IMG/VR virus record: IMGVR_UViG_3300037205_000062 | Span: 1-64,000 of that record | DNA: 64,000 nt | Direction: 5' to 3' (one strand) | Source: a virus | Shown here: in pieces, positions 1 through 64,000 of the stretch | Numbering within the stretch: position 1 is the stretch's first letter | Layout of the letters: each line of letters opens with the position of its first letter | Made by a program: the position numbers and the translations under genes | The notes under the pieces: generated by a model | Database searches by the model: none | Seen by the model: only the letters and a program-made list of their open reading frames with translations | What the model was told of the DNA's origin: nothing

Positions 1-49
1 AAAAAAGACCTTATAATAATTAACTTTAAATTATAACCTTAATGAATTG

Positions 50-70
50 CCCAATTCTATTGGGTTTTTT
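50..70 (+). terminator. Rho-independent terminator
   Basis: A six-base-pair stem (CCCAAT at 50-55, ATTGGG at 59-64) with a 3-nt loop is followed by six T. It probably ends a transcription unit lying to the left of the window. Confidence 0.75.
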
Positions 71-436
71 CATTTGGGTCAATTGAGGAGGTGTTAAATT
101 GAAAGTGGTTAAAATGAAGTTTAAATTAGGTTAAAGAAGTAAGAGGGAGAAAGAGGGGGAAAGAATTAAGATAAATTTTATTTGGTAATTTGTGTTTCTT
201 GTTTACTGTCGTTTATTTATAATAAAAAATAATAAATAAAACTCCCCCCAATTTTCCTTCACCTCCCTACTCATTTCATGCCCCCATTATCTTCTAATTT
301 TATTTTGTTTTTTCTTGTGTGAATTTGGCGCGAAAATGCTCGACAAAAACTAAATCAAACCAACATAAACACTAATCAAATCAATAGGTTTGTCAACCTT
401 TTTATTTATTAAGAAGTTTTTTTGTTGAGATAGTAT
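71..436. other. Non-coding stretch with one possible leader peptide
   Basis: No gene-sized frame is present. A strong Shine-Dalgarno-like GGAGG (87-91) precedes a TTG at 99 that opens only 11 codons (99-134, MKVVKMKFKLG), which could be a leader peptide or chance. The remainder is purine-rich then pyrimidine-rich AT DNA, in which I recognise nothing. Confidence 0.4.
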
Positions 437-465
437 TTGACATGTTTTAGACCTTGTGTTATGGT
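437..465 (+). promoter_or_regulatory. Sigma-70-like promoter with overlapping dyad
   Basis: TTGACA (437-442), a 17-nt spacer and TATGGT (460-465). The dyad AGACC (449-453) / GGTCT (463-467) spans the spacer and -10 box and could be an operator. Transcription should start near 472. Confidence 0.6.
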
Positions 466-471
466 CTTATT

Positions 472-589
472 GAAACGGTAAAATGAACACGGAACGAGAA
501 AGGTACCATATGAAATATTAGCTTAAAATCAAAAAACCTAAATGTGGTCATACACATTAACTTAAATCAAATAAGTTAGTGTGTTTTTG
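472..589 (+). ncRNA. Candidate small RNA, about 115 nt
   Basis: The segment lies between a good promoter (437-465) and a strong terminator. The terminator has 13-nt arms (552-564 and 572-584) that pair fully with one G-U, a 7-nt loop, then a T run. Only a 12-codon frame (483-521) lies inside, preceded by no clear ribosome site. A short stand-alone transcript is therefore likely: either a small RNA or a leader encoding a small peptide. No known RNA family was recognised. The next gene has its own promoter at 641-669, so this is not simply its leader. Confidence 0.5.
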
Positions 590-640
590 TTTTGTATGGT
601 CTTTTTTACCCCTATTCGACACGCGATATTTATATTGATA

Positions 641-669
641 TTGTACAAATGTTGTCTTTTAGGTATAAT
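641..669 (+). promoter_or_regulatory. Sigma-70-like promoter giving a leaderless mRNA
   Basis: TTGTAC (641-646), a 17-nt spacer and a perfect TATAAT (664-669). The ATG at 677 begins only 7 nt after the -10 box, about where RNA would start. A leaderless message is inferred. Confidence 0.65.
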
Positions 670-676
670 ACAATTA

Positions 677-922
677 ATGAATATCCAAATAAACCTAAAT
701 AAAAAACAAATAGCACAAATAGTTCAAGATTGGTTCAGTTCTTCTGATTTGAATAAACGTCATTTTTGGGAACGTGATGAAATAGCTAAAGTAATTAAAA
801 TGAATTTACAAGCAAATAATCAATGGTATAGAAAAAGACGCGGCCCAAATAAGAAAAAATTAAATCAAAATTTAACCCAAATAACACCAAATAATCCTAA
901 AGCAAAAGAAATGGATTTTTAG
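677..922 (+). CDS. Small basic protein, unknown function
   Basis: This 81-residue protein is not recognised. It is rich in Lys, Arg, Asn and Gln, with a basic centre (YRKRRGPNKKK, residues 51-61) that would suit nucleic-acid binding; that is inference only. The frame is open upstream to 581, but the longer start would add a hydrophobic stretch encoded across the promoter at 641-669. The ATG at 677 is therefore preferred, and it lies 7 nt after TATAAT with no room for a ribosome site. It appears to be a single-gene transcription unit. Confidence 0.6.
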   Translation: MNIQINLNKKQIAQIVQDWFSSSDLNKRHFWERDEIAKVIKMNLQANNQWYRKRRGPNKKKLNQNLTQITPNNPKAKEMDF

Positions 923-1015
923 CTAAATAAGTACAAAAGAAGCTAAAATAAATCAAAATAACCCAAATAATCACTAAATAATAATAAATAAGGATTTTTG
1001 AATTGAAATATATCA
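923..1015. repeat. AT-rich stretch with recurring TAAATAA-type words
   Basis: The words CTAAATAA, CAAAATAA, CAAATAA and TAAATAA recur every 10-20 nt across this gap. A similar array is found at 3011-3190. It could be a DNA-unwinding or iteron-like element, or simply biased sequence; no function is proven. Confidence 0.3.
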
Positions 1016-1132
1016 ATAAAGAGGTAAACCTTAAAAATAATATTTTGCTTATATAAATTTAATTGGTGAATAATTAAAAATCTTAAATTGTTATTTTGTC
1101 AATAAAATCTAATTAGAAAAAGAAAAGGGAAT

Positions 1133-1161
1133 TTGACAGGGCGATGGACCTAGTGTATCTT
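1133..1161 (+). promoter_or_regulatory. Sigma-70-like promoter giving a leaderless mRNA
   Basis: Consensus TTGACA (1133-1138), a 17-nt spacer and TATCTT (1156-1161). Six bases later is the ATG at 1168. Confidence 0.6.
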
Positions 1162-1167
1162 GGTAAC

Positions 1168-1374
1168 ATGAAAACATACTATCTATTGAAACTTTATCCT
1201 GCTGGTTCATATTGGTGGGAAAGCCGTAACGAATGTATTGGCGAGACACAAGCGCCAAGCCAACAAAAAGCAATTATATTTTTTCAAAACAATTTTCCTT
1301 TCCTGTTATTAAATAACTATGGCTATTCCGAACTAGGAGATGAAACCTTTTGTATTGCTGAAAAGGCGTTTTAA
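1168..1374 (+). CDS. Small protein, unknown function
   Basis: This 68-residue protein (MKTYYLLKLYPAGSYWWESR at the start) is not recognised. It is rich in aromatic residues and looks like a compact soluble domain. An earlier ATG at 1144 is in frame but lies inside the promoter spacer, so 1168 is chosen. Codon use is less AT-biased than in the virion genes further right. It is followed closely by another small gene at 1399, with which it may be co-transcribed. Confidence 0.6.
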   Translation: MKTYYLLKLYPAGSYWWESRNECIGETQAPSQQKAIIFFQNNFPFLLLNNYGYSELGDETFCIAEKAF

Positions 1375-1398
1375 TCAACAACTTAACTTTTAAATAAA

Positions 1399-1572
1399 AT
1401 GAAACATATTTTAAATACTTTAGCTTTTTATGCTGCCAATAGTGGCTTGCACTCGTTTAGTAAGACGCATAGACCAACACGCCGCGCAATTAAAGCTTTG
1501 GAAAAACGTCAAATGTTACATGTGTCATGGGAAACTAGTCAGGCAGAATTTACACACAGACAAATTAAATAA
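1399..1572 (+). CDS. Small basic protein, unknown function
   Basis: A 57-codon frame starts MKHILNTLAFYAANSGLHSF and has a basic middle (HRPTRRAIKALEKR, residues 25-38), with many His and Arg. It is unrecognised. It starts 24 nt after the stop of the previous gene and has no clear Shine-Dalgarno. The coherent composition and the tight packing of this region support a real gene, but the evidence is modest. Confidence 0.45.
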   Translation: MKHILNTLAFYAANSGLHSFSKTHRPTRRAIKALEKRQMLHVSWETSQAEFTHRQIK

Positions 1573-1574
1573 CT

Positions 1575-1603
1575 ATTGACGGCAAGCTTATCTAGTGGTA
1601 TTG
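1575..1603 (+). promoter_or_regulatory. Possible promoter for the 1655 gene
   Basis: TTGACG (1575-1580), a 17-nt spacer and TATTGT (1598-1603). A second -35-like TTGACA lies at 1609-1614 but lacks a convincing -10 box. Either would give a short leader for the gene at 1655. Confidence 0.4.
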
Positions 1604-1654
1604 TTGGTTTGACATTGCGGACAGCGTAAACAAAGTAAAACAGTAAAAGAATAT

Positions 1655-2089
1655 ATGAAACAAAAACATACAGTTTCAATGGACAAAGCAATCAAACTTG
1701 TCGCCAAAGCCAAATACGAAATTTTAGGCGTATTTGCCGAAGGGGAAAAAAACAGCCATACTCATGATAAAATGTTGGAAAATTTGAATTATAGATTGTA
1801 TGGTATTCGCCAACACAATTTGCCACGTTGGGCGACTTCTGAAATCAATTCTGCTTATAAAATTTTGTTTCAATATTTATATATCTGGCCAAATCCTAAA
1901 GTTGTTTGGCGGCATGTATTTGACGGCGTGCAATACGCCTCATGGAGCGACATGCCCGAAGCAGGCAGAGAATTAGGCCGTCAAGACCAGCTGGTTAGCG
2001 GGCATTTTTGGGCACATAGCAAGCTGCCATTTTCCACACCCGATACGAACTTGGCGCTTGAACAAAGAATTACCGCTAAGAAAAGCTAA
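1655..2089 (+). CDS. Unknown protein, apparently frameshifted near its end
   Basis: This 144-residue protein is not recognised. It is soluble, with many Trp/Tyr/His (ATSEINSAYKILFQYLYIWP around residues 60-80). After the stop at 2087-2089, another frame continues without a start codon to 2169 and reads like genuine protein (EEVQTLQEQKKQFRKYWGDK). Adding one A to the AAAA run at 2081-2084 would join the two parts into a product about 25 residues longer. This may be a recent deletion or a homopolymer sequencing error. The start ATG is the first in frame after the promoter-like boxes at 1575-1614. Confidence 0.6.
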   Translation: MKQKHTVSMDKAIKLVAKAKYEILGVFAEGEKNSHTHDKMLENLNYRLYGIRQHNLPRWATSEINSAYKILFQYLYIWPNPKVVWRHVFDGVQYASWSDMPEAGRELGRQDQLVSGHFWAHSKLPFSTPDTNLALEQRITAKKS

Positions 2090-2186
2090 CCTGCCATGAA
2101 GAGGTGCAAACTCTTCAAGAACAAAAAAAACAATTTAGAAAATATTGGGGCGATAAACTTTCTGTTTAAAAAAAGAAAAATATTAT

Positions 2187-2215
2187 TTGACAAGTTGCCC
2201 CCATTGGGTTAGGTT
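2187..2215 (+). promoter_or_regulatory. Sigma-70-like promoter for the 2249 gene
   Basis: TTGACA (2187-2192), a 17-nt spacer and TAGGTT (2210-2215), in the same TATTTGACA context as the promoter at 437. The start codon lies 33 nt beyond the -10 box. Confidence 0.45.
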
Positions 2216-2248
2216 GAGCGGTAGTAAACAAAACATACAAACAATTTT

Positions 2249-2536
2249 ATGCTAACTGGAAAAAATGATCTTAATGCGGAAGTCGCGAAAATTGACTTTC
2301 AAGAATTGCTTTTGCTGGCAGAACAGGCTGTCGGATTGGCACGCACGGCAGTTGAACGTGACGTGAATCATTTTCAAGAGGCTTGTTTTCGCAACAAAGC
2401 AAATGAAATGAAAAATGAAGCAACACAATTGGTTGAGCATGCGCAAGTCTTGAAGCGTGCCACAGAAACCTTGTTTATGCTGCGGGAGAGTAAAGACAGA
2501 ACAGTATTGACTATTGTAAATCGTTTTTGGAAGTAA
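2249..2536 (+). CDS. Small alpha-helical protein, unknown function
   Basis: This 95-residue protein is not recognised. Almost all of it is predicted helical by eye, with heptad-like hydrophobic spacing (FQELLLLAEQAVGLARTAVE, residues 18-37, and a second helix at about 45-85). A small helical bundle or dimeric regulator would fit, but nothing specific can be claimed. It has its own promoter-like element and is followed 22 nt later by the 2559 gene, probably in the same transcript. Confidence 0.6.
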   Translation: MLTGKNDLNAEVAKIDFQELLLLAEQAVGLARTAVERDVNHFQEACFRNKANEMKNEATQLVEHAQVLKRATETLFMLRESKDRTVLTIVNRFWK

Positions 2537-2558
2537 ATTAATTTAGTTTAAAACCCCT

Positions 2559-2864
2559 ATGTTTAAAATTAATCAAATTGTTTGGGACGCTGAAGCTAAA
2601 GAGTATGTTATGATTACCACTGGCGTCCCCATGGTCGAGGGAAAGCCAGAAGTGAAGCCGACAGAAGCCATAGCATTACGCGTCTGCGGTCTAAAGGACA
2701 CGGGAAAGCCTGTTCTAGCCTTTACCTATCGCCAAGTAAAGCCTGAATGTCTGGCGACTTGTCCTAATTCCGAAGGCGTAAACTGGTTCAGAGATTTTAT
2801 TGGCAAAGACTATACCAATCCCCACTTTCATTTTTTGGGCAAGAGTTTGAAATTTCTTTGTTAG
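2559..2864 (+). CDS. Unknown protein, apparently frameshifted near its end
   Basis: This 101-residue protein is not recognised; it starts MFKINQIVWDAEAKEYVMIT. The last residues after the six-T run at 2831-2836 look non-native. One extra T there would switch to a frame that runs on to 2911 and encodes a convincing amphipathic end (GQEFEISLLDLLLDVEKYRN). Together with the 1655 gene this makes two neighbouring genes with an apparent single-base loss in a homopolymer. The gene is followed by a short dyad (ATATCGT 2913-2919 / ACGATAT 2942-2948) and then a terminator. Confidence 0.55.
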   Translation: MFKINQIVWDAEAKEYVMITTGVPMVEGKPEVKPTEAIALRVCGLKDTGKPVLAFTYRQVKPECLATCPNSEGVNWFRDFIGKDYTNPHFHFLGKSLKFLC

Positions 2865-2975
2865 ACTTATTATTGGACGTTGAAAAATACAGGAACAGTT
2901 TAACAATTTAAAATATCGTCGAAACTTAAACTTTGCGCGTCACGATATAAAATAAGACTGGGAAAGTTAAGAAAA

Positions 2976-3008
2976 TCCAAGTAGAAATACTTGGGTTTTT
3001 TCTTTTTT
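2976..3008 (+). terminator. Rho-independent terminator
   Basis: Arms CCAAGTA (2977-2983) and TACTTGG (2988-2994) close a GAAA tetraloop and are followed by a long T run. It ends the 2249-2911 unit. Confidence 0.85.
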
Positions 3009-3010
3009 GT

Positions 3011-3190
3011 TTTTTTGTAATTAAAATAAACTAAATAATATATATCTAATAAATTCTAAATAAATCATAATACGCTGCAAATAAATAAAAGATTGTAATA
3101 AATAATGAAAGAAATAAAGGGTAATACCAAATAATCTAATAAAGTGCGCAAATAATAGATTAAATAAAGGCAAATATAATATCTAATTAA
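3011..3190. repeat. AT-rich region with many AAATAA words
   Basis: The words TAAATAA, CAAATAA and TAATAAA recur densely here, as at 923-1015. No coding frame is present. An origin, a partition site or a plain AT-rich spacer are all possible. Confidence 0.3.
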
Positions 3191-3436
3191 AAAAAGCTGC
3201 TAATACCTATCGGCCTGGATAAGTTGGGCTTATGAGTTTTACTGGTCATTAGTTCTACTTATAAAAGAGTGCAGGTTATTAGACTAACTTACTTTCCGAC
3301 ACAAAGTGAACGATCCATAAGAAAGTCTTAAACCTCATTTATTGTGCCAACTTTTACATTTTCCAAAAACGAGACATTTATTTAGTTAAATTTTTTTTGT
3401 TCAATTGGCATACTTTTAACGCCCCATGGTGCCCTT
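3191..3436. other. Unexplained non-coding segment of mixed composition
   Basis: This stretch is less AT-biased than the array before it and has no frame of useful length on either strand. It holds a small hairpin (ATAAG / CTTAT around 3218-3233). No tRNA cloverleaf or known riboswitch was recognised. It might be a structured RNA or decayed coding DNA. Confidence 0.3.
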
Positions 3437-3639
3437 TTGATTGAATTTTCGGCCAGCGTATTTGATACGTTAAACATTGGGGATTTAACGATAAAGTGAA
3501 AATTGCCCGCTATGGCGACATGGTCGAAAACAAAAATGTCTCTATGGTCACGCAGACGCGTTTAAACGCTAGGCAATTTTTGCCTGAATTTTGGGTTTTT
3601 TTGATGGATTTTTGCCCCCATATATATATGGCAGACTAA
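3437..3639 (+). pseudogene. Possible frameshifted small gene
   Basis: A TTG-led frame from 3437 encodes MIEFSASVFDTLNIGD and then soon stops. In another frame, the segment from 3490 encodes DKVKIARYGDMVENKNVSM and runs to 3639. Joined, they resemble a small protein built around a GDKVxIARYG core. Several stops and the frame change argue against an active gene. The similarity is my reading of the peptide pattern only. Confidence 0.3.
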
Positions 3640-3664
3640 ACCGCGAAAATTTAATTAAAAAAAA

Positions 3665-3799
3665 ATGAAAAAACTATTTGACGTTTTTAAACCTCATGGT
3701 AAATTCATTGTGTCGGGGGGAGAGAAAACCTCAAAATGTCAGTGTGTTTGTCGGTGTCATAAAACCGACCGCGCGAAAAGGTACGCAAGCAAAACGTGA
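3665..3799 (+). CDS. Cysteine-rich 44-residue protein
   Basis: The frame begins MKKLFDVFKPHGKFIVSGGE and carries a tight cluster CQCVCRCH at residues 27-34, followed by a basic tail. Such clusters can bind zinc or another metal. No known family was recognised and there is no clear ribosome site. The gene sits between non-coding DNA and a terminator-like hairpin at 3908. Confidence 0.4.
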   Translation: MKKLFDVFKPHGKFIVSGGEKTSKCQCVCRCHKTDRAKRYASKT

Positions 3800-3907
3800 A
3801 CATTTTCAGTCTGTCGAAAAGTACTAATAAGACAAAAGGGGTCTTAAGAATATAAAAGGGTTTTTCTTGTGTGTGGATTGAAAACACAATTCGACGCAAG
3901 CGCAAAG

Positions 3908-3935
3908 TTGCCAGTCGTTACTGGCAATTCCTTTT
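3908..3935 (+). terminator. Terminator-like hairpin
   Basis: Perfect 8-nt arms (TTGCCAGT 3908-3915, ACTGGCAA 3920-3927) with a CGTT loop are followed by TTCCTTTT. A second hairpin (CAGATTGAT / ATCAGTCTG, one G-U) follows at 3939-3962. Confidence 0.6.
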
Positions 3936-3997
3936 AGCAGATTGATAAAAAAATCAGTCTGTTAAACGGAATTAAACAATGAAACAGAAAGGTCTTT

Positions 3998-4147
3998 ATG
4001 ACAAAACAGCAAATTGAATTGTTAGCTAAAATTAAAAATGGGGATAGCATTGTCTGTCTTCATTGGTTGGGGCAGGGTTTGACTGATGAATTGTGCGCAA
4101 TTATTCGCGCATTGTTGGATGCGGAAAAAAAGGGAAAAGGAAAGTGA
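3998..4147 (+). CDS. Small protein, unknown function
   Basis: A 49-codon frame starts MTKQQIELLAKIKNGDSIVC and ends in a Lys/Gly-rich tail. A good Shine-Dalgarno-like AAAGG (3987-3991) lies 6 nt before the ATG, which supports the gene despite its size. No family was recognised. It directly precedes the DUF932 gene and may be co-transcribed with it. Confidence 0.5.
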   Translation: MTKQQIELLAKIKNGDSIVCLHWLGQGLTDELCAIIRALLDAEKKGKGK

Positions 4148-4254
4148 TTTGGTTTCTTCATTCTGGTTTCAAATTTTTTTGAAACTAGACTGTAGCAACT
4201 AACAAACAAGAAGTGAAAACTTACTTGGCTACGCAAAAACGAAAGAAAAACGTT

Positions 4255-5550
4255 ATGTCTCATTTAATCATAGCTGGAATTGACCGCGTTTACACACCCG
4301 ATACCGACAAGTGGCGCGATACGTGGCATGGATTGCAAACTACCGTCCCCAATGGCATTGCGCTTGACGGGTCAAACATTGGTGACGTGTTTTGCCCTAT
4401 TGTGCAATGCGGAATGAAGGCAGACTTCAACGCGGAACTTTCAACCGTGCCTGATGATTTGAAAGCCGAATTGAATCTGTCGGATTATAAGCTGATTCTG
4501 GCCGATTGCCGCAGCGGCTTATCAAAATCAGTTCACCCCTTGCATGTCCCCAAAGCTGGTTACGTCATCCATCAAAACAAGGCATTGTTTGATTCAATGG
4601 TGAAAGCTGCTGGCGATGTTTTAGGCGCGAATGGCTTTGACATTGTCACCGTCGGCACGCTAGGAGGTTATACACAATTTTTCGTATCCATTGTGGTAAA
4701 GGGGCATGAAAAGTTTTCGATTGGCAAGCTCGCCAATGGCGCGGAAGATTTTTACGAAAACTTCTTTAATCTCAATTCAAGCCATAATGGCTTGGTTGCT
4801 AGTAACTCGATGCTGTCGAGTGTGCGCATTGTTTGCATGAACACCGTCCAAATGGCAATTGCCGATGCCGAAAGCGCGGGAACTGTTCAAGTCATCAAAC
4901 ATACTGTAAACAGCGAAAGTCTAATCACGCCTCAAACTTTCGCCGATAACTTGAAGTCATGGCTTGAACGCGGTGTCAGTTTTAAGGCGCAATTAACCGC
5001 GCTTGCGAGAACACCAATGACTGTTGAACAGTTTCAATCTTTTGCCGCTGGAGTCTTCACCAATGACGGTAGCGACAAGCTTTCTACGGTGTCGTTTAAT
5101 CGCATTAAAGATATGACGCCTTTATTCCAACGTGGACTTGGCAACTATGGGAAGACCGTCTTGGACGGGATAAACGCATTTACTCAGTATTTCACAAGCG
5201 GAAACGGTGTCGGCAATCCCCGCAATGTGAATGCTAACAAGCGCCTTGCAACTGCCAATTTTGGACAGGGCAATGCATGGAAGTTAACAGCTTTGACACT
5301 GGCCAGCAGTGAAGAAACTTTGCGCGATACAATGAAACGTGGTGATATTCTATACGCCGACAAGCTTCTGTCTGATAGCTTGCCAAAAGGGACGGTGAAT
5401 GCTCCGATCATTGCCGCGCCGAAACCGCAACTGACATTACCGCCTGCCATTGAAATCCAAGCGGAAGTCGTCACGGAAACGGTATCCAGTGCGCCACAAG
5501 CCAAGCCAAGCGCGGCAAAGGGCAAGGGCAAAGGCAAGGGCAAGAAGTAA
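4255..5550 (+). CDS. DUF932-type phage/plasmid protein
   Basis: The product is about 431 residues, the size usual for the DUF932 family found in many phages and plasmids; its biochemical role is not established. Recognisable parts are the early WHGLQT segment, NSHNGLVASNSML followed by VRIVCMNT in the middle (the family typically has a VRIVCxNT-like core), and a later NAFTQYFTSGNG stretch. The C-terminus is an Ala/Pro linker ending in a Lys/Gly-rich tail. An in-frame GTG at 4213 would add 14 residues; the ATG at 4255 gives the more family-like MSHLI start. Base composition is clearly GC-richer than the virion genes, which suggests a different origin. Confidence 0.75.
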   Translation: MSHLIIAGIDRVYTPDTDKWRDTWHGLQTTVPNGIALDGSNIGDVFCPIVQCGMKADFNAELSTVPDDLKAELNLSDYKLILADCRSGLSKSVHPLHVPKAGYVIHQNKALFDSMVKAAGDVLGANGFDIVTVGTLGGYTQFFVSIVVKGHEKFSIGKLANGAEDFYENFFNLNSSHNGLVASNSMLSSVRIVCMNTVQMAIADAESAGTVQVIKHTVNSESLITPQTFADNLKSWLERGVSFKAQLTALARTPMTVEQFQSFAAGVFTNDGSDKLSTVSFNRIKDMTPLFQRGLGNYGKTVLDGINAFTQYFTSGNGVGNPRNVNANKRLATANFGQGNAWKLTALTLASSEETLRDTMKRGDILYADKLLSDSLPKGTVNAPIIAAPKPQLTLPPAIEIQAEVVTETVSSAPQAKPSAAKGKGKGKGKK

Positions 5551-5561
5551 AGATGTTCCAA

Positions 5562-5595
5562 GATAGGTTAGGGCGTACCCTAACCTATCCTTTTA
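5562..5595 (+). terminator. Strong rho-independent terminator
   Basis: Perfect 12-nt arms (5562-5573 and 5578-5589) with a CGTA loop are followed by CTTTT. It ends the DUF932 unit. A second, weaker hairpin follows at 5596-5625. Confidence 0.85.
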
Positions 5596-5663
5596 ATTCA
5601 GTCCATCTTGTTAGGTGGATTGAATGAAGAGAGAAAAGGAAACACCAACAAAAAAGGAAAAAA

Positions 5664-5936
5664 ATGAAAGCAAGTAAGAAGTTGAAATTGGCGATGAACG
5701 GAAACAAAAACGCCAATCGTATCGCCAATGAAACGAAAGCGGAACGGTTGGCGAGGATTGAATTCGCCAAGTCGCATCCTGTCAGTGCGGGAGTTATCCC
5801 AATGGTGGACTATGTTGCGCCAAGCGGGAGTTATGCGCCATCGGCGCGAGCAAGCGAGCCGACAGGCAACCAAGCGCGCTTCGTCGTCAAAGCAATTCGC
5901 GCCATCCAAGCCAACATGGAAGCCAACAAAGTCTAG
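5664..5936 (+). CDS. Small protein, unknown function
   Basis: This 90-residue protein has a basic N-terminal half (MKASKKLKLAMNGNKNANRI, then KAERLARIEFAKSHP) and an Ala/Ser-rich second half. It is unrecognised. A purine-rich AAGG lies just upstream of the ATG. GC-rich codons resemble those of the DUF932 gene, so these genes probably share an origin. An overlapping frame at 5728-5949 was rejected as a shadow. The next gene starts 5 nt after its stop. Confidence 0.55.
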   Translation: MKASKKLKLAMNGNKNANRIANETKAERLARIEFAKSHPVSAGVIPMVDYVAPSGSYAPSARASEPTGNQARFVVKAIRAIQANMEANKV

Positions 5937-5941
5937 ATGTT

Positions 5942-6268
5942 ATGAGTAACCAGCATGATTTACTTAATCCACAAAACGCAACCTTTCGCCTAGCAGTAGT
6001 TGGATGCTGCGAACTGGCTTTTGCGTTTGACGTAGCCGTCCAGTGCAAGCCAGTTGCGCAAGTGCGCCACGCTACAGTGCGGCGGGAAGACATGGGGTCA
6101 AAAGACAATCCACTTGACGTGTTCCGCGTAACCATAGACGGGTTACGTGACACAATTTTTTCGGCGCGTGGCAATGCTCGCTTCGGAACAAGCAAGATTG
6201 ACGACACAAGGCGCGCCATCATCCAACATTATTCCGACAGAGGCTTTCAAGTGGAATATATCTCCTAA
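5942..6268 (+). CDS. Small protein, unknown function
   Basis: This 108-residue protein is not recognised. It contains a hydrophobic core segment (FRLAVVGCCELAFAFDVAV, residues 15-33) and a charged C-terminal half (DTRRAIIQHYSDRGFQVEYIS), resembling a compact alpha/beta domain. It follows the 5664 gene by 5 nt and is probably translated from the same message. The unit ends at the terminator at 6302. Confidence 0.55.
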   Translation: MSNQHDLLNPQNATFRLAVVGCCELAFAFDVAVQCKPVAQVRHATVRREDMGSKDNPLDVFRVTIDGLRDTIFSARGNARFGTSKIDDTRRAIIQHYSDRGFQVEYIS

Positions 6269-6301
6269 AGTCAATAATTATTTTAAAGTATTTTCTACCA
6301 A

Positions 6302-6344
6302 GTTGGCATGACTCCTGATGGCAGGTTTCATGCCAACATTTTTT
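6302..6344 (+). terminator. Rho-independent terminator
   Basis: Perfect 9-nt arms (GTTGGCATG 6302-6310, CATGCCAAC 6329-6337) enclose an 18-nt loop and are followed by a T run. It closes the early-type gene block. An apparent frame starting at 6308 lies inside this stem and was discarded. Confidence 0.8.
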
Positions 6345-6593
6345 GTGCCAAGTGCCCAGTAGCTCGTCTAATTCATGAAAAAATTTGGATTAAAAAATCT
6401 TATGGCGCGGCGGGGGGCATATTTTTCTCTCTTCGCACTTTCAAAAAACCAAAACCACAAAAAAACCAAAGTAGAAAAAATCCCGAAAGACTAAAAATGG
6501 GCGGGGGGGTCTTTTTTTAAAACTTTTTTTAGATTTTAGTCTTACCTATATAAAGCAAAGTCAAAAAAATCGGACGAGGTATTTTTTTCTAAA
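6345..6593. other. Non-coding segment with G-runs and A/T runs
   Basis: Low-complexity DNA with GGCGGGGGGC-like and GGGCGGGGGGG runs, the latter flanked by AAAGAC / GTCTTT that could form a second terminator around 6485-6517. I see no convincing gene. It separates the GC-richer early block from the late block. Confidence 0.4.
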
Positions 6594-6659
6594 CTTCAAC
6601 CTTTATGGGCAAAAGATAATTTAACAAAAAGTGATAAAATTCTTGAAAAGTCTATTTAA
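6594..6659 (+). pseudogene. C-terminal remnant of an HNH endonuclease
   Basis: The frame reads LQPLWAKDNLTKSDKILEK then stops. LQPLWAxxNLxKxxK is the characteristic tail of many phage HNH homing endonucleases. No HNH core or start precedes it, since a stop lies upstream at 6537. At DNA level it closely matches the end of the gene at 14535-14858, so the two are relics of related elements. Confidence 0.6.
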
Positions 6660-6695
6660 GTGTATATTATAATGTATAATCTCATACATATTATT

Positions 6696-6869
6696 ATGAA
6701 TAACAACGCTCCTACTACTCAAATTAACATTAAAGAGTTATCTCTGGTAGAATTAAAAGCTTTATGCTTTGATTTACAAAATGCCATTGGGCAACATCAA
6801 AGAAATTTAAAAATGTTAGTTGATGAATTAGAAATACGTTCCAAAAATAACGACTCCTCTACTCCTTAA
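6696..6869 (+). CDS. Small helical protein upstream of PhoH
   Basis: This 57-residue protein (MNNNAPTTQINIKELSLVEL at the start) has a short linker and then a long amphipathic helix (ALCFDLQNAIGQHQRNLKML), ending in a charged tail. Similar short helical proteins are common near late genes of phages, but I assign no function. An earlier in-frame ATG at 6660 exists. The tandem TATAAT boxes at 6668-6680 would make 6696 the natural start with a leader of about ten nt. Confidence 0.55.
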   Translation: MNNNAPTTQINIKELSLVELKALCFDLQNAIGQHQRNLKMLVDELEIRSKNNDSSTP

Positions 6870-6890
6870 GACTTTTGTTATACTAGTCAC

Positions 6891-7610
6891 ATGAAAAATA
6901 AACATAATAGTACGAAGGATAATTCCTTGCGTATTGAACAGCGCGATAAAATTGCGCAACCATTTGAAATTCGCCCGTTTAAATGGACAGAAAAACAACA
7001 AAAACTTATTGATGTTGTTTTGGATAAAACCTCTCAAGTAATTTTTATTAAATCTCCTCCTGGGACTGGTAAGACACTGCTTTCAGTTTATTGTTCCTTA
7101 GTTCTTCTTAATAAGAAGTCCTTAAGTGAAGTTTTGTTCGTGAGAAACCCTATTGAAAGTTGCTCAAAAAGCATAGGTTTTTTACCAGCCGAAAAAGAAT
7201 CTAAACTTGATGTATATGCCACCCCTTTATATGATCATTTAATAGAACTACTGGACAAACCCACTCAAGAAAAACTATTAAAAGATGAACGTATTAAAAT
7301 TGATAGTGTAGGCTTTCTTAAGGGAGTTACCTTTCATAATAAAGCTATTATTTGCGACGAAGCTGAAGACCTAAACCTAAATGAACTAAGACTTATTTTG
7401 GGACGCTTGGGAAGGTTTTCCAAGCTTTTTATTATCGGCGACGAACATCAATCAAATATTAAGGATAGTGCCTTCTTAAAAATCTTTAATCTTTTTAGTA
7501 CGGAAAGAGCTAAAGAACAAGGAATTTATACCTTTGAATTTACTTCGGATGATTGTATGAGAAATAATATAATGAAGTTTATCTTGGGAGAATTAGATAA
7601 GCTAAAATAA
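6891..7610 (+). CDS. phoH: PhoH-like ATPase
   Basis: This 239-residue protein belongs to the PhoH family of P-loop ATPases, common in phages and thought to act on RNA or in the host stress response; its phage role is unproven. Walker A is SPPGTGKT (residues 55-62). The family segment RNPIES...IGFLPAEKESKLD runs over residues 85-107. Walker B is IICDEAED (153-160) and the sensor-like GDEHQ is at 183-187. TATACT (6879-6884) lies 6 nt before the ATG, so a leaderless transcript is likely. It is followed 5 nt later by a small unknown gene. Confidence 0.9.
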   Translation: MKNKHNSTKDNSLRIEQRDKIAQPFEIRPFKWTEKQQKLIDVVLDKTSQVIFIKSPPGTGKTLLSVYCSLVLLNKKSLSEVLFVRNPIESCSKSIGFLPAEKESKLDVYATPLYDHLIELLDKPTQEKLLKDERIKIDSVGFLKGVTFHNKAIICDEAEDLNLNELRLILGRLGRFSKLFIIGDEHQSNIKDSAFLKIFNLFSTERAKEQGIYTFEFTSDDCMRNNIMKFILGELDKLK

Positions 7611-7615
7611 AAAAA

Positions 7616-7840
7616 ATGAACATATTAAAAGTAAAAATTTATGATTGTGATCATCCAAAATACTATTTTTGGATATTTGGAAATATAAAACCGCAAGGTA
7701 TCGTAGATATGAATGAAGATGTATATCTAAAACGTCCTTATGCCAATGTTCCTGATTACGCAAAACACTATCTTACTAAGACACAAATGAACAAATTAAA
7801 ATTTAATGATGATACTTTAATTTGGATGGAATCAGTTTAA
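7616..7840 (+). CDS. Small protein, unknown function
   Basis: This 74-residue protein, starting MNILKVKIYDCDHPKYYFWI, is unrecognised. The aromatic N-terminal half looks beta-rich; the second half has RPYANVPDYAKHYL. It lies 5 nt after PhoH and is probably in the same transcript. Its stop overlaps the stop of the minus-strand gene at 7837-8298. Confidence 0.6.
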   Translation: MNILKVKIYDCDHPKYYFWIFGNIKPQGIVDMNEDVYLKRPYANVPDYAKHYLTKTQMNKLKFNDDTLIWMESV

Positions 7841-8298
7841 ACCATTTTAACATTTAATATTTTCGTAATGTAATCAAGTGCTCTATAAATAGTCGGTTTA
7901 CCCTTGTGTATAAATACGACCCATTGAATATTCGAGTTATATACTTTGCGGCAAAAATCTAAATAATCTTTTAAGTTTTTACTAACGGCAAAATCTATTA
8001 CAATAGCATTATAGTCTGGCGCGGGAGATTGGAAGCTATATTTTTTAATTGATTCTATGGGATTTTTCTCATCTTCCATTTTTATATAATTAAATAAAAT
8101 GGACGCATTTTCATCACTATATGAAAACCCATTATATTTATGAAATAGGTCGCCGCAATATTGAAGTCTTTCTTTTAAGTTATTTTTATTAAAAATAAAT
8201 GGGCTATTGGGATGATTAATAATTAGCATCTTTTGTATTTTTATAAAAAAGTCTATCTTTTCTTGCTTTGATAATTTTTGGAATGGCTGTAACAACAT
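7837..8298 (-). CDS. Minus-strand protein of unknown function
   Basis: This 153-residue protein is one of only three minus-strand genes in the window. The N-terminal half is helical and charged (QPFQKLSKQEKIDFFIKIQK). The second half has alternating hydrophobic strands (YNAIVIDFAV, IQWVVFIHKG), suggesting an alpha/beta fold. No motif is decisive. TATAAT-like sequence lies directly upstream on its strand, and an (ATT)8 tract lies a little further out, in the divergent gap with the 8389 gene. Its last codons overlap the preceding + gene by 4 nt. Confidence 0.6.
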   Translation of the reverse strand: MLLQPFQKLSKQEKIDFFIKIQKMLIINHPNSPFIFNKNNLKERLQYCGDLFHKYNGFSYSDENASILFNYIKMEDEKNPIESIKKYSFQSPAPDYNAIVIDFAVSKNLKDYLDFCRKVYNSNIQWVVFIHKGKPTIYRALDYITKILNVKMV

Positions 8299-8316
8299 AT
8301 TATTATAATGATTACT

Positions 8317-8340
8317 ATTATTATTATTATTATTATTATT
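8317..8340. repeat. (ATT)8 microsatellite
   Basis: Eight perfect ATT units lie in the divergent gap between the minus-strand gene (start 8298) and the zinc-ribbon gene (start 8389). Slippage could alter promoter spacing for either gene; this is inference. Confidence 0.7.
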
Positions 8341-8360
8341 AATTTATTATAGAAAAAAGA

Positions 8361-8367
8361 GTGTAAG
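8361..8367 (+). promoter_or_regulatory. Late motif GTGTAAG
   Basis: A variant of the recurring GTGTAAT element, 28 nt before the ATG of the zinc-ribbon gene. It stands at the head of the sigma-terminase gene run. Confidence 0.5.
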
Positions 8368-8388
8368 ACACATAATATATATTTACAT

Positions 8389-8799
8389 ATGCCCTCATAT
8401 TGTCATAACTGTGGAAAAAAAATGGAACCGATTTGGCGCACATGCCCATTCTGTTCAACTTCATTAGCCTCCCTAAATGAAAGTCCTAAAAACCATAGGA
8501 CACATAATAATAGTCATCAAGAAGCAACTATTGTTGCCGTAGGAGAAGATGATGAAGATTCTAACTATTTAGATCATATTAATAAATTTACGCCTCGCAT
8601 AGATGGTTTACTAGTTGAATTTCAAAAACCTCAATTAAAAGAATCCCTTAGTAATCTCATTAATAATCCTATGGCACCCCCTCCTCCCATTATTCCCAAC
8701 CCTAACGTTCCTCAAAGATCAAAAGAGGAAATATTAAGAGAATTTAAACAAGAAGCTGGGACTCCAGCCCAAAGACTTAATAATGAAGTAAACGGGTAA
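8389..8799 (+). CDS. Zinc-ribbon protein
   Basis: This 136-residue protein has a classical N-terminal zinc ribbon, with Cys5/Cys8 and Cys19/Cys22 (CHNCG...CPFC). An acidic linker (residues 55-63) and a Pro-rich section (MAPPPPIIPNPNVP, about residues 94-107) follow, then a helical C-terminus. Such small ribbons usually mediate protein or nucleic-acid contacts. Placed directly before the sigma-like gene, it could be a transcription partner; that is inference. The start is the first ATG after the GTGTAAG motif. Confidence 0.65.
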   Translation: MPSYCHNCGKKMEPIWRTCPFCSTSLASLNESPKNHRTHNNSHQEATIVAVGEDDEDSNYLDHINKFTPRIDGLLVEFQKPQLKESLSNLINNPMAPPPPIIPNPNVPQRSKEEILREFKQEAGTPAQRLNNEVNG

Positions 8800-8828
8800 T
8801 AGTAGTAGTAGCATTAAAGTATAGCAGT

Positions 8829-9512
8829 ATGTCTAAAGACCTAAAAACTTTTCAAGATTATTATCCAATTATCTTAGAAGAAGTACAAAAAAGAAAAAAT
8901 AAATGGACATTGACTAGCGTTCAATCTATGTCCTATGAAGACGTACAACAAATAATTTTATTACATATTTGGCGCAAATTCCATTTGTTTGATCAAACTA
9001 AACCTATACAACCTTGGCTCAATATTATTATTTCCCATCAAATAAAGAATATTATTAGAAATGTATATAGTAATTTTTCAAGACCTTGCCTTAAATGTTA
9101 CGCGGCTATAGATAATAATGGATGTAAAATTTATGGAGAACAATGTTCTACGTGCCCTTTGTACGCCTATTGGAAGAAAAGAAAAGAACCCGCGACTAAT
9201 ATTAAAATGCCTGTTTCTATTGAAAATCATGTTGATGAAGTAAGAAGTATTTTTGATAATGGTTCTAATTTATTTAATGATATTGAAAAGGCTCATGTGG
9301 CTATGAAAAAAATTTTAAAACCAATTGAATACAAAATTTATGAAGGGTTATTTATAAGACAAGAAGATGAGGCTACAGTAGCTAAAAAACTCGGTTATAT
9401 AAGTAACGAGCGTGGACGTGCCCCTGGATATAAACAGGTGAAAAATATTCGCAAAAGCATACTAATAAAATTTAAAAAAGCACTTAAGGAAGGCCTAATT
9501 GATATTTTTTGA
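8829..9512 (+). CDS. Phage sigma-like factor with Cys cluster
   Basis: This 227-residue protein has a sigma-70 region-2-like segment (SYEDVQQIILLHIWRKFHLF, then IQPWLNIIISHQIKNIIRN, residues 36-78). An insertion carries CLKC (87-90), Cys99 and CSTC (106-109), a probable zinc site. The C-terminal region resembles a region-4 helix-turn-helix (DEATVAKKLGY...YKQVKNIRKS, about 170-210). It is likely the factor that directs host RNA polymerase to late promoters, comparable in role to T4 gp55 or SPO1 late sigma. The GTGTAA motifs upstream of virion genes are candidate targets. It overlaps or abuts the next gene. Confidence 0.7.
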   Translation: MSKDLKTFQDYYPIILEEVQKRKNKWTLTSVQSMSYEDVQQIILLHIWRKFHLFDQTKPIQPWLNIIISHQIKNIIRNVYSNFSRPCLKCYAAIDNNGCKIYGEQCSTCPLYAYWKKRKEPATNIKMPVSIENHVDEVRSIFDNGSNLFNDIEKAHVAMKKILKPIEYKIYEGLFIRQEDEATVAKKLGYISNERGRAPGYKQVKNIRKSILIKFKKALKEGLIDIF

Positions 9513-9517
9513 CAAAT

Positions 9518-10603
9518 ATGCCGCTAACTCAAGAACAACAAGATTTAATTATTAGTACATGGAATAAAAGCGAAACCCCATCATTAAAAGAATTAGTATT
9601 ATTAATTTGTGGAGAGGGGATAGATGGTCGTTCGGAATGTGGTCGAGAAATAAAGGCGTTTTTAGCTACTAGAAATCTTCGCGCAAAAGCGTCTTCCGAC
9701 AAAGAAAGTAAAATTGAACAAATTACCTTAACGGATGAACATAAATTATACATCGTCAATAATATTGCTAATAATTCTTCATTAGAAATTGCGCGCACAC
9801 TTTTTAATAATAAAAATCTCACTAATCTTAATGCGGAAACTAGAGTCGTAAGTGAATATGTAAAATCTCTTAATACCAAAGTAATTTATGGTGGCAAAGA
9901 AGCCGCAGAAGAAATTCCTAGCGGCGAATATGAACCACCCAAAAGTTTAGATAAAGCTCTTAAAAAAATTAATGAATATGTTAATTTTGTTAATGGCACC
10001 CAAAACTTAAATGCCCAACAAAAAAAGAATGTAGAAAAACTTATTGAATACCTACATACTTATAGATTTATTAGATTGATGAATACTTTTGAATCTCAAT
10101 ATGATAGAAAAAGCTGCGAAGATGCTTTTATACGTTATACTTATGATAAGCCAGATTTGACGCAAGAAGAAATTGATCAATATATTGAATTAGCTAGTGA
10201 AATTGTTCATGGTATTAGCGTAAAAAGAAGAATGGAGAAGTTAGGCAAACAACAAGATAATATCACGGCTAATGACGCGGATTCACAAAAATATTCTATG
10301 GGGCTTGTTGAAGCTATTGGTAAAGCAAGTACAGAATATCATCAGTGTAGAGATAGACAAAAAAAATTATTAGAAGCTTTGATACAAAAAAGAAGCGCCC
10401 GATTAGATTCTCAAATACAAGAAAGTGCGAGTATTTTAAATTTAGTTCAGATGTGGCGCAATGAAGAAGAGAGGAAAGAGTTATTAAAAATTGCCGAACT
10501 TGAACAAAAAAGTATTGAGGATGAAGTAGAGAGAATTAGTTCTGTATCGGAAATTAAATTACGTCTCCTCGGTTTAAGTAAACAACAAATATTAAATGGA
10601 TAA
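9518..10603 (+). CDS. Unknown helical protein between sigma and terminase
   Basis: The protein is about 361 residues and mostly helical. The N-terminal third holds two similar segments, LTQEQQDLIISTWNKSE with GRSECGREIKAFLATRNL and LTDEHKLYIVNNIANNSSLE with NAETRVVSEYVKSLN. They look like duplicated small helical, DNA-binding-like domains. A long charged coiled-coil-like C-terminus follows (EEERKELLKIAELEQKSIED). Position before TerL could suit a small terminase, but no signature proves it. A TTG at 9509 overlapping the preceding stop is an alternative start. It overlaps the nuclease gene by 8 nt, so the run is translationally coupled. Confidence 0.6.
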   Translation: MPLTQEQQDLIISTWNKSETPSLKELVLLICGEGIDGRSECGREIKAFLATRNLRAKASSDKESKIEQITLTDEHKLYIVNNIANNSSLEIARTLFNNKNLTNLNAETRVVSEYVKSLNTKVIYGGKEAAEEIPSGEYEPPKSLDKALKKINEYVNFVNGTQNLNAQQKKNVEKLIEYLHTYRFIRLMNTFESQYDRKSCEDAFIRYTYDKPDLTQEEIDQYIELASEIVHGISVKRRMEKLGKQQDNITANDADSQKYSMGLVEAIGKASTEYHQCRDRQKKLLEALIQKRSARLDSQIQESASILNLVQMWRNEEERKELLKIAELEQKSIEDEVERISSVSEIKLRLLGLSKQQILNG

Positions 10604-11360
10604 TAACGATAATAAAGAAAATTTTTTAGATTGGATGAAAAAGGTTTCTAAAGATGAAATTAAAACATCATTTATGGAATGGTTAATAGCTCGTCAAGAA
10701 GATAAAAGACTAGTTTATTCTTTAGGACAAGTTGAGCTACGTTCACTTAAAATGCCAGGAATTAATTATTTAAATAATTTATTTGGAAATTATTATGAAG
10801 AATGTAAAGGGTTACAATTTATTAATAAGTATGAGGATTTTAATAAGTGGGGAAAACAAATAGAATTAGATAAAAGAAGAGTAATATATTGTGATAGTCG
10901 AGAACAGAATACTTTGTGTTTTAAAAATACAAAAAGCTTAAGAAAAAAATTAGATTTTGGTGACTACGCTTTCAGTGACGCTCTTTGGAGCGGCAATGTA
11001 GTGATAGAAAGGAAAAGTTTAAATGATCTAATTGGAACTTTATTTTCTGGTTATGATAGGTTTATTAGAGAAATAGAACGCGCGAAAAATGACGACGCTT
11101 GCCTTGTCATTTTAGTAGAATGTAATTTGTCAGATTCTATTGATTATAGAAATAGAAAAACCTTGAATTATCATATAACTATTCCCCCAGAGGTAATTTT
11201 TCATAAAGTCAGAAATCTAATACAACAGTACTCTCATATACAATTTCTTTTCGTTCATTCGCATAATAAAGCGGCAGAAATAGTAGAAAAACTATTTAGT
11301 TTGGGTAGTCAAATTAAAAAATACGATTTACAATTGTTGTATGACTTAAATAAGATATAA
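10596..11360 (+). CDS. ERCC4/XPF-type nuclease
   Basis: This 254-residue protein has the ERCC4 nuclease signature: DSREQ (residues 100-104), GDY (122-124) and IERKSLNDL (137-145), matching the D...GDx(n)ERKxxxD catalytic pattern. The N-terminal 90 residues are a separate helical domain. Enzymes of this fold cut branched or flap DNA. Directly upstream of the terminase, it may trim or resolve replicating DNA before packaging; this is inference. It overlaps the previous gene by 8 nt, and the terminase gene starts 4 nt after its stop. Confidence 0.8.
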   Translation: MDNNDNKENFLDWMKKVSKDEIKTSFMEWLIARQEDKRLVYSLGQVELRSLKMPGINYLNNLFGNYYEECKGLQFINKYEDFNKWGKQIELDKRRVIYCDSREQNTLCFKNTKSLRKKLDFGDYAFSDALWSGNVVIERKSLNDLIGTLFSGYDRFIREIERAKNDDACLVILVECNLSDSIDYRNRKTLNYHITIPPEVIFHKVRNLIQQYSHIQFLFVHSHNKAAEIVEKLFSLGSQIKKYDLQLLYDLNKI

Positions 11361-11363
11361 TTT

Positions 11364-14300
11364 ATGTGGCACGATCCTTTTGAGAAAAGCAATATTATAA
11401 TTCCTAACGTAAATGATGAACTTGCGAAGTTAGTGGGAGAATTATCTGATGATGAAGCTAGAATTACTTTAGCTAAATTTTTATACAAAAATTTAGGCTT
11501 CACTGTGGAGTTGTTAACGGGAATGAAGTTATATCCAGATCAAATTATTAATATAAAAGGTATATTAGAAAGTAACTATTCTCTTTGCGTTTGGGGACGT
11601 GGTATGGGAAAATGCGAATTATATCACAGCGATACACAATTAGTTACTAAAAGATTTGGCTTAATCTCTTTGACCAAATTATTTCCAAATGTAGATTTTT
11701 CCAAACATGATGAATGGGTTGAGATTCCAGAAACAGAACTTTGGAATGGAACAAAATGGGTAAAAATAAATAAAATTTTAATTCAGCAAAAAATACCATC
11801 AACTAGAATAACTACTTCTAATGGATATTCATTGGCTGGTTCTAATAAACATTTAGTTAAGGTATGGGATAAACAAAAATGTGAAGTAGTATGGAAAAGA
11901 TATTATGAATTAAATACTGATGATTATATATGTATAAGTAGAAACAAAAATTCTCTTGATATATTAAACATTCCTACATCTTCACAAGATGTTAAGGAGG
12001 CATATTTAATTGGTTTGTTATTAGGAGATGGTTGTCTTAGAAAAAATAGTTTTTCTATCGTTTCTGCTGATGAGGAAATATTAACTTTTATAGAGACTTT
12101 TAAAGTTGGGAAAAGAATTAAAGACAAACGCAGCAAGGCGATAAATATTAATTTGAGTAATGAATTAAAAGAATATTTATTGAATAAATATAATATAAAA
12201 ATTTGTTTATCCCATGACAAGGAAATCCCTCAATATATTCTTGAGAGTAAATCTTTAATAAAATCGTGTTTACAGGGATTGTTTGACACCGATGGATGTT
12301 CGTATAATAACTGTCTTGGAATTCAATATAGTTCGACATCAATACATTTAATTAAACAAATTCATAATTTACTTAGTTTATTTGGTATTATTGGTGCTAT
12401 TAAAGAAAAGAAGACAAAATCTATTTTTGGCAAAGCGTGGGTTATAAACATCTTTGGAGATAATGTTATTAAATTTTATAATGAAATAGGTTTTAAATTA
12501 ACTAGGAAAACAAATAATATAAAAGAAAATTTATCTAATATTACTAATACAAATAAAGATATTGTGCCAGGAATAAAAGAATACTGCCAAAAGTATATCA
12601 AATCTAATATTCGTTTACCAAAAATTCTATCTGATGAATGGAGAAATAAAATAAGAAGAAAAAATAATCAAATAAACATTTCGTATAATACTCTTAAAAA
12701 ATATAAAGATTTTTTTGTAAAGGCGGGATTGAATCAAACAGAAATACAAAAAATCGACAATATTATTGAGGAAAATTTCTTTTTTGATAAAGTAAAATCT
12801 ATTGAAGAACTTGGACAACAAGATTGTATTGATTTTAACGTGCCAGATGGTCAACATTATTGGTCTAATTGTTTTATTTCCCACAATACTTCTATAGCGG
12901 CTTTAGTAGCAGTTTTGCTATGTATATTTAAACCTAAAACAAATATTTTGATTTGTGGTCCCACTTTTAGAACTAGTAGATTTATATTCAATTATATAGA
13001 AAAAATAGTTGAAAGTAGAGAGGGCAAAATGCTTGCAGCGTGCTTGGGTACAAAAAGTAAAAGAAACGATCAATTTGAATGGAAGATAAATGATGGTAGT
13101 ATTGTAGCCATCCCATTGAATGGTGAAAAAATTCGTGGTTTTCGTGCTAATGTTTTAATTATTGATGAATTCCTTTTAATGCAGCAAGACTTAGTAGAAA
13201 GAGTTTTAATGCCTTATCTTATTGTGCCACAAGATTTAAAAAAGAGACAAAAAATTAGAGCCATAGAAGATAATTTAATTAAAAAGGGTATTATAACCGA
13301 AGAACAGAGAACTAAACCAGTTAATAACGCTAAATTAATAGGATTATCTTCCGCTAGTTTTACGTGTGAATATCTTTATAGAACTTACCAAGATTATATC
13401 AATCAAATTTATAATCCATCTCAATCAGAAGACGCTGGTAAATATTTTGTAAGTCAAATGTCGTGGGATAGTATAAAAGACATTAGCGACCGAATAGATA
13501 AAACAGTTATTGAACAAGCTCAAAGTAATCAAGCGAATCTTGCTAGTTTTAAAAGAGAATACGGGGCCACATTTGTAGATGGTTCAGATGGATATTTCTC
13601 AATGAATAAAATGTTAGCGTGTTCAATTAAAGATGGGGAAGAACCAACCCAACTTCTTAAAGGGGCAAAAAATAAAAAATATCTATTATCAATTGATCCA
13701 AATCTCTCTGGTTCAGAAACTTCTGATCATTTTGCTATGTGTGTTTTAGAGTTAGATGAAACAAAGGAAAAGAAATGTACTGGTACCGTAGTTCATCAAT
13801 ATGCTAAGGCGGGTAAAGACCTAAAAGATCATATTGCTTACTTTTTTTATATTTTTACACATTTTAATATTGAAATAATTATTATAGATAATGCTGGTTA
13901 TCAATTTATTGAATCCGCAAATGAAAGCGAAGCATTTAGAAGCTCAAATATTAATATAAAAATTTTTGAATTTGCCGCCGAAAAGGATGGAGAAGAATAT
14001 GTTCAACAATTAAGAGAGGCGAGAAAAGGTTATAATAAACAAATACAAAGAATTGCTTTTACACAAGTTTTTACTACCGATTTTATAACTAAATCTAATG
14101 AATGGTTACAAGGATGTATAGATTTTAAGAGAGTTTGGTTCAGTAGTCCTATTAAAGCTAATCAAGATTCATTTGATAAAGCTATTCAAGTTAAACTTAA
14201 TGATAATTTAATAGATGATAAATTAGATACTGGCGAAAGTGCTATTGGATATTTTATTGATAATCAAGATACATTGATGAAGCAACTTAGATACGAATGT

Positions 14301-14504
14301 AGCGCAATTGAAGTCACTGTCAATTCTAAAGGAGTACAAACATTTGATTTACCGCAAGTTATAAAACGCGACCAAAGCGCCTCCAGAATGCGCCGTGATA
14401 GTTATACCGCGCTTCTTTTAGCTGCTTGGGGTATGAAAGCTTATAATGATTTATTAAACACTTCAGTAGAACAGTATGAAACATTTGAACCCTTTGTTGT
14501 ATAA
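11364..14504 (+). CDS. terL: Terminase large subunit, intein-containing
   Basis: The precursor is 1,046 residues; removing the 425-residue intein leaves 621, normal for TerL. It packages DNA into the prohead with an ATPase motor and a nuclease. Joined exteins restore a Walker A-like GRGMGKTS (residues 78-83 plus T509). Walker B is VLIIDEF (about 596-602). The nuclease domain shows LLSIDPN (about 773-779) and IIIIDNAGYQ (about 837-846) as acidic strands. The P-loop is unusable until the intein splices out. A TATAAT-like box just before the ATG overlaps the end of the nuclease gene. A GTGTAAT motif follows its stop. Confidence 0.93.
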   Translation: MWHDPFEKSNIIIPNVNDELAKLVGELSDDEARITLAKFLYKNLGFTVELLTGMKLYPDQIINIKGILESNYSLCVWGRGMGKCELYHSDTQLVTKRFGLISLTKLFPNVDFSKHDEWVEIPETELWNGTKWVKINKILIQQKIPSTRITTSNGYSLAGSNKHLVKVWDKQKCEVVWKRYYELNTDDYICISRNKNSLDILNIPTSSQDVKEAYLIGLLLGDGCLRKNSFSIVSADEEILTFIETFKVGKRIKDKRSKAININLSNELKEYLLNKYNIKICLSHDKEIPQYILESKSLIKSCLQGLFDTDGCSYNNCLGIQYSSTSIHLIKQIHNLLSLFGIIGAIKEKKTKSIFGKAWVINIFGDNVIKFYNEIGFKLTRKTNNIKENLSNITNTNKDIVPGIKEYCQKYIKSNIRLPKILSDEWRNKIRRKNNQINISYNTLKKYKDFFVKAGLNQTEIQKIDNIIEENFFFDKVKSIEELGQQDCIDFNVPDGQHYWSNCFISHNTSIAALVAVLLCIFKPKTNILICGPTFRTSRFIFNYIEKIVESREGKMLAACLGTKSKRNDQFEWKINDGSIVAIPLNGEKIRGFRANVLIIDEFLLMQQDLVERVLMPYLIVPQDLKKRQKIRAIEDNLIKKGIITEEQRTKPVNNAKLIGLSSASFTCEYLYRTYQDYINQIYNPSQSEDAGKYFVSQMSWDSIKDISDRIDKTVIEQAQSNQANLASFKREYGATFVDGSDGYFSMNKMLACSIKDGEEPTQLLKGAKNKKYLLSIDPNLSGSETSDHFAMCVLELDETKEKKCTGTVVHQYAKAGKDLKDHIAYFFYIFTHFNIEIIIIDNAGYQFIESANESEAFRSSNINIKIFEFAAEKDGEEYVQQLREARKGYNKQIQRIAFTQVFTTDFITKSNEWLQGCIDFKRVWFSSPIKANQDSFDKAIQVKLNDNLIDDKLDTGESAIGYFIDNQDTLMKQLRYECSAIEVTVNSKGVQTFDLPQVIKRDQSASRMRRDSYTALLLAAWGMKAYNDLLNTSVEQYETFEPFVV
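11613..12887 (+). mobile_element. LAGLIDADG intein in the TerL Walker A loop
   Basis: The 425-residue insertion begins at Cys84 (CELYHSDTQL) and ends SHN508 before Thr509, the standard intein ends (Cys1, penultimate His, terminal Asn, +1 Thr). Block B is visible as GSNKHLVKV. Two LAGLIDADG-type motifs of a homing endonuclease are seen: YLIGLLLGDGCL (about residues 214-225) and CLQGLFDTDGCS (about 302-313). The ends and both endonuclease motifs look intact, so splicing and homing are likely active. The insertion point, within GK|T of a P-loop, is a classic intein site. Codon use is even more AT-rich than the flanking exteins. Confidence 0.92.
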
Positions 14505-14507
14505 AAA

Positions 14508-14514
14508 GTGTAAT
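14508..14514 (+). promoter_or_regulatory. Late motif GTGTAAT
   Basis: Lies just after the terminase stop and 27 nt before the ATG at 14535. It would drive the HNH relic and the collagen-like gene. Confidence 0.55.
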
Positions 14515-14534
14515 TAATTTTATTAATAAGGTAT

Positions 14535-14858
14535 ATGGCATATCATAAATGGACACAAGAAGAACAGGATTTTTTAATTAAATATTATCCTACTTATAGA
14601 GGAAAATATTGTTCTCAAAAATTAAATATGTCTTGGAGACAAATCAATTCCAAAGCAGCTCTAATGAATTTAAAAATACAAGACGAGGAAGGTTATATAA
14701 TTTGCTCTAAATGTTATAATAAAAAACTAAATTCTGAATTTTATATAGATAAAAGATATGATATATCATTTAGGATTTGTAAGGAATGTTTTCATTACAC
14801 AAATCTTCAACCCTTATGGGCACAAGATAATTTAAAGAAAAGGGATAAAATAATATGA
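14535..14858 (+). pseudogene. HNH endonuclease with its catalytic core deleted
   Basis: The 107-residue product keeps a Myb/SANT-like DNA-binding N-terminus (WTQEEQDFLIKYYP...), a zinc-binding CSKC...CKEC pair, and the typical HNH-protein tail HYTNLQPLWAQDNLKKRDK. The central HNH core, which normally lies between the second CxxC and HYTNLQPLW, is missing. Cys-Phe runs straight into His-Tyr-Thr. It is probably an internally deleted endonuclease that kept its frame, so the short protein may still be made and bind DNA. Its last four bases overlap the next start codon (ATGA). A related fragment lies at 6594-6659. Confidence 0.65.
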
Positions 14859-17062
14859 GTTTATTATCCCAAATAAAAGTCCGTCAAATTTCACAATCAG
14901 AATTAAGTGGTTTTGTAAGTGGCATGATTCCTGCCGTTTTATCAGGAACAGGATTACAAATAGGTGGCAATATTTCACCTACAATATCTAATGCTTATAG
15001 TTTAGGTTCCACTGGCTTATATTTTTCTAATCTTTACACGGATCAAATATCTATACCATCTGGCAGTGGAATTTATTTTGGTAATGTTCCATTTACAGCA
15101 TATATGTCAGGTGGAAATGGTATTGTAAGTATAAATGGTTTAACTATTTCTACTAATAGTTCGTTAGTGGGAATTGTGGGTCCGATTGGCCCATCTGGCT
15201 CAAAAGGAGCTACTGGAATTCAAGGAAATTCTGGTATTAGTATAACTGGTTATTCTAATTATAATAATTTATTAACTTTCTATTATTCTAATGGGACTTC
15301 TGGGAGCGGAATTCAATTACCTTCTGGTGCTACTGGAGCTACTGGAGCTTATACTACGGGATTTTTTCAAAGTGGAAATTATTTAAGTCCAACTTTTTCT
15401 AATGGTTCTACTGGTTCTTCTTTTTTTATTCCCAGTGGTGGAATTGGTCCCCAAGGTCCAGTTGGGAATATTTACATTAATATGCAAACCTTAACAGGTT
15501 TTGCTTCTGGTGATGTCACTCCCCAAGTTTATATACCAAATCTTTATCCGACTATTACAGAAAATCCTCCAATGAATTTAGTAAGAGGTATGGCCTATGG
15601 AATTGGTTATAGCGGCTTAGATACTTTAACTATTAGTGGAACAGGTACAAATTATTTTGTTGATGTTTATGGTTTAACAGGTTATTTACAATTAGTATTT
15701 TTTAATAGCGCCGCAACTCCTGGAAGATACCTTTCTGGAGAAAGTTTGTCGTCATATAGTACAATTTATGGTTTAATAGATAGTTCTATCTCAACTAATT
15801 TAACTACTAGTAATTACCTTAATTCCGTTTCTTTTAATACAGCATTTACTAGTAGCAATTCTTACTATTATGGTTTTCAAAGATATTCCTTATCAACTTT
15901 ATCTCCTATTGATGGAGTAACAATTCCTGGACAATGGGGATTCTATATTTTGGGGCCAGTTAGTTGTAATTTTTTCGGTCCTACTGGCGCACCTGGCTCT
16001 CAAGGTATAGCTGGAGTTCCTGGCCCTCAAGGTGAAATTGGCCCACAAGGAATAAATGGAAGCCAAGGAGTAGGTATAACTGGTGTATTAACTAACGGAA
16101 CTACTATTCAATTTCAATTTTCAGACGGAAGCGAAAGTCAAACTATAGTATTACCATCTGGTGGCCCAAGTGGCGCAATGGGATTAACTGGTCCTCAAGG
16201 ACCAAGTGGTTTACAAGGTATACAAGGACCAAGCGGTAATCAAGGATTTGCAGATACCTATGCTGCTCAATTTTATCCAAATACGATGACTATTTCAGGT
16301 TTTACTGGTTTTTATAAACAAATAAGTGGTATTGGTTCTTGGATTCAATGTACTGGTACTGGTGTAGTTATGCAGGTTGGTGACGCTATATGGTTTTCAG
16401 ACAATTCATTAGTTGGTAAAGCTTATACTCCTTGGCAAAGTGTTATTTTTGCAGATAATAATTATTATAATTCAAGATATTTTTATGCCAATGTTATTAC
16501 TTTTAATAATAATAATGGAACTATACAATGTGTAGTAAACAGCTCCCCAGCCCCAGCAGGTTTAGTTGGTGGTTATATTCAATTATATAATTATTCAATT
16601 GTGTCTGTTAATTTGGGTGGATTAGGTTCTTCTGGTGCGGTTGGACCACAAGGAATTCAGGGGGTTCCTGGAAACACAGGACATTCCATTTTTGTTGGTA
16701 CAGGATTTAATGTAGGAGGATATTCTACCACAAATATTTCAGGTAATAATTTTGATTCTTGGAATATAGGAATAGGTTATCCAGATAATACAATAAATAT
16801 AATAAGTTCCACTATTTCCACTGGACAAACAATAATAATTAGAGTACAAAATTCAGGAACTTATAGCGACTATTCAGATGGCATTAATCCTCTTTTATAC
16901 TGGTCGGTGGATAATGTAGGTTCTGTCAAATTCCCTAACAATGTTCCAGCCCCAGGGCCAAATCCAAACACAACCAGTATATATACTTTAGTTAGATTAT
17001 TAAATTTTACTGGTACGAATCCACTAATATATTGTACCTATAGTGTTAATTATCCTTTGTAA
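14855..17062 (+). CDS. Collagen-like virion or fibre protein
   Basis: This 735-residue protein has four short Gly-X-Y collagen-like stretches (about residues 108-131, 375-410, 436-465 and 594-612) alternating with beta-rich segments. Three segments share a pattern like SNGTSGSGIQLPSG / SDGSESQTIVLPSG placed just before collagen repeats. Collagen-like segments in phage proteins usually build trimeric fibres or capsid-surface spikes. The location between terminase and portal is unusual for a tail fibre and suggests a head-associated decoration or fibre. Its start overlaps the HNH relic. Its 3' end overlaps the minus-strand HNH gene by 17 nt. Confidence 0.75.
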   Translation: MSLLSQIKVRQISQSELSGFVSGMIPAVLSGTGLQIGGNISPTISNAYSLGSTGLYFSNLYTDQISIPSGSGIYFGNVPFTAYMSGGNGIVSINGLTISTNSSLVGIVGPIGPSGSKGATGIQGNSGISITGYSNYNNLLTFYYSNGTSGSGIQLPSGATGATGAYTTGFFQSGNYLSPTFSNGSTGSSFFIPSGGIGPQGPVGNIYINMQTLTGFASGDVTPQVYIPNLYPTITENPPMNLVRGMAYGIGYSGLDTLTISGTGTNYFVDVYGLTGYLQLVFFNSAATPGRYLSGESLSSYSTIYGLIDSSISTNLTTSNYLNSVSFNTAFTSSNSYYYGFQRYSLSTLSPIDGVTIPGQWGFYILGPVSCNFFGPTGAPGSQGIAGVPGPQGEIGPQGINGSQGVGITGVLTNGTTIQFQFSDGSESQTIVLPSGGPSGAMGLTGPQGPSGLQGIQGPSGNQGFADTYAAQFYPNTMTISGFTGFYKQISGIGSWIQCTGTGVVMQVGDAIWFSDNSLVGKAYTPWQSVIFADNNYYNSRYFYANVITFNNNNGTIQCVVNSSPAPAGLVGGYIQLYNYSIVSVNLGGLGSSGAVGPQGIQGVPGNTGHSIFVGTGFNVGGYSTTNISGNNFDSWNIGIGYPDNTINIISSTISTGQTIIIRVQNSGTYSDYSDGINPLLYWSVDNVGSVKFPNNVPAPGPNPNTTSIYTLVRLLNFTGTNPLIYCTYSVNYPL

Positions 17063-17615
17063 GATGATTAAAAATTTTAAAAATATGTTCTTCAAAATCT
17101 TTTACCGATAAAACATTTTTCATCAAATTACATTTTTTACAACAAGGAACACAATTTTCTTTAGTATATCCGATATTTGAATTTATTCTATCTATTCCAT
17201 TACATTTAATAGTTGTATTACTTTTAATTTTTATTGAGTTATTTAAATCATTATCTAATAATTCTCTATCATAAATGGTTCCGCAATAAAAACAAGGTAA
17301 CAAACATAATTTTTTAAAATCTAATAATTCTAAAGTATGTATTAAATTTTTTCTTTTATCTCTTGGTTTATTTTTGGTGAATCCTTGGTAAAAATATCTT
17401 TTCCAAATTATATCTTCTCTATTATTTTTTGATAATCTTAAACAACCACAAGATTTACAATCTCCAGATATTAAACTTGTTAAGTAAGTGGAGTGCTCTT
17501 TTCCGCAATCACAAATACATTTTGCTGATTTATGATAATATTTATCTTTTCTAAAAATTTCTAATATAGTTAATTTACCAAATTTTTGGCCCACAAGATT
17601 TAATGTTTTATTCAT
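17046..17615 (-). CDS. HNH homing endonuclease
   Basis: This 189-residue protein opens with a zinc-finger-like module (CICDCGKEHSTY...CKSCGC, about residues 33-58) seen in many phage HNH endonucleases. The HNH region follows: CFYCGTIYD (about residues 109-117), NGIDRINSNIGYTKENCVPC and CKKCNLMK. Such enzymes nick or cut DNA to spread their own gene. It lies antisense between the collagen-like gene and the portal. It appears intact, in contrast to the decayed HNH copy at 14535. Confidence 0.85.
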   Translation of the reverse strand: MNKTLNLVGQKFGKLTILEIFRKDKYYHKSAKCICDCGKEHSTYLTSLISGDCKSCGCLRLSKNNREDIIWKRYFYQGFTKNKPRDKRKNLIHTLELLDFKKLCLLPCFYCGTIYDRELLDNDLNNSIKIKSNTTIKCNGIDRINSNIGYTKENCVPCCKKCNLMKNVLSVKDFEEHIFKIFNHLTKDN

Positions 17616-17672
17616 AATATTATTATTGTGGGAAAAATAGAATATTTCTAATATTTTTTATTTTAATATATA

Positions 17673-17679
17673 GTGTAAT
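17673..17679 (+). promoter_or_regulatory. Late motif GTGTAAT
   Basis: Lies 22 nt before the portal ATG, just beyond the antisense HNH gene, so the portal has its own late start signal. Confidence 0.6.
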
Positions 17680-17694
17680 TACTATAATAAATAT

Positions 17695-19770
17695 ATGTCA
17701 AAGAAAAAGCAAGAAATAAAAGGTATATTAGGTATAACTCAAGAAAGTGATTTAGCTAATAAAATAGAATATAAGAAAAAAACTAATTCAGCATCTAAGA
17801 GTGATGATATTTCTTTTGCTACAGCTAGTGATAATGGATACGGTGGAACAACTTCTGTTAGGCGCGACATAGCAGGTTCAATTACTCGTACAGATCGTTA
17901 TAAAAATATTGAGGAAGGAATTGTCCCCTTCCGTTACTCAGCTACTATATATGGTTCTAATAATAGAGCAATGATTGATGTTAGGGACGCTGTTATTTTG
18001 TGTCAAAAATGTTATTATAATTTCGCTATCTTTAGAAATATTATTGATTTAATGACCGAATTTTCTATTGGCGATTTATATTTTAGAGGGGGTAGCCAAA
18101 AAAATAGAGATTTCTTTAGGGCATTATTTAATAAGATAAATATGTGGGATTTTCAAGATAAATTTTATAGAGAATATTATCGTGGGGGAAATGTATTTAC
18201 TTATAGATTTGATGCTACTTTGGAACCAGAAGACGTTAAAAGAATTACTCAAGTTTTTGGTTCTGAATCTGATGATATACAAAATCTTAATAATATTGAA
18301 AAAATGCAAATACCTTCTAGGTATGTAATATTAAATCCTGCTGATATTCATATGGTAGGAACTGCTAATTTTGGATTCGGTATTTATTATAAATTATTAA
18401 CAGCATTTGAATTAGCTCGTCTAAAAAATCCCCAAACCGAAGAAGATAAATTGGTTTTCCAAACTTTTAGTCCAGAAATTCAAAGACAAATTATGTCTGG
18501 AATTCAATCAGTTTTAGTTCCTTTGGATATTAAAAAAGTTTTGATGGTATTTTATAAAAAACAAGACTATGAACCTTTTTCTATTCCAATGGGTTTTCCC
18601 GTTTTAGAAGATATTAATTTTAAGGCTGAACTTAAAAAAATAGATATGGCTATTTGCCGTACTATGCAGCAAATTATTTTATTAGTCACTACTGGTACGG
18701 AACCAGAAAAAGGAGGCATTAATCCTAAAAATATTAAAGGTATTCGTGATTTGTTTCAAAATCTTTCTGTAGGTAGAGTATTAGTTGCCGATTATACAAC
18801 GAAAGCTGAATTTATTATTCCTGATATTGGTGAACTTCTTAATCCACAAAAATATGAAATTGTTGAAAGAGACATTAATACTGGTTTGAATAATGTATTT
18901 GCGGGTGATGAAAAATTTGCTAATCAACAACAAAAGGTCGAAATTTTTATGTCTCGCCTTGATCAAGCAAAACAAGCATTTTTGAATAACTTTTTAATTC
19001 CAGAAATTAAAAGAATATCTCAATCACTTGGTTTCAAGAATTATCCAACACCATATTTTAAAACTGGAAGATTACAACAGGATATAAATATGGCAAGATT
19101 ATATGAAAGGCTAATTGAAATGGGTATTCTTACAGCAGAAGAAGGATTAGAAGCGATGCAAACTAACACATTACCTGATCCTGAATTAATGCAACAACAT
19201 CAGCAAGATTATAAGAAACAAAGAGATGACGGTTTTTATACTCCTCTTGTTGTTGGTGTTCAATCTCAAACAGCTAAAGATACTACTCAAATGGGAATAG
19301 ATAATCCAACGCCAACTACTTCTGGTTCTGGAAGTGGTAGTGCTGGTAGACCATCGGGTACTAAATCAGCGCAAACAACCAAAACAGTTTCCCCAATTGG
19401 TACTTCAAAAGCAAGCGAGCAATTTGAACAAAAATTTAGTCTTAAACAGGTTGTTTCAAATATGAAGTTGGCAGAAGATTTAGAAAAAGAGATATGTACT
19501 TCCCTAAAAGAAATTCACAATATTAAACGTTTTTCTAAAATTCAAAAAGCTATTGCTTCTGATCTTACTAATTTAGTTATTGCCAATGAAACTCCAGAAA
19601 ATTGGAAATTAAAAGCAAAAGAATATTGTCATAATCCTATTGACAAAAATTTAGAACAAGTATCTCAAGTAAATAAGATAGCTATTACACATTCTCTTGA
19701 TCCTTATTTAGCTGGAATTCTTTTTCATTCTCCAAAAGAAATAGAAAATCAAGAAGAAAAAGCTATTTAA
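17695..19770 (+). CDS. Portal protein
   Basis: This 691-residue protein is placed and sized as a portal, the dodecameric ring through which DNA enters the head. The central part shows portal-like segments (RDAVILCQKCYYNFAIFRNI, then EYYRGGNVFTYRF, and FQNLSVGRVLVADY further on) with alternating helices. The N-terminal 60 residues are charged and flexible. The C-terminal third has a Gly/Ser/Thr-rich linker (about residues 540-565) and a separate helical end of unknown function. It is followed 3 nt later by the next gene. Confidence 0.8.
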   Translation: MSKKKQEIKGILGITQESDLANKIEYKKKTNSASKSDDISFATASDNGYGGTTSVRRDIAGSITRTDRYKNIEEGIVPFRYSATIYGSNNRAMIDVRDAVILCQKCYYNFAIFRNIIDLMTEFSIGDLYFRGGSQKNRDFFRALFNKINMWDFQDKFYREYYRGGNVFTYRFDATLEPEDVKRITQVFGSESDDIQNLNNIEKMQIPSRYVILNPADIHMVGTANFGFGIYYKLLTAFELARLKNPQTEEDKLVFQTFSPEIQRQIMSGIQSVLVPLDIKKVLMVFYKKQDYEPFSIPMGFPVLEDINFKAELKKIDMAICRTMQQIILLVTTGTEPEKGGINPKNIKGIRDLFQNLSVGRVLVADYTTKAEFIIPDIGELLNPQKYEIVERDINTGLNNVFAGDEKFANQQQKVEIFMSRLDQAKQAFLNNFLIPEIKRISQSLGFKNYPTPYFKTGRLQQDINMARLYERLIEMGILTAEEGLEAMQTNTLPDPELMQQHQQDYKKQRDDGFYTPLVVGVQSQTAKDTTQMGIDNPTPTTSGSGSGSAGRPSGTKSAQTTKTVSPIGTSKASEQFEQKFSLKQVVSNMKLAEDLEKEICTSLKEIHNIKRFSKIQKAIASDLTNLVIANETPENWKLKAKEYCHNPIDKNLEQVSQVNKIAITHSLDPYLAGILFHSPKEIENQEEKAI

Positions 19771-19773
19771 ATA

Positions 19774-20460
19774 ATGCAAGGTGGACCATTTAATTTTTAT
19801 GGTGAAGTTAGTGGAATTGTATATTCAGAAGGGGCGGCAACGCCTTTTGGATTATTCTATGTTAATCAAAGTGGTATTTATGGGGTATATTTTCCTCAAA
19901 ACATTGCTTTGGGGGCACCCTTACATTTATTAAATGACGGAGATACATCGCCAACTAAATACGCTATAAAACAATCAGGAAATGTTGATAAAGAACTTAA
20001 AGATATTCCTAATTATTTAATCAAAATATCAGGAGATTCATTTCCATCAACTCCAGATTTGACTAATACATTTATAGTAATCAATGGTAATATTACTGGT
20101 AATACACCCGACAAAGTTTTATTTAATATAGGATGTCAAGGTGATTTTCAAGCATGTTTAATAGATGTTCCTAATTTATCCGTAACTGAATATGGAAATG
20201 TAGCATTATGTCCGAAGGATAATTATTCTATATTTTTAACTACTAGCGGTAATATATCTACATTTAAAACAGATATTAATAATTATAGTTTAAATTTTAA
20301 TGGTAATTTAAGAGGTGGGCAAAAGGATAACGGTAATATAAACTTTCAAATGTATAATATGTCTTTTGAACCAGGATTACAAGAAATTATACAAAATACT
20401 AGTGATTTATTTGATTTTTCGTTTGTTATTAATACAATTAGTTTTAATAGAGCGGAGTAG
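19774..20460 (+). CDS. Virion-associated protein of unknown function
   Basis: This 228-residue beta-rich protein is not recognised. The N-terminus (MQGGPFNFYGEVSGIVYSEG) and repeated short strands with NG/TG turns are like the other surface proteins of this phage. It sits 3 nt after the portal and before two large paralogous surface proteins, so it is probably a minor capsid or surface component. No motif allows more. Confidence 0.55.
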   Translation: MQGGPFNFYGEVSGIVYSEGAATPFGLFYVNQSGIYGVYFPQNIALGAPLHLLNDGDTSPTKYAIKQSGNVDKELKDIPNYLIKISGDSFPSTPDLTNTFIVINGNITGNTPDKVLFNIGCQGDFQACLIDVPNLSVTEYGNVALCPKDNYSIFLTTSGNISTFKTDINNYSLNFNGNLRGGQKDNGNINFQMYNMSFEPGLQEIIQNTSDLFDFSFVINTISFNRAE

Positions 20461-20467
20461 GTGTAAT
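20461..20467 (+). promoter_or_regulatory. Late motif GTGTAAT
   Basis: Starts directly after the stop codon of the 19774 gene and 15 nt before the ATG at 20476. Confidence 0.55.
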
Positions 20468-20475
20468 AAAATAAT

Positions 20476-22812
20476 ATGAAGGTAAATGTAAATAATAGTT
20501 TAGAGGGACAATTTAGAGTACAAATTTATAGTGGCAAAACTCTAGTAGAAGATACAGATTTTTTTAATAATTTCATAACCCCAACAGGTTTGTATTATCC
20601 AACTATTTATCCATTTGTAGATTGTTTTAGATTTTTATCATTGGGTACTGATACTTCAACACCAAATAGTGGAGCGGTATTAACTGGAGTGGGCGGTGTT
20701 ATAACTGGAAGTGGTATTGGAACTACTGGATTAGCTTCACCCATTGTTTCGTATGGTACTAACTATGGTCCGCAGTATGGGAATTATCTTGGATGGCAGG
20801 CATATGAAAATGGTTCTGATAATTCTCAATCCGCTTGTGGAACTTTATTAACCGAACAAGGACCAAGGTTTTATAGAGCATGGACAATCCCTACTGGCGG
20901 TGTACAATGTACTATTCAAAATGGAACTAATGGATTAGTCATTAATGAATTTATGGTATCTCCTTCTAGCGGAAGTGATCCTACTGGATGTTTTGCTTTT
21001 AGCCGTGTTAGAAGAACGGTAACGATTCCTAATGGTTATTCAGCAATTATTAGTTATCAACTTTCTATTAATAATCAAAATACTGGATTAACTTTTTTTA
21101 ATTCTGGAACTTTTACTACTGGAAATGCTGATGTAACAAGTAGTCCAGATGATTTGGGATTAGTTAGTGGATGGGGTATTTTATCAGGATATTATCGCCA
21201 AGTTTATCATGGCTTAAATGTTATTGACTCATTGGGAGCACATTTTACTCCTAGTTATGGATGTGGCATGGAACCATATTTAACAGATTTAAGTGATTAT
21301 TGTTTTTATCTTTCTCCAGATAATTCAGCTTTCGATGTTTCACAAACAGGAAATGTACAAGGAAGTTGGAGTGGCGCTTATCAAGCTGATGGTTTAATGA
21401 GTACAATTTTTGGTATTCCAATGACTTATCAAAATACTAGTTCGCCTTCTGATATGTTATTTTATGGACCAATTCCACCAGCTCAAAGCATATTAAATAT
21501 TGGGCAATCGAGTAATACTCCACAAAACATTAGAATTGGTAACGCTAATACTTTTCAAATACCAAGTGTAACTAACTATTCAACTGGAGAAAATTTTTCC
21601 CCATTTAATTATCAATCTGCTTATGATGCTACTCAAGAAGATATTTCTTTCGCTACTCCTGGAATTTTAGGATTTAATTCAAATAAAGTAAATTATTTAC
21701 AAGAAGCTGTATTCTCTACGAGAATATTTAGACAACCAATGGATTTAACTGGAGGCGTCCCTTTAAATCTTATTACTGGTAGAACCAAAACTATTACTCG
21801 TAAAACATTATTTTCTCCAGTGTCAAGTTTGGGTTATAATACAAGATTTGGTTCATTAGTTTTTGCTTCTAATTTAGCTCCTGGAAGTAATGATTCAAGT
21901 CAATATTGGCCAATGGTAGATACTTTATTTTATGATACTAGTGGTAGATCAACCATGCAACATTATAGACAAATAAAAGTAATTATGGATAATAGAGGAA
22001 CTGGTATTGCTGACTCTTATATTTGTATTACTCCAAGCGGACAAAATATTAGCAGATTTGCAAGTCGTAAAACTTATCAAGGCCCATATTCTACGGTAGA
22101 TGGTAATCCATTAGGATTTGATATTGATTCTACTTTAATGTCTGGAGCATCAAATGGATATACTGCTGCTTTGACTGCATCTACTTTTAATTATGTTGAT
22201 TTTCCTCTTAGTGGATATTCAGACCCCAACAATATAAGTGGTTCTGGGGTAGGAGATTTATTTTTTAATTTTAGTCCATTAACTGGATATAATTGTTCTG
22301 GTTTTGGAATGGTATATGGAGTTATAGCTGATGATAATACTTTTTATAATACTCCTTATGATTGTGGATTAGTTGATCATAATGTTACTGGCGGCCCGCA
22401 AGGTTTAAAAGTTACTCCAGTCCCTAATGCTACTGGTACGACTATCTATTGGCCAAATAAAAATTTTCCATTATCTTTACAAATAACAGGGATAAAATAT
22501 TTTTCTAATGGAACTTGTTTTGGTGGAGTAACTGTTCCAGTAGTTAGTGGGCAAACTGGATATAACTGGAGTACGAATCCTTGTCATTTTTGTCCGCCAA
22601 CTGGTCACATAGAACATTGGGAAGTTATTAATGGTAGTGGATATAGACTTTTACCCAACTCACAATATCCAAATAATGTAGGAAATAATTATTATAGTGC
22701 TAATTTAACAAGTGGAGGAAGTTTGCCAGGATTGTCGTTTGATAATGGATTAGAATTACTTATGCAAATTTCTTGGGGAGCGGGCTGCTCGGATGCGATA
22801 AATTGCTTATAA
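20476..22812 (+). CDS. Large beta-rich surface protein, paralogue A
   Basis: This 778-residue protein is rich in Gly, Ser, Thr and Asn and has no recognised enzyme motif. Its N-terminus (FNNFITPTGLYYP...YPFVDCFRFLSLGT) clearly matches that of the next gene (IKNFITSTGLTFP...YAFADCFRFISLGS). Further shared points include YHGLNVI/HHGLKLI, YLSPDNSAF/YLSTDNVQF and a Cys-containing end (SWGAGCSDAINCL). The pair therefore arose by duplication. Position in the head operon between portal and protease suggests head-surface fibres or adhesins; this is inference. It carries its own GTGTAAT motif. Confidence 0.6.
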   Translation: MKVNVNNSLEGQFRVQIYSGKTLVEDTDFFNNFITPTGLYYPTIYPFVDCFRFLSLGTDTSTPNSGAVLTGVGGVITGSGIGTTGLASPIVSYGTNYGPQYGNYLGWQAYENGSDNSQSACGTLLTEQGPRFYRAWTIPTGGVQCTIQNGTNGLVINEFMVSPSSGSDPTGCFAFSRVRRTVTIPNGYSAIISYQLSINNQNTGLTFFNSGTFTTGNADVTSSPDDLGLVSGWGILSGYYRQVYHGLNVIDSLGAHFTPSYGCGMEPYLTDLSDYCFYLSPDNSAFDVSQTGNVQGSWSGAYQADGLMSTIFGIPMTYQNTSSPSDMLFYGPIPPAQSILNIGQSSNTPQNIRIGNANTFQIPSVTNYSTGENFSPFNYQSAYDATQEDISFATPGILGFNSNKVNYLQEAVFSTRIFRQPMDLTGGVPLNLITGRTKTITRKTLFSPVSSLGYNTRFGSLVFASNLAPGSNDSSQYWPMVDTLFYDTSGRSTMQHYRQIKVIMDNRGTGIADSYICITPSGQNISRFASRKTYQGPYSTVDGNPLGFDIDSTLMSGASNGYTAALTASTFNYVDFPLSGYSDPNNISGSGVGDLFFNFSPLTGYNCSGFGMVYGVIADDNTFYNTPYDCGLVDHNVTGGPQGLKVTPVPNATGTTIYWPNKNFPLSLQITGIKYFSNGTCFGGVTVPVVSGQTGYNWSTNPCHFCPPTGHIEHWEVINGSGYRLLPNSQYPNNVGNNYYSANLTSGGSLPGLSFDNGLELLMQISWGAGCSDAINCL

Positions 22813-22826
22813 TTAATTATTTATAA

Positions 22827-24362
22827 ATGATTACTAGACATAATATAGCTTTACAAGGTTATTTTGATTATAAAATATATGATCAATTTGGAAATCTTAA
22901 AGAAGTCAAAACTGGTATTAAGAATTTTATTACTTCGACAGGTTTAACTTTTCCTTTTACATACGCTTTTGCTGATTGTTTCAGATTTATTTCATTAGGT
23001 TCAGGATTTAATCAAAATACTATATTAGGTTCTTATGGTGGAACTACTGGATTATCATCAGGTATTCAAGAATTTACTTATATTGGAAGTCGAACTTCTT
23101 TTAGTGATCCTACTACTTCTAATTATGAAAATCCTGGGTGTGGTTACACAGAAAGTTTGGGGCAACTTACTTTAAGTAGAAGTTTTAAAATTCCAAGTGG
23201 ATCGGGTACATTTGATAATAATTATATTTTTAATGAATTAATGTTAAGTCCAGGTCGTCCCACTGGTATGATGGGTACTTGTGGTTGTGGTGGCCAAGAT
23301 ACAAGTAATGGAGGAGTTGACGCTTCTATTATAGCTGATTATTACGATAGTATCTCTAGCCCATCTATTTGTAGTGCTCATCAAGCATTTACAAGAATTA
23401 TTTTATCTCCATCAATATCAGTAAATACAAGGGATTATTTAGTTGTTAATTACAATTTAAATATTATATATGATAGTGGAGTAGATTTATTCGCAACATT
23501 AATAAATAATAATTTTTCATCTTATTGGACTGGTTATATATCTGGGCGTTCAAATATTATTCATCACGGATTAAAATTAATCAATGATGGAGGTATTATA
23601 GATCAATCTTCATATAGAAATCAAGCATCACCATTTGGAGAAAACTACGATTGGATTGATGAATATGGTGAATCATATATTCCATTATGGGGTGCGCCAC
23701 TTGAGCCTTCTTGTCCCGCTATGAATTTAGTTTCTTATTTATCTACTGATAATGTTCAATTTTTAGTAAATCAAGTGAGTGGCGGTGCAATAGATATTGG
23801 AAATTGGCAGCCTTATAATCCAACTGGTTATCCTGCATCAAGCGGATTAAAAGCATTTGTTCCAAAACCATCAGATACTACTGATGCTAGTAATTTTAAT
23901 ATTAGAACAACATTAACTGGTCCATTATGGCCAGCGCAAACAGGTGTTTTCGCACAAGCTATATCTTATCCAGATGGAACTAATTATATTTTACATAGTT
24001 CTTTTGGCAAACAAAAAATTAGTTTTATACCTAGTGGGCGTAGTAGAAGTTCTCTTTATTCATGCGTATTTACAAATCTTAACGCATTTAATTGGTTGAA
24101 TGGTACTTCGCCAACTCCATTAGTAAGATCAATGATTTATAATTATGCAGATGCTAATGCTATTAGTAATAATACTTATTATCCATTTTTAGATTTATTA
24201 TTTTCTGGTACTCAAGGAGAAGGATTAGTTCCAACTGGTTCTGATACTTCGTATTCTAATCCTACTAATAATTATTATCCATTAGGAAATGGCGGAGATT
24301 TATCCATTGCGATGTCTTTAACTTGGTCATCTATTTGTAATTCTGGAGTGATAGGATGTTAA
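22827..24362 (+). CDS. Beta-rich surface protein, paralogue B
   Basis: This 511-residue protein is a shorter relative of the 20476 gene product across most of its length, with the same N-terminal FxDCFRFxSLG segment and a Cys-rich loop (TCGCGGQDTSNGG, about residues 151-163). It ends SSICNSGVIGC, like its paralogue's SDAINCL end. It lacks about 270 residues of the longer copy. There is no enzyme motif. It lies 14 nt downstream of paralogue A and is likely co-transcribed. Two sequence-diverged copies side by side suggest different ligands or positions on the virion. Confidence 0.6.
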   Translation: MITRHNIALQGYFDYKIYDQFGNLKEVKTGIKNFITSTGLTFPFTYAFADCFRFISLGSGFNQNTILGSYGGTTGLSSGIQEFTYIGSRTSFSDPTTSNYENPGCGYTESLGQLTLSRSFKIPSGSGTFDNNYIFNELMLSPGRPTGMMGTCGCGGQDTSNGGVDASIIADYYDSISSPSICSAHQAFTRIILSPSISVNTRDYLVVNYNLNIIYDSGVDLFATLINNNFSSYWTGYISGRSNIIHHGLKLINDGGIIDQSSYRNQASPFGENYDWIDEYGESYIPLWGAPLEPSCPAMNLVSYLSTDNVQFLVNQVSGGAIDIGNWQPYNPTGYPASSGLKAFVPKPSDTTDASNFNIRTTLTGPLWPAQTGVFAQAISYPDGTNYILHSSFGKQKISFIPSGRSRSSLYSCVFTNLNAFNWLNGTSPTPLVRSMIYNYADANAISNNTYYPFLDLLFSGTQGEGLVPTGSDTSYSNPTNNYYPLGNGGDLSIAMSLTWSSICNSGVIGC

Positions 24363-24367
24363 TTTGT

Positions 24368-24374
24368 GTGTAAT
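24368..24374 (+). promoter_or_regulatory. Late motif GTGTAAT
   Basis: Lies 16 nt before the ATG of the protease/scaffold gene. It is the only such motif before the major capsid gene, so it probably drives the protease-decoration-capsid run. Confidence 0.6.
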
Positions 24375-24383
24375 TAAAACGTA

Positions 24384-26234
24384 ATGCAAGATTTTAAATA
24401 TAAATCAATATTTGCTTCGGCTGTTAAATGTACAGTTAGCGAAGAGAAAGATTTAATTTTAGCTAAAGCATCTTTAGAAGAATTAAGAAAATCTATTCCC
24501 AACCTTCCTAAAGATAATGAAGCTTTTATGTATGTTGCCTTTCCAGCTTTCGTAGCTAATAGAGTTAACAAAAACGATGATGTTATAGATACAAAAACCG
24601 CATTGGCTATTTATAATAAATTTATACATAATCCTACGAATATAGAACATAAAAGACATAATGTTGTCGGTGTTATTGTATCGGCTGGATTCACTGAATT
24701 TGGAACAGATAAACCTTTAGATTATGAGCATATTAAAAATTCTAATTCACCTTTCAATATTACTTTGGGGGCTATCGTTTGGAAAATTATTAATCCTGAA
24801 TTTGCCAGCTTACTAGAAGAATCAAATGATCCTACTTCAGAAGATTTTATGTCTATTAGTGCGAGTTGGGAATTAGGTTTTCAAGAATATAATATAGTTG
24901 AACTTAACAAGACACAAAAAAATATTTTTGGAGGTAAAATTATTTCTGACGCATCTGAAATTGAAAAACTTTCTAAAACTTTAAGAATTAATGGAGGAAC
25001 TGGAGAAATAGATGGTAAAAGAATTTATAGAATGCCAAAAGACGATGTATTTCCTTTGGGTATTGGTTTTACCCAAAAACCAGCAGCCGATGTTAAAGGA
25101 GTTGCTACTATTACAACTGATAAAAAAAATAATGAAAATAGCGAGGCGGCTTTAACTGGCACTCCAGCTTATGATTTTTATTTTTGTCCTAATTGCCAAA
25201 AGGATATTCCTAAAGGGTCTAAATCTTTAGTTATTAATCCTTATGGTCATATAGAATGTCCTCAATGTCATACAACTAGTCCCACAGCTCAATGGAGTAA
25301 TAAACCTAGTAAAACAAATCCTAAATTAAAAGATGATAATAACAAAAAGGGTAATGTATCTCCTAATGAGTTAATTAAAGATGTAAGTGAAAAAAATGCT
25401 ATTATGAAAGCAGATGAACAAAAAAATTTAAAAAATATTTCACAATCTAATATTTCAAATGTAAAAATAGAAAGAAAACAATACGTTATGTTCAACACTA
25501 TCAAAGATATTACGGAAGAAAAAATTAAGCAAGCTGTAGCAGCCGAACAAGCAATTGCCACTCCTATTGCCGAATTACTTTCTGCTGAAATTAAAAAGGG
25601 TAATGAAGTTTGGTTGGCCGAAAAAAATCAACTAGTAGCTCAAAAACAAGAAATTGATAATAAGTTGGCGGCGGCTTCTCAAGAGAGCGAAAAAACAAAA
25701 GAAACTCTAAAACAGTTACAAGCTGAAATTACTAAACTTAATCAAGAAAAAACTGATAGAGAAGCGGTAGAAAATTTTAATGTTCGTATGGAAAAAGTAT
25801 CTCAAGCGTTTAGTTTTGACGAAGAACAAATGTCTGAAATAGTATCTGAAATTAAAGCTATTAAATCAGATGAAGAATTTACTAAGTGGGAAACTAAAGC
25901 TAAAAAACTTTTCAAACCTTTTAAGAAGAAAGACGGTAAAGACGGTAAAGATGGTAAAGACGGAGATGATAAAGACGATTCTTCTGATAAGTCAGATGCT
26001 TCTAAGAAGTCTAAAGCGGATGATGACATGGAAGCTAAAAAGAAAAAAATGAAAGATGGAGAAGCTGATCCACTTGGAAAAGAAGCTAAAGCAGCTATAG
26101 TTGATAATGCTTTGGATAATGCTAAGAAAGAAGCTGGTATTCCAAATTCACAAACAGCTCAAGAACAAACTTTTGTACAAAAATATGCAGCAGCATTTGC
26201 GATGGATCAAATGATAGTTAATACTCGTAGATAA
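24384..26234 (+). CDS. Prohead protease with fused scaffold
   Basis: This 616-residue protein combines several parts. Residues 1-200 resemble a phage prohead protease, with NIEHKRHNVVGVI (86-98) carrying a candidate catalytic His and SISASWELGF (157-166) a candidate catalytic Ser. A zinc ribbon follows (Cys268/Cys271, Cys292/Cys295). From about residue 369 comes a long charged coiled coil and a KDGKDGKDG-type acidic/basic tail (about 515-560), typical of a scaffolding domain that would be cleaved away. Its position before decoration and capsid genes fits. The gene may also yield the scaffold alone from an internal start. Confidence 0.75.
   Translation: MQDFKYKSIFASAVKCTVSEEKDLILAKASLEELRKSIPNLPKDNEAFMYVAFPAFVANRVNKNDDVIDTKTALAIYNKFIHNPTNIEHKRHNVVGVIVSAGFTEFGTDKPLDYEHIKNSNSPFNITLGAIVWKIINPEFASLLEESNDPTSEDFMSISASWELGFQEYNIVELNKTQKNIFGGKIISDASEIEKLSKTLRINGGTGEIDGKRIYRMPKDDVFPLGIGFTQKPAADVKGVATITTDKKNNENSEAALTGTPAYDFYFCPNCQKDIPKGSKSLVINPYGHIECPQCHTTSPTAQWSNKPSKTNPKLKDDNNKKGNVSPNELIKDVSEKNAIMKADEQKNLKNISQSNISNVKIERKQYVMFNTIKDITEEKIKQAVAAEQAIATPIAELLSAEIKKGNEVWLAEKNQLVAQKQEIDNKLAAASQESEKTKETLKQLQAEITKLNQEKTDREAVENFNVRMEKVSQAFSFDEEQMSEIVSEIKAIKSDEEFTKWETKAKKLFKPFKKKDGKDGKDGKDGDDKDDSSDKSDASKKSKADDDMEAKKKKMKDGEADPLGKEAKAAIVDNALDNAKKEAGIPNSQTAQEQTFVQKYAAAFAMDQMIVNTRR
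25488..26234 (+). CDS. Possible internal-start scaffold protein
   Basis: An in-frame ATG at codon 369 of the protease gene begins MFNTIKDITEEKIKQAVAAE, a clean domain start after a low-complexity linker. Purine-rich AGAAAG sequence precedes it. The 248-residue product would be a free scaffold, as with lambda C/Nu3. This is inference from domain layout only. Confidence 0.35.
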   Translation: MFNTIKDITEEKIKQAVAAEQAIATPIAELLSAEIKKGNEVWLAEKNQLVAQKQEIDNKLAAASQESEKTKETLKQLQAEITKLNQEKTDREAVENFNVRMEKVSQAFSFDEEQMSEIVSEIKAIKSDEEFTKWETKAKKLFKPFKKKDGKDGKDGKDGDDKDDSSDKSDASKKSKADDDMEAKKKKMKDGEADPLGKEAKAAIVDNALDNAKKEAGIPNSQTAQEQTFVQKYAAAFAMDQMIVNTRR

Positions 26235-26257
26235 TAATTAAATAATAAAACAAATTT

Positions 26258-26923
26258 ATGGCAACACAACAAACATTAAGACCGTTTAGAGATTATAATG
26301 AAAAAGATGTTATTAATCTTTTCACTGTCTCTGGCGCACCAATTGATACAACCTATAATATTATAGCTACCAAAGGTTCAATTGTTAAAATCGTAGGTAG
26401 CGGTTTCGTTAATGATATTAACGACCCAGAAGGAATGATCGGAAACATGGGTCTATATAACGTGAACAACTTCGTTGGTCAACGTTATGGCGCTAATGCA
26501 TTTGTCGCTCTAGCTAACTCTGGAGATACAGCTATTGGTATGACTCTTTTTGATGTCCGTGAATTAGACGAAAACGGTGAATTCCTAAAGTATCGTCCAC
26601 AGAAGGCTGCCGAAATGGAAGCCGTATTATCTGGACAAGTAGTTCCTATCGTTACTCGTGGCCGTTTTATTATTAGCGGTATCCAAACTGGTAATGGATT
26701 CGGTGGAGTTGGTACTGCAATTACTGCTGGTTCCCCAATTTATGTGGGAACTAATGGCGCTATCGCAACATCATATAACACTGGAGTTTTAACTAATCCA
26801 CCTGTTATTGGACATTTTCTTGGTACTGCTGGTTGGCCTTACGGTACTGGTGGTTCAACTGCTTCTCAAAATAGTTATGGTGATAGTACAACCACAGCAT
26901 TAGTACAATTAAGTATCGCCTAA
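26258..26923 (+). CDS. Probable capsid decoration protein
   Basis: This 221-residue beta-rich protein lies between the protease/scaffold and the major capsid gene, the usual place for a head decoration protein (lambda D position). It contains short strands with many Gly/Val/Ile and ends in a Gly/Ser-rich stretch and a final ALVQLSIA strand. Codons are less AT-biased than in neighbouring genes, as in the capsid gene, consistent with high expression. No catalytic motif is present. The function is assigned from position and composition. Confidence 0.6.
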   Translation: MATQQTLRPFRDYNEKDVINLFTVSGAPIDTTYNIIATKGSIVKIVGSGFVNDINDPEGMIGNMGLYNVNNFVGQRYGANAFVALANSGDTAIGMTLFDVRELDENGEFLKYRPQKAAEMEAVLSGQVVPIVTRGRFIISGIQTGNGFGGVGTAITAGSPIYVGTNGAIATSYNTGVLTNPPVIGHFLGTAGWPYGTGGSTASQNSYGDSTTTALVQLSIA

Positions 26924-26950
26924 TCATAAAAATAATAAGGAAAATTTAAT

Positions 26951-28096
26951 ATGCAAATTAAACTAAAAAATACACCAGAACAGATAGAGCTTATTAAGGC
27001 CATGGGGTCTAAGAATGCTACTGTTGCCCGTGAAGCCACTGAGGCTGTAGCAACATTTCTTGGTCCAGTAATCCGCCAAGTTCTTGAAACCGCTGGTACT
27101 GCCGCCCAGATTTATCGTGACATTGAATTTGATGAAGATTCTGATCCATCAATTCCATTAGATTTGTTCTTTGATCAAGGTACTGGTTATGTTACTGTGT
27201 GGTCACAACATATGGCTGGTGGTCTTCCTACTTCTCAAACTGAAGGTGTTAAGGAATTAAAGTTTAGTACTTATCGTCTTGATTCTGCTGTTTCTTTTAA
27301 TAAGAAATATGCTCGTAAAAGTCGTTTGGATGTAGTAAGCAAATCTATTGAACGTATGGTTCAAGAAGTCTTGATCAAACAAGAAAAGAATGCTTGGGCT
27401 GTTGTCCTTAAGGCGCTTGCTGAAGCTTGGACTCGTACAGTTAATACTGGTCTTCTACAACACGTTATTGCTGGCGGTAATGCTGGTCAATTCGTATTAA
27501 ATGACTTAAACAACTTAATGATTCGTATCAAGAGGATTAATGAATCATTCTCTGGTAACACAGCTACTCAACCTTTCTCAACTGGTATTACTGATTTGTA
27601 TGTTTCACCTGAAGTAAAGGCTTTGATCCGTGCATTTGCTTACAATCCAATTAATACTACCGCTAGTGCTTCTGGAAACCGTGCTGGTCAAGATCAATGG
27701 ATTACTGAAAATCTTCGTAATGAAATTTATCAGAATGGTGGTATGCAATCTATCTTCGGTATTAATATTGTTGAAATGATCGAATTTGGTCTAAATCAAA
27801 AGTATAATACTTTGTTCGGTTCTTTTGCTGGTGGTAACTCACAAGGTAACTTACCTGCTCCAGGTGGTAGCTGGTCAACAACTGTTAATCAAATTTTGGT
27901 TGGTATTGATAATACTCGCGGTTCTTTCTTACGTCCTGTAGCTCGTCAAGCTGAATCTGGTGGTACATTTAATGTTCTCCCCGACGGTCAATTTGACATG
28001 TACGGTAGCAGAGTTGAGAAGATTGGATTCTATGGCTTCCTTGAGGAAGGCAGAGTATGTCTCGATGCCCGCGCAATTGCAGGTATTGCTATCTAA
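26951..28096 (+). CDS. Major capsid protein
   Basis: This 381-residue protein is likely the HK97-fold major capsid protein. It follows protease, scaffold and decoration genes, has balanced composition and a family-like flow: helical N-arm, EFDEDSDPSIPLDLFFDQGT, a spine-helix region (SIERMVQEVLIKQEKNAWAV) and a C-terminal domain with FGINIVEMIEFG. A real Shine-Dalgarno AAGGA (26936-26940) lies 10 nt before the ATG, uncommon in this window. Codon choice is the most even of all virion genes. All of this indicates very high expression. A strong terminator follows at 28117. Confidence 0.85.
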   Translation: MQIKLKNTPEQIELIKAMGSKNATVAREATEAVATFLGPVIRQVLETAGTAAQIYRDIEFDEDSDPSIPLDLFFDQGTGYVTVWSQHMAGGLPTSQTEGVKELKFSTYRLDSAVSFNKKYARKSRLDVVSKSIERMVQEVLIKQEKNAWAVVLKALAEAWTRTVNTGLLQHVIAGGNAGQFVLNDLNNLMIRIKRINESFSGNTATQPFSTGITDLYVSPEVKALIRAFAYNPINTTASASGNRAGQDQWITENLRNEIYQNGGMQSIFGINIVEMIEFGLNQKYNTLFGSFAGGNSQGNLPAPGGSWSTTVNQILVGIDNTRGSFLRPVARQAESGGTFNVLPDGQFDMYGSRVEKIGFYGFLEEGRVCLDARAIAGIAI

Positions 28097-28116
28097 TTAG
28101 TTTCAAAATTAAAATT

Positions 28117-28146
28117 AGAGAGATAAGAAATTATCTCTCTTTTTTA
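28117..28146 (+). terminator. Strong terminator after the capsid gene
   Basis: Perfect 10-nt arms (28117-28126 and 28131-28140) enclose a GAAA tetraloop and are followed by TTTTTA. Confidence 0.92.
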
Positions 28147-28204
28147 TTTGACAAATTTCCCCATCTTTTTATTGAAAATTAAGGTATAATTATTATTATA
28201 TAAT

Positions 28205-28537
28205 ATGTCAAAGAAAAAAATTATTGAAATAACTGGTAAGGAAGAAACTTTTGAGCCTACTACTTTAGATGAAATTATGGGTTTTAATCAAATGTCACGT
28301 TACAACACTCTAAGTTTAGAAGATTATCAAAAAAAATTAGATGAAATGAATCGTGCTGATTTAGAACAAGAAGCTCGTTACGTTGGAGCTATAATTGTTG
28401 AAAGTACGGAACGTTTGCGCGCAAATTTAGTTAAAGAATTTAACTCTTATATTAATTCTCTTCGCAGGCCAAAACACATTTCAAAACCAATTACTATTTC
28501 TAAAGAAGTAGAAAAAATTCTCAAAGAAGGTCGATAA
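28205..28537 (+). CDS. Small charged protein, unknown function
   Basis: This 110-residue protein is mostly helical and charged, starting MSKKKIIEITGKEETFEP, with a central helix (EDYQKKLDEMNRADLEQEAR). It is unrecognised. It lies alone between two terminators (28117-28146 and 28567-28600). It must therefore have its own promoter; TATAAT at 28185-28190 in the context AAGGTATAAT, as before the 677 gene, is the best candidate. A separate monocistronic unit right after the capsid gene may reflect separate timing. Confidence 0.6.
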   Translation: MSKKKIIEITGKEETFEPTTLDEIMGFNQMSRYNTLSLEDYQKKLDEMNRADLEQEARYVGAIIVESTERLRANLVKEFNSYINSLRRPKHISKPITISKEVEKILKEGR

Positions 28538-28566
28538 TATTTCGGTTTTCATATTTATTAAATTAA

Positions 28567-28600
28567 AGGCACCTAATCACTAGGTGTCTTTATTGTTTTT
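28567..28600 (+). terminator. Rho-independent terminator
   Basis: Nine-pair stem with one G-U (28567-28575 with 28581-28589), 5-nt loop and T-rich tail. The GTGTAAT motif for the fibre genes follows at once. Confidence 0.85.
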
Positions 28601-28607
28601 GTGTAAT
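28601..28607 (+). promoter_or_regulatory. Late motif GTGTAAT for the fibre cluster
   Basis: Immediately follows the terminator at 28567-28600 and lies 58 nt before the fibre gene at 28659, consistent with a promoter rather than a ribosome site. Confidence 0.65.
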
Positions 28608-28658
28608 CTAATGTATAAATATTAAATTTTTTTATTTTAGGTCAAAGCAATAATATCT

Positions 28659-30650
28659 ATGTTCGATAACCTTATTAAGTTATACCAGTTAGAAACTTCT
28701 GAACTTTCAGGATTTATAGTTGAATTAATAGATGATTTTATTTTAACTACTGGAGTTACATATAATACATATATTAATTCTGGCGCTGTTTTAACTGGAC
28801 AAACTGGTAATTTCATTGATATAAACCACTTAAATTCTACAGTTGCTTCAATTAATTTACAAAATAGTTTTACTTATTATCCTCTAACTAATCCAAGTGG
28901 ATTTATCACAACTGGTTATCTTTCTGGGGCATTAGCTAATTTTAGTGGAGGAAGTGGTGGAAACATTAACACAGGAAATTTTGTTACCACAGGGCAAACT
29001 GGAGTTTTTATTACTACGGGAAAGTTTCCAGATTTAATAGATGTCAGTCAAAAAATAGGAATAAATACACTTACCCCTCAATATCAATTAGATATATATG
29101 GAACACCCAATGCTGTTATCGGTAATAGTAATGGGGATATATGTCTTGTAGGTTCTAATAATGGAGTAGGCATTAATCAAATAAATCCTCAATATACATT
29201 AGATGTTGGTGGGGAAGGTAATTTTGGAACTAATATTTTAATTAGCGGAATATCTATTTACGATATATTTTATCCATATTCTTCGAATCCATCTGGATAC
29301 ATTAAATCATTAAATACTGTTTCAGTTACAAGCGGTATAGTTTTTATAACTGGTTCTCCATATCCCTTTGGATTATTTAGTGTTAATATCCCTGAACAAT
29401 CTGTATTATTAGGAGATTCTATAGGCTCGGTAAACGAAACTTATCTTGATATAAGTGATTATAGTCAAAATATTCAAATTAATGCTAACAATGGTGTTCA
29501 AATACAAGTTGGTTCTCCTGGGGTAACTATTAATGGTTCTAAAATAATTGTCGCTAATCAAACTGGGGCATTTTATCCTAACATAGGAAATCCAAGCGGA
29601 TTTATATTACCAAGTCAAACTGGAAGATTTGTAACTACTGGACAAACTGGCGCTTTTTCTTCAGTAGCATCTTTACAAAGTTTATCGGGATATATATTTA
29701 ATTTTAATCCATGGTTGGTTTATACTACTGGCGCGCAAACTATTTCGGGTGCTAAAACTTTTGTTTCTCCATTTAATGTTCATCTATCTGGCGGACATTT
29801 ACAATTAGATAATTCTAATTTTGCACTATTAGATCAAAATAATGTATCGTCAGTAAATATTAATACTAGAAATTCAATAGACGCAAACGGTGTACCTTCT
29901 ATAGATTGGACTAATAGATATTTACGAGATTATACTTCTTTAGCTTCTTTAGATTGGAATAACAGATTGTTATTAGACAATAATTTAATTAGTTCTATAA
30001 ATTGGGATAACAGATTGTTATTAGATAATTTTGGAAATATTTCTATAGATTGGAAAAATAAAATTTTATCAGGTAATTGGTTAATTCAGTCAGCTACAAT
30101 TCTTTCTGGAGTAAATGGTGGTGGCACAGGATCATTTGGTTTTATAACTGGATTATTTAATATAAGTGGTGCCAGTGGCATTTCTGTTTATAATACTGGT
30201 AATACTATTGTTATTAATTATACTGGTAATAATAGTGTATTTGGAAATTTTAATATTACTGGTATTCAAGGAATTACTGTAGCAGCTTCGGGTCAAAATA
30301 TTATTATCGGAAATACGGGTGGTGGAGTATTTGGAAATTTTTCAGTTATAGGAAATGATAATTTATATGTGTCTGGTTCTGGTCAAAATATTTATATAGG
30401 AGAAAATATAGGAACTCGTTCTACTGGATTTTATACTATTTTACCTAGTGGAATTAATAATACTGGTATAATATTTAGTCATAACATTCCTAGTCAACCA
30501 GTTTGTTGTATATGCGATATAGAAAATAATATAGATAATTCTACATACCAACACTTCATAAATAGTGTAAGTACAAGTGGATTTAATATATATTTTTCTG
30601 ACCTTTTGTTTGTGTCTGGATACAGATTACATACGATGGTTATGTGGTAA
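28659..30650 (+). CDS. Repeat-containing tail fibre protein
   Basis: This 663-residue fibre-like protein holds repeats of the NPSGFI...TGxF type (for example NPSGFILPSQTGRF), strongly shared with the giant fibre at 36847. A head-like middle (IGINTLTPQYQLDIYG, VGINQINPQYTLDVGG) resembles the repeated LDVxG strands of phage fibres. Three near-repeats (SLDWNNRLLLDNN, SINWDNRLLLDN, SIDWKNKIL) occur at about residues 425-470. The C-terminus carries the module CDIENNIDN...SGFNIYFSD also found at 36237. It probably forms a trimeric beta fibre. Confidence 0.7.
   Translation: MFDNLIKLYQLETSELSGFIVELIDDFILTTGVTYNTYINSGAVLTGQTGNFIDINHLNSTVASINLQNSFTYYPLTNPSGFITTGYLSGALANFSGGSGGNINTGNFVTTGQTGVFITTGKFPDLIDVSQKIGINTLTPQYQLDIYGTPNAVIGNSNGDICLVGSNNGVGINQINPQYTLDVGGEGNFGTNILISGISIYDIFYPYSSNPSGYIKSLNTVSVTSGIVFITGSPYPFGLFSVNIPEQSVLLGDSIGSVNETYLDISDYSQNIQINANNGVQIQVGSPGVTINGSKIIVANQTGAFYPNIGNPSGFILPSQTGRFVTTGQTGAFSSVASLQSLSGYIFNFNPWLVYTTGAQTISGAKTFVSPFNVHLSGGHLQLDNSNFALLDQNNVSSVNINTRNSIDANGVPSIDWTNRYLRDYTSLASLDWNNRLLLDNNLISSINWDNRLLLDNFGNISIDWKNKILSGNWLIQSATILSGVNGGGTGSFGFITGLFNISGASGISVYNTGNTIVINYTGNNSVFGNFNITGIQGITVAASGQNIIIGNTGGGVFGNFSVIGNDNLYVSGSGQNIYIGENIGTRSTGFYTILPSGINNTGIIFSHNIPSQPVCCICDIENNIDNSTYQHFINSVSTSGFNIYFSDLLFVSGYRLHTMVMW
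29586..29623 (+). repeat. Fibre DNA repeat, copy 1
   Basis: A 38-nt segment encoding GNPSGFILPSQTG that differs by only one or two bases from copies at 38410-38447 and 39790-39827 in another fibre gene. Confidence 0.8.
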
Positions 30651-30656
30651 ATTTTT

Positions 30657-32258
30657 ATGATAGCATCATTTAATCAAATTTCATTAACAAATAATTTAGT
30701 ATCGGCATCAGGGGGAATTCTTACCGTTGGCCCTAATACTGTTGTAAATACAAATCAAACTGGTTTATTTTCTCCAAGTATTTTAAAGTCTGGATTTGTA
30801 GCAACACGCGGACTTTTTAACGAAGCATTTACCGCTGGCAATAATCAAATGATGTCAAGAACAAGCCATACCGCTAAAGATAATATTAATCAGGCATCTA
30901 TTGCGTTTGGAAATTTTGTTTTAGATTCAAGTTCTCCTCTTAATGCAAATTCTGGTCAAATTTGCGCTTCATTTGAATATCCAAGTGGCACTTATACTCA
31001 AGTACTTTTTAATGGGCAACAAACTGGTGTTATACAAAATGGAGGTATGATTATTTCTGATCCAATAACATTAGTAACTGGCATTCCTAATAATGAACAA
31101 TTTTGGATTCGTTCGTGGTTTTCATCTTCTGGTGGGATTTGGTATTCCAATTATGGTTGGGCTAGTGGTGGAGAAGGTTCTAATTTTGGAGCTACTACTC
31201 CAAATCTTGTAACTGGTGGTGGTATTACTCCTCAAAGTATTACATTTTTTCCATTAGCAATTATCGGGCCAACAACTAAAACTTCCGTATTATTATTAGG
31301 TGATAGTAGATTAAGGGGATTATACGATTCAATAGATGCGCAAATGGCTATGGGGTATAGCAGAGTAATAGATAGATATTATGGTAGTTGTAATTGTTCT
31401 CAACCAGGCGCATATTTATCTAATTTTCCAACTAATCATACTAATCAATTAACTTTAGCGCCATATGCCACTCATATTATTACTAATCTTGGTATTAATG
31501 ATTTTCTTTTAGGTTCTAGTACCTTTAACCAGTTTATGGTTAATGTTAATACGTTTATTAACGCTTTTTCTGGAAACATACCTATTTATTGGCAGACGAT
31601 TTATCCTTCCGCAACTAGTAGTGATAATTATACCTCTTATACTGGTCAATCTTTAACCAATGGTAATTCGTATAGAGTACAATTTAATGATTATTTAAGA
31701 AATTATAATTTTTCAGGATTGGCTGGTTATATTGAAATTTCTGATGTAGTTGAACCATATAGAGATGCTGGAATATTTATTGTTAATGGGACACCAAATT
31801 TTTATTCGACAGATGGATTACATTTAAATCAAACTGGTTATTTATTAATTCGTGATGCTTGTGGTAATCCTTTTAGTGAAGGAAAAAACTTTTTACCTGT
31901 TGTTGGGGGCGCAGTAAATGGTCCAGTTACATTTAATAATAATTCAACTTTTTTTAGTGGCATATCAATGATTGGAAATGTTACTTATAGTCCTATTTTA
32001 ATTTCTGGGACTCAATTATTATCAAATAGTTCTTTTTATGTATTTACGGGTGGCAGTGGTATAATTTGGACTTTGCCAGCATTAAATTCTTGTACTGGAA
32101 GACTTTATTATCTAAAAAATAGAGGAAGTGTTACAATTACTTTATCTGGAAATGGAACAGATAAAATTTATTCAAATGTATCATCAAGTACTTTTTCAAT
32201 AAATCCTGGAGAAGCGTATACAATGATAAATGATGGACAATATTGGACAACTAATTAA
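30657..32258 (+). CDS. Fibre with SGNH/GDSL esterase domain
   Basis: This 533-residue protein carries an SGNH-hydrolase core: GDS at residues 215-217 (nucleophile Ser217), GIND at 279-282 (oxyanion Asn281) and DGLH at 386-389 (Asp386/His389). Such domains in phage fibres usually remove acetyl groups from surface polysaccharides during attachment. The N-terminal 200 residues are beta-rich. The last 60 resemble a common fibre end domain (FTGGSGIIWTLPALNSCTGR...). No signal peptide is seen. It lies in the fibre cassette 6 nt after the previous gene. Confidence 0.85.
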   Translation: MIASFNQISLTNNLVSASGGILTVGPNTVVNTNQTGLFSPSILKSGFVATRGLFNEAFTAGNNQMMSRTSHTAKDNINQASIAFGNFVLDSSSPLNANSGQICASFEYPSGTYTQVLFNGQQTGVIQNGGMIISDPITLVTGIPNNEQFWIRSWFSSSGGIWYSNYGWASGGEGSNFGATTPNLVTGGGITPQSITFFPLAIIGPTTKTSVLLLGDSRLRGLYDSIDAQMAMGYSRVIDRYYGSCNCSQPGAYLSNFPTNHTNQLTLAPYATHIITNLGINDFLLGSSTFNQFMVNVNTFINAFSGNIPIYWQTIYPSATSSDNYTSYTGQSLTNGNSYRVQFNDYLRNYNFSGLAGYIEISDVVEPYRDAGIFIVNGTPNFYSTDGLHLNQTGYLLIRDACGNPFSEGKNFLPVVGGAVNGPVTFNNNSTFFSGISMIGNVTYSPILISGTQLLSNSSFYVFTGGSGIIWTLPALNSCTGRLYYLKNRGSVTITLSGNGTDKIYSNVSSSTFSINPGEAYTMINDGQYWTTN

Positions 32259-32263
32259 TAATA

Positions 32264-34093
32264 ATGTATAATATGAAGATGTTAAAAAATAAAATGTTAA
32301 AGATAATTATTGGATTTTTATTCTTGACTGGGATTTCTCTTTGTCCAGTTTATGCTGCATATATTCCACCAATACCAAATCTTGTTACTAATTTTACCTT
32401 TATTTCACCGATGCAATATGGTGCAGTTGGTAACGGTATAGCAAATGATACTTTGGCTTTGAGCAATTCAGTTACCGCCATGAACGCGGGCAACATCCTG
32501 ATATGGGATGGGCAGGGGCAGACGTATTATATCACATCTGGAGTTGCTTGGACTGGGGGACATATTGAAATTAGGAATGCAACCATAGTAGTCCCTAGTA
32601 ATTTCGTTGGGTCAGTGTTTATACACAGCCAATCAATACAAGGACAGTTAGGCAATGGAGCTTATTATCACGGTCTAACAATTGAGAGACAAGGAACAAA
32701 TGCCCCCGATCCATCCGTTGTAGGTATCCAAAATGGGGTATTAGGATTTAGCTATTTCGAAGATTTAAAAACAGAATTTGTTCACTTTTCAAACCTCTGG
32801 AGGAATGTAGAGATTATTAATACACCGCAATTCGATATTAGACATTGTATGATGGGTAACTGTTGGAGCAACAAGGTTTATGTGGCCCAGTCGGTTGCAC
32901 AATCGCAGACGTCGAGCGAGGGCGGTGACGAGAGCATAATCACGCTGAACGACATGAACACCCTGGATGACAATAATTCTTCACCGACCAGTGTTGTTGA
33001 TTCACAACGTCATAATTGCATCGACATACAATTAGACGCCTACTGCCTCCACCTAGAGGTTTCGTACAACAACGGGGGAAGTGATAAACAGGCGGTGAAA
33101 GTTTCGCCATGGGTAGGTGGTAGTACCTTATTCTTTAGGGGCGGTGAGTATGAAGGTATGTTCGCCAATTATCCCACAAATCTTTGCGAATTTGAGATCT
33201 GGAATAGCGTTGTTCATTTTGAAGATTGTCATATTGCAGGAAATGGAGTATTTGGAACGAGTAATTATCTTGCCGCTATTGGGTTATATGCTACAAATGG
33301 TCAACATATTAGTTTTCGATCAGATACTTTTTATGGGGCATTTCCGAATGAAACTAATGTATTCGACATTTGGACTGCGGATGGATTCCTGGGCAACCTC
33401 GATTTCATCCAGTTTCCTCAATACTTGTCAGCCAATCAGTGCGGTTTTACGTGGCATACAAACTTGAATGATGTAGGGGTAAATTATCCGCTTCAACAGA
33501 CGGTGCCGACAACAATTAGCGGGACAAATACGATAGTTTGGGCACCAGGCCAGGGCACGGTGACAATCGGCACGGCGAATTGCATGGTTGCAGTGAATGA
33601 AAATGGTGTCGGACAATATTGCACGTTCGGTAATGAGGCAAATTTCAACAATGGATTTCTATCGTTGGGGAATGCTTATTTTAATAACGGAGTCACGGAA
33701 AACGGAGGAAGACCAGACATGTCGGTCAATGCTCCTTATTCTCACGTCTTAGACTTTTTTGTGCAATCATCAGGTTTATCAGATTCACACTGGGTTAACG
33801 GGACAAATTGGGTAGCAGATGTTGTTGATTATACCAATCAAGCTAATGTATTTGCTGGTTCAATTGGTATTTACGCTACCAATCAAGCAACTATGACTTC
33901 TACAGGTTATACTAACAATAATACCTATGATGTTAGAGTATTCAATCTTCAAGGTACTACTATTATATTTAGTAATAACGTTAGTACCGCCAATGCTATT
34001 ATCGGTACAATTTCGGTTAATAATGACTTTCTAACATTACATCCTCACGAAATGCTTTATGGTACTGGTATGAGTGGTAGTATCATACAATAA
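32264..34093 (+). CDS. Beta-helix tailspike-like protein with signal peptide
   Basis: This 609-residue protein opens with several Mets, a basic stretch and a hydrophobic core ending CPVYA|AY, a typical Sec signal peptide (cleavage about residue 31). Then FISPMQYGAVGNGIANDTLA (47-66) matches the start of pectate-lyase-like right-handed beta-helix proteins (pattern YGAxGDGxxDDT). Such helices degrade or bind polysaccharide. A secretion signal is odd for a virion protein. A GC-rich island (about 32460-33760) covers much of the gene, while the ends are AT-rich like the phage, suggesting a recently acquired middle. Confidence 0.75.
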   Translation: MYNMKMLKNKMLKIIIGFLFLTGISLCPVYAAYIPPIPNLVTNFTFISPMQYGAVGNGIANDTLALSNSVTAMNAGNILIWDGQGQTYYITSGVAWTGGHIEIRNATIVVPSNFVGSVFIHSQSIQGQLGNGAYYHGLTIERQGTNAPDPSVVGIQNGVLGFSYFEDLKTEFVHFSNLWRNVEIINTPQFDIRHCMMGNCWSNKVYVAQSVAQSQTSSEGGDESIITLNDMNTLDDNNSSPTSVVDSQRHNCIDIQLDAYCLHLEVSYNNGGSDKQAVKVSPWVGGSTLFFRGGEYEGMFANYPTNLCEFEIWNSVVHFEDCHIAGNGVFGTSNYLAAIGLYATNGQHISFRSDTFYGAFPNETNVFDIWTADGFLGNLDFIQFPQYLSANQCGFTWHTNLNDVGVNYPLQQTVPTTISGTNTIVWAPGQGTVTIGTANCMVAVNENGVGQYCTFGNEANFNNGFLSLGNAYFNNGVTENGGRPDMSVNAPYSHVLDFFVQSSGLSDSHWVNGTNWVADVVDYTNQANVFAGSIGIYATNQATMTSTGYTNNNTYDVRVFNLQGTTIIFSNNVSTANAIIGTISVNNDFLTLHPHEMLYGTGMSGSIIQ

Positions 34094-34103
34094 TATATAA
34101 TTT

Positions 34104-35864
34104 ATGTTAACAAAAATAATTACTTTATTGTTATTTATTACTTATTCAGTAATAGCATCGACTACAATACCCAATGAGTATTGGATTTCTCCCGTACCAA
34201 CAGGTAATATTGTTCCAATGGGTGGTACGATTGATAATCCATTAGACGGTTCAAATAATACTAATTTCGATTTGAATATGGGTCTAATCCCAGCAAATTC
34301 TACTATTCACTTATTAACAGGTACATTCCAAACTAAAGGATCGTGGCAAGGATATGGATTAAAGTCTGGACAGAAAGTATGCGGTAGTGGCATTGATAAT
34401 ACTATAGTCCAATTAGTAGCACCAACTTTTGTAGGAGGTTCAGGAGTATCAGTAATGGGAAATTTTGGTTCAGTTACTAACAATGAGATACAAGACTTAA
34501 CTATAGATTGTAATGTAAGTAATGTTTTAGATACATATAGTGGAGTTGGATTGATTGGTACAGAAAATAGTATAAGAAGAGTTAAGGTAATTAACTGCGG
34601 TAAATTTGGTGGCAATAGTGAGGCTTGGGGAATAGTGATAGCAAATTATTATTTACCAGATAGTATAGGAAATATTATAGAAGAATGTGAAGTATCTCAA
34701 TTCAGGGGTGGAGGAGGTATAACTAGTATAGCATTAGCAGGTGGTGGAGATAATTTTGGTAGTAATTCAGAACCAGCTCAAACTATATCTGGTATTATAA
34801 GAAATAATAAAGTTATATTAGTTAGTACAAATTATCCTATATATTCAAAAGGTTCATGGTTTGGTATCGGTTTAGGTGGTTGGCAGCATGATGTATTGAT
34901 TGAAGGCAATTATCTAGAAGGTTGTGACGTTGGCATACCTGGAGATACGGGTTGGGCACATAATGTAATAATTCAAAATAATCAAATACTGGATTGTGAT
35001 TACGGAGTAGAAGCTATAGGATTTGATAGAGTTAATATAACTATAGCCAATAATCATGTAAGGATATTAAGTTTCTTTAATAACTCAACTAATGTAGGAG
35101 CTGAACCATTTCCTCCCTGTGCATTCTATTTTTATCCAGGAACTATATATACTTCATTTACGAACATCTGGATAACAGGGAATGTAGTTGAATATGTAGC
35201 AGGTGTATCTAATGCAATCTGGCAAGGATTCGTAGCTGGCGGGGCATTTACTGGATTAAATGTCAGTGGTAATAGTTACGATAGCTCAATGAATTATAAT
35301 ATATTTACTTGGGCACCTTCTATTAATGTATCTAGTCATGATAATACAGATTTATTTGGAAATCCAATGCCAGGAATAGGTAATTATACTTTCAATGATG
35401 GGTCAGTAAGTATAGGAGGTAGTTTAACTGTCGGCGGAGGAATATCAGGTAATGGAATTAATATAACAAATCTTAATGCTAATAATATCATGAATGGTAT
35501 TATCGCATCTTCATTATTATCTGGAACCTATTCTAATATAGTTAATTTTTCAGCAAAAAATAATACTTTTACTGGAACTTATAATGGTATTTATTCTGGA
35601 AATGGATCAAATATAATTAGTTTGAATGCGTCGAATATATCCAAAGGAATATTACCATCTTTTGCTCTTTCAGGAGTGTATTCAAGTTCTGTAACTTTAA
35701 GTAATAATCAAAATTTATTTGTAGGTAAATTTAATGGAAATGGTAGTAATATTTCTAGTATCTCTTATAATTCAATGGTGGGTGGATTAACAACGAATAT
35801 TATTATTTCTTCAAATCAAATGTTGGTTTACACGAATGGTGGTTTATCAAATATTAAAAAATAA
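34104..35864 (+). CDS. Beta-helix protein with signal peptide and fibre tail
   Basis: This 586-residue protein has a probable Sec signal peptide (MLTKIITLLLFITYSVIAS, residues 1-19). A right-handed parallel beta-helix follows (NEIQDLTIDCNVSNV, VLIEGNYLEGCDVGI, VIIQNNQILDCDYGV, spaced by about one coil). The last 150 residues hold GNGINITNLNA, GNGSNIISLNA and GNGSNISSISY, a repeat seen in fibre tails of some phages and secreted proteins. Probable role: polysaccharide binding or cleavage at attachment. Composition matches the phage, unlike the GC-rich island in the previous gene. Its role, virion part or secreted, is unclear. Confidence 0.7.
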   Translation: MLTKIITLLLFITYSVIASTTIPNEYWISPVPTGNIVPMGGTIDNPLDGSNNTNFDLNMGLIPANSTIHLLTGTFQTKGSWQGYGLKSGQKVCGSGIDNTIVQLVAPTFVGGSGVSVMGNFGSVTNNEIQDLTIDCNVSNVLDTYSGVGLIGTENSIRRVKVINCGKFGGNSEAWGIVIANYYLPDSIGNIIEECEVSQFRGGGGITSIALAGGGDNFGSNSEPAQTISGIIRNNKVILVSTNYPIYSKGSWFGIGLGGWQHDVLIEGNYLEGCDVGIPGDTGWAHNVIIQNNQILDCDYGVEAIGFDRVNITIANNHVRILSFFNNSTNVGAEPFPPCAFYFYPGTIYTSFTNIWITGNVVEYVAGVSNAIWQGFVAGGAFTGLNVSGNSYDSSMNYNIFTWAPSINVSSHDNTDLFGNPMPGIGNYTFNDGSVSIGGSLTVGGGISGNGINITNLNANNIMNGIIASSLLSGTYSNIVNFSAKNNTFTGTYNGIYSGNGSNIISLNASNISKGILPSFALSGVYSSSVTLSNNQNLFVGKFNGNGSNISSISYNSMVGGLTTNIIISSNQMLVYTNGGLSNIKK

Positions 35865-35873
35865 ATTATTTTA

Positions 35874-35880
35874 GTGTAAT
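35874..35880 (+). promoter_or_regulatory. Late motif GTGTAAT
   Basis: Lies 18 nt before the ATG at 35892, directly after the beta-helix gene. Confidence 0.55.
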
Positions 35881-35891
35881 TTATATTATAT

Positions 35892-36209
35892 ATGTCAAAT
35901 GGAGTTGTTCTAATACCAATTAACAATGGAGTTCAGATAGTTTTGAGTGGTAGTAATAATATTAATAGCAGCCTTCAAAATTATGATTGGACTACTGGAT
36001 TGACTAGTGGACTAAATAGTCAATTTATAACTTATCCAGTTGTTATTAGCTCGATTCCAACTACAATTAATTCATTCTTTCAAAACTCCATAGATAATTT
36101 TACATATTTATATAGTACTTCTGGTATTACCACAAGTGGATTCTATATTAATTTTTCTGATTATTTAAAAAATACTGGATATATACTTAACACCGAAATG
36201 TTCGTTTAA
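35892..36209 (+). CDS. Short protein consisting of a shared C-terminal module
   Basis: This 105-residue protein has a short lead (MSNGVVLIPINNGVQIVLSG) and then the module QFITYPVVISSIP...IDNFTYLYSTSG...INFSDYLKNTGYIL. The same module ends the 36237 gene product, and a variant ends the fibre at 28659. DNA encoding the last part is identical to that of 36237 over more than 30 nt. It is probably a free-standing copy of an interaction or cap domain of fibres. Function unknown. Confidence 0.6.
   Translation: MSNGVVLIPINNGVQIVLSGSNNINSSLQNYDWTTGLTSGLNSQFITYPVVISSIPTTINSFFQNSIDNFTYLYSTSGITTSGFYINFSDYLKNTGYILNTEMFV
36148..36186 (+). repeat. Near-identical repeat, copy A
   Basis: Encodes INFSDYLKNTGYI and matches the DNA at 36778-36816, indicating recent duplication or gene conversion of the module. 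Confidence 0.75.
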
Positions 36210-36222
36210 TAATTACATTTTT

Positions 36223-36229
36223 GTGTAAT
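36223..36229 (+). promoter_or_regulatory. Late motif GTGTAAT
   Basis: Lies 14 nt before the ATG at 36237, the shortest spacing observed. Transcription could begin very close to the start codon. Confidence 0.55.
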
Positions 36230-36236
36230 TATATTT

Positions 36237-36839
36237 ATGGCATTATCATATGATCTTTCAATGGGGCAAGGTTCAGATTTTAGTCTTTCATTAAATTTGA
36301 CTGGTAGTAATGGTGCGCCCATTAATTTAAGTGGATATAATATAAGCGGTTATATAAAAAATTATTTTTCTGATACGGGTTTTTTATTAAATATTTCTCC
36401 AAGTATTGTTAATGCTGCTAGTGGCTTAATCAATATTTATATTCCAGCGGCCCAAACTATTAATTTACCTATTAATATGGGAAGATATAGTATAGGTATT
36501 TCTAATGGTTTTTCTACTTCTAATGTACTTTATGGAAAAGTATTCACTTATCCAAGCGTATTTGCTACTGAAGGTTTACCGTTTACACCAATTTCTATCA
36601 CTGGACAAGATTTCTATTTTTCTACTTCTTTACTAAGTGGAGTTAATACGCAATTTATAACATATCCTAATATTTTACAAAATGCTCCTGCATCCGTCGA
36701 TTGTGATATAGAAAATAATATTGATAATTATAGTTATATATTTAATTTATCGAACATAACAAATAGTGGTTTTCAAATTAATTTTTCTGATTATTTAAAA
36801 AATACTGGATATATATTATTGGTATCATTGGGAACTTAA
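36237..36839 (+). CDS. Baseplate/fibre-adaptor-like protein with shared module
   Basis: This 200-residue protein has two parts. Residues 1-110 follow the pattern GSDFSLSLNLTGSNGAPINLSGYNISG...GRYSIGISN...GKVFTYPSVF. This resembles the N-terminal beta-sandwich (QGxTxxxxxxxxDxxGxPxDLTGY...) common in phage baseplate and adaptor proteins such as BppU. Residues about 135-200 are the shared module (DCDIENNIDNYSYIFNLSNI, then INFSDYLKNTGYIL). It likely links fibres to the tail or each other. Its stop precedes the giant fibre by 7 nt. Confidence 0.6.
   Translation: MALSYDLSMGQGSDFSLSLNLTGSNGAPINLSGYNISGYIKNYFSDTGFLLNISPSIVNAASGLINIYIPAAQTINLPINMGRYSIGISNGFSTSNVLYGKVFTYPSVFATEGLPFTPISITGQDFYFSTSLLSGVNTQFITYPNILQNAPASVDCDIENNIDNYSYIFNLSNITNSGFQINFSDYLKNTGYILLVSLGT
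36778..36816 (+). repeat. Near-identical repeat, copy B
   Basis: Partner of 36148-36186; encodes the same INFSDYLKNTGYI segment. Confidence 0.75.
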
Positions 36840-36846
36840 ATAATTT

Positions 36847-39800
36847 ATGCCTCAAAATTTTCGTGTCGCACAACTTATTTTAAGCGGACAAGATGTTAAT
36901 AATTTATTTTATCCATTAACTGGGAATCCAAGTGGATTTATATTACCCTCGCAAACTGGGGCATTTGGTGGATCAGCTAATACTGGACAATTAACAGGTA
37001 TTTTTTATCCTTTAATTAGTAATCCCGCTGGATATTTAACTGGTTTTAATTCTGGGTTATATACCTTAAATTCTCAAACAGGTATTTTTATAACCACAGG
37101 TCAAACAGGACAATTTTATTCTATTAATAATCCATCTGGTTTTATTACTGGATTTAATTCTGGGTTATATGTATTAAATAGTAATACAGGAAACTTCATT
37201 ACTACTGGACAAACTGGTATTTTCGCTACTAGTTCTAACTTAAATTTAACTGGAAGTGGTTTACAAGCTAATATAACTTCTCTTTCTGGATTTTTAACAT
37301 CTAATTATTCTACTACTGTAAGTATTTCTAATACTTATGCGACAATTACTAATTTGGCGTCTACTGGAAGTACTTTAGTTAGTTTAATAAATTCTTTATC
37401 TGGATTTAGCACTGGAACATTTATAACAACAGGACAAACTGGACAATTTGCCTCAACAAATAATTTATTATTAACTGGTTCTGGATTATCAGTTAGTATT
37501 AATTCTTTATCTGGTTATAGTAATAATACTTTTAGTACAATTTCTAATTTAGCAATTACTGGTTCGACTTTGGTTAGTTTAATTAATACACTTTCTGGTT
37601 ATGATTCGGGAGTTTATGTAAATAAAAATTCTACTGGAATTTTTATAACTACAGGGCAAACTGGAGCATTTTATGCCGCCTCAAATCCATTAGGTTTTTC
37701 TTTATTAACGGGTACAAACTATCATAGTGGAAATTCATTTAGTATTGGAAATGATATAATTTCTGGAAATGTATCAGGTTATATTTTTAGTGGAACCAAC
37801 TTTATTATTAATGGAAATTCAGTTATTACTAATAATCAAACTGGACAATTTTATCCAAATATAGGAAATCCATCTGGATTTATTATACCATCGCAAACTG
37901 GAGCATTTTATTCCTCATCAAATCCTAACGCTTATATTACGGCGGCAAGTTTAACCCCATATTATTTAAATACTAATCCTTCAGGTTTTATTACTGGATT
38001 TAATAGTGGTTTATATACCTTAAATTCTAACACAGGAAATTTTATAACAAATTCTCAAACAGGTATTTTTGTTACAACAGGTCAAACTGGTGCTTTTGGT
38101 GGTTCAGTTAATACGGGCCAACTAACAGGAGCATTCTATCCTCTTACTGGAAATCCTTCAGGATTTATTTTATCATCTCAAACTGGAAACTTTATTACTA
38201 ATAACCAAACAGGAATATTTGTAGTAACTGGTGCAACTGGAGCTTTCATTACTACTGGACAAACTGGAGCTTTTTATTCAACTTCAAATCCTAATAATTA
38301 TATTTCGACTGTAAATACTGGTTATTATACTGGTATTTTTTATCCATTAACGGGTAATCCTAGTGGTTTTATTTTACCGTCTCAGACTGGTGCTTTTTAT
38401 CCTAATGTTGGAAACCCAAGCGGATTCATATTACCAAGTCAAACTGGCGCATTTGCTTCAATTATTAATTTAGGTTTAACTGGTAATACTCTTTCTAATT
38501 GGACTGGAAATTCTACAGGATTATATTATCCATTAAATACAAATCCTAGTGGTTATATTACTGGATTTAACAGTGGACTATATACACTTAACAGTAATAC
38601 TGGTAATTTTATAACTACAAATCAAACAGGAGCCTTTCAATCAGCATTGGGATATATACCCTTAAATAAAGCGGGGGATTTTACTACTGGAATTTTTTAT
38701 TTAAGTGGAACACATTATTTTACATATACTGGAATAAATACAGGAATTTCTGGGATATTATTTATAGGCAATAATACTTTAGCAACTACTGGTAATCCAG
38801 TACAAAATTCAGCCTCATTAATATTTAGTGGTCAAGGATGGGTGAGTGGGGCAGGAGGAACTGGAAGTCAGGTATCTACTTGGGCTATATATAATAATCC
38901 AATTTCTGGAGGAACTTTATCTTCTGAATTAATTTTCGCATATTCATTAAATACTGGCATTTCTGGTGTTTTTAATTATATTCCACAAGTTATTTTCAAT
39001 ACATCAAGTGGATTAAATGTTTTTGGAAATATTTATCAAAATAATAATCAAGTAGTTACTATAAATCAAACTGGGCAATTCTATTCTATTAATAATCCAT
39101 CAGGATATATTACTGGGTTAAATACGGGTAATTTTATTACAAATTCTCAAACAGGTGTATTTTATCCTAATTTTGGTAATCCTAGTGGTTTTATATTACC
39201 AAGTCAAACAGGAAACTTTTTAACTTCTGTACCAACTGGAAATTTAACTGGAGCATTTTATCCTTTATCAAGTAATCCTTCTGGATATTTGACTGGTTTT
39301 AACTCTGGACTTTATACATTAAATAGTAATACGGGGAGCTTTATTACTACATCTCAAACAGGAGCTTTCTATCCAAATTTTGGAAACCCAAGTGGATTTA
39401 TTTTGCCTAGTCAAACTGGTGTATTTGTTACCACTAATCAAACTGGGGCATTTGGTGGAGGATCAACTCCTACTGGAAATTTAACTGGTGTTTTTTATCC
39501 ATTAACTGGAAACCCAAGCGGATTCATATTACCGTCACAGACGGGCGCTTTTTATGCCGCTTCAAATCCAAATAATTATATTACATCTTCTCAGATCGGG
39601 GGGGTACAGACTATTAATATAACTGGATTATCTATTTCTGGTAACTTAACTTTTACTGGTATAAATGGTATGTTACTAAGTACTGGAAGTAGCTCTATTA
39701 TAAGATTCGATGGTTCAAATTTTGCATTATCTTCTCAAACAGGTACATTTATTACAAGTAGCCAAACTGGGGCTTTTTATCCAAATGCAGGAAATCCAAG

Positions 39801-40461
39801 CGGATTCATATTACCAAGTCAAACTGGAAATTTTGCATCAGCAGCAAATTTACTTACTACTGGAACTAGTTTGCAGAATGCTGTAAACGCCCTTAATACT
39901 TGGAGTGGAAGCTCTACTGGTATATATTATCCTTACCATTCTAATCCATCAGGATATATTACTGGAGTATCTTTGACATCATCTACTGGTATCATTATTG
40001 GTGGTACGCAACAAAATCCTACAATTAATACATATTTTGGTTCGCAATTTATTACTGGTTTACAATTAAATACCATATTGACTTCTTCTAATACGTATTT
40101 TAATATCCTTTCTGGAAATGTTGGTCCTGGAACTTGGCTAACTTTATCATCATTAACAGCTAGAAGTGTCGGTATTGATTGTATAGTTACTACTAAATTA
40201 TGGAGTGGTTCTGGAGCATTTGTATCTAAAGAAATTGCTTTACCATTTAGCGGAACGACCGCTACAACAACTGGATTGGCATCTATTAGTCTTAATACTA
40301 TTATTACAACTGTCGCAGGGTCTACTCCTATTGTATTATCTTCCGCTACTACTTTTGGTGCATCAGGTAATCCAATTATTGAATCAGCTCCATCTAATAA
40401 TTTGACACCTGGAATACCTTCAGGAACTTCGACTTTTATCAATATGGTAAGATTGTATTAA
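36847..40461 (+). CDS. Giant repeat tail fibre protein
   Basis: This 1,204-residue fibre is built largely from short repeats. By hand count, about sixteen NP(S/A)G(F/Y) units alternate with TGAFYP, LPSQTG and GFNSGLYTLNSNTG units, plus a helical-looking interlude (SSNLNLTGSGLQANITSLSG and relatives). The final 150 residues form a distinct head (GTWLTLSSLTARSVGIDCIV...) of the kind that caps phage fibres and may bind the receptor. Highly similar DNA repeats should allow unit gain or loss and exchange with the fibre at 28659. It has no own GTGTAAT motif and is probably read from 36223. Confidence 0.75.
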   Translation: MPQNFRVAQLILSGQDVNNLFYPLTGNPSGFILPSQTGAFGGSANTGQLTGIFYPLISNPAGYLTGFNSGLYTLNSQTGIFITTGQTGQFYSINNPSGFITGFNSGLYVLNSNTGNFITTGQTGIFATSSNLNLTGSGLQANITSLSGFLTSNYSTTVSISNTYATITNLASTGSTLVSLINSLSGFSTGTFITTGQTGQFASTNNLLLTGSGLSVSINSLSGYSNNTFSTISNLAITGSTLVSLINTLSGYDSGVYVNKNSTGIFITTGQTGAFYAASNPLGFSLLTGTNYHSGNSFSIGNDIISGNVSGYIFSGTNFIINGNSVITNNQTGQFYPNIGNPSGFIIPSQTGAFYSSSNPNAYITAASLTPYYLNTNPSGFITGFNSGLYTLNSNTGNFITNSQTGIFVTTGQTGAFGGSVNTGQLTGAFYPLTGNPSGFILSSQTGNFITNNQTGIFVVTGATGAFITTGQTGAFYSTSNPNNYISTVNTGYYTGIFYPLTGNPSGFILPSQTGAFYPNVGNPSGFILPSQTGAFASIINLGLTGNTLSNWTGNSTGLYYPLNTNPSGYITGFNSGLYTLNSNTGNFITTNQTGAFQSALGYIPLNKAGDFTTGIFYLSGTHYFTYTGINTGISGILFIGNNTLATTGNPVQNSASLIFSGQGWVSGAGGTGSQVSTWAIYNNPISGGTLSSELIFAYSLNTGISGVFNYIPQVIFNTSSGLNVFGNIYQNNNQVVTINQTGQFYSINNPSGYITGLNTGNFITNSQTGVFYPNFGNPSGFILPSQTGNFLTSVPTGNLTGAFYPLSSNPSGYLTGFNSGLYTLNSNTGSFITTSQTGAFYPNFGNPSGFILPSQTGVFVTTNQTGAFGGGSTPTGNLTGVFYPLTGNPSGFILPSQTGAFYAASNPNNYITSSQIGGVQTINITGLSISGNLTFTGINGMLLSTGSSSIIRFDGSNFALSSQTGTFITSSQTGAFYPNAGNPSGFILPSQTGNFASAANLLTTGTSLQNAVNALNTWSGSSTGIYYPYHSNPSGYITGVSLTSSTGIIIGGTQQNPTINTYFGSQFITGLQLNTILTSSNTYFNILSGNVGPGTWLTLSSLTARSVGIDCIVTTKLWSGSGAFVSKEIALPFSGTTATTTGLASISLNTIITTVAGSTPIVLSSATTFGASGNPIIESAPSNNLTPGIPSGTSTFINMVRLY
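38410..38447 (+). repeat. Fibre DNA repeat, copy 2
   Basis: Encodes GNPSGFILPSQTG; nearly identical to 29586-29623 and 39790-39827. Confidence 0.8.
39790..39827 (+). repeat. Fibre DNA repeat, copy 3
   Basis: Encodes GNPSGFILPSQTG; one base different from copies 1 and 2. Confidence 0.8.
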
Positions 40462-40464
40462 AAA

Positions 40465-40471
40465 GTGTAAT
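40465..40471 (+). promoter_or_regulatory. Late motif GTGTAAT
   Basis: Lies 15 nt before the ATG at 40480, at the head of the connector gene run. Confidence 0.6.
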
Positions 40472-40479
40472 ATAAATAT

Positions 40480-40983
40480 ATGAAGATTATAGATATTGCT
40501 AATGAAATATACGAAGAAAGTTTTGAGCCAACTTATACTTCTATTCCTGCAATTTCATTTTGGATTAGAGGAAAAATTGGTACTATTAATAGTCTCCTTT
40601 GTGAAGATTTTCAAATTAATTCAAGTACATTAGAAATTAATTATTGCGATGGAAGCGAAATTAGTATTGACGCTGTAGCCATTATAAAACAATTATATCG
40701 TTTATATGATCTACAACAACAGGTTAATAATCTTATGAATGCTTTGGCTAGTGATTCTCTTTTATCTGTAAAAGATGCTTTTGGTGGCGGAGAATATACA
40801 AGAGTAAATAAAAATTCTATGGCGCAAACTCTTATTTCTTTAAGAAAAGATGAAATGAAAACTTTTGATATACTTGTTGGTGCGTATAAGATTAATAGAG
40901 GTAAACCATTAGCTGTGAATGGCGATGATACTATCTCGGCACCATATTGGAATGAAGGATATACAAGTCTAAGAGACGTTTAA
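40480..40983 (+). CDS. Head-tail connector-like protein
   Basis: This 167-residue protein starts MKIIDIANEIYEESFEPTYT and is mostly helical, with SIPAISFWIRGKIGTINSLL near the N-terminus. Size, helical make-up and position, first of four small genes before the tail tube, suit a head-completion adaptor. It is not recognised by a specific signature. The next gene begins 1 nt after its stop. Confidence 0.6.
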   Translation: MKIIDIANEIYEESFEPTYTSIPAISFWIRGKIGTINSLLCEDFQINSSTLEINYCDGSEISIDAVAIIKQLYRLYDLQQQVNNLMNALASDSLLSVKDAFGGGEYTRVNKNSMAQTLISLRKDEMKTFDILVGAYKINRGKPLAVNGDDTISAPYWNEGYTSLRDV

Positions 40984-40984
40984 T

Positions 40985-41446
40985 ATGTCAAGTTTAATTT
41001 CATCAACAGAAATGTTAAATTCTACAGGAGTATTTCAAAATATATTTGATTCTTGGAGTCGTCAAATTATTATATTTAAAGAACCTATAAAACAACAAAT
41101 ATTACCACAAAATTCTTCTGCTCTTTTTGGATTTGGATCAAGTCAATCAACTGAATTATATAATTATACTCCTATTACTGGTGTATTTCCAGCACTTATT
41201 AGATATAATGATAGATATGCGAGTAAAGATAAAAGTGACCAATTACAATCAGAAATTAATGAATATATATCTGATGGTCCTGTTTCTATTAAAGTTAGAC
41301 AAGATTGTAGAGATTTTATTATTGTTGGTAAAACGCAAAAAATACAGATAGATAATCAAGAATATTTACTTGACGATGTTGATTTTAAAGTTGATTATTT
41401 CTTTCAGTCTATGTATTATATATTTGATTTAGAACGCAAAATGTAG
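40985..41446 (+). CDS. Head closure-like protein
   Basis: This 153-residue protein has a beta-rich second half (VSIKVRQDCRDFIIVGKTQKI, DNQEYLLDDVDFKVDYF). This resembles small beta-barrel head-closure proteins that follow the adaptor in siphoviruses. Assignment is by order and fold impression only. The following 190 nt contain an endonuclease relic instead of a tightly packed gene. Confidence 0.5.
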   Translation: MSSLISSTEMLNSTGVFQNIFDSWSRQIIIFKEPIKQQILPQNSSALFGFGSSQSTELYNYTPITGVFPALIRYNDRYASKDKSDQLQSEINEYISDGPVSIKVRQDCRDFIIVGKTQKIQIDNQEYLLDDVDFKVDYFFQSMYYIFDLERKM

Positions 41447-41458
41447 TATCATATAAGT

Positions 41459-41642
41459 ATGATAAATTTAAAAATAATTTCAAAAAAATCTGGAATTTAC
41501 AAATTAACTAATAAAATTTTATTCTATTAGAGAGGCTGCTAGTTATTTTAATGTTACCAGTCAGTATATAGGACAAATTTTAAATAATAAAACAAAAAAT
41601 CCAAAAATATTAGAAGATTTTGAAATTAAAAGGATAAATTAA
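41459..41642 (+). pseudogene. Wrecked GIY-YIG endonuclease
   Basis: From the ATG at 41459 the frame reads MINLKIISKKSGIYKLTNKI and then hits a stop. SGIYKLTNKI is the start of GIY-YIG endonucleases. The sequence then resumes in another frame as SIREAASYFNVTSQYIGQIL, the helical DNA-binding end typical of such proteins. The middle of the gene is gone. It shows a past homing element in the connector operon. The next gene starts 2 nt beyond it, so the relic now acts as an untranslated spacer. Confidence 0.75.
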
Positions 41643-41643
41643 T

Positions 41644-42246
41644 ATGGCTACTTTTTCCGCTAAAATTAATGCTAAAAGTTTCGGAAGAAAATTTAACAAG
41701 ATGTTAGATTCTCCTAAATTTAAGAAAGATGCTTATGATATTATGGATGAAACTTATCAGCATGCGAAACAAGAGTTATTTAAAGAATTTAATGATAGTA
41801 AAATTACTCAAGAAATAGAAAGGGGGCCAAATGCTGAAAATGAAAGCGGTTTATTAGATGGATATGGTAATTTATTTTCTTATATTGGTTTTCCAGTTGA
41901 TGAACAACCCATTGAAAATTTAAGAGATTATTTAGATGCTTATTTAGATAATTTTCAACAAACGGTTAGAAAAGAAAATTATTGGTATTTTCGTATTCCT
42001 TGCCCAAGTAAAAAAGAAATTGAGGCGCAAACTCCTATGCCTTGGGAAGAAGGAAATTCATGGGTAAGTGGAATAGAAGAAGAGGGTATCACAAATTTAT
42101 CTCATTATTTATATGGCGAAAGTAATAGATCAAGATCAACTATGGGTTTACAAATTACACCAGAATATAGACCTGGGGCCGCAATGCATACCTCTCCATA
42201 TTTATTAAAAATGTTAGAAGATTTTCGAGAAAGATTTGAGGTATAA
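41644..42246 (+). CDS. Neck or tail-completion-like protein
   Basis: This 200-residue protein has a helical N-terminal part (SFGRKFNKMLDSPKFKKDAY) and a charged, Trp/Tyr-containing second half (WYFRIPCPSKKEIEAQTPMP). It sits third in the connector gene run and could be a tail-completion protein. No signature is decisive. It ends one base before the next gene's ATG. Confidence 0.55.
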   Translation: MATFSAKINAKSFGRKFNKMLDSPKFKKDAYDIMDETYQHAKQELFKEFNDSKITQEIERGPNAENESGLLDGYGNLFSYIGFPVDEQPIENLRDYLDAYLDNFQQTVRKENYWYFRIPCPSKKEIEAQTPMPWEEGNSWVSGIEEEGITNLSHYLYGESNRSRSTMGLQITPEYRPGAAMHTSPYLLKMLEDFRERFEV

Positions 42247-42247
42247 C

Positions 42248-43087
42248 ATGGGAATTCAACCACATTATGATAATAAATTAACTAGTTCTTTTATGCTGCT
42301 TATTGATAATAAAATTTTATCACAAGGTCAAGCTTTTACTAATTATTCGAGTTTATTTTATCCTATTAATTCATATATAAGTAATGAATATGCTTATGCG
42401 TGTCCATTTAAGTCATTAGTGAATGATATATCAATTAGTGGGGCCAATGTAATAAGTGGATTATATCTTAATGGAAATTATGTTAATATTGGACAATCTG
42501 GATTAGTTAGTATAAATCATTATAATGGAGCCGCTTTTTTTAATACGAAATTACCAACAAATACAATAATTAGTGGAAATTATTCGGTGAAAGATTTTAA
42601 TATTAAAATATCAGATCAACCAGAATATAAATTACTTTTCGAGACAGATTATACTACAAATGGAAAATATTATCAAAGTCCAACTGGTATTGATTTAGAC
42701 GCCGAAACATCTCCTATTATATTTCTAAGAACTAAAATGGATAATCCTGTTCCATTTTCTTTAGGTGGTATTGAAAATAAAAAGAAAACAATTCGTGCTA
42801 TTATTATAGCTGATTCCGAATATCAAAGGATGGCTGTTTGTGGTATTCTTAAAGATATGATGTATTCTCCTTTTTATATTAAAACGGGTTTGCCATTTGA
42901 TGCCATGGGAAATTATACTGGTATTCCTTATAATTTTAATAGTTTAGGTAATGATAATACATATTTACCTTGGATTATGAAAACTCAAGTCGTTGATGTT
43001 CCAAGACAGGGGGATTTTAAAACTATGCCTAAAAATATGAGTTTTGTAGATTTTCAGGTGCAAACACTGGCGTTACATACGTATTAA
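42248..43087 (+). CDS. Tail terminator or neck-like protein
   Basis: This 279-residue protein starts MGIQPHYDNKLTSSFMLLID. An in-frame TTG at 42236 would overlap the preceding gene, so the ATG directly after that gene's stop is preferred. The protein is beta-rich (FNIKISDQPEYKLLFETDYT, IRAIIIADSEYQRMAVCGIL) and lies just before the tail tube, as tail terminators often do. Its stop overlaps the stop of the antisense GIY-YIG gene. Confidence 0.5.
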   Translation: MGIQPHYDNKLTSSFMLLIDNKILSQGQAFTNYSSLFYPINSYISNEYAYACPFKSLVNDISISGANVISGLYLNGNYVNIGQSGLVSINHYNGAAFFNTKLPTNTIISGNYSVKDFNIKISDQPEYKLLFETDYTTNGKYYQSPTGIDLDAETSPIIFLRTKMDNPVPFSLGGIENKKKTIRAIIIADSEYQRMAVCGILKDMMYSPFYIKTGLPFDAMGNYTGIPYNFNSLGNDNTYLPWIMKTQVVDVPRQGDFKTMPKNMSFVDFQVQTLALHTY

Positions 43088-43713
43088 ATATATTTAAAAA
43101 AGTATCCATTATAAGATTTATTTTCCTTAATAAGTTTGTTTATATATGCTCTACTAATATTAAATTCTTTAGCTGCATGAGTCATACAATCAAATTTTTT
43201 ATTATTATTTTGATTGAATGCTAATATGGGTTTTCTATGAACAGGTATTCTACCCTTAGATTTTTCTCCTATAAGTTTCTTACTTTCTTCTGAATGGTTT
43301 TTGCCATAAGAAGCATTATTTTCTCCAATACGTCCCTCTGGAAAATTTTTATTTAATGTTTGTATAATTTTATCTTTAACTTCTTGTGTCCTAGGTAATC
43401 GTTTAGCTTTTTCTCCCTCCCATATATTATAACCATTATTAGTATCAGTTGTTTTATAAAATTTAATCCAATATTCTTCTCTTTCCTTTAAATTTTCTAA
43501 CGTACATTCTTCTAAAATAGAAAATTCAAAATTATCAAAACCATATTCTTGTATAGCATTAGTAAATCTTGGAGCATTACTATGTCCATTTTTATGGGAG
43601 ATATATCTTTGATAAAGAACTTTTGTACCCCCTATATATTTTTTATTATTTTTTTTATTAGTAAAACAATAAACTACAATTTTTTTTAAATTACTTTTTT
43701 TATCTAACAACAT
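43084..43713 (-). CDS. GIY-YIG homing endonuclease with NUMOD domains
   Basis: This 209-residue protein shows VVYCFTNKKNNKKYIGGTKV (residues 12-31), the GIY-YIG motif with Val-Val-Tyr in place of Gly-Ile-Tyr. A helical domain follows (FTNAIQEYGFDNFEFSILEE). NUMOD3-like repeats come next (GENNASYGKNHSEESKKLIG), then a NUMOD1-like end (KPILAFNQNN...AAKEFNISRAYINKLIK). It appears intact and mobile. It is antisense between neck and tail-tube genes and has its own sigma-70-like promoter (43728-43756). Its stop overlaps that of the upstream + gene by 4 nt. Confidence 0.88.
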   Translation of the reverse strand: MLLDKKSNLKKIVVYCFTNKKNNKKYIGGTKVLYQRYISHKNGHSNAPRFTNAIQEYGFDNFEFSILEECTLENLKEREEYWIKFYKTTDTNNGYNIWEGEKAKRLPRTQEVKDKIIQTLNKNFPEGRIGENNASYGKNHSEESKKLIGEKSKGRIPVHRKPILAFNQNNNKKFDCMTHAAKEFNISRAYINKLIKENKSYNGYFFKYI

Positions 43714-43716
43714 AAC

Positions 43717-43723
43717 GTGTAAA
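43717..43723 (+). promoter_or_regulatory. Possible late motif GTGTAAA
   Basis: A one-base variant of the late motif, 109 nt before the tail-tube ATG. It lies in the promoter region of the antisense endonuclease gene and may have been displaced by that insertion. Confidence 0.3.
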
Positions 43724-43727
43724 TAAT

Positions 43728-43756
43728 ATAGTAAGATAAATTTTAATCTTTGTCAA
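43728..43756 (-). promoter_or_regulatory. Sigma-70 promoter of the GIY-YIG gene
   Basis: On the minus strand, TTGACA (43756-43751), a 17-nt spacer and TACTAT (43733-43728), 14 nt before the ATG at 43713. Confidence 0.7.
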
Positions 43757-43825
43757 GTATTAATTACTTTCACAATGAAAAAAAAATACTGTAATAATAA
43801 ATAAGAATAAATAATTTTAAACCAT

Positions 43826-44752
43826 ATGCCTTCAAGAATATTATATGTCGGACAATCTGTGACGATAACTACCTTCGGTGGTTATGTCCGTAATTTGCCA
43901 GTTCAATCAGCTAGTTGTGATGTTACTCAACCAGCAGAAGACGTTCTTTCTTTCGGTCAAATCGGTTCATTGGGCCGTTATCAAACATCAGTAACTACCT
44001 GTAAATCAACAGTTAAATCTTATGTTCCTTTACCTCCTACTGGAACTAGTTTTGCTGGTGACGTAACTGGTGGCGCTTCACCTGATAAAAATTATATTGA
44101 TGCTACTTTCATTCAAGCTCTTACTGGTGATGCTTTAGCTGGTAACATTGCTACTATTAACGTTTCTCCTAATGGATTTATACTTTCAGGAATTTTATCA
44201 TCATTTTCAGTTGATATTTCTAATGGTGGATTTGCTATGGCAGATTTCGGGTTTGAAGGTGTAGGACAACCATTTTTCGCCGCACAACCTATTGGAAATA
44301 ACTATGCAGTTCCAGGAAATATGCCTAGTTCATTTACTCCAGTTATTTCATCTCACGTTTCTGGTATTTATAATCCAAATACTCAAGCAATTACTGGTAA
44401 TACAGCTAGTTCTTTGAAATTTACTTTAGATATTCCTACGGATCAATTAAGCTCATTAGGTGGGGCTATTACTGGTTCCCAAGTAACTGTGGCTCCTTAT
44501 TTTCTAAAGGTAGCTAAACCTCCCTTTAAGGCTACTATAGCTGTTGATGGAACTTCAGTAGCTATTCCAGTCGGCACTGGCGCTGCTAATAATACATATA
44601 TTATTGGTGGACTTGGTATTACATTACCAAGTGCTATTGTAACTAGTTATTCGTTCAATAACGCAGTAGGGAATGTTGGTGCTACTTACAATTACACAAT
44701 AGAAGATGTAAACTGCTTATTTACAGACGTAACAAATAATTATCTTTACTAA
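43826..44752 (+). CDS. Probable major tail tube protein
   Basis: This 308-residue protein starts MPSRILYVGQSVTITTFGGY and is all-beta in appearance (VDISNGGFAMADFGFEGVGQ). Codons are more even than in neighbouring genes, as for the capsid gene, which fits an abundant protein. It lies after the neck genes, before chaperone-like genes and the tape measure, the standard place for the tail tube. A perfect terminator follows. No sheath gene is seen on either side. Confidence 0.7.
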   Translation: MPSRILYVGQSVTITTFGGYVRNLPVQSASCDVTQPAEDVLSFGQIGSLGRYQTSVTTCKSTVKSYVPLPPTGTSFAGDVTGGASPDKNYIDATFIQALTGDALAGNIATINVSPNGFILSGILSSFSVDISNGGFAMADFGFEGVGQPFFAAQPIGNNYAVPGNMPSSFTPVISSHVSGIYNPNTQAITGNTASSLKFTLDIPTDQLSSLGGAITGSQVTVAPYFLKVAKPPFKATIAVDGTSVAIPVGTGAANNTYIIGGLGITLPSAIVTSYSFNNAVGNVGATYNYTIEDVNCLFTDVTNNYLY

Positions 44753-44775
44753 TTTTCAGTTTATTCATATATATC

Positions 44776-44803
44776 AAGCCCATCGAAAGATGGGCTTTTT
44801 TAT
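44776..44803 (+). terminator. Strong terminator after the tail tube gene
   Basis: Perfect 9-nt arms (AAGCCCATC 44776-44784, GATGGGCTT 44789-44797) with a GAAA tetraloop and a T run. Confidence 0.92.
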
Positions 44804-44811
44804 TTATTTAT

Positions 44812-44818
44812 GTGTAAG
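44812..44818 (+). promoter_or_regulatory. Late motif GTGTAAG with conserved leader
   Basis: Follows the terminator at once. Twelve nt after its start is TTGGTAAAAGG, the same leader at the same spacing as at 57296. Confidence 0.6.
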
Positions 44819-44841
44819 TATTATTGGTAAAAGGCGCAGTT

Positions 44842-45204
44842 ATGAATAATAGTCCAGAAAATAATTTAGTGACGCTACAAACACAAAAAGAAATTACTTC
44901 TCTTTATAAGAACTTTTTAGAAATACTAGAAAATATCAAGCAACAACATGAAACAATGTTAAGGAAAGCTTCTGTTAATGTCGATGAAAATTACTTAAAA
45001 GATATTAATTATTTTACTAAAGAATATCATGATTATATTAGGAAGAAAATACTTGATGAGGGCAATGATACTTCAAGGACATTATTGACTTTTTTAGATT
45101 ATTTTGATTTTCAAATTAACCCACAAAAATTACAACAGGCGACCGAAAAACAAAAGATAATAAAAAGAGTTGTAATAAGTAACCCAATCGAGTATAATAA
45201 GTAA
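44842..45204 (+). CDS. Small helical protein before chaperone-like genes
   Basis: This 120-residue protein starts MNNSPENNLVTLQTQKEITS and is strongly helical (YKNFLEILENIKQQHETML). The AAAAGG at 44829-44834 is a good ribosome site for the ATG at 44842. A TTG at 44824 would add MVKGAV. Position between tail tube and tape measure suggests a role in tail assembly, but it is not recognised. Confidence 0.55.
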   Translation: MNNSPENNLVTLQTQKEITSLYKNFLEILENIKQQHETMLRKASVNVDENYLKDINYFTKEYHDYIRKKILDEGNDTSRTLLTFLDYFDFQINPQKLQQATEKQKIIKRVVISNPIEYNK

Positions 45205-45209
45205 TAAAT

Positions 45210-46025
45210 ATGAGCAATATTAAATATTTGTATGAGACTTTAATTAATAAAGAAGTAGAAGAACAAATTATAGAAACACGGGAAGAAAATGGTAAAAGTA
45301 TCACAACTACTTCTCCAATTAAAAAAATAAAAACTGTTAAAGTATCTATTCAACAACCAGATCGTAAATTATCTAAAGGTGCCGAATTATTCTATTCTAA
45401 AAGTTTAGCTCATTATTTGAAAGAAGGGCTTATGCCATATTCTTTAGTTGCCAAAAGATATGCTAATGATGGAGGACCACTTACAGAAGCAGAAATTAAA
45501 AGACTTCAAGAACTTAAAGATAAACTTAAAATACTTGAAAAAGAATTTTTTGAAACGCTAGTTAATAAGCCAGAAACACCAGAAGAAGATCAAATATTAG
45601 CGCAAAAAAAAACTAGCCTTTTATTAGAAATTAATTCTTATAATGCGGAAGCTTCTGGTATTCAGAATTCTTATGTTGATATTTTTGATAATACAGCAGA
45701 AATGAAATCTCATCATGATACTATTGAATGGTTAGCTTTATTTTTAATTAATGTCGATGAAGATGGTAAGGGATATAAACCTCTTTTTGGAGATGGTGAT
45801 CCTACTAAGTCGGATGATTATGCCCAAAAGGTATCTAAACTAGAAGAATTTGAAAATAAAAATAATCCTTTCTATAATGAAATTATTAAAAAACTTTCTT
45901 ATTTAATTAGTTTTTGGTTTACAGCTAGAACTCCTATATCACAAAATGATTTCAAAACTATGGAAAAGCTTTATGATGATACATTAAGTACATATAAAGT
46001 GGCCCCATTAGAACCTGTATCATAA
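45210..46025 (+). CDS. Tail assembly chaperone candidate 1
   Basis: This 271-residue, highly charged, helical protein includes ETREENGKSITTTSPIKKIK near its N-terminus and a long coiled-coil-like middle (EAEIKRLQELKDKLKILEKE). It lies between tail tube and tape measure, where paired tail chaperones (lambda G/GT type) are found. It ends TAATGTG, with the next gene opening in the +1 frame at once. No specific signature was recognised. Confidence 0.55.
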   Translation: MSNIKYLYETLINKEVEEQIIETREENGKSITTTSPIKKIKTVKVSIQQPDRKLSKGAELFYSKSLAHYLKEGLMPYSLVAKRYANDGGPLTEAEIKRLQELKDKLKILEKEFFETLVNKPETPEEDQILAQKKTSLLLEINSYNAEASGIQNSYVDIFDNTAEMKSHHDTIEWLALFLINVDEDGKGYKPLFGDGDPTKSDDYAQKVSKLEEFENKNNPFYNEIIKKLSYLISFWFTARTPISQNDFKTMEKLYDDTLSTYKVAPLEPVS

Positions 46026-46026
46026 T

Positions 46027-46917
46027 GTGGTTGGTTCATTACAAACAGAAGTAGAAAAGCTTAAAACAATTTATTACGAAATTGTTCGTGGGCATACTTT
46101 TATTCCAGAACTAGATGTTTATATAAAACATTTTAGTGAATTAGAAAATATTGAAATAGCTAATAAAAAACAGCTGTTCTACAATCAATATATTAAAGAA
46201 GGTATTCCATCCTATGAAGAAAGAATGAAAATGCTTAATGAAATAGGGGAATGGACTAAAGCTGATGAAGAAAATATTATTTTCTTAAGAGGCGCCATTA
46301 TTGATAATGAAAAAAATATTCCCACAATGACTATGATGAATAAGGTTATTCCAGAGCAACAAGAATATCTTAAACAAATTATTAAAGACAAAAAAAAAGA
46401 ATTAACCACTGCTCTTTTAAAAAAACGTAGTATTCTTGGGGCAACAGCAGAAGAATTTTCCGAAAGAGATACTATAAACTATATGACTTATAGGGCGCTT
46501 CAATCTAGTAATAATAAACCATTATTTGAATCATTTGATGATTTTCTTGAATTGGATGACGACCTAATGGAAACTTATATTGTAAAAATGGATGAAGCTG
46601 TTGCAAAATTTGATGAACAAAATATACGAAAGATTGCTGTCATGCCATTTTTTATTAATATGTTTTCCTATACTAAAGAAAATGTATTTTTTTTCTTTAA
46701 TAAGGCGATGATAGAACTGACTAATTTTCAATTTATGTTAATAAGTTTGGGCAGTAGAAATCTTGGAGTTCTTCAAAATTGTGATAAAGAACCACCTGAA
46801 ATTTTAGAAGTAAGTGATTTAGATAAACTAGTAAGTTTTTATGATATGGAATTTTCAGTTTTACTAGGGAAACGACATACTACACGCCCAAGTCAAAATA
46901 GAGTAGTTGTTGGATGA
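46027..46917 (+). CDS. Tail assembly chaperone candidate 2
   Basis: The protein is about 296 residues, helical and charged (EVEKLKTIYYEIVRGHTF...). There is no ATG near its beginning. A GTG at 46027, two bases after the previous stop, is the likeliest start by reinitiation. The frame is +1 to the upstream gene and open back only to 46012, so a +1 ribosomal frameshift just before the stop is another possibility, as in many tail chaperone pairs. It precedes the tape measure. Confidence 0.5.
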   Translation: MVGSLQTEVEKLKTIYYEIVRGHTFIPELDVYIKHFSELENIEIANKKQLFYNQYIKEGIPSYEERMKMLNEIGEWTKADEENIIFLRGAIIDNEKNIPTMTMMNKVIPEQQEYLKQIIKDKKKELTTALLKKRSILGATAEEFSERDTINYMTYRALQSSNNKPLFESFDDFLELDDDLMETYIVKMDEAVAKFDEQNIRKIAVMPFFINMFSYTKENVFFFFNKAMIELTNFQFMLISLGSRNLGVLQNCDKEPPEILEVSDLDKLVSFYDMEFSVLLGKRHTTRPSQNRVVVG

Positions 46918-46952
46918 TAATTATATTAAATTTTATTATAGTAAGTCTTTTG

Positions 46953-46959
46953 GTGTAAT
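46953..46959 (+). promoter_or_regulatory. Late motif GTGTAAT
   Basis: Lies 34 nt before the tape-measure ATG and is followed by AGTAAAGG, similar to the leaders at 44824 and 57308. Confidence 0.55.
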
Positions 46960-46986
46960 TTACATAGTAAAGGTTAAAGATATTAT

Positions 46987-49900
46987 ATGTCACAAGCAGA
47001 TATAATTGCCTCAGTGGGTTTGGTACCAGAACAAAGTAGCTTAAATCAAATTGAAGCTGCTGTAGCAAACGCTGTTTCTAAAGGTAGTCAAAGAGGAACG
47101 CAAAAAGGATTAATACAAGGAATTAATGCTAATGCTTATGTTCAACCATTAGGCAGAATCACAGGTAAAGCTAATGAATTTGAAAAATCAATGGCGGCGG
47201 CTAATGCTCGTGTTATTGCTTTCGGTGCTTCAACAGCTCCAATTTTTGCGATGGGGGCAGCTTTTCATAAACTAGTCGAATCTACTATTGAAGTTCAAAA
47301 AGTAATGACGGGTATTAATGCTATTTTTGGACTAGGAGCAGGAAATCTTAGAACATTTACATCTCAATTATTTCAAGTTGCTAATCAAACTGGTCAATCA
47401 TTTAATATGGCTGCTGATGCCGCAACAGAATTTGCTCGTCAGGGTTTGAATGTAGAAGAAACTCTAAAAAGAACTTCCGCCGCTTTAATTCTTAATAAAA
47501 TTTCTGGTTTAGATATGGGTGAAGCTGTTTCATCTATTACTTCTATCTTAAACGGTTTTTCTAAAGAAGCTCTTAATTCTACAGATATTATTAATAGAAT
47601 GACATCTGTTGATACTCAATTCGCTGTATCTGCTGGTGACTTGGCAGAAGCTTTAAAGCGTGTAGGTGCGTCAGCTAATGATGCTAATGTTTCATTTAAT
47701 CAAACTCTTGGTTTAATTACTGCCGCAAGACAAATTACAGGTCGTGAAGGTTCAGTTATTGGTAACTCATTTAAAACAATGTTTACTCGCTTACAGCGTC
47801 CAGAAGTTTTAAGCGATTTGGAAGAGGCTGGTATTAAAGTTCGTGATCTTAGTGGTAAAACCTTACCTTTAATTGAAGTATTAAAAGATTTAGCTGGTAC
47901 TTATAATAGTTTAGCGGCTTCGCAAAAATCATTTGTATCAGAAGCGGTTGGTGGTGTTTATCAAATTAATATCTTAAAAGGTATTATGCGCGACTTAAGT
48001 TCTGGAGTAAGTATTTATGATAACGCCGTTACTGCCGCTGATAATTCAACAAGCGCCGTGACAAAACGTATGGAAGTTTTGAATTCTACTTTGTCTTCTG
48101 GACTTGTTAGAACTATGAATGATTTGGCATTAGCTTCATCAAATGTTGGTAATGCTTTAATTGGTAATTCAATGAAAAATGGTATTGGATTTTTCGATAA
48201 CATGCTTAAAGGAACTATTGAAAATACTAATCCAGATAATAAGGCTCCAGGAGCACAAGCTATTCAAGCTGGTATTAAAGGATTAGGTAATTTTTTAGCT
48301 GGCCCAGGTGTTCAAGTAGGTGTTAATATTATACTAAAATTATTAGATAGACTTAGAGATTTTAGTATGAAATCAGGAAAAGATTTATTAGGTCTTGATG
48401 CTGGAATAAAAGAAAGAGAAACTCTTGAACAAAAATATTTTGAAATCCTTTCGAGAGAAAAGGAAAAGGTTGATGAAATTATAGCGGGCAAAAGAACTTT
48501 AAATGAACTTATTAGTTCAACTATTTCTGCTTCTGTTCAGGGAGGGCAAAGAGAAAATTTATTAAGAACAATGGCTGCTGGTGCTGCGGCTTCAACCGTT
48601 GGTAAAATTCCAATTAATAATACTTCAGAAATACCTAATTTATTTAATCCAGTTGCGAATGCTCTTTATAAAGAAAATGTTCTTACTGGAGGAAATGCTA
48701 GATTAAGTTATAGTCCATTATTAGTTTCGTCTAATAACCCATTTGGATTAGCAGCTATTGATAGTAGAACACAAAAAAATGCTACCGATGCTGTTATGCA
48801 ACATAAAATTTTGGGGCAAACAACAACACAAATTAAAAATGGAATGTCTGTTCCTCATTTGGCAACTGGTATTGACCTATCGGTTTTATTAAGTACATTT
48901 GGTTTCCTTGCTCAAATGGGACATTCTACTGATAATATTCAAAAATTTATTAATGTGGTTCCTCAATTATTTTCTGCTACTGAAAAAGAAATCTATGCTA
49001 AAAGAAAACTTGTTGATGAATTCGATAAGATGGGAAAAGATTTACTTACTACTGGGAAACCTCAAACTTTCTATGGAAATAAATTTTCTAATTTACAGCA
49101 AGTTTCTCAATCAGAGGTTGTAAAAGAAATTGAAGTTTTTAGACAGCAAGTAAAAGAATTCGGAGGAAAACAAGATACTGATAGAAAAAATATTTGGAAT
49201 ACTGGATTTAAGATTGCTAATTGGTCTGCTTTCGGTGGTGCCGCTTTATCACAAACTTTAGGTAATGTATCACCAACGGCAGGAGCAAGTGCTGAGGTTT
49301 TACAAGCTGGTATAACTGCTGCTGGCCAAGCATTAATAGCTTTTCCTAATAAAATTGGTAAAGCTTTATCTGTTGGTTTAGCGGCTAGTGGTGTACTAAA
49401 TGCTTTGGATACTTTTGGAAAAGGACTTGAAAATCAAAGAGCTGCCGCTGATTTAGAACTAGGAAGACTAAAAAATGTTAATGAAAGTTTACAAACACTT
49501 TCTCAAACATCTAGCAATTTAACTAATCTTTATAATGATGCTGGTAGTTCTGTAGAAACCATTTCTCGCGAAACTAAAAAATATTCTGAAACTTTGGCGG
49601 CGTTAAGTCAACTTTCTGGCGGGGCGGATATGGCAAGAAAAATTGCCTTGGCACCAAGTTCAGACGCACGTCAAGGAGTTATTCAAGATTTATTAGGTCA
49701 ACAAAGTAAACGAGCTGAAACTACAGCTTCTTTAATTAATGCCCAAGAGCTATTCGGAAAAAGAAGTTTTTTTGGGATGAATCATATCCCAGGTCTTCAA
49801 TCAAATGAGGGTTACGTTTATTCTAATGACTATGAAAAAGATTCCGTTAAACAACAATTAGTGGAAAATGCTTCTGTTGCTATAAGTAATATGGGTGATG

Positions 49901-52900
49901 ATTTCAAAACCGCTCTTATTGGAAGCGTCGAAAGTCTATCTCAATTTACTGATATTTTAAGTAAATTTAATGGTGGTGGAGCAGAAGATATTAGAGGTTA
50001 TCTTGGAGAAATAAAAAGTTCTGGAGGAAGTGGGGCTTATAATAAAGTTATTCAAGAAATTAGAAGTCTATTGACCGAAAAACTTGTATTAGAAAGAAAT
50101 CCTCAAGTAACCAATTTATTAGGTTCTTCTCGCGGCAAATTAGAAGCTCAACAATTAAACATTGATAATGCCGTAAAAAATCAACAATATATTCAAAGAT
50201 TGTTTTTGAATCAAGGGGTTTTGGGTATCCAAAATGTATTAGATGTGCGTCAATCAAATGTTAGAGGAGCTTATAATCAGGAAATGGCAAGAGTTTCTGG
50301 ATATGAAATTAATAGTCCATTATTTGCTCAATCTCATGGGGAAAGAACAGTAGCCCAAAGAGAATATGGAATTAATTTACAAAAAAACGCTATTGAAACC
50401 AGAAACGCTTTAACTAATCTTAATATTGAAACTAATAGAAATTTAGTAGGTTCTTTGGCGCAAAATTTTGATGAAAATTTAGCCAAAAGCGCAAAATCTG
50501 GTAATCTTCCAAATATTACTGGAGAAAAGAATTTGGGTATTAGTGAAAATAGAGCAAATTTAATTACAGCTATTAATACTGGATTAACTAGCGTTCTTAA
50601 AGGTAACGCTGGTGATATTATTAATAAATTTACTGGCGCAAATGGACAATTTAATTTTCAAGCATTTTCTAAATCTGCTGCTCAAGGAGGAAGTAATAAT
50701 CCAGTTATACAAGCTCAAGTTGAAAAGTATTTGAATAGTCAACAATCAATTGATATTCTAAAAACTCTTAATCAATCCGCTCTTAAGCAAAATGAAATTT
50801 TACAAGATTTCAAAGTTAAAAGCGTAGAGGAACAACAAAAACTTACTGCCGCTATTCAAGAAGCAGATTTTAAAAGACAAATTTCTTATTTAGGTGGAAT
50901 ACAAAGTTTATTAGATAGAAATAGCCTTCGTGGAACAATGCGAGATGTTCAAAGAGGTATTTATATGATGTCTAATCCTAACGCTTCTGCTATGACTCAA
51001 TCCATGGGAGCTACAACTTTATTAGAAGCATTAAAGAAAATGAATGTTCCAATGGACATGAGCAATCCTTTAATTAACAAAGCGTTTAGTGTGGGTATTT
51101 CTAGTGGAGCTAGTCTTTTTGGTTCATATAGAGATAAAATCCTTAATAATGTAGCTAGTAAAACTGGAGCCGAAAGTGCTGAAACAGTTGGTCTTTCTCA
51201 AGCATTAGGTATCAATTTACAAGAGGCAGTTTCTAAAATGTTCCAAGCTGAATTTAAACCAGAAGGAAGTATTTCTACTAGTGATGGAGGCTTTATTGAT
51301 TCCGCTGCTTACTTAAAACCTTTTGATGATGGATTAATAGCATCTACAAAATCACTATACGATTTTCCAATAGCTATACAATCTACTATTAATGATTTGA
51401 AAAATGCTGCTAGTGGTATACAAGACGCAAAGGCATCTTATGATACTACCATGAAACAAGTTGATAAACAACTTGAAAATTTAATGCAGTCTATTCAAGA
51501 CAAATATAAAGAAGCTTCACAAAGTCCAGAGCCAGGAAAACAACAAAATATTTTAGGATATGTTAAAGATGTTTTACCAAGTATTATATCTGGGGTAGGA
51601 ATGGCTTTAGCTACAGCTTTTATTAATAGAGGAGGAGGGTTATTTAAAACTGGTTTTAATCTTCTTACTGGTAAACTTTCTAAGAGTACAGTAACCGAAG
51701 GAGAGCAACAGATAGTTAATGCTATTCAATCTAGTGGTAATGGAATTTCTAGTGTTTTAAGAGGAGGTGGGGGCGGTTCTTATTCAATTGGTGGAGAGGG
51801 GACATCTGCTGATTTTGCTTCAGCAAGTGGGGCTTGGAAAAATACTCTCGCTTCTGGTAGAATGAGAATTCATATTCCAACAAATTTACCATCCACTATA
51901 TTAAGCGATTTGGGACAACCAATAAATTCAGGATCAGCGGGTGAATTACCAAAAATTTTTAAATTAAGTTCTATTAATCCACCAAAACTTACTATTCCAA
52001 AATTATTAAGAGTAGGAAATTTACAAAAAGCTTTAGATTTAATACAAAATGATATAGTAAAATCTCAAGGAGAAATTGAAATTTTAACTAAACAATATCA
52101 ATTGAATTTAGAAAAAATAGCCCAAGATATACATTTGGGTAGAAATACTTTAATTAAAATTAATGGAGAAGATGTTAATTTTTCTGGTTGGAAAGGGATT
52201 GGTAAATCAAATATTTTACAAAGACTTTCGGATATGGGAATGTCTTCTGACTCTTTCAAAGAAAATGCTACGAAAAATATTTTAGAGCATGCAAAACAAA
52301 GATTAAATAAACTAGCCGCATTTGAACAAAATATTAAAAATATAAATTTTGATAAAATATCAACAGCTAATTCAGCTAATAGAGCGTCTTTCTTTAGTTA
52401 TCAACAAGGTTCTGTTATTCACGCAAGAGAACAACAATATATAGAACAATTACATAATGATTTTAGAGGACCAGCCATTGCTAATTCTATGGCAGAAAAA
52501 GCCAGAACACCCGCTAATTTATTAAGACAAGATTTACTTCGTAAGAGTATAGAAAATAAACAATTTGAAGCTTGGAAAAGGATGATAGCGAACAATAATT
52601 CTGGTATTCCAGAATATAGTATTAAAGGAAATAATATAAATGATAATATGATTTCTGTTAGAAATACTTCTGGTTTCTCTCAATTACCTTCGAGGTCTAT
52701 TAATGGAATATCTGAATTTATAAAAGATACTAAAGGTATATTATCTAATACTGGTAAATCCATGAATATTCTTCCAACATTATCTGGTGTATTAATGGAA
52801 CAGGCTTGGAAAGGAATCAAATCTTCTTCATTTAATAATAGTTTATTTAACCCATTAAGTTTATCTGGTTTCAAAAATGCTGGAATATTAGGAAAAGGTA

Positions 52901-53889
52901 TACATGGATTAGGTGCCCTTGGTTTAGCTGCTTCTGGATACCAAGCCATTGGAGATTATAAAAATGCTGCTAATGGTGGAAGTTATACACAAGCTACAGG
53001 TAATTTAGCTAATAATTTATTGGGATTTGCTGGACCACTTGGTATGGTTGGTTCTATAGGTAATAGAGTAATTAGTAGTGGAGTTAATAAATTAATTGAT
53101 TATCATTTACAAAGTGTAGAAGGACAAGGATATGGGGGCGTATTAGATATGCAGAGAAAATTAGTAGATGCTCAAAAAAGATGGAAACAAAGAGATGCTG
53201 GTAAAAATCTTATAGCAGCTAATAAGGCTCAAGAATTAGATCAACAAGGAATTTATGAATCATTAGCTAATGATCCTACTCACGCCCAAGGAAGAGCTAG
53301 ACAAGTGTTATCTTCAATTATAGCGCCAGTAAGAGCGGGGTTTAATTTAGATAGAACTCAGTTAAGTACTTTACATGGGATAAGAAATGCTATTTTTAGT
53401 AAAGGTTTTAAGGGGACCGATAAAGATTTTGAAAGTTGGATTGCTAATAATACTGGCGAAGCAGAAAGTAAGCTTACTGGATATTATGGTAAAACATTGC
53501 CCACTTATTTAAATGATAGAAAATATACTGATGGTAATGGTCAAACACATCAAAGATTATTAGCTAGTTCTAATATTTATCCTAATACAACAGTAGCTAA
53601 TGCTCAACAAACAGAACAAAATGGGCAACTTAGTCAAATGATTGATTTATTAAAAGAATTGACTAATTCATCAATTAATGCAGAAGGAGGTAAAACTCTT
53701 GAGCAACATGTAGATTTTGCCACTTTACCTATTAATATAAACGTTAATTCTAATCTTAAGAATTTACCACAAGATACACAAAATTCTATTAATATGGTGG
53801 TAGAAACATTAAAGCAGTCAATTAAAGATTTGAAAGATAGAGTTGCTAAATTGGATGGAACAGTCATCCCAGCTAAAGTAAATAGTTAA
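46987..53889 (+). CDS. Tail tape measure protein
   Basis: This 2,300-residue protein is the tape measure that sets tail length and guides assembly. The N-terminal 400 residues have the conserved tape-measure core (AFGASTAPIFAMGAAFHKLV, AATEFARQGLNVEETLKRTS, TDIINRMTSVDTQFAVSAGD, SVIGNSFKTMFTRLQ). A hydrophobic, possibly membrane-spanning stretch lies at about residues 1530-1550 (LPSIISGVGMALATAFI). Long helical segments make up most of the rest. No lysozyme or peptidase domain was seen. At about 1.5 angstrom per residue, it predicts a tail near 340 nm. Confidence 0.92.
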   Translation: MSQADIIASVGLVPEQSSLNQIEAAVANAVSKGSQRGTQKGLIQGINANAYVQPLGRITGKANEFEKSMAAANARVIAFGASTAPIFAMGAAFHKLVESTIEVQKVMTGINAIFGLGAGNLRTFTSQLFQVANQTGQSFNMAADAATEFARQGLNVEETLKRTSAALILNKISGLDMGEAVSSITSILNGFSKEALNSTDIINRMTSVDTQFAVSAGDLAEALKRVGASANDANVSFNQTLGLITAARQITGREGSVIGNSFKTMFTRLQRPEVLSDLEEAGIKVRDLSGKTLPLIEVLKDLAGTYNSLAASQKSFVSEAVGGVYQINILKGIMRDLSSGVSIYDNAVTAADNSTSAVTKRMEVLNSTLSSGLVRTMNDLALASSNVGNALIGNSMKNGIGFFDNMLKGTIENTNPDNKAPGAQAIQAGIKGLGNFLAGPGVQVGVNIILKLLDRLRDFSMKSGKDLLGLDAGIKERETLEQKYFEILSREKEKVDEIIAGKRTLNELISSTISASVQGGQRENLLRTMAAGAAASTVGKIPINNTSEIPNLFNPVANALYKENVLTGGNARLSYSPLLVSSNNPFGLAAIDSRTQKNATDAVMQHKILGQTTTQIKNGMSVPHLATGIDLSVLLSTFGFLAQMGHSTDNIQKFINVVPQLFSATEKEIYAKRKLVDEFDKMGKDLLTTGKPQTFYGNKFSNLQQVSQSEVVKEIEVFRQQVKEFGGKQDTDRKNIWNTGFKIANWSAFGGAALSQTLGNVSPTAGASAEVLQAGITAAGQALIAFPNKIGKALSVGLAASGVLNALDTFGKGLENQRAAADLELGRLKNVNESLQTLSQTSSNLTNLYNDAGSSVETISRETKKYSETLAALSQLSGGADMARKIALAPSSDARQGVIQDLLGQQSKRAETTASLINAQELFGKRSFFGMNHIPGLQSNEGYVYSNDYEKDSVKQQLVENASVAISNMGDDFKTALIGSVESLSQFTDILSKFNGGGAEDIRGYLGEIKSSGGSGAYNKVIQEIRSLLTEKLVLERNPQVTNLLGSSRGKLEAQQLNIDNAVKNQQYIQRLFLNQGVLGIQNVLDVRQSNVRGAYNQEMARVSGYEINSPLFAQSHGERTVAQREYGINLQKNAIETRNALTNLNIETNRNLVGSLAQNFDENLAKSAKSGNLPNITGEKNLGISENRANLITAINTGLTSVLKGNAGDIINKFTGANGQFNFQAFSKSAAQGGSNNPVIQAQVEKYLNSQQSIDILKTLNQSALKQNEILQDFKVKSVEEQQKLTAAIQEADFKRQISYLGGIQSLLDRNSLRGTMRDVQRGIYMMSNPNASAMTQSMGATTLLEALKKMNVPMDMSNPLINKAFSVGISSGASLFGSYRDKILNNVASKTGAESAETVGLSQALGINLQEAVSKMFQAEFKPEGSISTSDGGFIDSAAYLKPFDDGLIASTKSLYDFPIAIQSTINDLKNAASGIQDAKASYDTTMKQVDKQLENLMQSIQDKYKEASQSPEPGKQQNILGYVKDVLPSIISGVGMALATAFINRGGGLFKTGFNLLTGKLSKSTVTEGEQQIVNAIQSSGNGISSVLRGGGGGSYSIGGEGTSADFASASGAWKNTLASGRMRIHIPTNLPSTILSDLGQPINSGSAGELPKIFKLSSINPPKLTIPKLLRVGNLQKALDLIQNDIVKSQGEIEILTKQYQLNLEKIAQDIHLGRNTLIKINGEDVNFSGWKGIGKSNILQRLSDMGMSSDSFKENATKNILEHAKQRLNKLAAFEQNIKNINFDKISTANSANRASFFSYQQGSVIHAREQQYIEQLHNDFRGPAIANSMAEKARTPANLLRQDLLRKSIENKQFEAWKRMIANNNSGIPEYSIKGNNINDNMISVRNTSGFSQLPSRSINGISEFIKDTKGILSNTGKSMNILPTLSGVLMEQAWKGIKSSSFNNSLFNPLSLSGFKNAGILGKGIHGLGALGLAASGYQAIGDYKNAANGGSYTQATGNLANNLLGFAGPLGMVGSIGNRVISSGVNKLIDYHLQSVEGQGYGGVLDMQRKLVDAQKRWKQRDAGKNLIAANKAQELDQQGIYESLANDPTHAQGRARQVLSSIIAPVRAGFNLDRTQLSTLHGIRNAIFSKGFKGTDKDFESWIANNTGEAESKLTGYYGKTLPTYLNDRKYTDGNGQTHQRLLASSNIYPNTTVANAQQTEQNGQLSQMIDLLKELTNSSINAEGGKTLEQHVDFATLPININVNSNLKNLPQDTQNSINMVVETLKQSIKDLKDRVAKLDGTVIPAKVNS

Positions 53890-53895
53890 AATTTT

Positions 53896-55584
53896 ATGTC
53901 ATTTAACTTAGAAGGTATAAGTACAGGATTATTGGGTTATTCATTAAGGAAGGAATTTTTTAGTGATTCTATTCCTTATAGAGAGGTAGAAACATTCAAT
54001 TTTGAATTTTATTCGACTGATATTTCTGGGTTAAGTCCATATAATATTCAAACAAATATCTACAATTATTTTACTGGTATTTATAGCGGAAATATTGATT
54101 GTAAAATTTTTGGAATCCCTACGGAATTTCAGTTTCCATCTGATAATATTAGAACAACTAAATTTGATGTTTCCGTAGAAGTTAGACGTGTACCATCTAA
54201 TCTAACTGGATATACTGAACTTAACACTTCAACTTATTCAGGATTAAATTATAGTTTTTTTTCAGGATATTCTACTTACTTATTAGATTTCAAGGAAGAT
54301 TTTACTTTTGATCAAAATGAAAATGGACATCAATCATTTAATCATACAGTATCATTTGGTTTAATTACGGGTGGGAAAACGGCAGCAATGCAAATTATTT
54401 CTGGTATTTTTGGAAATGATTTTCGTACTCCATTTGGTTTATCGGTGTTTATTAGTGGCATTAGTGGAGCAAATCCAGCAAATGTACAAAATTATTATAC
54501 TGAAAGTTATGATTTAATAAAAAATAGTTATTCATTTAATAAAAAAAGAGATTTTTATCCCAGTGACGCAACTACATTTACATATAATCTTATTCATTCC
54601 ATGAGTTTACAAGCAAATGGAGTATTTGATATTACTGAAAAATGCGATTTACAAGGTAAAGTAAGTTTTTTACAAGCAACTCAAGGATTAAATTTATTAT
54701 ATAATAATTCAATATCAAGATGTACTGATTTTTATAATATGTATAATTCTGCTATAGCCCAACCTGGAGAACCAAATTCCATTGCTCCATTATCTATTAC
54801 TCCCAGAAAATATGTTCAAACTTATAATATACCAAGTTTATCGGCTTCTTATGAAATTACATATACTAATGATCCAGAATTTCAGAATGGAGGTGATAGT
54901 GAAGAAGAAATTATTGAATTAAATGTAGATGAAAAAAATATTGTTACAATTACGGATAAATACACATTTACTTTTAATAAAAGAAATCTTAATTTCCAAG
55001 GCGCTTATGCATTATTAACTGGAGCATTTACTACATCTCCTTCGGCTATATCTGGATATTATGCACAAAGTTGTTTTTATCAACCCTCTTGGCCAATTAA
55101 TATGATAAAAATGGATATAACATGGCCATATAATAAACATCAATCAACTATTGATTTATCTTATTCTAATAATCCTCGTTTTGATGTAACCATTAATAAT
55201 GTCTTATTCAAGTCTTTGGATTATACTATTACTAATTTAGTACCAGTTGATATTGTTCAAGAATATAAGATAATAAATAGGCCAAATAAGTTAAGTGTAT
55301 TAAATTATGCGTATCAAAGCGAAAAAGGAGCCATAACTGTTAATATAAACGCTGGTATTGGTCGTCAAACTAATGAATTTGTGACTGGTTTTAGAACTGA
55401 TATTGCTACATATTTATTAGCCCTGTATCAATATTCAATTACTTTATTTTGGCAACAATTTAGTAATGTATTACCGATTAGTTTTACATATTTTCTATCA
55501 GATATTAAGTATAATATGAATAATGATGGGTCATTAAATATGAATGTACAATTTACATATACATACAAAAAATATCTTGCTTAA
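53896..55584 (+). CDS. Distal tail-like protein A
   Basis: This 562-residue beta-rich protein directly follows the tape measure, where the distal tail protein is expected. It contains FTFDQNENGHQSFNHTVSFG, matched by FTQNEDGTVDVSHQISAKG in the next gene product. Both share strand-rich patterns with frequent SG/TG turns, so the two appear to be distant paralogues. No enzyme motif was seen. A baseplate-ring role is inferred from gene order. Confidence 0.6.
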   Translation: MSFNLEGISTGLLGYSLRKEFFSDSIPYREVETFNFEFYSTDISGLSPYNIQTNIYNYFTGIYSGNIDCKIFGIPTEFQFPSDNIRTTKFDVSVEVRRVPSNLTGYTELNTSTYSGLNYSFFSGYSTYLLDFKEDFTFDQNENGHQSFNHTVSFGLITGGKTAAMQIISGIFGNDFRTPFGLSVFISGISGANPANVQNYYTESYDLIKNSYSFNKKRDFYPSDATTFTYNLIHSMSLQANGVFDITEKCDLQGKVSFLQATQGLNLLYNNSISRCTDFYNMYNSAIAQPGEPNSIAPLSITPRKYVQTYNIPSLSASYEITYTNDPEFQNGGDSEEEIIELNVDEKNIVTITDKYTFTFNKRNLNFQGAYALLTGAFTTSPSAISGYYAQSCFYQPSWPINMIKMDITWPYNKHQSTIDLSYSNNPRFDVTINNVLFKSLDYTITNLVPVDIVQEYKIINRPNKLSVLNYAYQSEKGAITVNINAGIGRQTNEFVTGFRTDIATYLLALYQYSITLFWQQFSNVLPISFTYFLSDIKYNMNNDGSLNMNVQFTYTYKKYLA

Positions 55585-55586
55585 TT

Positions 55587-57227
55587 ATGAGTAATCAAAT
55601 TTCAGTAGTATATAACGGAAATGTTCTTTATCCAGTTCCATTTGTAACGCAAGACTATAAATTTATTGATTATAATGGTAATCGCTGGGGTAACGTATTA
55701 GAAATTACCCTTAATGGTATTTTAAGTGGAATTAATTCTACTGGAAATGTCGCCCAAATTACCAATATTTTTGCCACACAATTTGGTAATCTTCAGGTTT
55801 ATCAAGGTAATCCTTTAAGCGGGGCATCTGGAACTTTAATTTATAATTGGCCAAATGTTATTATTAATGAAATTTCATTTCCTCAATCTCATTATTATGG
55901 AACAACTGCTATTCCATATGTTATAAAGGCTCATAGTTTTAATGTTCCAAGTGGTGTAACCGATCCCTCAAATCAATATTCGTTTACACAAAATGAAGAT
56001 GGAACAGTAGATGTTTCTCATCAAATATCAGCCAAAGGAATAAGAAATTCTACAAGCGCATTAAATAATGCTGTTAATTTTGTACAACAATTTACGGGAA
56101 AACAACCCTTTCAAAATTGTGCTACACAATTTGTTCCAAGTGGGAGCGGTCTTCTTATTAGTTTAAATGAAAAAATTGATAGGGCAAATGGAGCTTATAT
56201 GGTTACTGAACAATATAAGTATTCAACTGGTTTTTCTACTCCATATACTCAAATATCAGATTTAACTATTAATGACTCATTAGATCAAACTTATCTTTTA
56301 ATTGATTATAATGTTAAATTTAAGGGTTCGCCTGTTTATAATAATATTTCAGCTTTGAATCTAGCTATTGCTAGTGGTTTTAATGAAATGAATGATATTT
56401 CTGGATTTGGAGTGGCAAGTGGATTATTGGTTCAAATTACATCGGAAATTATAAGAAATAGTGGAGATGCTTCGATTGAAGTTAAATACTCTTATTATTC
56501 AGGTTATACGTTAGCAGATTTAACTGGATTTTTTGATTATAATGTAACATTGAAAAAGGATTTAATTATACCAAAAGAAACTTGGGAAGTTAAGGGTGAA
56601 TATACTTGTCGTGGGCCAATTATTTATAGACTTCAACAATTAAATGCTTTCAAACAAACTTGTAGTGGAAATTATAGAAATATGTTATTAGGTTTAATTA
56701 GTGGCGCTCCAATTTGGACTGGTTTTCATACAAGTGGGAATTTATTATCTAACAATGCAATAGTCTCAATTAATGAAAATACTGGTATGGCAACTTTTGA
56801 AGCTTCTTTAACAGTTGATGATGGAGCTGATCCTACGAGTTTAGCTAATTCAAGATATGAAATACAAATGCAACCTGGAAAATGGGAATTTGAATTGATG
56901 CCCGCCGCAAATATTGAAGGGCATTATATAGTTCAAGATTTACAGATGCAAAGTCAAAGTAAAATAAATATATCTTTATCTGCTGTATCTCAATTTCCAG
57001 CTAGTGGATTACCAATTTTATCTGGATATTTAAGTCAATTATCAGGTATATATCTTAAAAGTGGTTTTATGATTGAATCGCAATATCAAACAGGCATTAA
57101 TGATTTGTCTTGCGAATCTCATTTTATAGGTCAAGATAATTTTAATACAGGATTATTAAATATTAAGATGGTTGGTAGCAATAACTTTAACTTTGTAAGA
57201 TCATCGGGTTTTTCATTCGGATACTAA
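55587..57227 (+). CDS. Distal tail-like protein B
   Basis: This 546-residue protein starts 2 nt after the previous stop. It shares the segment around FTQNEDGTVDVSHQISAKGI (about residues 131-150) and general design with the 53896 product. Two internal halves both hold a KFKGSPVY / KGEYTCRGPI-like strand, hinting at internal repeats. A structural tail-tip role is likely but is assigned by context only. Confidence 0.55.
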   Translation: MSNQISVVYNGNVLYPVPFVTQDYKFIDYNGNRWGNVLEITLNGILSGINSTGNVAQITNIFATQFGNLQVYQGNPLSGASGTLIYNWPNVIINEISFPQSHYYGTTAIPYVIKAHSFNVPSGVTDPSNQYSFTQNEDGTVDVSHQISAKGIRNSTSALNNAVNFVQQFTGKQPFQNCATQFVPSGSGLLISLNEKIDRANGAYMVTEQYKYSTGFSTPYTQISDLTINDSLDQTYLLIDYNVKFKGSPVYNNISALNLAIASGFNEMNDISGFGVASGLLVQITSEIIRNSGDASIEVKYSYYSGYTLADLTGFFDYNVTLKKDLIIPKETWEVKGEYTCRGPIIYRLQQLNAFKQTCSGNYRNMLLGLISGAPIWTGFHTSGNLLSNNAIVSINENTGMATFEASLTVDDGADPTSLANSRYEIQMQPGKWEFELMPAANIEGHYIVQDLQMQSQSKINISLSAVSQFPASGLPILSGYLSQLSGIYLKSGFMIESQYQTGINDLSCESHFIGQDNFNTGLLNIKMVGSNNFNFVRSSGFSFGY

Positions 57228-57295
57228 GTCCCAATTTATATTCGCCTTTATATCTATTTACATGTATAATAAGTTATGGTTTTAAGTGGGAATAT

Positions 57296-57302
57296 GTGTA
57301 AT
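57296..57302 (+). promoter_or_regulatory. Late motif GTGTAAT with conserved leader
   Basis: Followed after 12 nt (start to start) by TTGGTAAAAGG, exactly as at 44812. It drives the hub and fibre genes at the right end of the window. Confidence 0.6.
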
Positions 57303-57307
57303 CTATC

Positions 57308-59362
57308 TTGGTAAAAGGTATGAATTTAAACAGTTTTCTTACTTGCCTGAATGTTAATGGAATTGTTAGTGGAAATTCCATTCAAGGCGTTTATACCTTC
57401 TCTAGCGGAGATTCTAATCTTATTTATAATAATTTGTATCCTACTGGAAATATGTATTATAGTGGTTTGGTATCTACTATTAGTTACCCACTAATAAATG
57501 TAGGTCAACCAATATCAAATTCATATTTTAGTGGTACTCAACTTTTTAGAATAGGATATACTTCTTCAGGAGACTTTGGTTTATTGTTAGATATTCAATA
57601 TGATAGTTGTTCTAAACAAAATTTAGTTGATTATTGTTTATTATCCTCAAATACTCTTAATAATTCTGGTAAAAATTTTACACTGACCATTAATGATGCT
57701 AATAGATTAACTTTAAAAACAAGTGGCGGATATTATTCAACAGTATCTCAAGAATTGACGGAGCATGATTTAGTTTATTTTAGCATGGCTCAACATCAAT
57801 ATTTAACTTTTGGTGTATTTAATGTTGCTAATAATTATTTTTATAGTAATCAAATTAATTTAGGTGGGCCAATTCTTAATTCGGATATAGTTTATATAGG
57901 TGGCGAATTTAATAATTTTACTTCTACAGGATTCTTTGGTACTATTAATAATGCGGTATTATTTTGTCAGGCTCCATCTAATCTTAATATATGTGTTAAT
58001 TGTTATTTAACTACTGGTTATATTATCAATAGTAATACCCAAACTGTAAATGTGCCACAAATTACTGGATTTTTTTATTCTGGTATTCAAACTAGTTATC
58101 AAACTACTGGAATCGCTTCTGGTATTATTTCAAAAGTAAATGGTGGAACTATTAATTTGGAATTTGGAACAGCATCTACTTCTGGAATAACAAGTGGTTT
58201 ATTAGTTTCGGCATTATATGGAACTACGGGTTTGAACATTAGTCAACCTTCTTATCAATTTTTTCAAGATACTGGTATTGTTAATACTTATAATAAATTT
58301 GAATTAGCATTTGGAACTTCTTTACAATCAGGAGACGCTCTTGAAATTTATACATATTATTATCCAATACCTAATATTGGAACACAATTAATTGGTTTTG
58401 AAGTACCAGCTAATAGTGGCATAATGCAGTTAATAGTAAATGGTGTTGATGAAACTCTTAATGTTGATTATACCATTGTTAGAAATCAAGTAAGTGGTTT
58501 TTATTCTAACGATGTTTTAGCTTTTGACAGTTTAAATTCTCAATCAGTAATAGTTAATTTTAGCGGTGTTTTTAACAATATTTTTACTGGAAGTTCTGGG
58601 GTAAATTCAATATTAAATGTAACTGGTTTAAGTGGTGTTTGTTATAGTAATACTTATTATCCTAGTTTTGGATATGATATTTTCTTAAATGGGCAAAAAC
58701 TTATTTCAGGATATGAATATGGTATACAAACAACTGGAGTTTCTGGATTTAGTGTTAATATTTCGGGTGTAGAAATTTTAAATCCTACTAATAATGGTAT
58801 TGATAATGCTGAATTGGGATTTATACCTCAATTTAATAATATTATTTATTTTTTGAGTGGAGTCACTCAAACTACTCAAACGGTAACTGGAATAGCTGGA
58901 TTTTCTGAACAAGTATGGGTTAATGGTGTTAGGCAAATAAGAAATATTGATTATTTTATTTATAATCCGTGTTCGACGGTAAGTGGATTAAATAATATAA
59001 ATTTACCATTTAAATTTTATAATAATGATCAAGTGGCATGGAACTTTAACTATCCTCCAATAATTTTAAATTATTCTGGATATTTACAGACTGGTAATGG
59101 AAATTTAAGTGGATTTTATTCTTGGTCAAACATAAACAGTGGTATTTTTATTAGTGGAATTTATCCTTCTGGATCATTTATAGAAATTTGGGCTAACTAT
59201 AATAGTGGATTATTTAATTTAATAAATAATATTGATGTGTTATCAACTGGATTTTCTTATAATATAGGTGTGCCAATTCACGGAGTTTATGGTATTCAGA
59301 CACGTTATCATAGTGGAAATTTAATTGGAGATTTTAGTAGTGGATATTATATAAGTTATTAA
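57308..59362 (+). CDS. Baseplate/fibre protein with LamG-like and beta repeats
   Basis: The protein has 684 residues from TTG 57308, or 680 from ATG 57320; the start is uncertain because the AAAAGG lies too close to the ATG. Residues about 75-225 look like a concanavalin/laminin-G fold (FRIGYTSSGDFGLLLDIQYD ... FFGTINNAVLFCQAP). Residues about 375-600 hold three copies of a fibre repeat with VNG...DY (LIVNGVDETLNVDY, IFLNGQKLISGYEY, VWVNGVRQIRNIDY). Such proteins bind sugars or form tail-tip appendages. The next frame begins 30 nt after the stop. Confidence 0.65.
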   Translation: MVKGMNLNSFLTCLNVNGIVSGNSIQGVYTFSSGDSNLIYNNLYPTGNMYYSGLVSTISYPLINVGQPISNSYFSGTQLFRIGYTSSGDFGLLLDIQYDSCSKQNLVDYCLLSSNTLNNSGKNFTLTINDANRLTLKTSGGYYSTVSQELTEHDLVYFSMAQHQYLTFGVFNVANNYFYSNQINLGGPILNSDIVYIGGEFNNFTSTGFFGTINNAVLFCQAPSNLNICVNCYLTTGYIINSNTQTVNVPQITGFFYSGIQTSYQTTGIASGIISKVNGGTINLEFGTASTSGITSGLLVSALYGTTGLNISQPSYQFFQDTGIVNTYNKFELAFGTSLQSGDALEIYTYYYPIPNIGTQLIGFEVPANSGIMQLIVNGVDETLNVDYTIVRNQVSGFYSNDVLAFDSLNSQSVIVNFSGVFNNIFTGSSGVNSILNVTGLSGVCYSNTYYPSFGYDIFLNGQKLISGYEYGIQTTGVSGFSVNISGVEILNPTNNGIDNAELGFIPQFNNIIYFLSGVTQTTQTVTGIAGFSEQVWVNGVRQIRNIDYFIYNPCSTVSGLNNINLPFKFYNNDQVAWNFNYPPIILNYSGYLQTGNGNLSGFYSWSNINSGIFISGIYPSGSFIEIWANYNSGLFNLINNIDVLSTGFSYNIGVPIHGVYGIQTRYHSGNLIGDFSSGYYISY

Positions 59363-59392
59363 TATGAAAAGATTTTGTATAAAAAAGCGTAA

Positions 59393-62300
59393 TTGGAAAG
59401 GAGAAGTATAATTATCGGATACCAACTTTTACAAGGAATAGTAGTAACACCTTTAGGTTCTCGTAACCAATCAAGATTTAGTTCGTCATTAGTAAATGGG
59501 TCTTGGCCAACAAGTTTTGCATTTGGAGGTTGGATATATTCATCTTCTGTAGAAATAGGATTTAGTGAAAAACCCACAGAAATTAAATTAGGTATAGTTC
59601 TTGAAGTTGTAAATAAATCTCAACAATATGCCTTCTTTAATATTACAGATGATGATCTTCGGGCTGATGCTGGTAATGGAGGTCAAGAAAGTTTATATAA
59701 TTTAAATATTAATGGGGTTTTATTTAACAATTTTATTTTATATGAATATGAAATTTCTATCGAAAATAATGCGAAAATTTTAACCGTTATTTTCAAAGAT
59801 TATTCGGTGATTTTAGATAAAATTTATATTGGGCTTCTAAAAAGACAGGGTAATACATTTACTCATACAGCCAATTCTCAATTAGTTTTTAACATAAAAT
59901 GTTCTGATTGCGTACTAGCTGGTGATACATTTACTCAATTAGGTTATGCTAACAGAGATATAGCTTTTTGTTCCTATGTTGGTATAAACGGACAGGTATA
60001 TGATAATTTTATTAATTCAAATCCTAATTTAGATATATTTTCTCAATGGAGTAATCTTTTTGCTCAACAAACAAAACCATTTTCTAATACTTTTGATTTA
60101 AATGGTGGTTATTTAATTATAGGAACAGAAGAGGCTACAGATGAACGTTGTGGTAATTTTGCTCAAGTGGGGTATAATTTTAATGAATTATTAGCTTCTT
60201 TAAGATTAAGAGGATTTAATTTTATCGGCGCTTTTCCTTATGGTCAAACTGATTCTGATTTTGTTTACAAACAAAACTATAATGGTACTTTAAGAGAAGT
60301 ATTACAACAATGGTGTTCGGACTTAGGTTATTCATATTATTGTGATGGAAAAAATTTTGTAGGTATAAGTTTAATATATCCATTAGATATTTCGGCTGTT
60401 ACCTCAATTGCTGATCCAACTACAACATTAGGTTCACAATTTTCGCTTGGAACTAATACAGCTATTCTTTCCTATAAATCTAATTCAACGTTAGATAATA
60501 CTTTTACTCAATCGGTTATTTGTGAAAATAATCGTGTTAGAAATGCTACAACTGATAGCAAAACACCAAAAAGATATGTTGGTATTCTTCCATTACATCC
60601 TATTGATTTTAATATTCGTAACCAATCGCCTGTATTAAGAGTTAATGCTTTAGGCGCTCCCTTTATTGATATTGGATGGTCTTATTCTTTTGAACCAAAT
60701 AGTCCTACACTTAATAACACTTTTTTCTTATTGGACAATAGAACATTTGATCACGTAGATACGGCCATTGCTCTTGGTAAATATAATGCTGATTTAAGAG
60801 ATATTTTTTGTCAAGATCAAGCTATATATGGAGCTACTCAAGAAATTAGATCATCTAATTTTAGAGCATTGGGTATGGTGCCATTAATTGAAGTCACTGG
60901 CGAAGAAATGTCATTTGCTATTGAGTCACTCATTCCAACAGCTAAGGATGAAATTTCTAATATTTGTGTGGATAAAAGATTTTATAGAGTTTATATTGGT
61001 TATTATTATCCAGAACTTAAACAGGATACTATCCAATGGGAACAAACAGCAGCAGAGACAATGTATCAATATGGTATAGTTTCGGAAGGTTTATTAGATT
61101 ATTTTCCATATATGCCTCAAAGTTCTTTAACTGATGAAAGTCCTACTGGTGGTTTTTATGGAGAAAGTGGGACTTCATTATTGAGAATTCAACATTCGTA
61201 TGAACCTTCATGTCAACAATATTATCAATTAAGAGATGCTCCATTTAAAGACGTAATTCTTTTTTCTGGTTTAGAAGTATCAACAAATAATGTCACTGTT
61301 AATGCTATTACTGATCCTAATGGAAATCAATTAACACAAAATAATTTAGGTGTTAATATTCCAGTATTTTTACCTACGGGTGATGTATTTCCTGGTGGAT
61401 TATTTTTTGGAGAAATAACTAATTCATGGGGTACTGATCCTTCTGAATTCAATAGAGTTATGTCATTAAATTTAACTGATCCTTGTGTATCTGAATTCTC
61501 ACAAGATCAAAGTTATACAAATATTGTTAATGGAAATACTTATAACAGATTTCAAGATTGGAGATTAGAATTATTTCGTCCACAAGTTACTTCTGATATT
61601 GATTCATTTTATGCTTATTACGAGCCTCAATTAAAGCAAATTCAACCAGTATATAATACAAATGGTGGTAATGTAACTGGTAGCATTATTGATAGAACTG
61701 TTGGTACTTATTATAATTTTAAATACAAACAAAATGCTTTTTGTTCTAAACTTCATATTATGGTATTAACTGATACTAGAAATCATCCTAATATTCAAGT
61801 GAATTTTAATAAATATGGCACTGAATTTGTTAATCCTATTGTATTAACTCAATGGGTAGATAAAGAAAGACAAGCTATTTTAAGAAGAGATCAAACTGAA
61901 ACATTAAGTATTTGCGCTATATCTTTATTACAAGAAATGTGCGATAATATTATTTCTGGTATATACCACGCTGGAACAGGTGATCCAAGGTATCGTTGTA
62001 TTATTGATGAAAATAAATATAATTTCTTAGAAGAAGGTTATCCACTTACTGATTTACTCATTCCTAATTCTAGGGGTCTTAACGTAAATATTATAAAAAA
62101 TCCTTTAAGAAATAATAATATTGATGCTTTACAAGCTACATTCCAAAATGCTGATATTAATGGAGATTTTTATTATTCAGATGTATCTTCAAATTTATTA
62201 ACCTCAACTCAGGCCCAAGCTAGTATGAATATTATTTATCCAGTTTCATTTGGTTCACAAGCTAACTATAGAGGAATTTTGACTTCTCAAGTAGATGTTG

Positions 62301-62755
62301 AAAATCGTATCCCAGAAATTATTAATATTCTTGGAACCCCTACTAATATTACTAATAATAGAGCTGCCACTATTAAAGTTATTAATGAGGTTATTGATCC
62401 TGATCTACAACCACAACTTGATCCATATTTACAAAGATTTGTACCATATTTTACTGTAATTACTGGAACTGGAAATGTGATTACTACACCCGATCAATAT
62501 TATAATTTTATTTCACAACTTAATAGTTATCAATTAACTGGAGCATTTAAGTCAGTCGAATTAAGTTTGGCTGGAACGCCTGATACATTTGGTAATTTTA
62601 GCCAATATTTATCTCCTAATTATGGATTAAATAAAATGAGTATTAATGTAGGCGATAATGGAGTAACTACTTCTTTGTCGTTTAGTGATAGACCACGTAT
62701 CCTACCTAAACAAGAAAGTATACTTAATAAAATTATTACAAGAATAGCACCATAA
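59393..62755 (+). CDS. Probable baseplate hub / tail-tip protein
   Basis: This protein of about 1,120 residues lies where siphoviruses encode the tail hub or tail-associated protein. The N-terminal half is strand-rich (IKLGIVLEVVNKSQQYAFFN, KILTVIFKDYSVIL), followed by TLREVLQQWCSDLGYSYYCD, a pattern seen in hub proteins. No peptidoglycan hydrolase motif was found. The start is unclear. No ATG is near; TTG at 59393 overlaps a strong AAAGGAG (59397-59403), while ATA (59408) or ATT (59411) lie at normal distance from it. It ends TAATG, overlapping the next start. Confidence 0.65.
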   Translation: MERRSIIIGYQLLQGIVVTPLGSRNQSRFSSSLVNGSWPTSFAFGGWIYSSSVEIGFSEKPTEIKLGIVLEVVNKSQQYAFFNITDDDLRADAGNGGQESLYNLNINGVLFNNFILYEYEISIENNAKILTVIFKDYSVILDKIYIGLLKRQGNTFTHTANSQLVFNIKCSDCVLAGDTFTQLGYANRDIAFCSYVGINGQVYDNFINSNPNLDIFSQWSNLFAQQTKPFSNTFDLNGGYLIIGTEEATDERCGNFAQVGYNFNELLASLRLRGFNFIGAFPYGQTDSDFVYKQNYNGTLREVLQQWCSDLGYSYYCDGKNFVGISLIYPLDISAVTSIADPTTTLGSQFSLGTNTAILSYKSNSTLDNTFTQSVICENNRVRNATTDSKTPKRYVGILPLHPIDFNIRNQSPVLRVNALGAPFIDIGWSYSFEPNSPTLNNTFFLLDNRTFDHVDTAIALGKYNADLRDIFCQDQAIYGATQEIRSSNFRALGMVPLIEVTGEEMSFAIESLIPTAKDEISNICVDKRFYRVYIGYYYPELKQDTIQWEQTAAETMYQYGIVSEGLLDYFPYMPQSSLTDESPTGGFYGESGTSLLRIQHSYEPSCQQYYQLRDAPFKDVILFSGLEVSTNNVTVNAITDPNGNQLTQNNLGVNIPVFLPTGDVFPGGLFFGEITNSWGTDPSEFNRVMSLNLTDPCVSEFSQDQSYTNIVNGNTYNRFQDWRLELFRPQVTSDIDSFYAYYEPQLKQIQPVYNTNGGNVTGSIIDRTVGTYYNFKYKQNAFCSKLHIMVLTDTRNHPNIQVNFNKYGTEFVNPIVLTQWVDKERQAILRRDQTETLSICAISLLQEMCDNIISGIYHAGTGDPRYRCIIDENKYNFLEEGYPLTDLLIPNSRGLNVNIIKNPLRNNNIDALQATFQNADINGDFYYSDVSSNLLTSTQAQASMNIIYPVSFGSQANYRGILTSQVDVENRIPEIINILGTPTNITNNRAATIKVINEVIDPDLQPQLDPYLQRFVPYFTVITGTGNVITTPDQYYNFISQLNSYQLTGAFKSVELSLAGTPDTFGNFSQYLSPNYGLNKMSINVGDNGVTTSLSFSDRPRILPKQESILNKIITRIAP

Positions 62756-64000
62756 TGTTACAATTATCAGGAAATAATCAATTAAAGATTCCAGAAGCAA
62801 ATCCATTTGGTTTTGTTTTTAATTCTATATCTGTATTAACTACTGGAGTTTCATCTATTTCATTTGCTAACGCTTCTGGTACTAGTATATCATTTATTTT
62901 ATCTGGTCAAAATATTTATCTAAAAAGTTCTGGAATTAATAAATGTATATCGTCTTATAATACTGGACAAAGTTTTAGTTTAAGTGGTACTTATTTATCT
63001 GGTAATAGTGGATATTATTTTATGGATTTTTATGTTAGAGATTTGCATATAAATTCTTGGCAAGAGTTATTACCTTCAAATCTTTTTTTATTAAATATTA
63101 ATGTAGCTAGTGGAGACTTATTAAATATAGATGCTCAAATGTATTGTAATACAATAAATTCATCTTTAAATTTACCATTTTCTTATGAAGCTTTTTCTAA
63201 TTTTACTGGGAATATAATTACTAATACAAATTATTGGATTTTAGGTTCTAATACTACTTATATAAATTCATATCAATCTTTATTAAGTATAGATAATATA
63301 ATCGCCCCAGTAAAAACAACATTGCCATTAATCTTAAACATAAATGATTTAGACAATAGTTATCAAGATTATCAAGTAAAATCGCAATCTTATCTTACTA
63401 CTAATATTGGAAGTTCAGTCTTAACTGGTAATATTTATAGAAGTGGTAATGAAGAAAATATTTTAGATACATTTGAATTACTAAATACCACTAGTAATAT
63501 ATCAGGATTATTTAACGGAATTTGGAGTGGGGAAACTTTTATTTATAGTGATTTTCCTGAGTATTTAACTTTAAATTTTGAATTTAGCGAAATGAATATT
63601 AGCGGTATTTATTCAACTAATCAAAATATATTTATTAATTTTCAACCATATTTACCATTAAATAATCAAACTTATTATAGTGAATATATTACAGGATTTG
63701 TTTTAACTAATTCGGGTAATTATGTTAATCCTCCAACAGTAATGTTTAATAATTATTATTTTACTACTGGAATGACTCAACAATGGGCCACAATGCTTTT
63801 TAGTAGTGGGTGTAGCGGGAATATTCCATTTTATACTACTGGAGGTGGTGGAACTGGCGCTTCTGGTATAATCCAAGTTTTACCAGTAACCTTATCAAAT
63901 CTTTATGTGGTAGGAAATGCTATATATAATATAGTTACAGGAACATCAATGTACAGTTCTGGAACTAATTATACTGGAATTCCTAATATCATTATACAAA
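62755..64000 (+). CDS. Fibre or baseplate protein, cut by the window end
   Basis: An open frame runs from ATG 62755, which shares one base with the preceding stop, through to the window edge without a stop, giving at least 415 residues. It starts MLQLSGNNQLKIPEANPFGF and is beta-rich with frequent SG/TG turns, like the other surface proteins. A segment near the end (GFVLTNSGNYVNPPTVMF ... GGGGTGASGIIQV) resembles the GxGYxxPPTVxxxGGGGxGA repeats found in many phage and bacterial surface proteins. The C-terminus is not in the window. Confidence 0.75.
   Translation, partial: MLQLSGNNQLKIPEANPFGFVFNSISVLTTGVSSISFANASGTSISFILSGQNIYLKSSGINKCISSYNTGQSFSLSGTYLSGNSGYYFMDFYVRDLHINSWQELLPSNLFLLNINVASGDLLNIDAQMYCNTINSSLNLPFSYEAFSNFTGNIITNTNYWILGSNTTYINSYQSLLSIDNIIAPVKTTLPLILNINDLDNSYQDYQVKSQSYLTTNIGSSVLTGNIYRSGNEENILDTFELLNTTSNISGLFNGIWSGETFIYSDFPEYLTLNFEFSEMNISGIYSTNQNIFINFQPYLPLNNQTYYSEYITGFVLTNSGNYVNPPTVMFNNYYFTTGMTQQWATMLFSSGCSGNIPFYTTGGGGTGASGIIQVLPVTLSNLYVVGNAIYNIVTGTSMYSSGTNYTGIPNIIIQ

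Follow-up and report, generated by a model that had tools for sequence, protein, structure and literature searches.

A sigma factor of ECF-like build that carries a four-cysteine module, and its candidate late promoter GTGTAAT, in a clade of uncultured phages

ECF (group IV) sigma factors, exemplified by SigL and SigH of M. tuberculosis, consist of a sigma-2 domain, a linker, and a sigma-4 domain, with neither sigma-1 nor sigma-3. In CorE and the ECF44–ECF238 factors, the linker between these domains carries a metal-type cysteine motif, and the CXC motif of the CorE linker is essential (PMC8999054). Among phages, the gp55/gp33/gp45 system of T4 provides a late sigma logic based on -10-only promoters (PMC7892883), in which gp55 has no sigma-4 domain and the flap contact is supplied by gp33. 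For the group 2 jumbo phage sigmas, the part of the source considered here describes minimal single-HTH and RpoD-like types and makes no mention of one with a Cys module (PMC7824862). The protein described here, sigma-Cys (227 aa; 8829–9512, + strand), has the two-domain build of the ECF factors and, behind sigma-2, a cysteine module of its own.

The gene lies in a 64-kb stretch of DNA (the window), which is the first part of a virus record of 162,911 bases (162.9 kb). The virus can be assigned to the tailed phages because it encodes a 2,300-aa tape-measure protein, tail-fibre proteins, and a terminase. At the start of the window (1–6500), coding is sparse, GC content is higher (up to 48%), and a DUF932 protein is encoded at 4213–5550, in contrast with the structural region behind it, which is compact and AT-rich. 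An open reading frame within the latter (30657–32258) matches PHROG 8480, a lysophospholipase L1-like esterase (E 3.5e-42). Profile searches of IMG/VR revealed several hundred relatives of sigma-Cys in environmental DNA, with at least 387 and at least 590 confirmed in two separate scans, and the family comparison rests on 283 loci with 230 distinct sequences. The contigs of four more distant homologues are classed with bacterial MAGs (Flavobacteriales, Halobacteriovorax, and others); on one MAG-filed contig, L091, the gene block is of the same phage type as elsewhere and continues through terminase and portal. The single sigma-Cys protein found no relative among PDB sequences, and three homologues used as queries found no isolated-phage relative among 50,697 phage records, the lone match being insignificant (E 0.6).

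The original prediction, made from the sequence of the window, described a region-2-like segment joined to a region-4-like HTH through a cysteine-bearing insertion, and the open reading frame has exactly this layout. The Pfam model Sigma70_r2 is matched by all 62 homologues of a diverse alignment (A5; best 3.1e-8). In the window protein the match covers residues 33–77, scoring 21.9 bits (E 1.5e-4) on the protein alone, slightly below the 24-bit cut-off, and 24.2 bits, above it, in a six-frame genome search. The NCBIfam sigma70-ECF model (TIGR02937) is likewise matched by 40 of 40 members of a first alignment (best 1.7e-11). Region 4 is weaker by sequence: Sigma70_r4_2 matches 6 of the 62 homologues (best 9.8e-5), and no region 4 is detectable by sequence in this sigma-Cys protein itself. 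AlphaFold modeling with the 62 diverse sequences yields both domains, including the sigma-2 fold on which the original prediction depended, placed with confidence and in agreement with conservation at about residues 8–83 (8850–9077, +; pLDDT ~95 in most blocks). A poorly predicted linker (~121–147) then leads to sigma-4 at residues 148–220 (9270–9488, +; pLDDT mostly 86–96), whose HTH turn is lengthened (~189–200; pLDDT 65), a feature also visible in the alignment. Foldseek searches with the predicted structures return sigma factors as the best annotated PDB matches, mostly of ECF type for the first model, at modest E-values (~0.01) and probabilities of up to 1.0; global TM-scores are low because the orientation between the two domains is free. 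Both by profile and by predicted structure, then, the best matches are ECF factors, and on this basis sigma-Cys belongs to the sigma-70 superfamily and in its build most resembles the ECF type (sigma-2 and sigma-4 only), with core RNA polymerase binding and transcription initiation as its predicted role. Profile comparison had been proposed against gp55 families as well; the hhalign probability for sigma-Cys and gp55 is 0.2%, so that no relation to the T4 factor is detectable by sequence and any likeness is a functional one. The putative -10 recognition helix of sigma-2 comprises residues 60–83, in which P62, W63, Q71, N74, R77, N78, and Y80 are invariant across the 230 sequences.

The Cys module (residues 84–120; 9078–9188, +) follows directly after this helix. 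It contains C87, C90, C99, C106, and C109, the CLKC, Cys99, and CSTC of the original prediction. C87, C90, C99, and C109 (codons at 9087, 9096, 9123, and 9153) are kept in 230 of 230 distinct homologues, including divergent members in which the C90–C99 and C99–C109 loops vary in length. C106 (codon at 9144), the first cysteine of CSTC, is Cys in 101 of the 230 and mostly Ser, Asp, or Asn elsewhere. A four-ligand site built from CLKC and CSTC is ruled out by the absence of C106 from over half of the family, and the ligands are assigned instead to C87, C90, C99, and C109; the predicted cluster thus holds as a set of four invariant cysteines, and CSTC as a conserved ligand pair does not. Judged from this invariance and from the model, this is a probable C4 site that is very likely to bind zinc. 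Most of the module had pLDDT values of 41–49 in a first AlphaFold model based on 40 similar sequences, rising to 70–86 with the 62 diverse ones. The second model contains a short helix at CLKC (86–89), short strands, and a helix (110–118) starting just past C109, a predicted order that is treble-clef-like.

A zinc-type site in the linker had been called atypical of sigma factors, an assessment that the comparison supports, with CorE, of different layout, as the nearest precedent. The essential CXC motif of CorE (PMC8999054) suggests by analogy that the module could sense metal or redox state and thereby turn sigma-Cys on. This interpretation is hardly probable, however, given that sigma-Cys has no C-terminal Cys-rich domain, that an operon of structural genes offers no reason for metal sensing, and that four wholly invariant cysteines in a small ordered module are a better fit to structural zinc.

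Sigma-Cys lies in a fixed gene block. Immediately 5′, in 244 of 257 testable loci, is the gene for a zinc-ribbon protein (136 aa; 8389–8799, +; Pfam Zn_Ribbon_1, 25.5 bits, above cut-off), with cysteines at positions 5, 8, 19, and 22 and an acidic, probably disordered tail. Immediately 3′, in 271 of 278 testable loci, lies the gene for a 361-aa helical protein (9518–10603, +), which matched no Pfam or PHROG family and may be a candidate terminase small subunit or transcription cofactor. An ERCC4-type nuclease gene comes next (10596–11360, +; Pfam ERCC4, E 6e-13; in place in 264 of 272 loci), and the block continues to the terminase large subunit (11364–14504, +; in place in 202 of 203 testable loci). 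The Walker A motif of this terminase (GMGK|C...HN|T) is interrupted by a LAGLIDADG intein (~11613–12887; Pfam LAGLIDADG_3 and Intein_splicing), absent from the relative L002, comparison with which set its boundaries. The fixed order of the block argues that sigma-Cys and the zinc-ribbon protein are functionally linked, and it connects sigma-Cys with genes for packaging, in keeping with the role proposed for it below. The two-protein system originally proposed thus survives as a tight gene pair and a candidate complex, with the zinc-ribbon protein as probable co-factor and partner.

The promoter evidence centers on GTGTAAT. The window contains 14 copies against 11.9 expected, an overall count not above chance. 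Ten of the 14 nevertheless fall in the 60 nt ahead of a gene start on the same strand, positions that make up 2.1% of the total (P ~2e-14), and among 210 anagrams no other exceeds 5 such placements. In nearly every clade, even those at ~40% identity, GTGTAA or GTGTAAT also ranks first or close to first among upstream k-mers, and an unsupervised motif search recovered GTGTAA independently in five clades and GTGTA in a sixth; in clade 3, GTGTAT is used as often as GTGTAA. Putative promoters on the + strand of the window are found at 14508–14514, 17673–17679, and 57296–57302, at 46953–46959 before the tape-measure gene, and, with an ATG close by, at 20461–20467 (8 nt on), 24368–24374 (9 nt), 35874–35880 (11 nt), 36223–36229 (7 nt), and 40465–40471 (8 nt). 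A further copy (28601–28607, +) and a GTGTAAG (44812–44818, +) each stand immediately past a terminator-like hairpin.

The end of GTGTAAT usually lies 7–13 nt before the start codon, a spacing that would also suit a signal for translation or a binding site for an activator in place of a -10 element. Several observations render this alternative very improbable. GTGTAAT precedes 52–63% of genes that follow a 15–80-nt gap and 45% of those at other, mostly divergent, junctions, versus 1.7% of abutting genes; Shine-Dalgarno-like motifs behave the other way round, with 33% at abutting genes and 8–16% after gaps. Since it occurs after gaps and rarely at abutting genes, GTGTAAT appears to start transcription units and not to serve as a per-gene translation signal, and its position after terminators is in keeping with this role. 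In addition, a T followed by purine-rich positions is present 7–8 nt past the element, also at genes whose start codon lies 16 nt or more downstream, as for a pyrimidine-purine start signal. No information is visible upstream at the position of a -35 signal. Together, the gap preference, the spacing, the start-like signal, and the missing -35 signal suggest promoters that consist of a -10 element only and first-gene mRNAs with almost no leader. Judged by its placement, GTGTAAT is a real promoter element, and late mRNAs are probably nearly leaderless.

Two promoter classes are prominent in the whole record, CTTGACA and GTGTAAT. The former is of sigma-70 type, with TANNNT-like hexamers at sigma-70 spacing in several examples, and is found at 1 of 49 genes in the structural region versus 21 of 131 outside. 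GTGTAAT precedes 10 of 40 late-window genes versus 7 of 131 elsewhere in the same genome (P 0.001), a bias that, with its placement upstream of gene starts, agrees with its earlier designation as a late-type promoter.

The operon of sigma-Cys may itself be under such control in some lineages. A GTGTAAG behind which the zinc-ribbon gene was said to lie is present at 8361–8367 (+), 21 nt before the start codon, and is a candidate promoter for the zinc-ribbon/sigma-Cys operon. Among the upstream sequences listed, GTGTAAT or GTGTAAC closely precedes the zinc-ribbon start codon in clade 8, TATAAT is followed by GTGTAAG in clade 6, the element in clade 4 is mostly TGGTATAAT or similar, and the largest clade mostly has TATAAT instead. 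Because the element differs by clade, self-control of sigma-Cys would be lineage-dependent; the self-regulation originally suggested is consistent with the window and with clade 8 but not with most of the largest clade. In clade 8 relatives such as L157 and L133, a conserved TACACTTTTTTTGAAAAA block lies upstream of the GTGTAAT promoter of the zinc-ribbon gene.

What reads GTGTAAT is a separate question. Profile searches of 8 records detected no beta or beta′ subunit and no YonO/RdRP-type polymerase, and a phage RNA polymerase was dropped as the reader on this ground; the searches for T7-type and Perkons polymerases were made without a positive control. Because no beta or beta′ subunit and no YonO-type polymerase was found in the records searched, host RNA polymerase is probably used. 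Sigma-Cys is the natural candidate for the factor that directs it, since it follows GTGTAAT in its distribution over the clades and since its -10 helix varies as little as GTGTAAT does. On balance, it is probably the late sigma factor for GTGTAAT.

The main competitor is a second conserved phage sigma of ~200 aa, encoded in the window's own genome (G000) at L085:5222–5842 (−), with orthologues in G001, G008, G009, and G018–G023; the window genome's own copy is missed by Pfam sigma models in a single-protein scan. Were this factor to read GTGTAAT, sigma-Cys would serve another promoter set or act as a co-factor. Both sigmas are present in 10 of 10 records of at least 100 kb that were first compared and in 6 of another 7 measuring 118 kb or more, the exception being G030 (136.8 kb), in which the second sigma was found and sigma-Cys was not, and contigs with the second sigma are rich in GTGTAAT (105 copies versus 8.7 expected). 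Because the two factors occur together in nearly all large relatives examined for both, co-occurrence does not decide between them. The second sigma diverges faster, however, with 32–37% identity between phages versus 44–49% for sigma-Cys in comparable pairs, even though the motif hardly varies. The HTH of the second sigma appears ordinary, so that a -35 box would be expected at its promoters, whereas GTGTAAT promoters have none, and the gene was not seen adjoining the structural genes. Nor was a third promoter motif found that sigma-Cys could read instead. Assignment of GTGTAAT to the second sigma is therefore unlikely, and a role as a middle-gene sigma is possible for this protein.

A third, ordinary ECF sigma in the same genome (L085:11949–12596, +) matches Sigma70_r2 and r4 above cut-off and was not found in four other large records compared. 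A sigma-70-like factor of 270–285 aa, with the best Sigma70_r2 score of all (L188:14426–15283, +; L183:9378–10199, −), was seen, of all records compared, in G001 and G008 alone.

Variation in the motif does not yet map onto sigma-Cys. The few homologue-bearing contigs without clear GTGTAA (L117, L079, and clade 4) show no obvious matching change in sigma-2. K73 was rejected as a specificity residue: L117, which has no GTGTAA, carries Ser73, but clade 1 (24 sequences, Thr73) is GTGTAA-rich. Covariation of sigma and motif was likewise set aside, as clade 3 uses GTGTAT but no matching diagnostic change was found in its recognition helix. L117 (G012; 42 kb) and L079 (G013) encode a clear sigma-Cys and have no clear GTGTAA promoters, with GTGTATT possible in L079; promoter specificity may have shifted in both.

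In the mechanism proposed here, phage-encoded sigma-Cys would steer the RNA polymerase of the host toward late genes, with sigma-2 reading GTGTAAT as a -10-only element. The four-Cys zinc module, behind the -10 recognition helix at the position of sigma-3 in larger sigma factors, would stabilize that surface and may touch the GTG half of GTGTAAT or the polymerase. Sigma-4 would dock on the beta flap with no requirement for a -35 box, and transcription would start ~7–8 nt past GTGTAAT, giving most late mRNAs leaders of roughly 0–5 nt. The upstream zinc-ribbon protein would be the probable co-factor. What the data establish is the gene, its fold class, the four invariant cysteines, the gene pairing, and the promoter element with its spacing and late-gene bias; from these we infer metal binding, the identity of the reader, where transcripts start, what the zinc-ribbon protein does, and when the system acts. 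The complete picture, an undescribed phage sigma family in which a treble-clef-like zinc module would replace sigma-3 and the -35 contact, the promoter would be a single 7-base GTGTAAT, late mRNAs would be nearly leaderless, and a zinc-ribbon protein would be the partner, is offered tentatively, as something short of an even prospect.

The -10-only promoters, as in T4 late genes (PMC7892883), raise the further possibility that sigma-Cys works like gp55, as a late sigma, weak by itself, that depends on a sliding clamp bound by its C-terminal tail and on help from a co-activator, either the zinc-ribbon protein or the 361-aa one. Many sigma-Cys C-termini do follow the pattern acidic-I/V/L-D/E-I/F/W-L/F/I/Y (EIDFL, EIDIF), which resembles the clamp-binding LDFLYE of gp55. 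This tail is not conserved in clades 1–3, however, and neither a T4-type nor a bacterial-type clamp appears in the records searched (PF02916 in 0 of 12, PF00712 in 0 of 6), although divergent clamps could be missed and the T4-type search had only a weak control. Coupling to a sliding clamp was dropped on these two grounds. With the predicted sigma-4 domain that gp55 lacks and the negligible hhalign probability also counting against it, a gp55-like mode of action is improbable.

If correct, the mechanism proposed for sigma-Cys would be a clear case of a two-domain sigma factor that dispenses with the -35 box and would illustrate how a sigma factor can accommodate a zinc module. It would also provide a late-promoter signature, GTGTAAT mostly 7–13 nt before the start codon, with which to annotate several hundred contigs of uncultured aquatic phages. 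Because factor, partner, and promoter are all short and self-contained, the proposal is directly testable in vitro.

In the literature searched, no paper relevant to the GTGTAAT motif turned up, nor anything equivalent to a sigma factor with such a zinc-type linker. Relative to ECF factors, sigma-Cys has a ~30-residue C4 Cys module behind sigma-2 and a lengthened turn in the sigma-4 HTH; its proposed promoters are -10-only with no -35, and no anti-sigma is seen. CorE combines CXC with a C-terminal Cys-rich domain, neither of which is found in sigma-Cys, so membership in the CorE-like ECF group does not apply; sigma-Cys has the spacing CxxC-x(8 or more)-C-x(9 or more)-C with no C-terminal Cys. 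The settings differ as well, CorE belonging to a bacterial metal response and sigma-Cys to a phage late operon. With T4 gp55/gp33/gp45, sigma-Cys shares a phage late sigma logic with a -10-only promoter and, in many members, a tail like the clamp motif, but gp55 has no Cys module and depends on gp33 for the flap contact, whereas sigma-Cys has its own predicted sigma-4. The proposal for sigma-Cys is similar, finally, to what the part of the source considered here reports for group 2 jumbo phage sigmas, which recruit host RNA polymerase without a phage polymerase (PMC7824862).
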